Source: a virus. Taken from it: a DNA stretch of 30,965 nucleotides. Position numbers and translations under genes: made by a program. The notes under the pieces were generated by a model. It was not told the DNA's origin. It saw nothing but the letters and a program-made list of their open reading frames with translations, and did not search any database. The stretch lies in IMG/VR virus record IMGVR_UViG_3300021368_002272, positions 1 through 30,965 of that record; one strand, written 5' to 3'. Below are positions 1-30,965 of the stretch, one piece after another. Within the stretch, counting starts at the first letter, position 1. The number at the start of each line of letters is the position of its first letter.

Positions 1-3000
1 AATTGGTGTTGGTGTTGGTGATGACTGTCGAACCTGACCTAACTGGTCTGCACCTTGTGCCTCTGCTGCCTTAATTTTGTTAAAGTAAGCAGTAATGAGA
101 GCACGCATCTCATTACCACCATTACTCATAATTTGAGATTGATCAAATGGTTGCCCTGGTCTAAGTTGATCTAAATCCCATCTTTGAGGTCTACCAGACA
201 AGATACCTTCTCTTGTACCATATCTTTCCCATTCACCATGAGTTTTTACATTGGATTGAATGGTTGATGCATTCCAACCCCAAGCATGTGCCAGTCGCGC
301 TGCTTCCAGTGCCATAGCCTGGATTTGTGCTCCAGTAGGAGGATTTTCTGCCCAACCTTTTCTCTCATCATAATAGGTTTGAGTCATACCTTGGTGACCC
401 ATGGCAGCGAGAGACAATCCTACAGAATTATCATTAGCACCGCCAGTATGATTGCTCTTCTTAATGCCATAGTTTTCAGTATTTCTATGTGCCCTACCAT
501 CCCCAGTAAATGTCGTGTGATATCTAGTAGATGGTTGATTGGAGAATCCTCCAGTCCAATGTAAGAAAATTCTCTTCGTCTTATCACCCGCACCTGCATT
601 AAATTCCGTATCTCTAATAGGACCTCCCATTAAAGGTCCATGGTGAGCAGTTACATTCTTCAAATCCTGAGACATTTCAGGAGGAACATCTAATACTGCA
701 TCAATTGATCCTTGTGCTGGACCGTCTGATGCAGGTCTGGATCCAGGTGTCAAACCCGTATCACCAATACCAAACTCAATCTTTTTCTTATCAACTCTGG
801 CAGCCATCTCACGGATGGTAATTATACCGTCTTTATTGACATCTAACGGAGCATTACGATCATATCCTCCTTCTCCAGCACTATACAATGCTTCATCAAG
901 TCCTCTACCAGAGTAAGCAGGAGAAAATATTACAGCATATAATTGACCAGCACTAGGATTATCTGGGAAATATCCAGCATCTTTCCAGTATTGGAAATAC
1001 CTCTCAACATATTTCATCTGTTGTGCTCTTGTCATCTTGACAAGTGCAGCCTGTGTAGTTCCAACTGCAGCAGCAGAATCTTTACTAAACTGAATTAATC
1101 CAACATTTGTACCATTAGATTCTGCAGGATTCAGTCCAGATTCAGACGCCATTATTCCTAATAAATCGCCCTCTCTAATACCAAATTTTTGAGAAACTCT
1201 CTTAACTTCTGCTAAAAACTCCTTATCATTACCAACCCTTTCTGCTGCTGCTTTTCCGCCAACTAATTGAGCACTATCATAACCTGATCCAACAGGTCCA
1301 ACTGGGAAGTCTCCTGCATTAGGAACATCAGGTGCCGGAACAGATTGCTCTGCAGGACGGGTATCAGAAGAAAATACGAGATTGCGGAATCTTTTGCTTG
1401 CCCCACTACCATATCGCAAAAGGACAAGCATATTTTTAATTGCTTCGTCTTGAGTATTTCCTAAGAATCTACCATCATCATGCTTTCTGTAATAAGCACC
1501 ACCCATGTTGGTGATAAATCTACTCGCAATCTGACTATAAGCAACTTTGGTAGCATTACTTGCTTCTGCTAAGTCGAATCCGGGTTCGGTAATTGGTTTA
1601 GCGTCTTCTAGTTCAGTAATAGCGAAAAATTCAGATTCGGACTTTTTCTGACTTCTACCCAGTTCAGCATTATGCTCAATGGCATTAACAAATGCATTCA
1701 ATAACCAAGGATTCTTTCCGTTTCTAGTATCCTTTTCAATATAATCAAACAGATTATTTCCATAGATATGCCAACCATCAGGTTCTCTCTTTGCTCTATA
1801 TCTCTTACCCGCATGGTGAAAAAAGAAACTTTGACCAAGTTTATATCCATAATTTTTTGTAATCTGGGATGCTAAAGTTTTTCCTTCAACTATAGTTGCA
1901 TCATCTCCACCCAATGCACCTTGAGTTACATCACTAATGCCTTCCAAATCATTAACCGGCAATGCCTTATCAGGCATTGTTTTACCACCAGGATATCTAA
2001 TTGGTTTTTCTGAGAACAACGCTGTAACTGCCCTCTGAGTCATTCCAATGAATTCCTGAGTGCCAACAATAAATTGACGAGGATCTGGAATTTCAAATTC
2101 GGCAATTTTACCAAAACCTGCTAATACTGCCCTAAAAGTTGAATGTACAAAGTCTTGGAGTTTGAATTTTTTTAAAGATTCGTATAATCTAGAAAATTTG
2201 TTATTTGCCCAGTCTGCAATGTTACCGCCAATTTCTTTAATGTTGTCCCATGCCCATGAGAAAATAGCACCAGTAATATCACTAGCACGCTTCCAAGAGT
2301 CCTTAACATCCATGGCGAACTTCTCGCCAACACTCTCAAACGATTCACCCATGAACAATCGATATAAGAGATCGCCAGCATATTGACCCAGCATAGAACC
2401 GCCAATGGTTCCAAGAGGACCTAAAAGACTACCAACAGCACCACCAACGGCGGTTCCTGCCATTGAGAATAATGCTTTACCGAGTTTAGATTTATCAAAT
2501 TTAAGAGTCGCTGGTGATATTTGCTTACCAGTTTCTGGATCTATTTTCTCTGGTACAATATCAAAAACCTCTAAGAGACCAGTAAGGATTACTCCCAACC
2601 AAGGAATTCTCTTAAAGAAAGCAGATCCTCCGCTAAAAAGATTTTTTAATAGGGGAATAGAACTTGATAATCCTTGAGCAGTTGCTTTAATTCCTTGCCC
2701 AATTGGTCTAATCGGTGCTGCTAGTTTTGATACCCCGGCTCTTATAGCACGCGGAGTTTGGACTACACCGCGAACAATATTTCCAGGTGCTCTAAAAAGT
2801 CCTCTAGCACCAGATCTAGCTAAATTACTAGTTACTGTCTGGAATCTGTTCTGCTTGATAAATCCTCTTCTGAGGAGTCGTAAATTATCAATCGGACCAG
2901 CTTGACCAGCAAGAGCACGAGACCAAGATTGATTTACACGACTAATCCTAGCAGCCTCACCTCTATTAAATGAAATTGGACCTGCTGTAGGTAAAGTAGA

Positions 3001-4122
3001 TCTAGCAAACCTACCTTGAGGCAGTCCTTGAGGTTTTTGAACTATACCAGGATTCGCTCGCTGCAGAGCCTCGGCTCGCATCCGGTTGGCCAGCATCTGC
3101 TGTGGCGTCATCCGAGAAGATGGACTTCCGCTCTGATTACCAGAACTAACTCTTGACCCAGTTTGAGCAGAACCTATGCGAGCAGCATCAGCAGAAACAG
3201 CGGTTTGATTGCTAGGTTTAGTGGGGATAGGTTTAGTTTTGTCTCTAACCAGATCCCCTGGTTTTGGTTTTGATGTTGGTTTGGTTGTTCTTTTTGCTTT
3301 GGGGTCCGGTTGCGGTCTTCTGCCCTGATTTCTTCTTAGTTTAGCATTCTCTGCTGCTAATCTTTGCTCTCTAAGTCTTAACCGCCTATCAGCAGCATTC
3401 ATCTCGCGAGAACGCAGATTCATGAGACTCATGATCTGCATCATCGTTCCAAAAGGATTGAGCAGAGTTCTCAATCCAACGATCCCGATCATCATCTGAC
3501 CAAGACCCTTCAGTCTCTCTTCGACTGTTTTATTTTCTCCGAATGTATTATTAAATCCTTCTAGAAGGTTATCTTTGATTAACCAACTACCAATTGCAAA
3601 TATTTTTTTCGCTACGAAAGCAACTTTTTCAAAGAATTCTGTAAACTTCTCTCTTACAGAAGGATCTTGGAGTGCCCGTTGCAGATCCTTTGCTGCTTTC
3701 ATTGCAAAGAGAGCACCAAAGAAGGTTAGTGCTGCCTTTGCTAAAGGAGCTAACCAACCAAATAGTCCTCCAAATACCTTTTCCATCCAGGATTTGACTT
3801 TTCCTGTTGGTTTTGGTTGTTCTTTTACTTTTTCCGGTCCCTTAATGACCGAACTTTCTCTCTGTTCTTCTCTTAATCTATCTCTTTCTCTTTGCGCTGC
3901 TCTTCTATCTCTAATCTCCCGTAACTTACTTTCTTTAAGTGATGCATCAGCAACTCCTGAGAGACCGTTAGAAGTTGCTGCAATGCCCGATAAAGTAACT
4001 CCTAGCCCATTTAATGCCTTTGTATTTGCATTCAAAGATGCACCGACATACTTAATGTTTGCCGATGCACCAGATGAAACCCTAGGAGGATCGATTATTT
4101 TATAGACATTAATTTTTGCCAC
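1..4122 (-). CDS. Tape-measure-like tail protein with lytic transglycosylase, EF-hand and amidase domains (C-terminus outside window)
   Basis: The frame is open for 1374 codons from a GTG at 4120-4122 to the window edge. The start follows the upstream TAA directly (TAAGTG) and has GGAG 4 bases before it. The N-terminal half has basic/coiled segments, hydrophobic stretches (about residues 115-145) and a Gly/Ala zipper near residues 540-580, as tape-measure proteins do. A transglycosylase-like domain follows: E994 in ASESGLNP, then VGLIQF near 1008. Residues 1094-1105 form a canonical EF-hand loop (DVNKDGIITIRE). A zinc amidase of the Amidase_2 type lies at about 1183-1320, with probable ligands H1188 (LHWTGG), H1295 (THGEW) and D1316 (RWDL). 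The visible end is a PTPTP linker, so more sequence follows outside the window. Role inferred: sets tail length and opens peptidoglycan during DNA entry. It could also be another large virion protein, but gene order favours tape measure. Confidence 0.75.
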   Translation of the reverse strand, partial: MAKINVYKIIDPPRVSSGASANIKYVGASLNANTKALNGLGVTLSGIAATSNGLSGVADASLKESKLREIRDRRAAQRERDRLREEQRESSVIKGPEKVKEQPKPTGKVKSWMEKVFGGLFGWLAPLAKAALTFFGALFAMKAAKDLQRALQDPSVREKFTEFFEKVAFVAKKIFAIGSWLIKDNLLEGFNNTFGENKTVEERLKGLGQMMIGIVGLRTLLNPFGTMMQIMSLMNLRSREMNAADRRLRLREQRLAAENAKLRRNQGRRPQPDPKAKRTTKPTSKPKPGDLVRDKTKPIPTKPSNQTAVSADAARIGSAQTGSRVSSGNQSGSPSSRMTPQQMLANRMRAEALQRANPGIVQKPQGLPQGRFARSTLPTAGPISFNRGEAARISRVNQSWSRALAGQAGPIDNLRLLRRGFIKQNRFQTVTSNLARSGARGLFRAPGNIVRGVVQTPRAIRAGVSKLAAPIRPIGQGIKATAQGLSSSIPLLKNLFSGGSAFFKRIPWLGVILTGLLEVFDIVPEKIDPETGKQISPATLKFDKSKLGKALFSMAGTAVGGAVGSLLGPLGTIGGSMLGQYAGDLLYRLFMGESFESVGEKFAMDVKDSWKRASDITGAIFSWAWDNIKEIGGNIADWANNKFSRLYESLKKFKLQDFVHSTFRAVLAGFGKIAEFEIPDPRQFIVGTQEFIGMTQRAVTALFSEKPIRYPGGKTMPDKALPVNDLEGISDVTQGALGGDDATIVEGKTLASQITKNYGYKLGQSFFFHHAGKRYRAKREPDGWHIYGNNLFDYIEKDTRNGKNPWLLNAFVNAIEHNAELGRSQKKSESEFFAITELEDAKPITEPGFDLAEASNATKVAYSQIASRFITNMGGAYYRKHDDGRFLGNTQDEAIKNMLVLLRYGSGASKRFRNLVFSSDTRPAEQSVPAPDVPNAGDFPVGPVGSGYDSAQLVGGKAAAERVGNDKEFLAEVKRVSQKFGIREGDLLGIMASESGLNPAESNGTNVGLIQFSKDSAAAVGTTQAALVKMTRAQQMKYVERYFQYWKDAGYFPDNPSAGQLYAVIFSPAYSGRGLDEALYSAGEGGYDRNAPLDVNKDGIITIREMAARVDKKKIEFGIGDTGLTPGSRPASDGPAQGSIDAVLDVPPEMSQDLKNVTAHHGPLMGGPIRDTEFNAGAGDKTKRIFLHWTGGFSNQPSTRYHTTFTGDGRAHRNTENYGIKKSNHTGGANDNSVGLSLAAMGHQGMTQTYYDERKGWAENPPTGAQIQAMALEAARLAHAWGWNASTIQSNVKTHGEWERYGTREGILSGRPQRWDLDQLRPGQPFDQSQIMSNGGNEMRALITAYFNKIKAAEAQGADQLGQVRQSSPTPTPI

Positions 4123-4308
4123 TTATCTCCGATTTTGCAGTTCTTGTTCTTTCAATCTCTCTTCCTCTTCTTTGAGGAATTGAACTAACATGGTAATGTA
4201 AATGTCTTTTTCCCAGGGCATCAAATTTTCAATGTATTCAATCTGCCACTTGTGGTGATGAATTAGTGCAAAATTAGTTTGATAATAAGTCATCAAACTA
4301 GTATGCAT
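4123..4308 (-). CDS. Downstream (-1 frame) part of a putative tail assembly chaperone; T-like extension
   Basis: This is a 61-codon ORF rich in Glu/Arg/Lys at its C-terminus (FLKEEEERLKEQELQ) with an aromatic N-terminal half. Its ATG at 4306-4308 has no Shine-Dalgarno: the bases before it are the T-run and GCGTAGCCCTA. Its frame is -1 relative to the gp26-like gene and is open back to the slippery heptamer at 4320-4326, so a -1 shift would make one protein of about 300 residues (235 from the first frame, four junction codons, then these 61). It ends immediately before the GTG of the tape-measure-like gene. By analogy with lambda G/GT it probably recruits the tape measure. Independent translation as a 61-residue protein remains possible. 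Confidence 0.7.
   Translation of the reverse strand: MHTSLMTYYQTNFALIHHHKWQIEYIENLMPWEKDIYITMLVQFLKEEEERLKEQELQNRR
4275..4300 (-). repeat. Perfect 9-bp hairpin downstream of the slippery heptamer
   Basis: TAGTTTGAT and ATCAAACTA form a perfect stem with an 8-base loop, starting 19 bases after the heptamer on the transcript. It could stimulate frameshifting, although known stimulators usually lie 5-9 bases away. It lies inside the 61-codon ORF. Confidence 0.45.
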
Positions 4309-4313
4309 TAGGG

Positions 4314-5024
4314 CTACGCGAAAAAAGCGGACAGACCCTCAAGAACAATATCATTATCATTCCCAGTATTGGGGTTTGTAACAGTTACAGTATGCTTCAA
4401 TTTAGGCATGGTCTCAAAGAATTCCTGAATTGCCTTAAATTGGGAAGATGTCAACCCATCAAGAAACTCAAGTTTTTCTTTATGAGAAAAATCTGCACAA
4501 TCATACAGTTGCTCCGAATCAGCAACAGTCTTCATGCATTTTGCAGAAACATCGAATAACTGATCAACTCCCGGAACATCATCCATGAAGTTCATTTCAA
4601 CGAATGTTGCAAGGTTAGGATATCCCATAGTGAGGATCATACCATCACCCAACTTAATATCAGTTTTGTGCTTTCTGTCTTTCTGGACTTTAATGTCAGA
4701 AAGGGGAATCGTAGTCTTAACAACAGTCATATTATCATCAGGACAGGTGACATTCACATCAACTTGTTCACCAACAGATCTTTGACGAATTTGAAGGAAA
4801 ACGAACTCGATGTCAAAGGTAGGGAGATCTTCTACATCAACGATATCAGTACATTCTTTAATGATGGTAGAAATTGCTCTCATGATTTCTTCCTGTTCAC
4901 CCATTTCGGTCGCAATCAAAAGAAGTTTTTCTTCCTTTACCAAAAATGGTCTAAAGTTCACAGTTCTGCCATCAGAAGGCAGTTTCATTTTGTACTTGGG
5001 AAGGTTTAACTTAGGTAATGCCAT
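4314..5024 (-). CDS. gp26-like baseplate/tail assembly protein (T4 base plate protein family)
   Basis: The product is 236 residues. The N-terminal pattern FRPFLVKEEKLLLIA, the internal FDIEFVFLQIRQRSVGE and a CP dipeptide shortly afterwards fit the T4 gp26 family (T4 gp26 is about 208 residues). T4 gp26 is listed as a baseplate hub protein. Here the gene lies directly before a short -1-frame ORF and a tape-measure-like gene, so a role as tail assembly chaperone (lambda gpG equivalent) is also plausible. A late box lies 24 bases upstream of the ATG. No convincing Shine-Dalgarno is seen. The last sense codons contain the slippery run described separately. Confidence 0.8.
   Translation of the reverse strand: MALPKLNLPKYKMKLPSDGRTVNFRPFLVKEEKLLLIATEMGEQEEIMRAISTIIKECTDIVDVEDLPTFDIEFVFLQIRQRSVGEQVDVNVTCPDDNMTVVKTTIPLSDIKVQKDRKHKTDIKLGDGMILTMGYPNLATFVEMNFMDDVPGVDQLFDVSAKCMKTVADSEQLYDCADFSHKEKLEFLDGLTSSQFKAIQEFFETMPKLKHTVTVTNPNTGNDNDIVLEGLSAFFA
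4320..4326 (-). promoter_or_regulatory. Putative -1 programmed frameshift site T_TTT_TTC
   Basis: On the minus strand the gp26-like gene ends GCT TTT TTC GCG TAG. The heptamer TTTTTTC sits exactly in the X_XXY_YYZ register used for tandem -1 slippage. After the slip the reading is CGC GTA GCC CTA ATG and runs into the 61-codon ORF without a stop. The zero-frame stop is only one codon further on. Confidence 0.7.
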
Positions 5025-5048
5025 AGAATTTAGTCAAATCAGTAATAT

Positions 5049-5055
5049 TATTTAG
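5049..5055 (-). promoter_or_regulatory. Late promoter box CTAAATA
   Basis: The minus strand reads GCGCTAAATAATATTAC, a match to the cyanophage/T4 late box, between the tail-tube-like gene and the gp26-like gene. The spacing allows a leader of roughly 20 bases. Confidence 0.6.
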
Positions 5056-5064
5056 CGCGATTTT

Positions 5065-5841
5065 TTAATCTAGTTTTGTAGATTCATCATCAAGAACATT
5101 GTCAAGATTACTTGCTCTTACGGATACATTATCATTAGTGAAGAATCTATATCTTTCATAAGTAAATCCGACTGTTATGGTATTCAACCTTGCATCTCTT
5201 TGATTCAATTGAGTAGTTCCGATATTTTGAGGCCATAACTTTCGGATTTCCATACATGAAACAACAGAATTTACTTGAATTTTTTGTCTTCTGCCTTTGT
5301 CGGGAAAAACGACGCCAAGTCTCGAATTTGGATAGGCGTTATTTTCAATCGCTCTTCTATAAACTCCCCCATTAACTGTACCTCTTTCCATTTTATAAAT
5401 TCTCATTCTTCTACAACAATATCCATTATAATCCTCCACATAGTTGTTAGCATCTGCCATAATCATATTCATCCAAGCTTCAAAAAATTGTCTCATAAAT
5501 TGATTTCGAGGCATCTGAAAAGTAATATTAACACTACCATATCCAGTTCCAGTCGCATATTTGGTCGGAACTCCAATGTCCATAACTTGACCACTCATCA
5601 TTTGTCTGCTAGGCATATTAATAGCTGTAGCATAAATATTAATCATTTTGTAAGTATCACCCCTATCCGGTTGCGAAAACAGGGTGTTTCTAGGATCTCT
5701 GCTACCGTTAAATGCCCTAGGGGTAGACATATTAATAAAGAATAGATTAGTAGTGCTTAATCCATTATTATCACTATTAATAAAATTATGTACAGCACTA
5801 TTATTATAATATTCGACTGCGTTTGCTGAAGGGATACCCAT
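5065..5841 (-). CDS. Tail-tube-like protein (gp19/gp54-type fold suspected)
   Basis: The product is 258 residues. The central pattern VNITFQMPRNQFMRQFFEAW followed by MNMIM, and the C-terminal LNTITVGFTYERYRFF, resemble T4-type tube proteins (gp19) and the baseplate tube initiator gp54, in which a conserved FF-AW segment precedes a turn and a final beta strand. The family match is from memory and is moderate. The protein is Asn/Arg rich, lacks a signal peptide and would be cytoplasmic before assembly. The start ATG overlaps the gp4 stop (TAATG), with AAGGAG 11 bases upstream, so the two are translationally coupled. The neighbours gp4, gp48, gp53 and gp26-like support a tail role. A dedicated baseplate protein is the main alternative. 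Confidence 0.65.
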   Translation of the reverse strand: MGIPSANAVEYYNNSAVHNFINSDNNGLSTTNLFFINMSTPRAFNGSRDPRNTLFSQPDRGDTYKMINIYATAINMPSRQMMSGQVMDIGVPTKYATGTGYGSVNITFQMPRNQFMRQFFEAWMNMIMADANNYVEDYNGYCCRRMRIYKMERGTVNGGVYRRAIENNAYPNSRLGVVFPDKGRRQKIQVNSVVSCMEIRKLWPQNIGTTQLNQRDARLNTITVGFTYERYRFFTNDNVSVRASNLDNVLDDESTKLD

Positions 5842-6260
5842 TAGACTTTAAGCTCCTTTTCGGTAATTATTTTAAATTCCCAATTATTATCTTTGCAAAA
5901 TTCTGTAGCTGCCTTCCATTTTGCCTGATTAACACTCCAAGTGACAACTTCATTAATATACCTTTTAGTAACTCTTTTTTGAGTTTTAGGTTCTTTGGTT
6001 TGTTTTAAGGGTTTCACCTCAACCAAATATTTCTGGGATCCGATTTTCAAATAGAAATCTGGAAAATACCTATGTCTTCTTCCGTCAACAGGAGAAATGT
6101 AAGGTATAACAATTTCTTCACTACCCCATTCTAGAATAGATGGTGTAATATCACACCATTTCATAAATTTATACTCCCAAGAAGACCGATATATGATGTT
6201 ATTCACATCTCCTCGATACTTATGGGGGAAGGAAGCTCGGTATCTTCCTTGATATCTCAT
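5841..6260 (-). CDS. 4: Head completion protein gp4 (PD-(D/E)XK nuclease-like)
   Basis: The product is 139 residues (T4 gp4 is about 150). The segment NNIIYRSSWEYKFMKWCD is typical of gp4 homologues. A nuclease-like core follows: RYFPDFYLK, then YLVEVKPLKQ, which together give the D and E-x-K residues of a PD-(D/E)XK/TnsA-type fold. In T4 this protein closes the filled head, with gp50/gp65/gp2, so that the tail can join. The ATG is close behind a divergent late promoter and has no clear Shine-Dalgarno. The stop overlaps the ATG of the tail-tube-like gene. Confidence 0.85.
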   Translation of the reverse strand: MRYQGRYRASFPHKYRGDVNNIIYRSSWEYKFMKWCDITPSILEWGSEEIVIPYISPVDGRRHRYFPDFYLKIGSQKYLVEVKPLKQTKEPKTQKRVTKRYINEVVTWSVNQAKWKAATEFCKDNNWEFKIITEKELKV

Positions 6261-6265
6261 AAATA
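6258..6265 (+). promoter_or_regulatory. Late promoter box CATAAATA for gp48-gp53 operon
   Basis: The plus strand reads CTCATAAATAATATT, giving a predicted leader of about 37 bases before gp48. It overlaps the first codons of gp4 on the other strand. A second match, TATAAATA at 6295-6302, lies only 6 bases before the gp48 ATG and would give an almost leaderless message. Confidence 0.5.
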
Positions 6266-6281
6266 ATATTCGACTACTGAT

Positions 6282-6288
6282 TATTTAG
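6282..6288 (-). promoter_or_regulatory. Late promoter box CTAAATA for gp4 operon
   Basis: The minus strand reads GCCTAAATAATCAG, about 20 bases upstream of the gp4 ATG. It is arranged back-to-back with the plus-strand late box at 6258-6265, so the two predicted transcripts start within or across each other. Confidence 0.6.
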
Positions 6289-6308
6289 GCACTTTATAAA
6301 TATAAGTT

Positions 6309-7436
6309 ATGGGCACCAAGAGATATCCATTATCACCCCCCGAACCTTCTGACTCAGGAAGTAACGAAGATCCGCAAACTCTGGCGTCGGACTGGTTGTA
6401 TATTCATCGCCACAGATTAGTAGATGATAATAAAGCTTCTGGCAACTATCAATATTCCAGAAAAAACACTATTTCTGGACCCAAAAAAGTAAACTATGAT
6501 TCAGAATGCTGCTATATTGCATTACCTGGTAATATTCAAACTTCTTATGGACCTGCATATAGAAGAATGGACATTGGCGGATCTGGTGTTGCCTTAGCAG
6601 ATCTGCTTGGTGGTGGTATGAATATGTCCGATTTGGCGGAAAAACTACAAGATGCCGCACAAGTTGCTCTTCCTGAATTCAGTACAGCAACAGCAATTTC
6701 GTTGGCAAATAACTTCAATGCTTTCTTAGGATTGCAAGGAAATGTTGATATCAATTCTTTGCAACAAATGAATCATGGTAAAATCTTTAATCCGTTTAGT
6801 GAACAAATATTCTCTGGTGTTGCATTCAGAACTCATAGTTTTGCCTTTAAAATGTTTGCACGAGATGAGCGAGAAGCTTCAGAAATTTATGACATCATTG
6901 AATATATTAAACAGGGAGCAATGCCTGGCATTGATGGAGGAGACTTCCCAGAGACATTAGTCAATAAAAATAAAACTTACGAAAAAGCAAACGGAAAGCA
7001 AAACAAAAAAGGTAAAGAAATTGAATATGATGATTTAGAATATAAGAGAAAAGAAGGGAATGTTTTTGATGAATCAATCTTCAAAACCATGAACAAAAAC
7101 TCTTATGCTAAATCAGACAGGTACATGACTGTGCCAGATCTCTTTGATCTAAGATTCGTAAGAATGCCATATACCGAAGGAAAGAATCCAAGAGATGTTG
7201 TCAAACCAGGTAGTTCACAAACTCCGTCGGGAAGAAATAGCAACAGAAAAGAGTTGCACTTCAAAATTCACCCCTCAGTGTGTACTGGAGTTCAAGTTAA
7301 CTATACTCCAGATAGCACTTATGTTGCAAGAAAGCGTATTGGACAGGAAGAGTTGCATGTGCCCGCTGTTGTCTTGTCATGCTCTTTCTTAGAAACTCGT
7401 TTGATAACGAGACGTGATGTTAGAGATGGATACTAA
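6309..7436 (+). CDS. 48: Baseplate tail tube cap gp48
   Basis: The product is 375 residues, close to T4 gp48 (364). The diagnostic region is GKIFNPFSEQIFSGVAFRTH followed by FAFKMFARDEREASEIYDII, which matches the tube-associated baseplate protein. A Lys/Glu/Tyr-rich insertion lies at about residues 220-255. The C-terminal LETRLITRRDV matches the family's conserved end. In T4, gp48 with gp54 caps the baseplate and nucleates tube polymerisation. It is first in a plus-strand operon with gp53, opposite in direction to the other tail genes. No clear Shine-Dalgarno precedes the ATG. Confidence 0.85.
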   Translation: MGTKRYPLSPPEPSDSGSNEDPQTLASDWLYIHRHRLVDDNKASGNYQYSRKNTISGPKKVNYDSECCYIALPGNIQTSYGPAYRRMDIGGSGVALADLLGGGMNMSDLAEKLQDAAQVALPEFSTATAISLANNFNAFLGLQGNVDINSLQQMNHGKIFNPFSEQIFSGVAFRTHSFAFKMFARDEREASEIYDIIEYIKQGAMPGIDGGDFPETLVNKNKTYEKANGKQNKKGKEIEYDDLEYKRKEGNVFDESIFKTMNKNSYAKSDRYMTVPDLFDLRFVRMPYTEGKNPRDVVKPGSSQTPSGRNSNRKELHFKIHPSVCTGVQVNYTPDSTYVARKRIGQEELHVPAVVLSCSFLETRLITRRDVRDGY

Positions 7437-7455
7437 ACTAAGGAGATAAAAACCA

Positions 7456-8373
7456 ATGGCCGGATACTTTTCATACTTACCAAACATTTACATTGCAAAA
7501 GGAGTCGATAATGATGAACCTACAGAGTATGCTCTTGTAAAAAACATATTTCGACGACTTGCTGTTGCAGATTTAAATCAAAGATATACTGCTTTTGAAA
7601 GAGCACGAATTGAGGAAGGCGACACCCCTTCCTCAATTGCAACCGAATATTATGGCGATCCATTTATGGATTGGTGCATTATGTTGACAAATAATATTAC
7701 TAATCTATACGAGCAATGGCCTAAACATGATACAGATTTTCTTGATTATGTTATAGCAAAATATGGAGATGATCTAGGAGCAGTTCATCACTATGAAACT
7801 AAATTAATTGAATATGAAGGAGATACTATCGTTCCAGAGGGTATTGAAGTAAATGAAAACTTCACTGTTACTATGCCGGATGGGACAGTAATCACTAAAG
7901 CTAATACAAGAGTAGCAATTACAAATTATGATTATGAAGAATATGAAAATGAACAGAAAAAATGGATTTTAATTCCAACTCCAACTACTGTAGCATTAAT
8001 GAAAGATGAGTTGGAAGAAAAATTAACTTATAAAAAATGCCCAGAGTTAGATGAGCAAGGAAATAAAAAAACTCCTATGAGTTTGGTTGGAAGATTCCTA
8101 TCTAAAAATACTGGTGTTACTAGACAGCAGTTGATTACATTAGATCCTGCTATGGCAGCACCTTCAGAGACTCAAAGTAGTGCCTCTGTAGGAAGTTCAT
8201 CTACATCAGAAACAGTGACACCTACAACAACCCCAACAACATCTACAACAACCCCAACAACATCTACGACGAGTACAAGTACAACAAACACTACAACATC
8301 TAGCACTTCTTCAGGAAGTTCTAGTTCTTCTAGTTCTTCTAGTTCTTCGGGTGGCGGATATGGAGGATATTGA
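7456..8373 (+). CDS. 53: Baseplate wedge gp53 with long Ser/Thr-rich C-terminal tail
   Basis: The N-terminal 110 residues carry the gp53 hallmarks: an N-terminal YFSYLP, EEGDTPSSIATEYYGDPF and WCIMLTNNITNLYEQWP, a LysM-like element. T4 gp53 joins neighbouring wedges in the baseplate. T4 gp53 is 196 residues; this one is 305. The excess is a C-terminal low-complexity tail from about residue 235, made of Thr/Pro repeats, then Ser runs, then GGGYGGY. The start has a good AAGGAG 9 bases upstream and lies 19 bases after gp48. The tail is encoded by tandem DNA repeats (8224-8265 and 8323-8349). Confidence 0.88.
   Translation: MAGYFSYLPNIYIAKGVDNDEPTEYALVKNIFRRLAVADLNQRYTAFERARIEEGDTPSSIATEYYGDPFMDWCIMLTNNITNLYEQWPKHDTDFLDYVIAKYGDDLGAVHHYETKLIEYEGDTIVPEGIEVNENFTVTMPDGTVITKANTRVAITNYDYEEYENEQKKWILIPTPTTVALMKDELEEKLTYKKCPELDEQGNKKTPMSLVGRFLSKNTGVTRQQLITLDPAMAAPSETQSSASVGSSSTSETVTPTTTPTTSTTTPTTSTTSTSTTNTTTSSTSSGSSSSSSSSSSSGGGYGGY
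8224..8349 (+). repeat. Tandem repeats encoding the gp53 tail
   Basis: A perfect 21-base unit is present twice (8224-8244 and 8245-8265, encoding Thr/Pro/Ser). Three 9-base AGTTCTTCT-type units follow (8323-8349, poly-Ser). Such repeats change length by slippage. Confidence 0.85.
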
Positions 8374-8548
8374 TCCTAGAGACTTTTATACTCTAGATAT
8401 ATCAAAAGACGGACTTGCATTAATATACAGGTCCGTCTGTTTTCATTTGGAAAAATGGCCTGGAGGTCATCCAGAAGAGCAAGTTGCATTACAACAACTA
8501 AAAGATAATTTATTTCGCATTATTCTTGAAAAAACCTTAGAGACCTAA
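8360..8548 (+). CDS. Small conserved cyanophage protein after gp53
   Basis: This is a 62-residue acidic protein (MEDIDPRDFYTLDISKDGLA, then a YRSVCFHLEKWPGG segment) with predicted helices and no membrane segment. It overlaps the last codons of gp53, so it is probably coupled to it. A GTG at 8351 in the same frame is an alternative start adding three residues; ATG at 8360 is preferred. Proteins like this follow gp53 in other cyanomyoviruses as I recall, but no function is known. The gene itself contains an inverted repeat that could act as a terminator. Confidence 0.75.
   Translation: MEDIDPRDFYTLDISKDGLALIYRSVCFHLEKWPGGHPEEQVALQQLKDNLFRIILEKTLET
8407..8444 (+). terminator. Possible terminator-like hairpin inside the small gene
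   Basis: AGACGGAC (8407-8414) and GTCCGTCT (8431-8438) form a perfect 8-bp stem with a 16-base loop, followed by GTTTTC. The U-tract is short, so it may only attenuate transcription after gp53. Confidence 0.35.
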
Positions 8549-8569
8549 TTTTTACCGGGATTTTTTTTG

Positions 8570-8604
8570 CGACTTTCTGGTAACTAAAAGTCGATTTTCG
8601 TTTT
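8570..8604 (+). terminator. Terminator of the gp48-gp53 operon (first hairpin)
   Basis: CGACTTT (8570-8576) pairs with AAAGTCG (8587-8593) and is followed by ATTTTCGTTTT on the plus strand. It lies 22 bases after the last plus-strand stop codon. Confidence 0.55.
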
Positions 8605-8608
8605 GGGG

Positions 8609-8743
8609 TCAATAAAAATGTTCATCATCCTCCCAACTGGACGGTTCTTGAAAGAGTTCGTCCAGTTTTATTTTTTCTATCCTCTTGGTTAACAGAAGCA
8701 TCTCATATTCATCTGGCAACCAATTTTCCTCATCAACCCCCAT
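8609..8743 (-). CDS. Small acidic protein, 44 residues
   Basis: The ORF runs from ATG 8741-8743 to TGA 8609-8611. The sequence begins MGVDEENWLPDEYEMLLL and ends SSWEDDEHFY. It overlaps the stop of the secreted glycine-zipper gene by 11 bases, which suggests translational coupling. It is strongly acidic with an amphipathic LLLTKRIEKIKLDELF helix. Similar tiny proteins ending in WEDDEHFY occur in cyanophages as I recall. No function known. A plus-strand terminator hairpin overlaps it. Confidence 0.6.
   Translation of the reverse strand: MGVDEENWLPDEYEMLLLTKRIEKIKLDELFQEPSSWEDDEHFY
8636..8676 (+). terminator. Terminator of the gp48-gp53 operon (second hairpin)
   Basis: ACTGGACG (8636-8643) pairs perfectly with CGTCCAGT (8659-8666), followed by TTTATTTTTT. 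It lies inside the coding sequence of the convergent 44-residue minus-strand gene. Confidence 0.65.
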
Positions 8744-9176
8744 CAATCTGACATCCTACGAGGGCACCGCCTACAATACCGAGAGGGATTGCCCAGAGGC
8801 GTCCTTCTTTACGAGATGCAGCAGCACCAATGCCACCACCTGCTAGACCACCAAGAACAGATCCTTCAATACAAGAATTGTCATCAACCTTTGCCCGAGG
8901 ACGAGGAGGAGCAGAGGGAACATAACGAGGGGGAACATATCCTTGATCGTAAATGACCCCTCTCTTCTGCTCACATGGAACCTCCACACGCTCCTTAAAA
9001 GATTTAACATATCCAGGATTCCTCAAGGTTCCTGGTACATATTCTTCACGATAAACCCGCTTGAAGCATTTTTGTTGGCGAGACCAACCGGGTTGATACT
9101 CATCGGTATGATACGGTTGTGCCAATGCAGGTGCAGCAGATGAGAGCATGAGCAGTGCAGCAAGTGCTAGTTTCAT
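8733..9176 (-). CDS. Exported glycine-zipper protein
   Basis: The product is 147 residues with a clear signal peptide (MKLALAALLMLSSAAPALA, cleavage before QPYH). A Tyr/Arg/Pro-rich middle with two Cys (in QQKCFKR and VPCEQK) precedes a C-terminal glycine zipper (GSVLGGLAGGGIGAAA, then IPLGIVGGALVGC), the pattern of small 17-kDa-antigen/glycine-zipper envelope proteins. It would sit in the periplasm or outer envelope of the host. It has a consensus sigma70 promoter (TTGACG-17-TATAAT) and a late-like box upstream, but no good Shine-Dalgarno. It sits alone downstream of the gp32 terminator, like an inserted cassette. Function unknown; envelope modification or superinfection exclusion are guesses. 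Confidence 0.8.
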   Translation of the reverse strand: MKLALAALLMLSSAAPALAQPYHTDEYQPGWSRQQKCFKRVYREEYVPGTLRNPGYVKSFKERVEVPCEQKRGVIYDQGYVPPRYVPSAPPRPRAKVDDNSCIEGSVLGGLAGGGIGAAASRKEGRLWAIPLGIVGGALVGCQIDGG

Positions 9177-9206
9177 TGGAAGAAGTTGATTCGTCTTTAT
9201 TTATCT

Positions 9207-9235
9207 ATTATAGCATTAAAAAGGAGGGGCGTCAA
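9207..9235 (-). promoter_or_regulatory. Sigma70 promoter TTGACG-17-TATAAT; -35 is the loop of a terminator
   Basis: -35 is at 9230-9235 and -10 at 9207-9212 on the minus strand, with 17-base spacing. The -35 hexamer is exactly the six-base loop of the gp32 terminator. A GATAAATA late-like box (9198-9205) follows the -10. Confidence 0.8.
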
Positions 9236-9244
9236 CCCCTCCTT
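9217..9244 (-). terminator. Terminator downstream of gp32
   Basis: AAGGAGGGG / CCCCTCCTT forms a 9-bp stem (9221-9229 with 9236-9244) with a 6-base loop. It is followed on the minus strand by a T-run and AATGC. Confidence 0.85.
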
Positions 9245-9305
9245 CTACGTCAGGTAGCGAATCCGTCGTAGAGATGTCGCGCACGAACGAGCGACATCTT
9301 ATTTA

Positions 9306-10262
9306 TCAGTCTTCCTCAGCGAGTTTAGCGAAGTAAGAGAGAGTGTCATCCTCATCCTCTACAGGAGAGGCAGCAACTGCTTTCTCTCGGAAATCAGACA
9401 CCTCTTGACCCCATCCTTTGTTGGAAGGAGTGATGTCAGGATCGTTGAATCCGCCACCAACAGGAGTGGCAAACACTGCTTCCTCAGACTCATCAATCTG
9501 AGCATGACGAGCAGCTACAGTCTTACCAAGCACCATGTCCAGACGCTTCTTCAGATCCTCATAGGACTTGAAGTTCTTGGGTGCTTCAAACTCTGCAAGG
9601 GAATAGCACTGCTTCCAGAGGCTTTCCAGTTTGTCATCATCAAAGTTACCGAGGGTGCCAGGTGCAGCGAACTCAGACTTATCATAGTTCCAGTAACCTT
9701 CGACCTTGCGGATCTTGACTTTGAAATCAGCACCCTTCCAGAGGTTGAAAGGATCCAGAGGAGTCTCGTCTGCAAACTGAGGTTGCATTGCTTCCACCAG
9801 TTTGTCAAAGATCTTCTTACCGTACTTGTACAGGAAGACTTTACCTTCGTTCTCGGGGTGAGCAGGGTCACTCACAACATAGATGTTGGAGTAGTAAGAA
9901 AGTTTACGCTTCTGAGCACGGGCGATTGCCTTGTCAGACTCGATGCCACTGTTCCACAGTTCGCGGTTCAGTTCACCGACAGGATCATCCTTGCCCAGAG
10001 TGGTCAGAGAGTTCTCGATGTACCATTGTCCACCAGGACCCTTGAAGGCATGAGACCAAACCTTTGCGAAAGGCAGTTCCTCTCCCTCAGGAGCAGGAAG
10101 GAATCGGATAACGGCAAACCCGTTACCAGACTTGTCCATCTCAGGTTTCCAGAGACGCTCATCTGCGCCACCACCCTGAGGTTGATTGAGTTTCTCGATC
10201 TCCTGAGTCAGACGAGCAAAAGCACTGCCGCTAGACGCTTTTTTGAGAGATGCAAAAGACAT
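9306..10262 (-). CDS. 32: Single-stranded DNA-binding protein gp32
   Basis: The product is 318 residues (T4: 301). Conserved elements are GNGFAVIRFLP (about 46-56), SHAFKGPGGQWYIE, KRKLSYYSNIYVV, PENEGKVFLYKYGKKIFDK and an acidic C-terminus (EDEDDTLSYF, then EED) that recruits partners such as gp59. T4 gp32 binds zinc through one His and three Cys. Here the His is kept (H71), but the aligned segment (NSLTTLGKDDPVGELNR) has no Cys, so zinc binding is probably lost. GGAG lies about 9 bases before the ATG. A late box and a sigma70-like promoter lie upstream, and a strong terminator follows. Confidence 0.95.
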   Translation of the reverse strand: MSFASLKKASSGSAFARLTQEIEKLNQPQGGGADERLWKPEMDKSGNGFAVIRFLPAPEGEELPFAKVWSHAFKGPGGQWYIENSLTTLGKDDPVGELNRELWNSGIESDKAIARAQKRKLSYYSNIYVVSDPAHPENEGKVFLYKYGKKIFDKLVEAMQPQFADETPLDPFNLWKGADFKVKIRKVEGYWNYDKSEFAAPGTLGNFDDDKLESLWKQCYSLAEFEAPKNFKSYEDLKKRLDMVLGKTVAARHAQIDESEEAVFATPVGGGFNDPDITPSNKGWGQEVSDFREKAVAASPVEDEDDTLSYFAKLAEED

Positions 10263-10312
10263 GTTAGTATTCTCCGTATTGAGTGTGTGTTTTGTATGTT
10301 TGCTACTGGGTT

Positions 10313-10341
10313 ATCGTAGCATATTATTTAGTTCCCGTCAA
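10313..10341 (-). promoter_or_regulatory. Dual promoter upstream of gp32: TTGACG-17-TACGAT with nested CTAAATA
   Basis: -35 TTGACG is at 10336-10341 and extended -10 TGC-TACGAT at 10313-10318, with a 17-base spacer. The late box CTAAATA (10325-10331) lies inside the spacer and contains the TAA stop of the upstream gene. Confidence 0.55.
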
Positions 10342-10660
10342 GTTCCCGCTCTGCCGCTTTCTCAAGTGTCTCCACCATGGCATCCATGCACTCAGCAAGA
10401 TGCTGATACCCAAATGCTTGAGAGAGGGCATTGATTCGGTTCTTCATGTCTGCTGCCTCAGGATCTTCCGAAGCAGCAAGGCACAGTCTACCATAGAATG
10501 TGCGTTGTTTGTCAATTAGACCTTTGCAATCTTCAATATGATCTAATTTTTCTGATTTGTTCATCGTTCCAAGTTGACTGGTCATCGATGCAATTTGTTG
10601 ATAGGTATCAAAGATGTCTTGTAAATTACTTTGTACCTGTTCTGATTTAAAAAAACTCAT
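10328..10660 (-). CDS. Conserved small protein between gp59 and gp32
   Basis: The product is 110 residues, mostly helical (MSFFKSEQVQSNLQDIFDTY, then QQIASMTSQLG), with three Cys in the C-terminal half and an acidic end. It overlaps the gp59 stop by 4 bases, so the two are coupled. Position in the gp59-gp32 cluster suggests a replication-linked role, but no family was recognised. The stop codon is part of the late box that serves gp32. Confidence 0.75.
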   Translation of the reverse strand: MSFFKSEQVQSNLQDIFDTYQQIASMTSQLGTMNKSEKLDHIEDCKGLIDKQRTFYGRLCLAASEDPEAADMKNRINALSQAFGYQHLAECMDAMVETLEKAAERELDGN

Positions 10661-11256
10661 AGCTTTGTCCTTATCTGAGTTAAGATCTCTTGTCTATAAC
10701 GCTCACAACTTCCCACAAGGAATGGTTCATACTTTTTGATGCGATTCCTAACATCTTTCCATATCGGATCTGCCAATTTTGTATCAAATTTAGATACAAA
10801 TCCTAAGCATTTTTCAAATATGACCAATGTTTCTAAGGATATATCTCCAGCAAGGTAATGCTTTAGAACAAGAGGGTGTTGTTTGTCTTCTATAATGAAT
10901 ATCTTATCAAACTTATCTTGGTATGGAGAGGAATAGTTATTCAAAAGTACATGGACATCTTGTCTTAAATTATATCCAAGAGATTCATTATAAACTTTCC
11001 ACTTTTCATAGTTACCATCACTAAAAGACTTAATGTATCCCTTAGGATCATGCATAAAATTAGCAACAAAGTAGTTTAAAATCTCACTGTCTTTATACTT
11101 TGATGCAATCTTATCAAAGAAATAACGATCTCTTCTTTCTCGAAAAGATTTTTCAGAGGCATTTACTTTGCCTCTGTATTTCACATAATCATAATTATCT
11201 TTGGTGAAGTGTTGTCTTAATGCAAGGTACATTTTGTACACTTCAAAACCGGTCAC
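10657..11256 (-). CDS. 59: gp59, loader of the gp41 DNA helicase
   Basis: The product is 199 residues (T4: 217). The conserved N-terminal pattern is VYKMYLALRQHF, then YDYVKYRGKV and FRERRDRYFFDKIASKY, which parallels T4 gp59 (YKLYL, YDVIKYNW, RRDKYFFQKLSEKY). In T4 it binds fork DNA and gp32 and loads the replicative helicase. The start overlaps the gp33 stop by 4 bases. Its position between gp33 and gp32 is the usual T4-like order. Confidence 0.9.
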   Translation of the reverse strand: MTGFEVYKMYLALRQHFTKDNYDYVKYRGKVNASEKSFRERRDRYFFDKIASKYKDSEILNYFVANFMHDPKGYIKSFSDGNYEKWKVYNESLGYNLRQDVHVLLNNYSSPYQDKFDKIFIIEDKQHPLVLKHYLAGDISLETLVIFEKCLGFVSKFDTKLADPIWKDVRNRIKKYEPFLVGSCERYRQEILTQIRTKL

Positions 11257-11504
11257 AATGGCAGGACTCCTTTCGATGATTGCTTCATAAAGTTTAACCG
11301 CATTGCCTCATGACGCAACCTTTCTTTAAGAGGTTTTGACAAAAGTTTAGGTACAGTTTCAAGTTCAATATCATTCTCATGGCAATAGGTTACAATTGCT
11401 TCAACATAAGAAATCAATCCATTACTCGTTTTAACGAGTCTCTCAATGTCCGCAGAAAATTTTGTTGGGTTTAAAAATGAATCATTAATTTTAGATTTAG
11501 ACAT
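11253..11504 (-). CDS. 33: gp33, late promoter transcription co-activator
   Basis: The product is 83 residues from the ATG at 11502-11504, chosen because AGGGG lies 5 bases upstream and it overlaps the nuclease stop (ATGTCTAA). A longer start at 11618 would overlap that gene deeply. The core (IERLVKTSNGLISYVEAI, then TYCHENDIE) matches T4 gp33 (about 112 residues). T4 gp33 bridges RNA polymerase, the gp55 sigma factor and the gp45 clamp at late promoters, which fits the many late boxes in this window. Confidence 0.85.
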   Translation of the reverse strand: MSKSKINDSFLNPTKFSADIERLVKTSNGLISYVEAIVTYCHENDIELETVPKLLSKPLKERLRHEAMRLNFMKQSSKGVLPL

Positions 11505-12174
11505 TTCTTCCCCTAACAAATTCTTCGATATAGGACTTGAGTAATTGTAAATAGTCATCAAGATTGTACTTCTGAAAGATTTGAATAGTTCCTTCTTCGG
11601 TGGCGATAAGTGTGACAATTTTCTTTACCTCTATTCCTGTACGCTCAAGGAACATTGCTGCATATGCAGTCTCTTGCACAAAATAGTGCTCGATGTAAGA
11701 TTCCTTTTTTTCTTTAGTTGAAGTTTTGAAATCGATCACTGCCAATTCGCCATCAAATTCGGCAATACAGTCTACACGACCTGCTAAACCTAAGTAATGA
11801 GAGTATAAAAAACCCTCAAGACAATGAATGTTATTGATTCGGTTTAAGTCGGACTTTGCAGACTGAAACATTCTAACAGACAAAGGATTGTTTGCCAAGT
11901 ATCTGTCGGTATTCAAATCACCTTTGAAATAATCTTCGGTGATGCTATGGAATGCTGTGCCTCGCTGTGTTGCACGAGCAGTGATGCGATTTGCCTCGTC
12001 TTCACCTATTTTGGTTCTCCACTTTTTAAAGAACTGAGCGTTTTTATACGATGTGATAGAGGTTACACTCGGATAATATTTATCAGCTCCAGGGATAGGA
12101 TAAAACCTAACCCCGTTTTCATTCACTGGTTCAACATCGGGAGTGTCGATGTCAACATTAATAAACTTGAACAT
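11497..12174 (-). CDS. RecB-like PD-(D/E)XK exonuclease
   Basis: The product is 225 residues. Motifs of the RecB/MGME1-type nuclease family appear in order: RGTAFH (71-76), GRVD with D135, the catalytic DFK (D148, K150) and QETAYAAM (from 167), the Q-x-x-x-Y motif. It should degrade or trim DNA ends with metal ions. It lies between phoH and gp33. Cyanomyoviruses carry a homologue here as I recall, often just called exonuclease. Recombination or host DNA breakdown are both possible roles. Confidence 0.85.
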   Translation of the reverse strand: MFKFINVDIDTPDVEPVNENGVRFYPIPGADKYYPSVTSITSYKNAQFFKKWRTKIGEDEANRITARATQRGTAFHSITEDYFKGDLNTDRYLANNPLSVRMFQSAKSDLNRINNIHCLEGFLYSHYLGLAGRVDCIAEFDGELAVIDFKTSTKEKKESYIEHYFVQETAYAAMFLERTGIEVKKIVTLIATEEGTIQIFQKYNLDDYLQLLKSYIEEFVRGRNV

Positions 12175-12935
12175 TAAAATCCTAGATTGTATTTTTGGAT
12201 GAGATAAGATTTAACTAAACCCGAACGAACAATATCATCAATACCAAACTCAATGCAAGAAAACTCCTGCATCTCTTGAAGGATCTTAATGAAATCTGCA
12301 ATACCAGACTTCTCATAGTCTTTAGTAAGGTCAGACTGAGTGATATCACCACAAAAACAAATCTTAGAGTCCTCACCGATACGGGTGATCATAGAATCAA
12401 GTTCATGGAAGTTTAGATTAGAGAATTCGTCAACAATAACAATCGCATTGTCAAGAGTAACTCCACGGATAAAAGAAGTAGACCAAAAACTAATAGTTTC
12501 CTGCGCTCGTAAGTTATCATAAAGCATATCAAATGAATTGTCATCAGGCATACTGAACATGTATCTCACCATGTTCTTGTATGGAATCTGATAAAGTGCC
12601 GACTTATCTTCATGGTCTCCGGGCAGGAAACCAATCTCACGAGTCGGTACAAGAGACCTTACGATGTAAATCTTATCGTAGGGAGTATTCTCATCTAAAA
12701 CCTCTTGTAGTGCCAGGTAGAGCGTGATAAAGGTCTTTCCAGTTCCTGCTGCACCATGAAGCAATAGATTCTTTCCTTGACTATACTGTTCAAATGCAAC
12801 CTCCTGATTTGGTGTCAGGGGGTTAATAGGAACCATGTAAGACTTATCAAGAGGTTTCTTTCTTTTGATTTGCTTTGCAGTCATGTGAGGAGGTACAGGA
12901 TTGCTGGTAGTGTTACGCTTTCTTGCTCTTGCCAT
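12174..12935 (-). CDS. phoH: PhoH-like P-loop ATPase
   Basis: The product is 253 residues. Walker A is GAAGTGKT (61-68) after the conserved NPLTPNQEVAF; Walker B is AIVIVDEFSNL. FCGDITQSDL and a RSGLVKSYL end complete the PhoH signature. The family are ATPases related to RNA helicases and are widespread in marine phages; the precise role in infection is unresolved. The basic N-terminus (MARARKRN) may bind nucleic acid. It starts just after the FmdB-like gene's stop (TGATATG). Confidence 0.92.
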   Translation of the reverse strand: MARARKRNTTSNPVPPHMTAKQIKRKKPLDKSYMVPINPLTPNQEVAFEQYSQGKNLLLHGAAGTGKTFITLYLALQEVLDENTPYDKIYIVRSLVPTREIGFLPGDHEDKSALYQIPYKNMVRYMFSMPDDNSFDMLYDNLRAQETISFWSTSFIRGVTLDNAIVIVDEFSNLNFHELDSMITRIGEDSKICFCGDITQSDLTKDYEKSGIADFIKILQEMQEFSCIEFGIDDIVRSGLVKSYLIQKYNLGF

Positions 12936-12936
12936 A

Positions 12937-13167
12937 TCAAGTAAATCGACTCAGGTTTGCTCGCGGGTGTGCTTTTTGGACCTTGGACATTACTTCCTTG
13001 AATCCATCAGATTGTTTGGGTTTGCCGTAGGTAGTGCCAGCGACACCCTCCATCCAGTCTTTGTCCCAATCAGGATTTTCATCCTTCCAATCACAGTATT
13101 CTTTCATGGTCATGGAGAGTGTCTGTTTCTCTCCAGTCTTCTTATTTATTACAGGGTAAGTAGGCAT
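12937..13167 (-). CDS. FmdB-like small protein lacking zinc-ribbon cysteines
   Basis: The product is 76 residues from the ATG at 13165-13167, which overlaps the thyX stop (TAATG) and has GGAG 8 bases upstream. A GTG three codons earlier is possible. The N-terminus MPTYPVINKKTGEKQTLSMT recalls FmdB-type zinc-ribbon regulators, but no cysteine is present. The C-terminus is basic (VQKAHPRANLSR). Homologues lie between phoH and thyX in other cyanophages as I recall. Function unknown. Confidence 0.75.
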   Translation of the reverse strand: MPTYPVINKKTGEKQTLSMTMKEYCDWKDENPDWDKDWMEGVAGTTYGKPKQSDGFKEVMSKVQKAHPRANLSRFT

Positions 13168-13805
13168 TAGTTCCACTCCATTGCTTCAGCACAAATAGGA
13201 AATTGTTCAGTAAAGATACGCTTACATTCGTTAGCAATATCCATATGTTCTTTCTGGGTTCCATGTCCAGATCGTAAATCTATATAGTGAATCCATGAAC
13301 GAACTGATCCTGTCATGTACATTTTAGTTGGTACAGCGAGGGGAAGCACAAAACGAGCACACTCCTTTGCAATTCCTTCATCCAACATCTCTCGATAAAG
13401 ATCCATAGACCTTCTAAAAAGTTCTTGCATTTTCATTTCATATTTTTGCCTCTTAAAAGGATCAATATCATCAATGGAATTCTGACGATTCTTGGTATCT
13501 TGACGGCGTAGGTCAGGTAGAGGGATCGTCTGCGCGAGTAGGGAAGAATCAGCATAGCGTTGAGAAAACTCTTGATATGTGAAACTACGGTGACGTAAAA
13601 TTTGAGCTGCCAGTCCCCTAGTAGTATTGATCTCAAGGGTCATGAACGCCTGCTCAAAGACGCTCCAATGCCCATGCTTAATGCAATACTTAAGAAGACC
13701 TGCAACCTTGGGATTCTCCTGGTTAGCAGGATTGCTCACGCGAGCAACATACCCCATGTGTGCTTCAGCATCTGGGGTAGCAGAGATCAATTTAACATTA
13801 CTCAT
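13167..13805 (-). CDS. thyX: Flavin-dependent thymidylate synthase ThyX
   Basis: The product is 212 residues. The ThyX signature is RHRSFTYQEFSQRY (71-84), with Thr where Ser is common at the sixth position. The C-terminal RSGHGTQKEHMDIA matches the family. It makes dTMP from dUMP with methylenetetrahydrofolate, FAD and NADPH and works with the phage ribonucleotide reductase to supply dTTP. Its start overlaps the preceding membrane-protein gene by 4 bases. Confidence 0.95.
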   Translation of the reverse strand: MSNVKLISATPDAEAHMGYVARVSNPANQENPKVAGLLKYCIKHGHWSVFEQAFMTLEINTTRGLAAQILRHRSFTYQEFSQRYADSSLLAQTIPLPDLRRQDTKNRQNSIDDIDPFKRQKYEMKMQELFRRSMDLYREMLDEGIAKECARFVLPLAVPTKMYMTGSVRSWIHYIDLRSGHGTQKEHMDIANECKRIFTEQFPICAEAMEWN

Positions 13806-14062
13806 TCTTTGTCAATAATTAGGCGGGCAAGAACATACAGACCAAGTGCCTTAAAGTATCCGATGGTTGCCAAACCAAAGATACCTGGCAATAGCCAATT
13901 CCATAATAGCATAATGAATGCCGGTTTGACAATCGCAGATACCAAACCTGCAATTGCCTTCGCTCCAAGTTCACGATTATGTGCATCTTGAATTTGTTTT
14001 GCAACCTCTTCTGGGATCTGTTGTTCTGGTTGTTCCTTTGGAGGGTATGAATAAACGGTCAT
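13802..14062 (-). CDS. Small membrane protein
   Basis: The product is 86 residues. A Pro/Gln-rich cytoplasmic N-terminus is followed by hydrophobic segments (AIAGLVSAIVKPAFIMLLW, then LLPGIFGLATIGYF and LGLYVLARLII), probably two or three membrane passes. It lies in an overlapping string with thyX and the 89-residue gene. A holin-like role is conceivable from size and topology but nothing specific supports it. Confidence 0.75.
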   Translation of the reverse strand: MTVYSYPPKEQPEQQIPEEVAKQIQDAHNRELGAKAIAGLVSAIVKPAFIMLLWNWLLPGIFGLATIGYFKALGLYVLARLIIDKE

Positions 14063-14328
14063 TTCTTTTTCTTAGGTGCGTTAGGATCTGTCCAAAGTTT
14101 AGGACTAATTCTACCTTCGGACTGCTTCATTGTAATAAAACTACGTTGATAAAGATCCCAATAGTAATCAAAAATTTCTACTTGCTTACTTGACATGACA
14201 AGATCATGCTTCTCTTGTCCATCGGAATCATAGTAGCTTACAAGAAATGCATTATTCGGAAGAGTCCTATCGTTTGCCTCTTCCGGTTTACAATTTTGTC
14301 TTATAACCTTCAAGAGCGATTCCCCCAT
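14059..14328 (-). CDS. Hypothetical protein, 89 residues
   Basis: A soluble protein with FLVSYYDSDGQEKHDLVMS and a Lys-rich end (NAPKKKK). It overlaps the next gene by 4 bases. The ATG at 14328 overlaps the upstream gene by 19 bases. A TTG five codons later, with GGGGG upstream, is an alternative start. Nothing recognised. Confidence 0.65.
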   Translation of the reverse strand: MGESLLKVIRQNCKPEEANDRTLPNNAFLVSYYDSDGQEKHDLVMSSKQVEIFDYYWDLYQRSFITMKQSEGRISPKLWTDPNAPKKKK

Positions 14329-14777
14329 TCGATTTGAGGAAATGCCTCACTGACAACTGCTTTAGTAATTCTTTTATACTTACTGGTAAGAGAACCATCT
14401 TTTACCAAACAAAGCAACTCTGCTTCTTCAGCAGAAAGACCTTCCAGAAGTTGAATGAACATAGACTCCCGCTTCATATCAGGGAGACGATCTTGCCCAC
14501 CCTTTACAAAGCGGTAGAACCCTCTGTACTCCTGCTCTAAGCGAGTGTGATCAGTGCCTACAGGGGCATCATTAGGTGTGTATGGAACATCCCCTTCTGG
14601 GATCATAGAGATGACGCTCTCGTCAAAATTCCAAATCAATAACTGACGGAGAGCGGGGGTGTTATGTTTTCGGAGAAGATCAATTTTCTCCTTTTTAGTT
14701 TTTGCATTAGAGACCTTGCGTAAGATCTCACTAATAAGCAACCTAGCGTTGCTATTTTCAATTGATGTTGTAGGCAT
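14310..14777 (-). CDS. Conserved T4-like phage protein (DUF6433-like)
   Basis: The product is 155 residues. The N-terminal ISEILRKVSNAKTKKEKIDL, then LRKHNTPALRQLLIWNFDES and the PEGDVPYTPNDAP motif are typical of a family conserved across cyanomyoviruses, which I recall as DUF6433. An AAGGAG lies 6 bases before the ATG. The protein looks soluble and helical. Function unknown; it sits in the replication/nucleotide region. Confidence 0.8.
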   Translation of the reverse strand: MPTTSIENSNARLLISEILRKVSNAKTKKEKIDLLRKHNTPALRQLLIWNFDESVISMIPEGDVPYTPNDAPVGTDHTRLEQEYRGFYRFVKGGQDRLPDMKRESMFIQLLEGLSAEEAELLCLVKDGSLTSKYKRITKAVVSEAFPQIEWGNRS

Positions 14778-14792
14778 AATTAACTCCTTGAT

Positions 14793-15023
14793 TCATTCTT
14801 CATCGTCATCATCAAATTCCCAGATGTTATTCTCTGGTCTGATGTATATTAACTCATCATGTAACATGTTTCCATTTTCATCAAACATTTCTGGATGAGT
14901 AACTGATTTAGCATAGGCAGCGTTTTCGATAAAATCTTCAACATAACCTTTTGCTATCCAAGATAAGGTGATTCCTAAAACGAATGCACCAATTGTAACT
15001 AAAACTGTAAGTGCGATTAACAT
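14793..15023 (-). CDS. Single-pass membrane protein with acidic tail
   Basis: The product is 76 residues. The N-terminal membrane segment (LIALTVLVTIGAFVLGITLS) is followed by a hydrophilic domain ending DDDDEE. GGGAGG lies a few bases before the ATG. Such short membrane proteins are common in cyanophage accessory regions. No function known. Confidence 0.75.
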   Translation of the reverse strand: MLIALTVLVTIGAFVLGITLSWIAKGYVEDFIENAAYAKSVTHPEMFDENGNMLHDELIYIRPENNIWEFDDDDEE

Positions 15024-15086
15024 GGTTTCCTCCCTTCGTTTTTACCAATAATATGGAAACCTTCCTCCCTAATTCTTAACTGTTAG

Positions 15087-15093
15087 TATTTAG
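15087..15093 (-). promoter_or_regulatory. Late promoter box CTAAATA overlapping the glutaredoxin stop
   Basis: The minus strand CTCTAAATACTAAC contains the glutaredoxin stop codon TAA. It lies about 65 bases upstream of the membrane-protein ATG at 15023. Confidence 0.45.
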
Positions 15094-15323
15094 AGATATT
15101 CATTCTCCTTCAAATACTCAAGGGTCTTTGTGCATCCTCCAAGAACTGTTTCGTTAAACATGACTTGAGGATAGGTAGAATTTTCGCCAAATTTTTCTTT
15201 GAATTCCTTAGGATAAAAGTCTGCCCCTAAACTATACACCACATACTTCACATCGGCAAGCTCCAGAAGTCTTTTTACTTTGGTGCAGAATGTACATCCC
15301 GGTTTTGAATAGACAGTAAACAT
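15090..15323 (-). CDS. grx: Glutaredoxin
   Basis: The product is 77 residues, a minimal glutaredoxin. The active site is C10-T-F-C13 in SKPGCTFCTKVK; the cis-proline motif is TYPQVMF and the glutathione-binding turn is LGGCTKT. It probably reduces the phage ribonucleotide reductase encoded downstream, as T4 NrdC does. It is preceded by the terminator of the outer-membrane-type gene. Confidence 0.93.
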   Translation of the reverse strand: MFTVYSKPGCTFCTKVKRLLELADVKYVVYSLGADFYPKEFKEKFGENSTYPQVMFNETVLGGCTKTLEYLKENEYL

Positions 15324-15337
15324 AATAAACTCCGAAT

Positions 15338-15359
15338 AAAAAAGGGACCTCTCGGTCCC
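15338..15359 (-). terminator. Terminator after the outer-membrane-type gene
   Basis: GGGACC / GGTCCC stem (15344-15349 with 15354-15359), GAGA loop, followed by TTTTTTATT on the minus strand. Confidence 0.85.
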
Positions 15360-15383
15360 CCAGTTTACCTTATGTAGGTTTTA

Positions 15384-15755
15384 TCAGAAGTTGTACTTCA
15401 CACCTGCCTTAGCACCATAACCGCGATCGATGTCATCATCGCCCGAACCCGTGAAGGAGACTTCACCATAGACACCCAGTGCCTCGGTAGCAGCAAGAGA
15501 GACACCTGCCTTACCAGAAGGAACAGTGTCATTTTCGCCACCATCAGGCGTTACGTAGGTAGCACCGCCTTGGACATACCAAGCAGCAGATTCGCCCAGA
15601 GCACCTTCATATCCAACATGGAATTCAGTTGCGGCACCAGAATAATCCGATCCAGTCCAACCGGCATTTGTTTCCACATTCACGTAGGGTCCTGCGAGAG
15701 CAGCAGCAGGAGCGAATGCGAGAGCAGCAGCTGCTGCGAGAGTAGTTTTAATCAT
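15384..15755 (-). CDS. Small outer-membrane beta-barrel-type protein with signal peptide
   Basis: The product is 123 residues. A signal peptide (MIKTTLAAAAALAFAPAAAL, then A before GPYV) is followed by about 100 residues of alternating polar/hydrophobic strands (TEFHVGYEG, AWYVQGGATYV, GKAGVSLAATE, GVYGEVSF). It ends GYGAKAGVKYNF; the terminal Phe is the classic outer-membrane insertion signal. About six strands are visible, so it may be a partial barrel or oligomerise. It has its own sigma70 promoter, late box and terminator. It could change host surface properties (superinfection exclusion, permeability). Fold inferred from pattern only. Confidence 0.75.
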   Translation of the reverse strand: MIKTTLAAAAALAFAPAAALAGPYVNVETNAGWTGSDYSGAATEFHVGYEGALGESAAWYVQGGATYVTPDGGENDTVPSGKAGVSLAATEALGVYGEVSFTGSGDDDIDRGYGAKAGVKYNF

Positions 15756-15831
15756 TTTTATTTACCTTTAGTTTACTTGCGGAGTGATTACCCGCAGATG
15801 AAAGCAATCTCGACTCGATTGCGTTCCGTTC

Positions 15832-15860
15832 ATTATATCACAATCTCTACTGCAGGTCAA
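15832..15860 (-). promoter_or_regulatory. Sigma70 promoter TTGACC-17-TATAAT (extended -10)
   Basis: -35 is at 15855-15860, -10 at 15832-15837 preceded by TGA, with 17-base spacing. It drives the outer-membrane-type gene with a leader of about 70 bases. Confidence 0.8.
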
Positions 15861-15885
15861 GATGCAATAGAATAAACGGTCTCAA

Positions 15886-15893
15886 TATTTATA
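15886..15893 (-). promoter_or_regulatory. Late promoter box TATAAATA
   Basis: An exact T4-type late box about 25 bases upstream of the sigma70 -35, so the gene can be read early and late. Confidence 0.65.
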
Positions 15894-15926
15894 AGGTAAA
15901 TATACTCAAGATATTACTGATAACCG

Positions 15927-16079
15927 TCATACCTGTGACTGTTTTTTAGCAAGTGCCTCTTTTGCTTGCTTTTTAAGCAGTCTTGCATAAGAAAGTTCAG
16001 CGTCTGTATAATAATTAGGATGCTCTTTAGCAACCTTAAGAATCTTCTTTGCCCCTTTGATTGTGTCTTTGTATCTCAT
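15927..16079 (-). CDS. Small basic protein, 50 residues
   Basis: The ORF begins MRYKDTIKGAKKILKVAKEH, then PNYYTDAELSYAR and a Lys/Ala-rich helix. Strongly basic and helical. AGAGG lies 7 bases before the ATG. It overlaps the 3' end of the 78-residue gene by 44 bases in another frame. Similar short Lys-rich proteins occur in cyanophages as I recall. Possible nucleic-acid binding is a guess. Confidence 0.65.
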   Translation of the reverse strand: MRYKDTIKGAKKILKVAKEHPNYYTDAELSYARLLKKQAKEALAKKQSQV

Positions 16080-16272
16080 TTTGTTTCCTCTGTTCGATTA
16101 ACATTTTTCCCACCTCTGCCCTTCTCTCATAAAATGCATCAGGATCAATTTGAATATCAATCAAATCTTCTTCATCGACAATCAAATCAAATTCAAGATC
16201 AATATCTCCGACCACTTCTTGTAACTCTTTAGTTAATTGGTCTCTTTTTATTTTAGGCAGATTCATATCCAA
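16036..16272 (-). CDS. Hypothetical acidic/coiled protein, 78 residues
   Basis: The N-terminus is charged (MDMNLPKIKRDQLTKELQEV); a very acidic centre (DLIVDEEDLIDIQID) precedes a basic C-terminal helix. AAGGAG lies 6 bases before the ATG and a late box about 15 bases further up. No family recognised. Confidence 0.7.
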   Translation of the reverse strand: MDMNLPKIKRDQLTKELQEVVGDIDLEFDLIVDEEDLIDIQIDPDAFYERRAEVGKMLIEQRKQNEIQRHNQRGKEDS

Positions 16273-16286
16273 CTCCTTGATAATAT

Positions 16287-16293
16287 TATTTAG
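16287..16293 (-). promoter_or_regulatory. Late promoter box CTAAATA
   Basis: The minus strand TGTCTAAATAATATTATC directly follows the T-run of the terminator at 16295-16320. It serves the 78- and 50-residue genes. Confidence 0.6.
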
Positions 16294-16294
16294 A

Positions 16295-16320
16295 CAAAAA
16301 AGGGGGGTCGAAACCCCCCT
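16295..16320 (-). terminator. Terminator with TTCG tetraloop
   Basis: AGGGGGGT / ACCCCCCT perfect 8-bp stem with a TTCG loop on the minus strand, then TTTTTTG. It ends the 57-residue gene's transcript. Confidence 0.9.
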
Positions 16321-16327
16321 AAGAATT

Positions 16328-16501
16328 TTATTTGAGAATGTAGCTACAGATCCTCTTGCATGAACTTTGATCTAATGAGTCGCACTCTATTAAACATTCA
16401 AAGTAATCGTTGAGTTTTTGATTTTCTACCTCCAGGTCATCTATTGTGTCTTCTAGGTGTCGCCACTCATCTAATTGTGAGCGTGATAGTAAATTGTGCA
16501 T
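16328..16501 (-). CDS. Small coiled-coil protein with cysteine cluster, 57 residues
   Basis: ATG at 16499-16501, GAGGG 7 bases upstream. The sequence begins MHNLLSRSQLDEWRHLEDTI, continues with a heptad-like DDLEVENQKLNDYF, and ends with four Cys in ECLIECDSLDQSSCKRIC. Similar tiny proteins occur in cyanophages as I recall. It sits just after psbA with its own terminator. Function unknown. Confidence 0.7.
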   Translation of the reverse strand: MHNLLSRSQLDEWRHLEDTIDDLEVENQKLNDYFECLIECDSLDQSSCKRICSYILK

Positions 16502-16551
16502 CGTTTGCCCTCATATAATGAACCATGATATAGGGAAGGGTAAGGGTTCAT
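16471..16551 (-). CDS. Possible 26-codon ORF
   Basis: ATG at 16549-16551 with GAGG 8 bases before it. The product MNPYPSLYHGSLYEGKRCTI ends YYHAHN. It overlaps the start of the 57-residue gene in another frame. It looks protein-like (Gly/Tyr pattern) but is too short to judge. Confidence 0.3.
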   Translation of the reverse strand: MNPYPSLYHGSLYEGKRCTIYYHAHN

Positions 16552-16650
16552 TTTTGCACCTCGCATAATTCTACTACTATCTATATGTCAGGGTATCAAA
16601 ACATACAGTTCACGCAAAGAATATTATTGCCTACGAGTTTATACTTAGAC

Positions 16651-16675
16651 AAAAAAAGGGGACCCGAAGGTCCCC
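16651..16675 (-). terminator. psbA terminator with TTCG tetraloop
   Basis: GGGGACC / GGTCCCC 7-bp stem with a TTCG loop on the minus strand, then seven T. It lies 20 bases after the psbA stop. Confidence 0.92.
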
Positions 16676-16695
16676 ATAAGATTATTTAATTTGTA

Positions 16696-17778
16696 TCAAC
16701 CGATGCTAGGAGCAGTCAGGGCCACAGGTGTGGACTCAACTGCTGCAAGATCGAGCGGGAAGTTGTGTGCGTTACGCTCGTGCATGACTTCCATTCCGAG
16801 TCCTGCTCGGTTGAGGATGTCTGCCCAAGTGTTGATGACTCGTCCTTGTGACTCAACGATTGACTGGTTGAAGTTGAAACCGTTGAGGTTGAAAGCCATG
16901 GTCGAGACGCCGAGGGCGGTAAACCAGATTCCCACCACTGGCCACGCAGCGAGGAAGAAATGCAGACTTCTAGAATTGTTAAAAGATGCATACTGGAAGA
17001 TCAAACGACCAAAGTAACCGTGAGCGGCAACGATGTTGTAAGTCTCTTCTTCTTGACCGAACTTGTAACCATAGTTCTGAGATTCAGTTTCAGTAGTTTC
17101 ACGAACGAGTGAAGAAGTAACTAGTGAACCATGCATTGCAGAGAACAGTGAACCGCCAAAGACACCAGCAACTCCAAGCATATGGAAGGGGTGCATCAGG
17201 ATGTTATGTTCTGCTTGGAAGACAAGCATGTAGTTAAATGTACCAGAGATTCCGAGAGGCATTGCATCTGAGAAACTTCCTTGACCAAAAGGATAAACCA
17301 GGAACACTGCTGAGGCAGCAGCAACAGGAGCGGAATATGCCACACAGATCCAAGGGCGCATACCAAGACGGTAAGAAAGTTCCCATTCACGACCCATATA
17401 AGCAAAGATGCCGATAAGAAAGTGAAAGATTACCAGTTGGAAAGGACCGCCATTGTAAAGCCATTCATCCAGAGATGCTGCTTCCCAAATGGGATAGAAG
17501 TGAAGTCCAATAGCGTTGGAACTAGGAACAACAGCACCAGAAATGATGTTGTTACCGTACATGAGAGAACCTGCAACTGGTTCACGAATGCCATCGATGT
17601 CCACAGGAGGAGCACCAATGAAAGCAATGATGAAACAGACGGTTGCTGCGAGCAGAGTTGGGATCATCAGCACACCGAACCAACCGACATAAAGACGGTT
17701 GTTGGTGGAGGTGACCCAGGAGCAAAAGTCTTGCCAAGTGGAAGAACTTCCGCGAGTTGAAAGAGTTGAACTAGACAT
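16696..17778 (-). CDS. psbA: Photosystem II D1 protein
   Basis: The product is 360 residues, full length and uninterrupted (no intron). Conserved blocks include [60 protein letters not shown] and [20 protein letters not shown]. The residue equivalent to D1 position 130 is Glu (GREWELS), the high-light D1:2 type rather than Gln. The C-terminal extension after LDLA is present for CtpA processing. The protein replaces photodamaged host D1 in the thylakoid during infection. It has a sigma70 promoter, a leader of about 160 bases and a strong terminator. No Shine-Dalgarno is seen before the ATG. Confidence 0.98.
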
Positions 17779-17830
17779 TTTTGATTAACAGAAAAGTAAG
17801 ACCATCAGGGAAATGGTGGAGTTACTATTC

Positions 17831-17853
17831 CTCTGCCACCCTTAAGCAGAGGT
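17831..17853 (-). promoter_or_regulatory. Hairpin in the psbA leader
   Basis: CCTCTGC / GCAGAGG, 7-bp stem with a 9-base loop, about 50 bases before the psbA ATG and without a following T-run. A weaker ACCAT/ATGGT stem lies closer to the ATG. It may protect the message or control translation. Confidence 0.5.
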
Positions 17854-17944
17854 ATGAAAGACGTAATTTATACACCCTAGAGGTCTTGGTTTGCGGGGTG
17901 TGCGTAACAAAACTCATTGGTCCGTCACATTTGTTTACCTATTT

Positions 17945-17973
17945 ATTATAGCAGGGGTCGGGTTTTCCGTCAA
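17945..17973 (-). promoter_or_regulatory. Sigma70 promoter of psbA, TTGACG-17-TATAAT
   Basis: -35 is at 17968-17973 and -10 at 17945-17950. The bases after it (TATAATAAATAG) also contain a late-like ATAAATA. GGGTT/AACCC flank the -35, leaving it partly in a small hairpin loop. Confidence 0.85.
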
Positions 17974-17997
17974 CCCCCAAAAGATGAGCATTTGTAC

Positions 17998-18600
17998 TTA
18001 AGCGAGTACAAGTTTTTTGGTGTAGTCCCAGGCATAAATCTCTCGATTGCCCTTGATTCCCCATCCCAACCAGTAATATGCTGGGACCATATACTGGGAA
18101 ACAGTTTGACCACCGCCTTCAAACATAGGAAGATACTTCTGGAAGATGGGTTCATTGATCATGTAGCGAGTCTGACATTCCAGAGTGCTAGGACCGTCCT
18201 CACAGAAGCGGGCAGCGAAGTTACCAAGTCCTTTATAGCGACCTATTGAGGTCCACTGAATGAGACCGTAACCTCCGACACGGCAATCGCTGTAAGGAAT
18301 TCTAGCCCCTCCTTCGCATATGTTGGGAATGAACTTGCTTTCTTGTTTAATGTTACCCATGATCGTTGCAAGAGCATTGCGATCTGTGATTCGGGTACGG
18401 TCTTGGAGTTCTTTGAGGACATACTGTTCTTCAGGTGAGCAATCCTCACACTTCCAAGTTGGGGTATATGGGACCACGGGAATTTCTACAACTTCAGACT
18501 CTTCAGTCACTTCAGGACCCGTGGCAGGACTGAGAAAAGCGAAGGTTGCTGCACCAGCAACAGCGCCAATAACTGCAAAACTCAAGATCTTTAATTTCAT
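17998..18600 (-). CDS. Exported or membrane-anchored lysozyme-like endolysin candidate
   Basis: The product is 200 residues. An N-terminal hydrophobic segment (MKLKILSFAVIGAVAGAATF, then AFLSPA) is a signal peptide or signal-arrest anchor. The domain from about residue 56 resembles the phage tail lysozyme family: VLKELQDRTRITDRNALATI, NIKQESKF with candidate catalytic E87, GYGLIQWT (110-117) and GRYKGLGNF. Six Cys (51, 54, 95, 106, 133, 142) fit disulfides in the periplasm. It probably cuts peptidoglycan, either at lysis or during infection. It sits directly upstream of psbA with its own TTGACA-17-TATATT promoter. The predicted leader is very short. Confidence 0.75.
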   Translation of the reverse strand: MKLKILSFAVIGAVAGAATFAFLSPATGPEVTEESEVVEIPVVPYTPTWKCEDCSPEEQYVLKELQDRTRITDRNALATIMGNIKQESKFIPNICEGGARIPYSDCRVGGYGLIQWTSIGRYKGLGNFAARFCEDGPSTLECQTRYMINEPIFQKYLPMFEGGGQTVSQYMVPAYYWLGWGIKGNREIYAWDYTKKLVLA

Positions 18601-18612
18601 AAGGACTCACCC

Positions 18613-18641
18613 AATATAACACACAAAAAACGGGGTGTCAA
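18613..18641 (-). promoter_or_regulatory. Sigma70-like promoter TTGACA-17-TATATT overlapping a terminator
   Basis: -35 is at 18636-18641 and -10 at 18613-18618. The -35 lies in the bulge and 3' arm of the terminator hairpin and the T-run forms part of the spacer. The ATG is only 12 bases beyond the -10. Confidence 0.65.
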
Positions 18642-18663
18642 CTGGATTGTGCCAGTTACCCCG
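18625..18663 (-). terminator. Terminator after the 45-residue gene
   Basis: CGGGGT / ACCCCG outer stem and AACTGG / CCAGTT inner stem with a 3-base bulge, followed by six T on the minus strand. Confidence 0.85.
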
Positions 18664-18690
18664 TTGTCACGCGACGACGATATTCAGTTT

Positions 18691-18697
18691 TATTTAG
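18691..18697 (-). promoter_or_regulatory. Late-like box CTAAATA overlapping a stop codon
   Basis: GACTAAATAAAAC contains the TAA stop of the 45-residue gene. A terminator lies between this box and the lysozyme gene, so it may be fortuitous or the terminator leaky. Confidence 0.35.
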
Positions 18698-18831
18698 TCG
18701 CGTTTTAGTGTGATGATAATTTGATCGTTCTCATAGTCTGCTTTGAACTCTAGGGGTTTTTCTGGATCCCAACACAACTCTTCATAAAGAGCGTTAAGAG
18801 TTTCCATATCTTGAAAGAGATCGGTCGGCAT
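18694..18831 (-). CDS. Small acidic protein, 45 residues
   Basis: ATG at 18829-18831. The sequence begins MPTDLFQDMETLNALYEELC, then WDPEKPLEFKADY and a beta-like IIITLKRD end. A late box (18850-18856) lies about 20 bases upstream and a strong terminator follows. Similar short proteins with LYEELCWDP are, from memory, common in cyanophages near hli/psbA. Function unknown. Confidence 0.7.
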   Translation of the reverse strand: MPTDLFQDMETLNALYEELCWDPEKPLEFKADYENDQIIITLKRD

Positions 18832-18849
18832 GGATTTACTACAAAAATA

Positions 18850-18856
18850 TATTTAG
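18850..18856 (-). promoter_or_regulatory. Late promoter box CTAAATA
   Basis: The minus strand TAATCTAAATATATTTTT lies between the short hli gene and the 45-residue gene. Confidence 0.6.
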
Positions 18857-18881
18857 ATTAGTTGTCAAAGTTGTATCGGTA

Positions 18882-18992
18882 TCACCAAATACCAGGAATC
18901 ACTTGACCAGTTGCAAGATAGGCTCCGACTGCTGCAACGAATCCAATCATTGCTGCACGACCATTTAGTTTTTCTGCTTTTTCGTTAAACAT
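18882..18992 (-). CDS. hli: High-light-inducible protein, short form
   Basis: The product is 36 residues: MFNEKAEKLNGRAAMIGFVA, then AVGAYLATG and a QVIPGIW end. This is the E-x-x-NGRAAMIGF chlorophyll-binding helix of Hli proteins almost without flanking sequence. It would insert in the thylakoid membrane and pair with another Hli to bind pigment and protect PSII assembly. GAGG lies 9 bases before the ATG, and it starts 10 bases after the longer hli gene. Confidence 0.92.
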   Translation of the reverse strand: MFNEKAEKLNGRAAMIGFVAAVGAYLATGQVIPGIW

Positions 18993-19002
18993 AATAGATA
19001 CC

Positions 19003-19206
19003 TCAGAAGATGCCAAAGAAGAATTTGCCAGTGATAGCATAAGACAGGAAACCAGAAATGATTCCCATCATTGCCCAGCGACCATTGTAGGTCTCAGCGA
19101 ATTGTTGGGGGGATTCAAGTCCCTTACGGTTGTAAGATTCTACCACCATTTGGGGTTCTTTTGCGAACAGATTATTCTGTCCAAATTCGTTTGTTGTAAC
19201 GGTCAT
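19003..19206 (-). CDS. hli: High-light-inducible protein, longer form
   Basis: The product is 67 residues. A soluble N-terminus of about 35 residues precedes AETYNGRWAMMGIISGFLSY and ends FFFGIF. The N-G-R-x-A-M-M-G chlorophyll-binding motif is complete. It is first in a two-gene hli unit with its own sigma70 promoter. It protects photosystem II in the host thylakoid together with phage D1. Confidence 0.92.
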   Translation of the reverse strand: MTVTTNEFGQNNLFAKEPQMVVESYNRKGLESPQQFAETYNGRWAMMGIISGFLSYAITGKFFFGIF

Positions 19207-19229
19207 TGCCTTTTGTAAAGAACTGTTAC

Positions 19230-19259
19230 ATTATATAGCATTTCTATACACCCTGTCAA
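19230..19259 (-). promoter_or_regulatory. Sigma70 promoter of the hli pair, TTGACA-18-TATAAT
   Basis: -35 is at 19254-19259 and -10 at 19230-19235. The TGA stop of the upstream oxygenase-like gene lies inside the -35 (ACT TGA CA). Confidence 0.8.
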
Positions 19260-19783
19260 GTAGTGACGATCACATTTCCAGAAACTGATATGCGTTCTCC
19301 GTCCGTTTGCTTTGGATATACCGTATGAATGAGTGTCGATGGGAACACTAAGATGTTACCAACACTATTCTCATCAATGAATACAGGTACTCCCTGATTA
19401 TCTTTGATGAAATAGAAGGGAGCATCGTCAGGACCAGTCTTCACATATGCAGCAAAAGAATATAAAGAGTTCTTATGCTGATGAGGGAAGTGCTGATCTC
19501 CCTTATGCATTCTGTTCGTCCACATTCCACTGACTCTTGGATAGACTCCATAAACCCCATTAGCAGGTTTATGTAAATCAAAATGATCGTCAATAAGTTT
19601 GCATAACCAACCAGCAAATTTAGGAGGAGTGTCCATACAATACTCTTCCTTGATGGAAGTATACTTGTGATCATTCAATGGTATTTTATTTTCCAATGCA
19701 GTGTATGCAAAATCAGATAACTCATGAAAGTAATCTACTTCTGCAACTAATACTGTTTGGTCTACCAGAAACTCAATCAACAT
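19256..19783 (-). CDS. 2OG-Fe(II) oxygenase-like protein (second copy)
   Basis: The product is 175 residues from the ATG at 19781-19783, chosen by alignment of FLVDQTVLVAEV with FLVEQTLFVTSI of the upstream paralogue. The start 15 bases earlier is an alternative. Candidate metal ligands are H101/H103 in FPHQHKN and H153 in LIHTVYP; R164 in DGERISVSGN is the likely 2-oxoglutarate contact. The jelly-roll strand GNILVFPS is present. The family resembles the 2OG-FeII_Oxy_5 group common in marine phages. Substrate unknown. It overlaps the stop of the first copy. Confidence 0.8.
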   Translation of the reverse strand: MLIEFLVDQTVLVAEVDYFHELSDFAYTALENKIPLNDHKYTSIKEEYCMDTPPKFAGWLCKLIDDHFDLHKPANGVYGVYPRVSGMWTNRMHKGDQHFPHQHKNSLYSFAAYVKTGPDDAPFYFIKDNQGVPVFIDENSVGNILVFPSTLIHTVYPKQTDGERISVSGNVIVTT

Positions 19784-20339
19784 ACCCTCCATCAACATAA
19801 CAACAGATGTTTCCTGATACAGAGATCCTCTCGTCGTCAGTAACTTTTTGATACACAGTGTGAGGCATGTCTGCAGGGAAGATCATCACATGACCTGCAG
19901 AGAATTGAGTGATGGGCAATGAACGAACTGCGATTCTTCCATCTACTGTAGGGTGGAAGTAACAAAAACCTGCATCATTTTCAGATGTTTTAATGTATGC
20001 TACAAAAGCATACATACAGTTCTTATGCGTGTGAGGATTATGCTGATCTCCTTTAAGCATTCTATTGACCCAAATAGATGAGACTTTCAAATGCTTGTCA
20101 TCTAGACCGTAGAAACCATTCTGTCCTTTGTGTTTGTGAAAATGCAGATCAATAATCTGAGCAATCCATTCCTCAAACTGACGAGGAGTCTTCATATTAT
20201 ACTCTTCTCTGGTAGATACCTCAGAGTCATCACCAGTCTTTTCAGCAAGTTTTAATCCTTCATTAGCAAATTCTTCAAGTTGCTCAAAAAGATATTCTGG
20301 GATACTCGTAACAAAAAGAGTTTGTTCAACAAGAAACAT
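19773..20339 (-). CDS. 2OG-Fe(II) oxygenase-like protein (first copy)
   Basis: The product is 188 residues. Candidate ligands are H103/H105 in NPHTHKN and H160 in MPHTVYQ; R171 in DDERISVSGN. VMIFPADMP is the penultimate jelly-roll strand. It shares whole-length organisation with the next gene (FLVEQTLF, GxYG, IWVNRMLKGDQH), so the pair is a tandem duplication. Likely a non-haem iron hydroxylase; substrate unknown. A terminator lies just upstream and no promoter was recognised. Confidence 0.8.
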   Translation of the reverse strand: MFLVEQTLFVTSIPEYLFEQLEEFANEGLKLAEKTGDDSEVSTREEYNMKTPRQFEEWIAQIIDLHFHKHKGQNGFYGLDDKHLKVSSIWVNRMLKGDQHNPHTHKNCMYAFVAYIKTSENDAGFCYFHPTVDGRIAVRSLPITQFSAGHVMIFPADMPHTVYQKVTDDERISVSGNICCYVDGGYVD

Positions 20340-20346
20340 AACATTA

Positions 20347-20517
20347 CTGTAACATTAAAAAAGCGGGGTTACCCCCGCTGTATGTAGGGTCATAATGACT
20401 CCACCACCAGGTTTTGAGAGAACGAGGAAACTCTTGTTTGTTTTGTCGCGTCAACGAGCTGTATAAACATCTCTCATGCGGGGAAAAACCATCTAGTTTA
20501 TAGTCTATTGGCAAAGA
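20347..20517 (-). other. Untranslated region or in-frame extension beyond a TAG stop
   Basis: After the TAG of the 97-residue gene the same frame stays open for 57 codons (SLPIDYKLDGFSPHERCLYS and onward, with a WWW run) until TAA at 20344-20346. It contains the terminator at 20357-20379, so it is more likely a 3' untranslated stretch. A decayed C-terminus or readthrough product is possible. Confidence 0.3.
20357..20379 (-). terminator. Terminator upstream of the oxygenase pair
   Basis: AGCGGGG / CCCCGCT perfect 7-bp stem with a 4-base loop, then TTTTTTAATG on the minus strand. Confidence 0.85.
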
Positions 20518-20811
20518 CTAGGAGAATGTAATTACATCTCCTCCATATGTATCAAGGTTGACAGGTTGTGCTGCCTGAATATTATAATCTACATTATGCT
20601 GATCATCCATTTCGGAAGGAGACTTACTAGAATAATAACTTACTGGAGAACCAGCAACTTTAAGTTCTACTTTTGTCAAAGTTTCAGCAATAGTTTTCAT
20701 ACCTTGATAGTGACGCCAGATTTCCCCTTGAAGGTTTGCGTCAACATTATTCTCCATGGAATCTTTGACGCATTCCTTGAGTGCATCTACTGCATTTTGA
20801 TAAACATTCAT
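20518..20811 (-). CDS. Hypothetical protein, 97 residues
   Basis: A helical N-terminal half (MNVYQNAVDALKECVKDSME) is followed by a Ser/Tyr-rich middle (SPVSYYSSKSPSEMDD) and an Asp/Asn-rich end. It overlaps the preceding gene by 4 bases. No family recognised. Its TAG stop is followed by a further open stretch in frame. Confidence 0.7.
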   Translation of the reverse strand: MNVYQNAVDALKECVKDSMENNVDANLQGEIWRHYQGMKTIAETLTKVELKVAGSPVSYYSSKSPSEMDDQHNVDYNIQAAQPVNLDTYGGDVITFS

Positions 20812-21050
20812 GATTTTACTCGATCTTTAATGTAACATGGAACACGATCAGGGTCTAACCATTTCGTGTATTCAAAATCTTCCATGGCAAGCGTAATTTG
20901 CATACCATTATCGCATAGGTACATATCAATGTACCGCTTTTTCCATTCGTCAAATTTTTGAATTCGGTAGTCAGGAAACCCGTTGTCGAGTTTCCCAACA
21001 GAGACATACCGATAGGGGGATCGTTCTAAAAGAACTTTCACTTTAGTCAT
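20808..21050 (-). CDS. Hypothetical protein, 80 residues
   Basis: The ATG at 21048-21050 was chosen because it overlaps the upstream stop by 8 bases (ATGACTAA). A start 17 codons earlier would overlap much more. The sequence MTKVKVLLERSPYRYVSVGK is followed by FPDYRIQKFDEWKKRYIDMY and a basic end. Soluble, mixed alpha/beta. Nothing recognised. Confidence 0.65.
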   Translation of the reverse strand: MTKVKVLLERSPYRYVSVGKLDNGFPDYRIQKFDEWKKRYIDMYLCDNGMQITLAMEDFEYTKWLDPDRVPCYIKDRVKS

Positions 21051-21252
21051 AATAAAAGAGGTCCTGTTCAAGTTTGGTAAGGAGGATATCGTAATCCTCA
21101 TCTACATCACCATAGAAATCAACTCCTTTCTCCTCATAATGTTTCAGAACTTTATTATAAATGGTAGGATACTCGGTGTCAAGAACTAATTTTCGATCAA
21201 TTGCCTCATAAAGAATTTCGATATGAGACGAGAAGCGTTGTGCTGTAGTCAT
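21043..21252 (-). CDS. Hypothetical protein, 69 residues
   Basis: An acidic, probably helical protein (MTTAQRFSSHIEILYEAIDR, then a DVDEDYDILLTKLEQDL end). TTGAGG lies 10 bases before the ATG. It is the first protein gene after the tRNA, so the tRNA and this operon may share a transcript. No family recognised. Confidence 0.65.
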   Translation of the reverse strand: MTTAQRFSSHIEILYEAIDRKLVLDTEYPTIYNKVLKHYEEKGVDFYGDVDEDYDILLTKLEQDLFYYD

Positions 21253-21292
21253 ATGCTTTCCTCAATTGGACCGTTATGCCCATAAAGGGCAA

Positions 21293-21365
21293 CGGGTCAG
21301 GTAGGGATCGAACCTACGACCGACTGCTTAGAAGGCAGTTGCTCTATCCGCTGAGCTACTGACCC
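21293..21365 (-). tRNA. trnR-TCT: tRNA-Arg (anticodon TCT)
   Basis: A full cloverleaf on the minus strand: acceptor GGGTCAG/CTGACCC, D stem GCTC/GAGC, anticodon stem ACTGC/GCAGT with loop CTTCTAA (anticodon TCT at 21330-21332), variable CGGTC, and T arm GTAGG-TTCGATC-CCTAC. The discriminator is G; CCA is not encoded. It reads AGA codons, which are frequent in AT-rich phage genes but rarer in Synechococcus. The 5' half overlaps a small protein gene. Confidence 0.96.
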
Positions 21366-21474
21366 AGGCGGCATCAAGGTCTTCGTCCAATGCAATTTCA
21401 GCGAAGTGATGCAGTTGATCTACCATCAGATCAATGAACGCATCATAGTTGCTGTCATCAAACTCGTTGTCCAT
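21328..21474 (-). CDS. Small acidic protein whose 3' end overlaps the tRNA-Arg gene
   Basis: A 48-codon ORF, MDNEFDDSNYDAFIDLMVDQ then LHHFAEIALDEDLDAAW. AGGAG lies 9 bases before the ATG and a consensus sigma70 promoter further up. Its last codons and its TAA stop lie inside the tRNA, the TAA being in the anticodon loop. The natural acidic protein seems to run through LDEDLDAAW; the last dozen residues are imposed by the tRNA. Similar acidic proteins occur in cyanophages as I recall. Confidence 0.65.
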   Translation of the reverse strand: MDNEFDDSNYDAFIDLMVDQLHHFAEIALDEDLDAAWVSSSADRATAF

Positions 21475-21500
21475 GGTGTGAACTCCTTGATTACCTAGTA

Positions 21501-21529
21501 ATTATATCAGAATACTATGGGCGTGTCAA
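21501..21529 (-). promoter_or_regulatory. Sigma70 promoter TTGACA-17-TATAAT upstream of the 48-codon gene and tRNA
   Basis: -35 is at 21524-21529 and extended -10 (TGA-TATAAT) at 21501-21506. The TGA stop of the GIY-YIG gene lies inside the -35. Confidence 0.85.
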
Positions 21530-21975
21530 GAGTCCGGTCTGAAGTAATCCTTACGCATGTACCTACCCAGGATGTTTGAGTTGTAAAACGCTGGTGTCCC
21601 ATCTGACATTGCCTCCGTAAGTACATTGTTTAGAAAAAGTTGACGGGTCTCTTCAAAGTTTACGAGACCCTTTGTTTTATGTAGGCTCAAAATGTATCGT
21701 TTGAATACATGATTCCCGAGCCGCTTACGCTCCTCAGTAAGTTCAGCAGAACTTCCGTAGTATTTTTTCCAGTCGCTTTCACTTTTAACCCGCCTACCTC
21801 CACCTCTAGGTTTTCGTAATTGCCAAAAGTATTTGCGGCCGATGTATCTCTTACCACTGAGTGTGTTAGTAATGCAGTAGACGAAACCATGCATACCGTT
21901 AATATCCTCAGATAGAAAAGGGGTTCCGTTAAAAATCCAGGGGTTTTCATAATCAGTCTGTCTCTCCGTCGTCAT
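21526..21975 (-). CDS. GIY-YIG-like endonuclease
   Basis: The product is 149 residues. The catalytic module is GFVYCITNTLSGKRYIGRKY followed by F, with the GIY element altered to GFVY and YIG intact; R and K follow as expected. SDWKKYYGSS and a downstream NxxLTEA segment fit the domain. It may be a free-standing homing nuclease or a phage repair nuclease; its closeness to a tRNA and to talC, both mobile cargo, fits the former. No DNA-binding repeat domain is evident at the C-terminus. It overlaps the preceding 50-codon gene. Confidence 0.75.
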   Translation of the reverse strand: MTTERQTDYENPWIFNGTPFLSEDINGMHGFVYCITNTLSGKRYIGRKYFWQLRKPRGGGRRVKSESDWKKYYGSSAELTEERKRLGNHVFKRYILSLHKTKGLVNFEETRQLFLNNVLTEAMSDGTPAFYNSNILGRYMRKDYFRPDS

Positions 21976-22105
21976 CGTATGTGTGTACTCGTCTCACATT
22001 CTCACTATCTAGGTAAGATTCTGGATCGCCATACACTTCGGACTTAAGTTCTCCTAAAATAAAATCAAGATCCTTTATCAGAATCTTGAGATGATCTTTA
22101 TTCAT
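21953..22105 (-). CDS. Small acidic protein, 50 residues
   Basis: ATG at 22103-22105, GGAG upstream. The sequence MNKDHLKILIKDLDFILGEL is followed by KSEVYGDPESYL and an acidic tail (DDDGETD). It overlaps the stop of the 51-codon gene and the start of the nuclease gene. No function known. Confidence 0.65.
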   Translation of the reverse strand: MNKDHLKILIKDLDFILGELKSEVYGDPESYLDSENVRRVHTYDDDGETD

Positions 22106-22253
22106 TGGTTCTCCACTCCCGTATATAATCGAGCATTGTAGATATCATCTCATGGGCACCGTCATGCCAGTCACCAGACTTATCACCTCTTGTTCCATCA
22201 TAGAGTTCAGTCTTCATCTTATAGAGTTTTGCCTCTAAATCAATTTTCTTCAT
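22098..22253 (-). CDS. Small protein, 51 residues, coupled to talC
   Basis: The ATG at 22251-22253 overlaps the talC stop (ATGA). The sequence MKKIDLEAKLYKMKTELYDG is followed by GDKSGDWHDGAHEMISTM. The start/stop overlaps on both sides indicate a translated gene in the talC operon. No family recognised. Confidence 0.65.
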   Translation of the reverse strand: MKKIDLEAKLYKMKTELYDGTRGDKSGDWHDGAHEMISTMLDYIREWRTNE

Positions 22254-22915
22254 GATTCCCCTAGGCATGATTGAAGTTCCTTCCAGTCGTTGTCAAATAG
22301 TTCTAAACCCTTATCAGTAAGAATGTGCTTATACATCTTGTAGAATACTGTAATAGGTAAGGTACAGATATCAGCGCCCACTCTAAAGGCAGAGGATACT
22401 TGATGGACATCCCTAACCGATGCAGCAAGAACTTTAGTGTCGATGTGATGCGTTGCAAATACATCTGCAATTTCCTCAATTACTCCAATACCATCAAATG
22501 ACTGATCAAATACGCGACCAACAAAAGGAGAAACATAAGTTGCCCCTGCTTTCGCAGCGAGAATTGCTTGTGCTGAACTGAATATTAAAGTTACATTTAC
22601 TGGTACTTCCTCAGCATGTAATTCGTGACATGCTTTTAGTCCTTCAGGTGTGCATGGAACTTTGATCGTAATGTTTGGTCCAATGTCAAGATATCGCTGT
22701 GCCATATCAACCATCTCCTCAGAAGTATCTCCTACTACTTCGGCAGAAATTGAAGAATTCCATGGAAATATCTGAGATATTTCTCTGATAACTTCTAATG
22801 GATCATGACCCGCTTTAAGCATTAGTGAGGGATTGGTAGTTACACCGTCAATCAATCCCGTCTCAAAAGCATTTGCGATAAGCTCGGCATCAGAGCAGTC
22901 CAGAAAGAGTTTCAT
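22250..22915 (-). CDS. talC: Transaldolase-like protein TalC
   Basis: The product is 221 residues, the short FSA/TalC type. DGVTTNPSLM (about 24-33), the Schiff-base lysine in NITIKVPCT, the VNVTLIFSSAQA strand, YVSPFVGRVFD and a C-terminal ITVFYKMYKHILTDKGLELF are all present. It moves three-carbon units in the pentose phosphate pathway and in cyanophages is thought to redirect host carbon toward NADPH and ribose for nucleotides. AAGGAG lies before the ATG, and upstream there is a -10/late box right behind a terminator. Confidence 0.95.
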   Translation of the reverse strand: MKLFLDCSDAELIANAFETGLIDGVTTNPSLMLKAGHDPLEVIREISQIFPWNSSISAEVVGDTSEEMVDMAQRYLDIGPNITIKVPCTPEGLKACHELHAEEVPVNVTLIFSSAQAILAAKAGATYVSPFVGRVFDQSFDGIGVIEEIADVFATHHIDTKVLAASVRDVHQVSSAFRVGADICTLPITVFYKMYKHILTDKGLELFDNDWKELQSCLGES

Positions 22916-22938
22916 GACTTCTCCTTGCTTGTTTTACG

Positions 22939-22949
22939 TATTTATTATA
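22939..22949 (-). promoter_or_regulatory. Overlapping -10 (TATAAT) and late box (AATAAATA) of talC
   Basis: The minus strand TAGTATAATAAATACG directly follows a terminator T-run. No good -35 is found 17 bases upstream (GACCCA), so late-type use is more likely. Confidence 0.5.
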
Positions 22950-22951
22950 CT

Positions 22952-22975
22952 AAAAAAGGACCCGATTGGGTCCTT
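22952..22975 (-). terminator. Terminator upstream of talC
   Basis: AAGGACCC / GGGTCCTT 8-bp stem with a 4-base loop, then a T-run on the minus strand. Confidence 0.88.
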
Positions 22976-22985
22976 TGTTATGAAA

Positions 22986-23081
22986 TCAAAACTTATTTAA
23001 AAGTAAGATTTCTCCGTATATAAGTGAAATGACTGCAACACAACTAAGGGTAATTAACCCTGCAACTTGTAGTGCTTCCAT
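22986..23081 (-). CDS. Tiny single-pass membrane protein, 31 residues
   Basis: ATG at 23079-23081, five bases after the stop of the DUF4278-like gene. The sequence MEALQVAGLITLSCVAVISL then IYGEILLLNKF is one membrane helix, about the size of small PSII or cytochrome b6f subunits, though no specific match was recognised. No clear Shine-Dalgarno. Confidence 0.5.
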   Translation of the reverse strand: MEALQVAGLITLSCVAVISLIYGEILLLNKF

Positions 23082-23086
23082 GGCGA

Positions 23087-23251
23087 TCACTTCTGATAAG
23101 TGTGACCACGATAGCAGAAAGTGCCGTGAGTTTCTTCACCACCTTGCTTGCACTCATATACTACACCACGATAAGCGGTGTGACTAATTTGTGCTTCGCG
23201 AAGTGCAGACTGCTTTTCGATCTGTTTCTTGATGATGTTAAGTGTGTTCAT
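23087..23251 (-). CDS. DUF4278-like small protein
   Basis: A 54-residue protein, MNTLNIIKKQIEKQSALREA then two YRG elements (TAYRGVVYECKQ and CYRGHTYQK). The YRGxxY repeat is the mark of DUF4278, a short family I know from cyanobacteria and cyanophages. AGGAG lies 7 bases before the ATG. Function unknown; possibly acquired from the host. Confidence 0.75.
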   Translation of the reverse strand: MNTLNIIKKQIEKQSALREAQISHTAYRGVVYECKQGGEETHGTFCYRGHTYQK

Positions 23252-23316
23252 GATTGACTCCTGAATGAATGGAAATTAACCTTCTCAGCTTGCGCTGGAT
23301 CCGTTTCTCCGTTCCT

Positions 23317-23481
23317 TCAGTCGTTTGCGTCCCATGAGCAACCGGGAGGTGCTACTTCTTGAATCACTTCAAGAAGCTCCGTTTTAACAATATCACTCAA
23401 AGCTTGATGATCTCTAATTCTATCCATCATCTCTGATGCATTAGAGCAAGAAATTTCTGCGTAGAGTAAATATTCAAACAT
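23317..23481 (-). CDS. Conserved small acidic protein, 54 residues
   Basis: ATG at 23479-23481. The sequence MFEYLLYAEISCSNASEMMD is followed by VKTELLEVIQEVAPPGCSWD and ends AND. The CSWDAND end recurs in cyanophage small proteins as I recall. A TTGACG-18-TATCAT promoter lies about 40 bases upstream. Function unknown. Confidence 0.7.
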   Translation of the reverse strand: MFEYLLYAEISCSNASEMMDRIRDHQALSDIVKTELLEVIQEVAPPGCSWDAND

Positions 23482-23519
23482 GGGATGAACGCTCCGTTCC
23501 GCGACTTACTTGCGTCTCA

Positions 23520-23717
23520 CTATGATAGCACACTATCACACTGACCGTCAACTTTAGATTTGAAATATAATATTAAATTTCGCTTAGACTTGAAGTCTAA
23601 GTTTCCATCTAAATAAATCTCAACTCGTTTTTGTAGAAACCTTTCACATGTCATATGCCACCCATAGGGTGACGGATCGTGATGGGCTAAGGTCAATGCC
23701 AGTAGAATACTTAACAT
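23520..23717 (-). CDS. Small exported protein, 65 residues
   Basis: A short signal peptide (MLSILLALTLA) precedes HHDPSPYGWHMTCERFLQKR and a second Cys near the end (VDGQCDS), so a disulfide-stabilised periplasmic protein is likely. A TATAAATA late box lies about 40 bases upstream. Probably an envelope-acting protein; function unknown. Confidence 0.7.
   Translation of the reverse strand: MLSILLALTLAHHDPSPYGWHMTCERFLQKRVEIYLDGNLDFKSKRNLILYFKSKVDGQCDSVLS
23522..23551 (-). promoter_or_regulatory. Sigma70-like promoter TTGACG-18-TATCAT
   Basis: -35 is at 23546-23551 and -10 at 23522-23527 on the minus strand, inside the end of the upstream 65-residue gene. A GAACG/CGTTC palindrome lies in the leader. 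Confidence 0.55.
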
Positions 23718-23757
23718 TGTGAGATGAACGTATAAGTTGTAGCGACTGCTACGCCTA

Positions 23758-23765
23758 TATTTATA
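23758..23765 (-). promoter_or_regulatory. Late promoter box TATAAATA
   Basis: The minus strand GCTATAAATATAGG is an exact T4-type box upstream of the small exported protein gene. Confidence 0.7.
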
Positions 23766-23771
23766 GCATAC

Positions 23772-23936
23772 TTATTCGTTTAATGTAGTTTGCTGCGATA
23801 CATCTTTATCTTTCTTTAATTGTTGATGTTTCTTTAGATACTTTTCGCTTTCATATTCACTGATAAGTGTCATGCCAGACTTGATAAAATCTTCGCCCTT
23901 ATCTACTGAACCGTCTAAATGTTTTGGATGTGTCAT
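23772..23936 (-). CDS. Small hydrophilic protein, 54 residues
   Basis: ATG at 23934-23936 with CGGAG 7 bases upstream, one base after the preceding stop. The sequence MTHPKHLDGSVDKGEDFIKS is followed by a Lys/Gln-rich helix. It is the last member of the gp61-nrdA-nrdB string. No family recognised. Confidence 0.65.
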   Translation of the reverse strand: MTHPKHLDGSVDKGEDFIKSGMTLISEYESEKYLKKHQQLKKDKDVSQQTTLNE

Positions 23937-23937
23937 T

Positions 23938-24189
23938 TTAATCTCCGAAACCTTGTAAGAATGATGTTCCTTGCTCTTTCATTTTAGCCTTCTTTTTCTC
24001 ATAATCCCATAATTGTTCTGGAGAAATAGCGGGATCTTGAATGCCAAGCATATCATCCCACATCTCCACAACAGCATCTAGTCCATCCTCAGGAAGTTCT
24101 TCATACTTTTGAATAGTATCATAAAGTTCCTCATGAGGAATTCCCTTATATTCAGAGGGAGAATCCTGCGAAGGTGTTTGCTCCGACAT
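23938..24189 (-). CDS. Hypothetical acidic protein downstream of nrdB, 83 residues
   Basis: Start at ATG 24187-24189 (MSEQTPSQDSPSEYKG), with GGAGG about 10 bases upstream. In-frame starts at 24213 and 24243 would overlap nrdB more. The acidic, helical core includes GIPHEELYDTIQKYEELPED, then VVEMWDDMLGI. It overlaps the nrdB 3' end by 38 bases. Function unknown. Confidence 0.65.
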   Translation of the reverse strand: MSEQTPSQDSPSEYKGIPHEELYDTIQKYEELPEDGLDAVVEMWDDMLGIQDPAISPEQLWDYEKKKAKMKEQGTSFLQGFGD

Positions 24190-25282
24190 CTTGTTTGATT
24201 CCTCCGACGACATAACTTTCAATCTCAGTTTCTTGAGGGGCATTTTGTTGTCCTTTACTATTTAACCAATGTTCTGTCCAGGGTAAAGGATTGTTTTTAG
24301 CAGGGATATCAAAGACGGGTTTCAATCCAATTGCTTTCATACGACGGTTGGCAATCCATTCGACATAATTATGAAGCAATCGATCATTAAGACCAATCAT
24401 AGAACCATCTCGCATCAAATAATTTGCCCACATCTTTTCTTCGTTAACAGTTGTTTTGAACATTTCCACAATGGATTGCTCTTCTTCCTTTGCAATAACT
24501 GACATCTCAGGATCATCACCATCTCTCCACTTGTTCAGAATGTTCTGAGTAAGTACAAGATGCTGCGACTCGTCGCGAGCAATCAAAGAAAGAATCTTTG
24601 CACTACCTTCCATGAGTTTATTCTCACCAAAGGCAAATGAGCAGGCGAAAGAAACATAAAAACGAATACCTTCAAGAATATTCACATTAGCAACTGCACG
24701 ATACAGTTTACGCTTTAGTTCACGACGATCATACTGTCCAGCAATATGTCCATCCTTTGCCAACTCCCACATGGTACTAGTGTCATATTGATGAGCATGG
24801 TTAATAAAATCATCATATGACTCTGTTACTGAAGATGCTCGTGAGAGGATGTTCTCGTCCTCTAGAATGGTGTCAAAAACTTCTGTAGGATCTGAGTATA
24901 CATTTTTGATAATGTAGGTGTAGGAGCGACTATGGATCATTTCCATAAACTCCCAAACTAGCATAGCAGATTCTAATTCAGGGAGTGAGCAGTAAGGGAT
25001 AAAAGCCATCCCAGGACCACGCCCTTGTACAGAATCCAACATGATCTGGTACTTAAGGTTACTAGTGAAGATGTGCTTCTGCTCTGACGATAAAGTTTGG
25101 TAATCACTGCGATCTTTCTGTAGAGAAACTTCTTCTGGACGCCAGAAATAACCTAGTTGTTGTTGAGTTAGTCTGTCGAATACTGGATACTTATAAGAAT
25201 CATACCTCTGGACTCCCAGAGGTTGACCAAAGAACATAGGTTGCTTCTTAGTGTCTACTTTGTTTGTGTTAAATACGGTCAT
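24152..25282 (-). CDS. nrdB: Ribonucleotide reductase class Ia beta subunit NrdB
   Basis: The product is 376 residues from the ATG at 25280-25282 (MTVFNTNKVDTKKQPMFFG), which aligns with the T4 NrdB start. An upstream in-frame start at 25312 would overlap nrdA. Diiron ligands are visible in NLKYQIMLDSVQGRGPG, VWEFMEMIHSRSYTYII and LIARDESQHLVL. It carries the tyrosyl radical for NrdA and supplies dNTPs for phage DNA. Length is close to T4 NrdB. Confidence 0.95.
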   Translation of the reverse strand: MTVFNTNKVDTKKQPMFFGQPLGVQRYDSYKYPVFDRLTQQQLGYFWRPEEVSLQKDRSDYQTLSSEQKHIFTSNLKYQIMLDSVQGRGPGMAFIPYCSLPELESAMLVWEFMEMIHSRSYTYIIKNVYSDPTEVFDTILEDENILSRASSVTESYDDFINHAHQYDTSTMWELAKDGHIAGQYDRRELKRKLYRAVANVNILEGIRFYVSFACSFAFGENKLMEGSAKILSLIARDESQHLVLTQNILNKWRDGDDPEMSVIAKEEEQSIVEMFKTTVNEEKMWANYLMRDGSMIGLNDRLLHNYVEWIANRRMKAIGLKPVFDIPAKNNPLPWTEHWLNSKGQQNAPQETEIESYVVGGIKQDVGANTFAGFSL

Positions 25283-25292
25283 TCCTTCTACT

Positions 25293-27590
25293 TCAGATTT
25301 TGCAAGAGTCACAATCTTCCTCCTCGGCTTGTGATAATTGTTCGATAAGTTGATCTAACTCATTTTGTTTTTCATCATCACCATCTTTCTTAGCATCATA
25401 TGTGTTTTGATAATAAGAAGTCTTCCAACCATACTTGTATGTGTTGAGAAGATCTTTTGCCATCACTGACACTGGAACTTCATTGTCAGGATACATCTCT
25501 GGATTGTAACTCCAGTTACCGGAGATTGCCTGATCAAAGAATTTCTGCATCACCGAAACAATATTGATATAACCATCATTGTTAGGCATATCCCAAAGAA
25601 GAGTATAGTTATTCTTCAGGGTGGTATATGATGGAACAATCTGCTTAAGGGGTCCTTTCTTTGATTTCTTAACGGACAAGTAGTCACGAGGCGGCTCGAT
25701 TCCATTGGTAGCGTTTGACACAACGGAACTGCTCTCCGAAGGCATCTGTGCGGACAATGTGCTGTGTCGTAACCCGTATTCCATGATTCGCTTACGAAGA
25801 AACTCCCAATCACACTGTAGCTCATTCGGCACAACCTCATCTACTTCGTTCTTATATGTATCAATTGGAAGAATTCCATCGGCGTATTTAGTTTTACCAA
25901 AATACCCGCAAGGACCCTTCTCCATTGCCATGCGATTAGAAGCACTCAGAAGGGCAAACTGGAACCTCTCAGTGAGTTTATGAACCATGTCAAATGCCTT
26001 CTGAGAATCATACTTCGCACCGTTCTTGGCGAGGTAATGTGCCAAACCAATATAACCAATGCCGAGAGAACGACGATTAATGGTGCTCTGCTGTGCTGCT
26101 TTCACTGGATAGGTTTGATAATCAATCAAAGCATCCAGACCCCTCACAGCGAGGTCACAAAGTTCGTCAAGTTCATCCAACTTAGTAAGTTTACCAACAT
26201 TGATTGCAGAGAGAATACACAAAGCAATTTCACCTGCACCATCAATATGACTGATGGGATCCGTAGGCAAAGTAATCTCCTGACAAAGATTGCTCATATT
26301 CACCTTGTCTTTAAAGGATGAGTGTGAGTTGCAGTGATCGATGTTCATGATGTACAAACGACCAGTCTCTGCTCTCTCCTTTAGAAGGTCCAGAATAAGC
26401 TCTTGGGCACGAATACGCTTTTTAGGTACTTCTGGATCAAGTTCGTACATGATGTATAGATCATCAAATCCATCAGTACCAAAAGCATCATACAATCCCG
26501 GCACATCATGCGGCGAAAAGAGTGAAATGTATTGATTGTTGATGAATCTCTCATAGAAGAGTTTGCTGAACTGAATGCTGTAGTCTAACTTACGAACTCG
26601 ATTGTCCTCAGTTCCTTTATTATTTTTTAGGACAATGATGTCTTCGATTTCTTGGTGCCAGATGGGGAAGTGAACTGTTGCGCTTCCACCTCGGATGCCA
26701 TTTTGTGTGCAGCATCGGACAGTTGACTCAAACTTTTTGAGAAATGGTACAACGCCTGTGTGCTGAACTTCACCGCCCCTGATCTTGCTGTTGATGCCAC
26801 GGATTCTGCCTGCGTTGATGCCGATGCCAGCGCGTTGAGAAACATAGTAACCGATAGCCATGTCACTGCTAAAGATGCTATCGAGGGAGTCATCAACATC
26901 AACAAGAACACAGCTCGCAAATTGTCGAAGTGGAGTTCGCACTCCTCCCATGATAGGTGTGGGAATGTTGATCTTGTGTTTGCTGATTGCGTCGTAGTAT
27001 TTTCTGACATACTCCATCCGATAAAACTTATCATCATCTTGGAAAAGAGTTGCTGCAATCAACATGTACATGAATTGCGGCGTCTCATACACCTTACCGC
27101 TGCTGCGATCTTGTACCAGATATTTATCTACGACCTGACGGATGCCAGCATATGTAAACAAATAGTCACGATCATGGTCAATCCAATCATTCATCATCGA
27201 CCATTCTTCTTCGGTAAATTTATTTACAATACCTCCATCATAAACTCCCCTCTCAACACATTTATCAACATGTTCTTTAATAGGAGGATGTCCATCAGGA
27301 TGACCATTATAAACTGCCTTCCTCAGACCAAACAGAAGCAAACGAGCAGCAACAAACTGATAGTTAGGTGCCTCCAAAGAAATCAGATCGTTAGCAGAAC
27401 GAACAAGAATCTCTTGGATATCAGATGTCTTAATACCATCAAAAAATTGCAGGTTAGCATTCATTTCCACCTGACTCTCAGACACACCTGCAAGACCTTT
27501 GCAAGCGTGCTCAACCATGATGTGAATTTTATCAAGATCTAGAGATTCCTTCTCCCCATCTCTCTTGATTACATGAATTTCCTTGGTCAT
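25293..27590 (-). CDS. nrdA: Ribonucleotide reductase class Ia alpha subunit NrdA
   Basis: The product is 765 residues from the ATG at 27588-27590, which overlaps the gp61 stop (ATGA) with AAAAAGG upstream. An ATP-cone is at the N-terminus (IHVIKRDGEKESLDLDKIHI). Active-site elements are FASCVLVDVDD, SNLCQEI (the N-x-C-x-E triad) and ALCILSAINVGKL (second disulfide Cys). The C-terminal CDSCKI is the redox-relay pair that glutaredoxin would reduce. It converts NDPs to dNDPs with NrdB. Confidence 0.96.
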   Translation of the reverse strand: MTKEIHVIKRDGEKESLDLDKIHIMVEHACKGLAGVSESQVEMNANLQFFDGIKTSDIQEILVRSANDLISLEAPNYQFVAARLLLFGLRKAVYNGHPDGHPPIKEHVDKCVERGVYDGGIVNKFTEEEWSMMNDWIDHDRDYLFTYAGIRQVVDKYLVQDRSSGKVYETPQFMYMLIAATLFQDDDKFYRMEYVRKYYDAISKHKINIPTPIMGGVRTPLRQFASCVLVDVDDSLDSIFSSDMAIGYYVSQRAGIGINAGRIRGINSKIRGGEVQHTGVVPFLKKFESTVRCCTQNGIRGGSATVHFPIWHQEIEDIIVLKNNKGTEDNRVRKLDYSIQFSKLFYERFINNQYISLFSPHDVPGLYDAFGTDGFDDLYIMYELDPEVPKKRIRAQELILDLLKERAETGRLYIMNIDHCNSHSSFKDKVNMSNLCQEITLPTDPISHIDGAGEIALCILSAINVGKLTKLDELDELCDLAVRGLDALIDYQTYPVKAAQQSTINRRSLGIGYIGLAHYLAKNGAKYDSQKAFDMVHKLTERFQFALLSASNRMAMEKGPCGYFGKTKYADGILPIDTYKNEVDEVVPNELQCDWEFLRKRIMEYGLRHSTLSAQMPSESSSVVSNATNGIEPPRDYLSVKKSKKGPLKQIVPSYTTLKNNYTLLWDMPNNDGYINIVSVMQKFFDQAISGNWSYNPEMYPDNEVPVSVMAKDLLNTYKYGWKTSYYQNTYDAKKDGDDEKQNELDQLIEQLSQAEEEDCDSCKI

Positions 27591-28576
27591 ACCTTTTTCC
27601 ATTCGGTTAGTTTTACTTGTGCTTCTAGTCCTTGATAGGTGTTGAATTCTACCAGAGATTGTACATCATGTCCAGCTACATGCATATCATTTAGATCTTT
27701 TTCTTTGATAGATGGTGGCCAGATCACGATCTCATAACCTTTGTCAATTGCTTTTTGCATTCGATTGATAATCTCTTTATTTCGCCGCTCGTTATCGAAA
27801 ACAAAAACCGCTTCTTTCTCCTTCAAAAGATTCCAATCGATGTCTGCTCCTGCCATGGCAATAGCATTATCAATAAACAAACTGTCAAAGGGTCCTTCGG
27901 TAATGTATACCGTTTTATTAAAATCAATCACATCTAAACCAAAAACTTTTGTTTTAGATTCATCCAGCATAATGGTTATGTATCTAAGTCTGTCTCTGGG
28001 GTTGAGGGATCTTCCTTGGAATCCGAACCATTCGCCAGTTTCATCGATGAACGGGATAACAATGCGAGCATGATCTGTGCCTCTCTCTTCAAAGCATAGT
28101 TTTTGTTCGTTAACCCATGAACAGAATCTTGGGGCGAAATAGAGTCGTCCGAAAAATTCTCTCGGAATTTGTCTATCTTCAAGATACCTCCTAGCAGGAT
28201 GCTCACTATTTAGTTCTTCAATACTTTGAAGACTATTTTTCTTTTTGAAGACAGGTTTCTCAAATTTTGGTTTAGGAACAAACGATCCTTTGCCAGTAGT
28301 TCCCTTTTTATATCTCTCCATAATATATTCATCATGGAGGTCTGGAGCATTGTCCTTCAGAAAATTAGGCAGAGTCCTCCCTACGCCACAGTTATGGCAT
28401 TTGAATACCATGTCCTGCTTAATACGGAAGAAATACCCTCGTGCCTTATTCTTGTGCTTCTGAGAGTCTCCACAATAAGGACATCGAAAGTTATATAAAT
28501 CCTCTTTCTTTCGAGCAAACTTATCCAGTCGCCCAGAAAGAAGATTCACATAATGTACATCAACAAAATTAGACAA
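27587..28576 (-). CDS. 61: DNA primase gp61
   Basis: The product is 329 residues (T4: 342). The N-terminal zinc motif is RCPYCGDSQKHKNKARGYFF, then FKCHNCGVGRT. The TOPRIM core contains VYITEGPFDSLFIDNAIAMA and VFVFDNERRNKEI. It makes RNA primers with the gp41 helicase. The start is a TTG overlapping the previous gene's stop (GTC TAA / TTG TCT AAT); the N-terminus MSNFVDVHYVNLLSGRL supports it. It is first in the gp61-nrdA-nrdB coupled string. Confidence 0.93.
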   Translation of the reverse strand: MSNFVDVHYVNLLSGRLDKFARKKEDLYNFRCPYCGDSQKHKNKARGYFFRIKQDMVFKCHNCGVGRTLPNFLKDNAPDLHDEYIMERYKKGTTGKGSFVPKPKFEKPVFKKKNSLQSIEELNSEHPARRYLEDRQIPREFFGRLYFAPRFCSWVNEQKLCFEERGTDHARIVIPFIDETGEWFGFQGRSLNPRDRLRYITIMLDESKTKVFGLDVIDFNKTVYITEGPFDSLFIDNAIAMAGADIDWNLLKEKEAVFVFDNERRNKEIINRMQKAIDKGYEIVIWPPSIKEKDLNDMHVAGHDVQSLVEFNTYQGLEAQVKLTEWKKV

Positions 28577-29000
28577 TACGCTGGGTTGCCACTGAATCTA
28601 TCATACTCTTTTGAGTAGAGAATGTCAAGGTTTTGTAAATTGGAAATGCAATCTGTGCCACCAGACCTAGCGTTGCTAGTACAGCACCAGCACCAATCAC
28701 AAACCTTTGGTTAGAGTCTACTTTCTTTTGAATTTTATCGATTCTTTCATGAAGAGTTTTATGATTCTTTTCTTCCTGACCCTTCATTTCTTCAATCATT
28801 TTGATAATCAATTTGTCAGATCTATTTGCTTCATCTAAGCGACTCTCATGACGCTCAAGAATAATAGATACCTTATTACTATTGTCAGAAATAGTAGTAA
28901 CAGCACGCTCCAACTTGTCCAACATCTCTTTGGACAGGTCCTCATAGATGTCAAGTTTAGATTCTAGAACTGCTAGTTTGCCGAGACCAAATGCTGCCAT
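28569..29000 (-). CDS. Coiled-coil membrane protein
   Basis: The product is 143 residues. A long coiled coil (about 10-95, heptads such as LDKLERAVTTI and MIEEMKGQEEKNHKTLHERI) precedes one membrane segment (VIGAGAVLATLGLVAQIAFP) and a short tail. Such proteins are conserved in cyanomyoviruses beside gp61 as I recall. Class-III holin or membrane-tethering roles are guesses. It overlaps the gp61 start. Confidence 0.75.
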   Translation of the reverse strand: MAAFGLGKLAVLESKLDIYEDLSKEMLDKLERAVTTISDNSNKVSIILERHESRLDEANRSDKLIIKMIEEMKGQEEKNHKTLHERIDKIQKKVDSNQRFVIGAGAVLATLGLVAQIAFPIYKTLTFSTQKSMIDSVATQRIV

Positions 29001-29001
29001 G

Positions 29002-29415
29002 TCATTTAATATTCTTCATGTGTTTAACTCGCTTATCCATAAAGAATTTTGCTGCGTCAGCAGGCATAACACGCTCAATGTTAATGTCTGCTCTATAACG
29101 AGGGTTAACCAACAATCTCATCTTCTGAGTAAGTTCAGCAAGAGAAGATGCATAAATGATAGTTTCTCCAACCTCCGGGATCGTCACTTTATATTGAAAC
29201 AATCTAGAAGGTTGTCCAGGATTCTCTCTCGATTCTTTTACTTTTACCTTACCACCTGACAGTTTGTTACCAGGCATCACAAGTTTCTTTTCTTCTTTGC
29301 TTCTACGCTTTTTTAACTTACCACGAAAATTCATGACAGGATCAACCCCTGCAACAGGACCAGTGTCCGCTGCAGATCCGCTAAATCCTCCTGTACCGAC
29401 AGTCATCATTGTCAT
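29002..29415 (-). CDS. Conserved cyanophage protein with basic centre
   Basis: The product is 137 residues. The N-terminal GTGGFSGSAADTGPVAGVDP then VMNFRGKLKKRRS, a repeated style in cyanophage/T4-like proteins, precedes a very basic stretch. The C-terminal domain is alpha/beta (KVTIPEVGETIIYASSLAEL). The start overlaps the upstream stop by 4 bases; ATGACAATGATG gives a second possible start two codons on. Virion or assembly role suspected only from style. Confidence 0.7.
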   Translation of the reverse strand: MTMMTVGTGGFSGSAADTGPVAGVDPVMNFRGKLKKRRSKEEKKLVMPGNKLSGGKVKVKESRENPGQPSRLFQYKVTIPEVGETIIYASSLAELTQKMRLLVNPRYRADINIERVMPADAAKFFMDKRVKHMKNIK

Positions 29416-29774
29416 ATCTTCTGAAGGTCCTCTTCTAATTCTGGAATAATACTTATCTCACTAAGTGATCCTATAGGATATTTATTCAAGTACAGCAAAA
29501 AGGTTTTAAGTATTCCCCAATACTGCTGTTCCATGTGATAAAAAAGCAGCGGAGTCGCTGCATCATTAAACACATTATACAAAATTATTAGATGATTTAA
29601 TACAAGATGATATCTTATCTGTTCGCCTCTTAAATATCGCTTGAATAAACGCTTCAAATATTTGAAGCGTTTAATATCTTCATCAAAATCCTCACGAGTA
29701 TGACATTGAGGATTACTATAGTTTTTAATAGCGAACAGGATACAATTATCAGTATTCAGTTCGTCAAAGTTCAT
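29412..29774 (-). CDS. Conserved T4-like hypothetical protein, 120 residues
   Basis: An entirely helical protein, MNFDELNTDNCILFAIKNYS followed by NPQCHTREDFDEDIKRFKYL and LVLNHLIILYNVF. This pattern recurs in T4-like phages from memory; T4 has a homologue without a known role. It lies directly downstream of the Ig-like protein gene. Confidence 0.78.
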   Translation of the reverse strand: MNFDELNTDNCILFAIKNYSNPQCHTREDFDEDIKRFKYLKRLFKRYLRGEQIRYHLVLNHLIILYNVFNDAATPLLFYHMEQQYWGILKTFLLYLNKYPIGSLSEISIIPELEEDLQKI

Positions 29775-29792
29775 TATTCAGTTTGAAATGTA

Positions 29793-30419
29793 TCAGGTTC
29801 CGAAGGTCAGAGTTGCTACTCCGTCAGAAATCACTTCTTCAGTACCACCCGCTGAGGTAATCTTGACGCGATACTTGTAACCGTCCAGAGTGTCAGCAGC
29901 GAGGCCACTGTAAGCAAGAGTTGCGGTCGTGAAGTCTGCATAAGTAATACCCGAATCAGTGTCGGCGGCGATGTCAACCCAACGGACAGTAGCAGCTGCG
30001 GTTTGACGCTGCCACTGATAGGAGAGAGCACCAGGTGTTCCTGTAGTAGCGGTAGTAAGAGTGAATGTACCAGCACCAGAGGAAGAAGTAGAAGCAGCAG
30101 GTTGTGCCGAGATGGTCACTGCCGATGCTACATCTGCTGCGATGGTGTCGTCGCTCAGAGTTTCGTCTGCATTTGCCTCAGGATTGGTGAGGAACATCAG
30201 GTGCTCTGCCTTGTGGCGAGTGTTACCATTATGATCGGTGTATGTTCTATACGCCCACCAACCAGGTGCGGTGATACCGCGACTCTTATTTTCCTCAAGA
30301 CCTGCTTCGGTCTCGTCAACAAAGACAATTGTTTCTGTTGCAGACCCTGCACCGTTACCTCTTGTAAGACCGACAGCGGTCTGGTTATCGGTGGAGTCAA
30401 CTCTTCCGTATAAAGACAT
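29793..30419 (-). CDS. Virion structural protein with Ig-like C-terminal domain
   Basis: The product is 208 residues from the ATG at 30417-30419 (MSLYGRVDSTDNQTAVGLTR), which has CGGAG 5 bases upstream and a TATAAATA late box at 30449-30456. A start 24 codons earlier would lie upstream of that transcript. The N-terminal domain contains APGWWAYRTYTDHNGNTRHK, a conserved cyanophage virion segment as I recall. From about residue 100 an Ig/PKD-like domain follows (GALSYQWQRQTAAATVRWVD, Y-x-Y-RVKITSAGG). Ig-like domains on virions often bind surface sugars. Confidence 0.75.
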   Translation of the reverse strand: MSLYGRVDSTDNQTAVGLTRGNGAGSATETIVFVDETEAGLEENKSRGITAPGWWAYRTYTDHNGNTRHKAEHLMFLTNPEANADETLSDDTIAADVASAVTISAQPAASTSSSGAGTFTLTTATTGTPGALSYQWQRQTAAATVRWVDIAADTDSGITYADFTTATLAYSGLAADTLDGYKYRVKITSAGGTEEVISDGVATLTFGT

Positions 30420-30448
30420 TGTTTCTCCGACGTTGTATTCCGTATCTT

Positions 30449-30456
30449 TATTTATA
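30449..30456 (-). promoter_or_regulatory. Late promoter box TATAAATA
   Basis: The minus strand TTGATATAAATAAAGAT is an exact T4-type late box. The predicted start point, about 20 bases before the 30419 ATG, settles the start of the Ig-like gene. Confidence 0.75.
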
Positions 30457-30660
30457 TCAAGCAGACTCTCTAGTCTTAATAGACTTTTCAACTACTGCAA
30501 GCAGCTGATCGTCCATTTCAGTCTTAGTGAGTGCTACTGCTTTCTTGAGAATGATTAAACAAATTTCAATCAACTTCTCACCAAGTTCCTCGTTTTCGGG
30601 GATCCTGGCAACAGCATCAGAAATAATTTTTGATGCTAAGGGTAGAAGGAAACTTAACAT
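30457..30660 (-). CDS. Conserved small helical protein, 67 residues
   Basis: ATG at 30658-30660: MLSFLLPLASKIISDAVARI followed by PENEELGEKLIEICLIILKK. A start four codons earlier is possible. A hydrophobic N-terminal helix and amphipathic C-terminal helices suggest membrane association. From memory it is conserved in cyanomyoviruses; function unknown. Confidence 0.7.
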   Translation of the reverse strand: MLSFLLPLASKIISDAVARIPENEELGEKLIEICLIILKKAVALTKTEMDDQLLAVVEKSIKTRESA

Positions 30661-30712
30661 GATTAGTTCCAATAGGGATCAATCTATATAGGAATCTAAT
30701 ATCTTTTCTTCT

Positions 30713-30965
30713 TTAGTCCCCCTGATAACGACCTTGACCATAACCATATGGATCTTTTTTAGGTGCTCTCTTGTCAGAAAGTTTTCTCTTGATCTTATCA
30801 ACTGGAGTAGGTTCAGTCTTGAACTTAGGTTTAGCACCCTTCTCCTTCTTCTTACCCTGAGGTTGGATCGCCTTCTTTCTAGATGACATTGCACCACCGG
30901 TAGGTCTCATCATCTTCTGCATTGATTTCCCTACTTCAGATCTACCTTCGCCGCCCTTCTCAGAA
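30713..30965 (-). CDS. Basic protein, C-terminal part only (N-terminus outside window)
   Basis: The frame is open to the window edge (84 codons before the stop), so the true start lies beyond 30965; an internal ATG at 30922 is an alternative. The visible sequence is Lys/Arg/Pro-rich (KKAIQPQGKKKEKGAKPKFK) with an EKGGEGRSEVGKSM stretch upstream, and ends YGYGQGRYQGD. It looks disordered and could bind DNA or act as a head scaffold component. Not identified. Confidence 0.55.
   Translation of the reverse strand, partial: SEKGGEGRSEVGKSMQKMMRPTGGAMSSRKKAIQPQGKKKEKGAKPKFKTEPTPVDKIKRKLSDKRAPKKDPYGYGQGRYQGD

Follow-up and report, generated by a model that had tools for sequence, protein, structure and literature searches.

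A probable pair of wall-piercing tail proteins with exchangeable enzymes in T4-like cyanophages

The window analysed here (30,965 nucleotides of viral DNA from IMG/VR) begins within gene A of a T4-like cyanophage, as judged from sequence comparison. A is the first of a paralogous pair, A and B, both of which encode very large tail proteins. A and B are probably wall-piercing tail proteins with exchangeable enzymes, which would replace the lysozyme of T4 gp5. This reading is based on the domains, the folds, the conserved catalytic residues, the gene order, the paralogy of A and B, the diversity of the enzyme cassettes and the gp5 proteins with no detectable lysozyme, as well as on the presence of A and B orthologues in the virions of two other phages, S-CREM2 and S-SCSM1, demonstrated by others.

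The features of gene A and its neighbours are collected in Table 1. In an alignment with 34 other A proteins the N-terminus of A coincides with their conserved start, and the stop codon of the preceding 56-aa ORF abuts the start of A. The window ends before the 3' end of A and before the B gene of this phage. The full-length A would comprise ~2,064 aa if its end is that of the sibling contig L008. The residues singled out in the earlier note (E994, the loop 1094–1105, H1188, H1295 and D1316) were all found in the translation at the positions claimed. Besides the glycine-zipper segment, the hydropathy scan revealed two more hydrophobic segments (residues 116–144 and 503–523).

Table 1. Positions of gene A, its domains and the adjacent genes in the window.
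Feature	Position	Strand	Basis or remark
Gene A ORF	1..4122	(-)	1374 aa, GTG start at 4122, no stop up to base 1 (window edge)
N-terminal domain (residues 1-245), common to paralogous A and B	3388..4122	(-)	A/B profile comparison; PHROG 790
Pro/Ser/Thr/Gln/Lys-rich stretch (residues 265-400), probably disordered	2923..3330	(-)	Reading of the translation
Hydrophobic glycine-zipper segment (residues 547-590)	2353..2484	(-)	Hydropathy scan; 9ki1_g match; weak PHROG tape-measure matches
Lytic transglycosylase (LT) domain (residues 966-1119), catalytic Glu E994 (codon 1141-1143)	766..1227	(-)	9udh, model, conservation
12-residue EF-hand-type Ca loop DVNKDGIITIRE (residues 1094-1105), within the LT domain	808..843	(-)	Sequence, relatives, model
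Amidase_2, predicted zinc amidase (residues 1176-1361; Pfam 1181-1296), ligands H1188, H1295, D1316	40..597	(-)	Pfam, alignment, model
56-aa ORF in the position of gp51 (baseplate hub assembly catalyst)	4123..4293	(-)	ORF sequence; position as in relatives
gp26-like baseplate hub protein	4314..5024	(-)	PHROG 150, E 5.9e-81
Tail-tube-like protein (T4-GC 334 position)	5065..5841	(-)	PHROG 45, E 1.9e-34
gp4-like head closure protein	5841..6260	(-)	PHROG 218, E 2.3e-68
gp48-like baseplate tail tube cap	6309..7436	(+)	PHROG 230, E 1.2e-81
gp53-like baseplate wedge	7456..8373	(+)	PHROG 232, E 3.2e-90

The transglycosylase-like domain proposed earlier around E994 is borne out by the match of residues 966–1119 to the bacteriophage lytic transglycosidase 9udh (phmmer against the PDB, E 6e-15). 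LTs of the GH23/SLT type are recognised by a catalytic Glu in an ES motif, a GLxQ motif and a downstream Tyr. E994, G1008 and Y1062 are kept in all 56 non-redundant LT domains and Q1011 in 55 of them. A set of LT relatives took in 34 of the 40 listed. The Pfam SLT profile stays below its cut-off on window A (E 0.026, 14.6 bits against the 21.3 needed), and homologous domains in S-8S29, S-MbCM6 and L120 pass it; this is a weak score that does not contradict the LT fold. The model of the domain (pLDDT 90.2) superimposes on 9udh with Z 16.9 and 2.8 Å over 147 aligned residues at 34% identity (VIA-align), the values for MltC and MltF being 9.7 and that for Slt70 9.3. Besides 9udh, the best structures listed are MltC, MltF, Slt, MltE and phiKZ gp144; no family 3 LT is present among the 50 VIA-align rows or the Foldseek matches listed for this model, which does not argue against that family. 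A thus carries a GH23-type LT, predicted from sequence and model to cut the glycan strands.

The EF-hand loop described in the earlier note as perfect is indeed present: a PROSITE-like pattern (written from recall) has a single match in A, at residue 1094, and the 12-residue loop has its ligands at positions 1, 3, 5 and 12 (D, N, D and E) and Gly at position 6. The same pattern occurred in 24 of 2000 shuffles of A, a stricter one in 1 of 5000. In the LT model the region forms a helix-loop-strand-helix (model residues 149–178). A canonical loop is found in 50 of the 56 non-redundant LT relatives. A comparison of 12 out of 218 records with the window protein and a further three B proteins of cyanophages shows the same loop in LTs of baseplate hubs, of jumbo phages and of other phages; the LT of the tailless phage FLiP has the loop with a changed last ligand. 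A gain of the loop by A alone is thereby ruled out. The loop is best read as a structural part of the LT and a predicted Ca site. The earlier note had also suggested that the loop could tie activity to calcium outside versus inside; spelled out, this would be a sensor that keeps the LT off in the virion or the host and turns it on in the periplasm. The canonical set of ligands would suit such a switch, but the loop belongs to the LT family wherever it is present, so that the idea is left without support; moreover, in four of the 56 LTs the third ligand position is occupied by Lys and the catalytic Glu is retained. In the accessible part of a study of bacterial family 3 LTs (PMC12547810), which also have a Ca-binding EF-hand, a link between calcium and stability is given for E. 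coli and a role in interaction is proposed for P. aeruginosa. A calcium switch is therefore highly improbable.

The amidase claimed in the earlier note, with H1188, H1295 and D1316 as candidate zinc ligands, was likewise recovered. Pfam Amidase_2 matches residues 1181–1296 with 27.5 bits (E 4.2e-6), above the cut-off of 26; the corresponding domain of the sibling contig stays under it with 23.1 bits. The zinc triad of this family consists of His, His and Cys or Asp, and the three candidates, together with E1297, show no variation in any of the 20 rows of the amidase alignment. The best PDB matches of the model, whose pLDDT is only 70, are AmpDh2, AmiA, AmpD, T7 lysozyme and PGRPs (best E 1.4e-3). 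A therefore carries an Amidase_2 domain of the AmpD/PGRP fold, a predicted zinc N-acetylmuramoyl-L-alanine amidase. Profile and structure comparisons thus assign the regions of E994 and H1188 to LTs and zinc amidases, respectively, and the enzyme families support the proposal that one polypeptide would cut both glycan and stem peptide. The domain matches, the residue conservation and the predicted folds together mean that the features of A are real and do not arise by chance.

The suspicion that the unseen C-terminus holds more is supported by L008, a 91%-identical contig that extends past the window edge: its A adds an M23 peptidase (Peptidase_M23, E 1.8e-19). Window A should accordingly be credited with two, probably three, wall-cutting enzymes. 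In L008 the complete C-terminus of A is followed by a separate B of 2,059 aa, which rules out that the window ORF is a simple A-B fusion. No hydrolase was found in this B by Pfam at E<=0.5, and phmmer against the PDB gave nothing useful. An M15-like H..D..HxG spacing is present at residues 1598–1666 of L008 B, as a pattern match only.

The paralogy of A and B follows from a profile comparison of their N-terminal domains (probability 99.7, E 1.6e-26). The order gp26 - (gp51) - A - B - hub-position gene was found in all six isolates first compared, and the same slot is occupied by A and B in syn9, S-CREM2, S-N03, S-H34, S-SCSM1 and IMG/VR contigs; in S-CRM01 only one gene, of 864 aa, is found there. 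No relation of the hub-position protein to T4 gp27 was found with the single T4 sequence as target. The A-type N-terminal region is detected in A of both S-CREM2 and S-SCSM1. The B protein of S-CREM2 is missed by the N-terminal profile of B and is taken as an orthologue from its position.

Among 80 loci, 41 have a complete A and 53 a complete B, the others being incomplete or lacking the gene; a filter at 85% identity, six isolates included, left 34 A and 39 B. The 52 complete A/B pairs were reduced to 37 non-redundant ones at 80%, from which the window and its sibling are absent because neither has a complete A. According to our own HMMs, a recognisable wall hydrolase is present on B in 27 of these 37 pairs, on A in 8, on both in 6 and on neither in 8. 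Eight enzyme classes in 13 combinations ("none" counted) were distinguished in this set. Pfam tallies agree in outline with those of our HMMs, whose E-values are inflated because the profiles were seeded with proteins that were then scored, and which miss some cases (Pfam found M23 on one B where they did not). The A/B enzymes of S-CREM2 are GH19 and GH24, those of S-SCSM1 a glucosaminidase and VanY. The best reading is that the wall enzymes behave as exchangeable cassettes within the pair.

As the earlier note had proposed, the wall enzyme sits at a different place from that in T4. The lysozyme profile PF00959 matches T4 gp5, the positive control (E 1.3e-12), and none of 34 cyanophage gp5 proteins (1 of 35 in all, T4 only; Pfam); these 34 were picked by hand as less redundant out of 44 ORFs. 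The T4 lysozyme domain used as a query matches none of the 44 at E<10 and, among the matches listed, three A/B proteins. The cyanophage gp5 proteins examined (735–919 aa) are larger than T4 gp5, and an enzyme that escaped recognition may lie between the OB fold and the C-terminus. A tail lysozyme of the T4 gp5 type combines an OB fold, a GH24 domain and a beta-helix in a single chain. Window A does not show this make-up: neither Gp5_OB nor PF00959 matches it at E<=1 (Pfam). The best reading of these comparisons is that the wall-piercing enzymes of the virion left the gp5 spike and came to lie on two tail proteins.

The orthologues have been found in virions. In S-CREM2 the A/B proteins ORF208/209 gave 73 and 71 unique peptides, more than the neighbouring spike proteins with 40 and 25, and the accessible part of that report lists them as non-structural endolysins, perhaps in the capsid (PMC10665884). 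ORF213/214 of S-SCSM1 were likewise found in virions by published mass spectrometry; its authors regard them as non-structural and allow that they may remain from the lysate in suspension after CsCl purification. A would then be of the endolysin type, serving progeny release late in infection, its presence in virions being carry-over. The endolysin label of PHROG 790, 1200 and 5867 and the RefSeq name "endolysin" of A in several cyanophages agree with this. Besides the peptide counts, the proteins themselves speak against it: A is 594–2,064 aa long, a large share of it being non-enzymatic, and in the loci examined it falls in the interval that runs from the hub assembly genes to the hub-position gene. 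The window also contains a separate small Phage_lysozyme2 ORF, a better endolysin candidate. Carry-over of an endolysin is thus quite unlikely.

The description of the ORF as tape-measure-like remains plausible. In its favour are the position of A next to gp26/gp51, its size, the orthologues in virions, a trend in length and the glycine-zipper segment, which matches the probable tape measure protein 9ki1_g (phmmer against the PDB, E 2.9e-4); the PHROG tape-measure matches of A are weak. Against it, no relation of A or B to T4 gp29 was found by hhalign with a single gp29 sequence (probability 0.2 and 0.1, respectively), and there are two candidates. The length of A and the published tail length are 1565 aa and 418 nm in S-CREM2, 950 aa and 173 nm in S-SCSM1, 933 aa and 138 nm in S-N03, and 936 aa and 129 nm in S-H34; the B proteins measure 1456, 1131, 722 and 735 aa in the same order of phages. 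Among these four pairs, A and B both reach their greatest length in the phage with the 418-nm tail and B follows nearly the same order as A, so these four phages cannot tell A from B. At 1.5 Å per residue, 418 nm is beyond A or B alone. Furthermore, S-CRM01 has a tail of 140–170 nm with its single 864-aa gene in the slot. That A is a true tape measure protein setting tail length, with the wall enzymes as an add-on like in siphophages, is quite possible, though we hold it tentatively; it is compatible with the wall-piercing reading and adds a function to it. Rather unlikely, in our view, is the wider proposal of a two-part tape measure in marine T4-like phages, in which the paralogous A and B jointly set tail length, the gp5 lysozyme was given up and the cassettes are swapped as hosts change. 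If it were true, the tail of the window lineage (A ~2,064 aa, sibling B 2,059 aa) would rank among the longest contractile tails on record, and its piercing protein would carry three enzymes. In the accessible parts of the open-licence literature no statement was found that A/B are tape measures.

For the wall-piercing proteins we infer a place, timing, enzymatic activity and membrane role, apart from any tape-measure role, as follows. A and B would probably reside in the tail lumen or hub. When the phage meets its host and the sheath contracts, both proteins would pass into the periplasm and open a local hole in the wall. With LT, amidase and, in the closest relative, M23 on one chain, a single polypeptide could cut all three bond types: the glycan, the stem-peptide anchor (MurNAc-L-Ala amidase) and the cross-link. 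The hydrophobic glycine-zipper segments may help DNA across the inner membrane. The enzymes of A and B would thus do the work of the lysozyme carried by T4 on gp5.

T4 gp5 is the textbook tail lysozyme, and its label has been copied onto cyanophage gp5 proteins with no detectable lysozyme domain. In the accessible part of a study on pelagimyophages, the tape measure was not identified and adaptation to the cell wall was assigned to gp5 divergence (PMC7029224); the S-CREM2 authors, in the part available, report the longest tail (PMC10665884). If the present reading of A and B is true, wall piercing and perhaps tail length of abundant marine viruses depend on two genes now labelled endolysin or hypothetical, and both are directly testable in cultured phages. 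The changing set of eight enzyme classes offers a natural panel for studying how phages match cell-wall chemistry.

No statement that cyanophage gp5 is without lysozyme was found in the accessible open-licence literature, the nearest precedents being RaK2 gp078 and the CBB baseplate proteins. Like T4 gp5, the tail lysozyme of the baseplate hub, A and B belong to the wider T4-like group and would provide a virion-borne wall enzyme for entry; T4 has one GH24 domain within the spike, whereas the cyanophage enzymes are on separate large proteins. Tape measure proteins with wall enzymes resemble A and B in being large proteins of the tail that bear LT, muramidase or peptidase domains, and CwlP of SPbeta combines two enzymes. 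The S-CREM2 and S-SCSM1 proteins have the A/B slot, the A-type N-terminal region, wall hydrolases and virion presence in common with the window, and differ from it in enzyme classes. The phage enzyme 9udh has the LT domain with the Ca loop region as a 164-residue chain on its own, in contrast to the window domain embedded in a tail protein. An EF-hand-type Ca loop accompanies the SLT catalytic domain in family 3 LTs (Slt35/MltB, SltB1-3) as well, but the SltB2 loop has 17 residues and lies in an insertion, compared with 12 residues in the window (PMC12547810, accessible part). According to the available parts of the reports, the baseplate lysozyme domain of RaK2 gp078 and of the CBB proteins departs from the arrangement in T4 gp5 (PMC3622015, PMC5259590); these are still spike- or baseplate-type proteins, in contrast to a paralogous pair in the interval between gp26 and the hub gene. 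Muralytic tape measure proteins are described for T5, TM4 and phiIPLA35 (review PMC6116005, in part), and those of enterococcal phages carry an LT and no other lysin in the accessible part of a survey (PMC10194240). They are single proteins, whereas the T4-like cyanophage myoviruses have two paralogous ones, with up to three enzymes on one of them and swapping between both.

The window, 30,965 bases long, is classed as a virus record and looks like part of the genome of a T4-like cyanophage: gp26-, gp4-, gp48- and gp53-like genes adjoin the gene A ORF, a psbA-like ORF is present, and the sole DNA near-matches of bases 1–12000 (263 records) are Synechococcus/Prochlorococcus phages and cyanophages. 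A 200-aa ORF is a candidate endolysin distinct from gene A; two overlapping ORFs look like tandem paralogues, perhaps 2OG-Fe(II) oxygenase-like.

Coordinates of features in the window and in the compared records
Feature	Record	Position	Strand	Remarks
Gene A ORF	window	4122–1	minus	GTG start; stop-free down to base 1
gp53-like protein	window	7456–8373	plus	C-terminal ~70 residues a Ser/Thr/Pro- and Gly-rich low-complexity tail
psbA-like ORF	window	16696–17778		recognised by reading translation
Candidate endolysin, 200 aa	window	17998–18600	minus	Phage_lysozyme2, E 3.6e-9; PHROG 512 (labelled "unknown function"); N-terminus hydrophobic, signal-like
Two adjacent overlapping ORFs	window	19256–19798 and 19773–20339	minus	similar histidine motifs by eye
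Sibling B	L010	2933–9112		2,059 aa
A and B of S-CREM2	L104	4484–13555		
Single A/B-slot gene of S-CRM01, freshwater cyanophage	L187	7910–10504		864 aa; lysozyme domain
LT and calcium-loop region of FLiP	L099	211–876		
Kyanoviridae gp5 (examples)	L002	17292–19823		labelled as lysozyme (see text)
	L005	12929–15439		

The catalytic Glu994 of the lytic transglycosylase (LT), the EF-hand-type loop 1094–1105 and the amidase ligands His1188, His1295 and Asp1316 described in the earlier note were all found at these residues. Amidase_2 scores above the Pfam cut-off. The LT of the window protein is too divergent to reach the Pfam SLT cut-off, but its residues 966–1119 match PDB 9udh, a bacteriophage lytic transglycosidase (E 6e-15), and homologous LT domains of other phages do pass. 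The predicted LT structure (residues 940–1132, pLDDT 90.2) is closest to 9udh (Z 16.9, 2.8 Å, 147 residues), followed by MltC, MltF, Slt and MltE. For the amidase, model confidence is lower (pLDDT 70), but the best matches, AmpDh2, AmiA, AmpD, T7 lysozyme and PGRPs, agree with the proposed fold. The LT model also matches, at 24–31% identity, an LT-like domain in PDB 9k2v, titled cyanophage A4 pre-ejectosome.

In the LT model the calcium loop falls between the final pair of helices, inside the domain itself. Sixteen LT domains were compared, drawn from cyanophages, jumbo phages, other tailed phages, baseplate hubs and FLiP, a phage without a tail: all 16 keep Asp1094 and Gly1099, and 15 have Asp or Glu as final ligand (FLiP has Asn). 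Among 56 non-redundant LT domains the catalytic Glu is invariant and the loop canonical in 50. The loop is thus a regular feature of LTs of this family, and the suggestion that it ties activity to outside versus inside calcium is not supported by these data. A calcium-binding EF-hand is also known from bacterial family 3 LTs, with a length of 17 residues in SltB2; in E. coli it has been tied to stability, and in P. aeruginosa a role in protein contact has been proposed (PMC12547810). Occurrence of the same domain in FLiP, a Flavobacterium phage of another realm, points to wide exchange of the LT module.

It was also proposed that the C-terminus beyond the window may hold more. With residues 945–1374 as query one IMG/VR contig, L008 (the sibling), was found (91% identity over 1098–1374; 91.4% over 833 bases of DNA). 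Its A ORF extends 690 residues further and contains a Peptidase_M23 domain (E 1.8e-19), a long hydrophobic stretch and a C-terminal motif common to A proteins. The third enzyme domain is thus present in the sibling A, and the phage of the window likely has it too. Downstream are B and the hub-position gene. The sibling B exceeds the other complete B proteins compared (≤1,456 aa); a Pfam scan detected no hydrolase in it, and its residues 1598–1666 hold an M15-like motif.

Genes in six isolates run from gp26 through gp51 or a different small gene to A, B and tail protein T4-GC 15, with gp5 further along where the stretch extended that far. The N-terminal 200 residues are common to A and B (profiles of 35 A versus 39 B, probability 99.7). 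The enzymes they carry change: in 37 non-redundant pairs a recognised hydrolase is present on B in 27, on A in 8, on both in 6 and on neither in 8, and eight classes (LT, Amidase_2, GH24 lysozyme, GH19, GH73 glucosaminidase, Hydrolase_2, M23, M15) form 13 combinations, "none" included. By Pfam only (E≤0.01), A proteins (n=35) have M23 2, Amidase_2 1, lysozyme 1 and M15 1; B proteins (n=39) have Amidase_2 10, Hydrolase_2 10, glucosaminidase 6, M15 4, SLT 3, lysozyme 2 and M23 1. The window alone, among the A proteins compared, unites LT and amidase. The slot is present beyond cyanophages too: a gp26-, hub- or gp5-like neighbour occurs in 48/80 loci found with the LT domain. In L120 the first protein bears M23; in the second, LT comes ahead of the amidase as it does in the window, with 43% identity across the two domains (E 1e-94). 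Cyanophage B proteins with both enzymes place the amidase before LT. Together this suggests that the window's pair of enzyme domains was acquired as a unit.

That the wall enzyme is sited elsewhere than in T4 is supported: Gp5_OB is matched by 35/35 gp5 proteins (T4 and 34 cyanophage), Phage_lysozyme by that of T4 only. With the T4 lysozyme domain as query, 0/44 cyanophage gp5 ORFs matched at E<10, and three A/B proteins did; the sibling gp5 (L010) belongs to both gp5 sets. The gp5-like protein of S-CREM2 has OB without lysozyme, and that of S-SCSM1 no Pfam family at E≤0.1. Kyanoviridae gp5 proteins without a detected lysozyme domain bear the GenBank/PHROG label "baseplate hub and tail lysozyme"; A/B genes that do encode such domains go by the labels endolysin or hypothetical.

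In S-CREM2, ORF208 occupies position A and ORF209 position B. With S-CREM2 left out of its making, an N-terminal A profile still detects the S-CREM2 A (E 1.7e-7); the B profile does not detect its B, whose assignment therefore rests on position and enzyme. In the available part of PMC10665884, virions yielded 73 and 71 unique peptides of ORF208 and ORF209, listed as lysis proteins possibly in the capsid, and no tape measure is named. ORF213 and ORF214 of S-SCSM1, at the same positions, were likewise detected in virions and considered unlikely structural (PMC9602691).

Published tail lengths, and lengths (aa) of A and B
Phage	Tail (nm)	A	B
S-CREM2	418	1565	1456
S-SCSM1	173	950	1131
S-N03	138	933	722
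S-H34	129	936	735
S-CRM01	140–170	one slot gene	

Both proteins are longest in S-CREM2, the longest-tailed of the four phages with pairs, which fits, as a lead from four pairs, a tape-measure role for A, for B or for the pair. Neither alone would span 418 nm with the usual rise of a helix, 1.5 Å per residue; in S-CREM2, A and B are unusually long and may serve as its tape measure.

Tape measure proteins with wall enzymes are known (PMC6116005, PMC10194240), as is, in general, the shuffling of domains in lysins and in tape measures (PMC10684548). Our literature search, covering sources in part, returned no printed statement that gp5 of T4-like cyanophages is without recognisable lysozyme, and no printed report of a paralogous pair with exchangeable enzymes replacing it. 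Judged by domain content, T4-like cyanophages possess just such a pair in place of a recognisable gp5 lysozyme. T4 has gp51, gp27, gp28 and gp29 beside gp26; neither A nor B showed a relation to T4 gp29, compared as a single sequence. Cyanophage A4 (9k2v) offers a parallel case, an ejected wall enzyme in a cyanophage of another type.

Follow-up and report, generated by a model that had tools for sequence, protein, structure and literature searches.

The locus raises the question of how a short reading frame resembling T4 gp51, placed between a gp26-like gene and a very long ORF, is expressed: as a small gene of its own, or as an extension of gp26 reached by ribosomes that slip back by one base. 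The window, i.e. the whole stretch of viral DNA analysed here (30,965 nt, IMG/VR record IMGVR_UViG_3300021368_002272), had been annotated in a first pass from its letters alone, and a programmed -1 frameshift joining the two frames had been proposed. The coordinates of the features concerned are collected in Table 1.

Table 1. Features of the gp26 locus and its neighbours in the window.
Feature	Coordinates	Strand	Basis or remark
Putative tape measure ORF, GTG start, at least 1374 aa	1..4122	minus	ORF cut by contig end
-1 frame extension (TAC-C, gp51-like)	4123..4319	minus	translation, phrog_634
Hairpin, 11 bp	4275..4300	minus	19 nt 3' of heptamer; possible stimulator, this lineage only
0-frame stop TAG of TAC-N	4314..4316	minus	
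gp26 / TAC-N, 236 aa	4314..5024	minus	PF12322 (T4_baseplate), phrog_150
Slippery heptamer T_TTT_TTC	4320..4326	minus	X_XXY_YYZ register
GAGGG, Shine-Dalgarno-like	4336..4340	minus	9 nt 5' of heptamer; possible stimulator
Tail tube protein, 5' neighbour of TAC-N	5065..5841	minus	phrog_45, E 1.9e-34

The gp26-like gene and its predicted -1 extension

The product of the gp26-like gene matches PF12322 over residues 9-236 (Pfam E 1.1e-69) and phrog_150 (PHROG E 5.9e-81). The ORF ends GGT CTG TCC GCT TTT TTC GCG TAG, in which T TTT TTC stands in the zero-frame register required for tandem -1 slippage. The -1 frame opens 22 nt 5' of the first base of the gp26 stop and thus spans the heptamer; translated from there it gives FF-RVALMHTSLMTYYQTNF...NRR* (in a longer readout, FF-RVALMHTSLMTYYQTNFALIHHHKWQIEYIENLMPWEKDIYITMLVQFLKEEEERLKEQELQNRR), the first codon of the extension being CGC, which re-reads base 4320, and the last ending at 4123. 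For the short ORF, the PHROG search gave phrog_634 ('baseplate hub assembly catalyst', i.e. gp51) at E 3.2e-26 and a weak match to the C-terminal end of phrog_150; the predicted fusion, TAC-NC, is about 300 aa long. An ATG at 4308, 5 nt past the gp26 stop, could start a separate 61-aa protein; no Shine-Dalgarno-like sequence was seen between the heptamer and this ATG (TTTTTTCGCGTAGCCCTAATG). The exact heptamer, the 61-codon ORF open back to it in the -1 frame and the missing Shine-Dalgarno sequence had all been pointed out in the first-pass annotation, and all three are borne out.

The proposed order of chaperone, extension and tape measure also holds, as the two frames lie between the tail tube gene and a long ORF that is taken as the tape measure because of its position and length. 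In HTVC008M and Cr30 a putative tape measure is found downstream, one ORF later. By eye, lytic transglycosylase-like and amidase-like stretches seem to be present near the contig-cut end of the tape measure ORF of the window. Elsewhere in the window, an ORF (16696-17778, minus strand) reads by eye as photosystem II D1 (psbA), with hli-like small ORFs near it (18882-19206), and another ORF (22250-22915) appears transaldolase-like; psbA-, hli- and transaldolase-like ORFs are host-derived genes usual in cyanophages. The gp4-like head closure protein (5841-6260, minus strand) also matches a TnsA-like endonuclease N-terminal family (Pfam E 9e-24).

Conservation of the frame and the slippery site

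The junction was compared across 171 loci with gp26 (the window and 170 others) from IMG/VR and GenBank phages, which were thinned to a non-redundant set of 117 at less than 90% gp26 identity. Each of the three downstream frames of these 117 loci was scanned with a profile built from -1 extensions; it located the C domain in frame -1 at 115 and in another frame at none, figures to be read with the profile being tuned to frame -1 by the way it was built (the extension of the window independently matches phrog_634). Where a C domain was detected (115 loci), TTTTTT stands in register at 113; the heptamer is TTTTTTC in 95, TTTTTTT in 16 and TTTTTTG in 2, and the other 2 lack it. The comparison that had been suggested for this junction therefore came out in favour of a conserved site.

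At these loci the codon preceding the heptamer's TTT ends in T in 113/113 cases, against a background of about 54% in the same genes, and the next codon is TTT in 113/113, against about 74% of Phe codons, although the 113 were selected for TTTTTT, so that the informative count is 113 of 115. Five different codons supply the first T (AGT, GAT, TCT, GCT and AAT), and since the residue before Phe-Phe varies, the pattern, judged from the aligned loci, goes beyond what protein conservation alone would give. The 113 include 46 representatives at less than 65% identity and 15 at less than 50%, and the slippery site holds in all 46 of the former, which were drawn from the 113; the relatives share ancestry, so the counts are not independent and nominal probabilities are too small. 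Comparison with these relatives indicates that the in-register heptamer of the window is not there by chance. The site is kept in Kyanoviridae, pelagiphage HTVC008M, Caulobacter phage Cr30, Rhizobium phage I1_9, Aeromonas phage Ahp1, Stenotrophomonas phage Mendera and Vibrio phage D486. Scans of viral contigs with an Aeromonas phage gp26 and that of Vibrio phage D486 gave no matches.

The exceptions are few. Vibrio phage D507 and Escherichia phage PhaxI (L086:3690-3760 and L089:3800-3880) also have their C domain in frame -1, but only NTTTTC where the others have an XXXYYYZ heptamer; they represent two distant groups and weigh against slippage on the heptamer as the explanation for the whole family. 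NTTTTC resembles the site of T7 gene 10, and it is possible that these phages use a second kind of slippery site within the same family.

The two loci among the 117 without a C-domain match are a contig cut directly after gp26 (L069) and Stenotrophomonas phage IME-SM1 (KR560069), in which gp26 is annotated as longer (280 aa). Its slippery run has one T fewer than that of Mendera (L087:3700-3740 against L173:1640-1680), which has T TTT TTC and the C domain in the -1 frame; 14 of 14 matching records of other Stenotrophomonas phages are one base longer than IME-SM1 over the aligned stretch, the sequence itself having been viewed for Mendera only. With its run one T shorter than in Mendera, IME-SM1 was not retained as a true exception, and the missing T is probably a homopolymer sequencing error, the alternative being a real loss.

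Possible initiation at a separate start codon

In 68 of the 113 relatives the -1 frame has no ATG, GTG or TTG from where it opens up to position 8 of the domain profile, and after thinning to less than 65% identity 30 of 46 have no usable start. In 50 of the 113 the first ATG lies 19 codons past the heptamer, inside the conserved core, and the motif xALxH, upstream of any possible start, is conserved at the protein level in an alignment of 34 sequences. Ordinary initiation of the short ORF is thus ruled out as a general explanation, and in the phages without a start it cannot make the whole conserved domain. A conserved start with a Shine-Dalgarno sequence, as an independent gp51 gene would have, was not found.

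It is rather unlikely, although not far-fetched, that both routes operate, with the frameshift giving the fusion and coupled initiation giving free TAC-C in the lineages that have a start. Start codons do occur in 45 of the 113 relatives, the window among them, where ATG 4308 makes a supplementary free product possible, but the start codon is not conserved and is therefore not required.

That the downstream ORF is simply an independent small gene (gp51), reached by reinitiation or coupling at ATG 4308 with the T run incidental, is very improbable: database annotations take this form (the S-SM1 and Mendera records each show a separate ORF, that of Mendera even with a ribosome binding site), the ATG is there in the window and the GAGG bias described below is stronger among relatives that have a start (35:6) than among the rest (26:12), but most relatives have no start able to include the conserved domain, conserved residues precede any start, the fixed register of TTTTTT would be left without a reason, and in T4 the N and C domains are fused in one protein.

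Possible stimulatory elements

Two candidate stimulators flank the heptamer, the GAGGG upstream and the structure downstream, and both are offered as leads. Among the 79 Glu-Gly pairs at the GAGGG site, Glu is encoded by GAG in 61; at Glu-Gly pairs elsewhere the figure is 131 of 469. The bias is seen in relatives without a start (26/38, nominal p about 1e-6; 8/13 after thinning, p about 0.013) and is stronger in relatives with one (35/41), so the element may serve slippage, coupling or both. Synonymous resampling of the Shine-Dalgarno match length gave a modest excess (at least 5 bases in 40% against 25%), and the Glu codon bias is the clearer sign of a Shine-Dalgarno-like element. The ribosome binding site annotated for the -1 ORF of Mendera (L173:1653-1656) coincides in position with the GAGG that is favoured also in phages without a start.

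The 9-bp hairpin reported earlier 19 bases downstream is present; its 9 Watson-Crick pairs become 11 when the fold of minimum energy is taken, and z is -2.95 over 101 nt. Across the relatives the position of this stem pairs slightly better, with on average 6.4 of 11 pairs, than six slid controls (3.4-5.6), and downstream structure in general is somewhat stronger (mean z -1.6) than in control stretches inside gp26 (-0.4). Strong stems of the window type, with compensatory changes, occur in only about ten lineages, while other lineages fold different hairpins; a conserved stimulatory hairpin was accordingly rejected, and the hairpin of the window is, to go by this comparison, a lineage feature and not a conserved part of the signal. 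We suggest tentatively, and with rather more doubt than confidence, that the gp26 site of cyanophages and pelagiphages may be a dnaX-like signal of three parts, GAGGG, T TTT TTC and fast-evolving hairpins that turn over from lineage to lineage as the heptamer persists.

Relation to T4 gp26 and gp51

The T4 proteins provide a link between the two frames. T4 gp26 (208 aa) consists of the N domain only, whereas in T4 gp51 (249 aa) PF12322 extends over residues 1-201, phrog_150 matches nearly end to end (residues 3-248) and residues 211-243 match the profile of the -1 ORF (E about 1e-9 in a three-sequence search). phrog_634 likewise matches both the -1 ORF of the window and T4 gp51. By these matches, T4 gp51 is a gp26-type domain with a homologue of the cyanophage -1 ORF as its C domain, although T4 genes 26 and 51 are separate and on opposite strands. 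It follows that gp26 and the predicted fusion would correspond to TAC-N and TAC-NC, the short and the long form of the tail assembly chaperone. Tail assembly in T4 needs gp51, which is not itself part of the particle; a 2010 review (PMC3004832) already listed it, together with gp26, as a hub assembly chaperone. The earlier suggestion that the gp26 family acts as a tail assembly chaperone is thus favoured by the homology of both gp51 domains and by the position upstream of the tape measure.

AlphaFold modelled gp26 well (pLDDT 86) and the C domain, as an all-helical fold, with moderate confidence (pLDDT 75). The BFVD matches of the gp26 model were mostly gp26 relatives, and Foldseek gave no significant match to it in the PDB; among the matches listed, the HK97 chaperone 2OB9 had the highest probability (0.44; E = 1.0, TM-score 0.41 by target length), a likeness of predicted fold that is suggestive only. 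Sequence searches gave no meaningful solved relative, and matches to BRR2 were set aside as chance.

Proposed mechanism

We consider it highly probable that gp26 is TAC-N and that slippage on T TTT TTC yields TAC-NC with its gp51-like C domain, and the frameshift first proposed for this junction finds strong support in the comparative evidence. Most ribosomes would stop at the TAG and produce the short chaperone, while a minority would slip back one base on the heptamer just before it and read on to 4123. If the parallel with lambda gpG/gpGT holds, N domains would cover the tape measure protein and the C domain would bring in the tail tube protein. Very probably, therefore, the phage of the window, a marine cyanophage, makes two forms of one tail chaperone by -1 slippage. 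The ORFs called 'gp51' or 'baseplate hub assembly catalyst' in many cyanophage records are, correspondingly, unlikely to be separate genes, and it is the fusion that calls for annotation.

Comparison with known systems

Frameshifting is reportedly conserved in several T4-like groups, T4 itself being said to use genes 26 and 51. The first-pass annotation had known of no such case in T4-like cyanophages, and this novelty did not stand, as a frameshifted chaperone had been published for T4-like phages in 2022: their chaperone genes were identified by Vladimirov, Gautam and Davidson (2022, Virology 566:9-15, doi 10.1016/j.virol.2021.11.003), a work that is cited in a passage of the Adele paper (PMC12846349) for poly-T slippery sequences in the TAC-N genes of T4-like phages and in a passage of the PRFect paper (PMC10885494) for the fact that in some of them the short and long forms have a gene each. 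The cyanophage slippery site itself was not found described in our literature search, the cyanophage coverage of Vladimirov et al. 2022 lying outside that search. To the published principle the locus of the window makes a modest addition, namely the breadth of conservation, the GAGGG bias and the lineage-specific hairpins.

The slippery site of lambda G/GT is GGGAAAG, unlike the TTTTTTC of the window. The arrangement is otherwise similar, a -1 shift near the end of the short chaperone leading into an extension that lies directly before the tape measure gene (Xu, Hendrix and Duda 2004). To the solved chaperones of the lambda/HK97 type no sequence similarity was detected, and the fold similarity to HK97 2OB9 is weak. 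The E. coli dnaX signal combines a homopolymer-type heptamer with a Shine-Dalgarno-like stimulator some 10 nt before it and a hairpin after it; by comparison, the upstream element of the window type amounts to no more than a biased codon choice, and its hairpin differs from one lineage to another. The chaperone loci of Vandenendeviridae and Andersonviridae, as described in a passage of PMC12846349, have a poly-T site at the 3' end of TAC-N and a -1 extension, as in the window, although these are other phage families with another motif, GTTTTT.

The closest system is that of T4-like phages with TAC-N (gp26) and TAC-NC (gp51), which have the same protein families and the same short and long forms as the window; in T4 the two forms come from separate genes, and in the window from one gene and a predicted frameshift. 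As the frameshift route to the long chaperone appears near-universal in the cyanophage and pelagiphage relatives of T4, it is the separate genes 26 and 51 of T4 that look like the exception.
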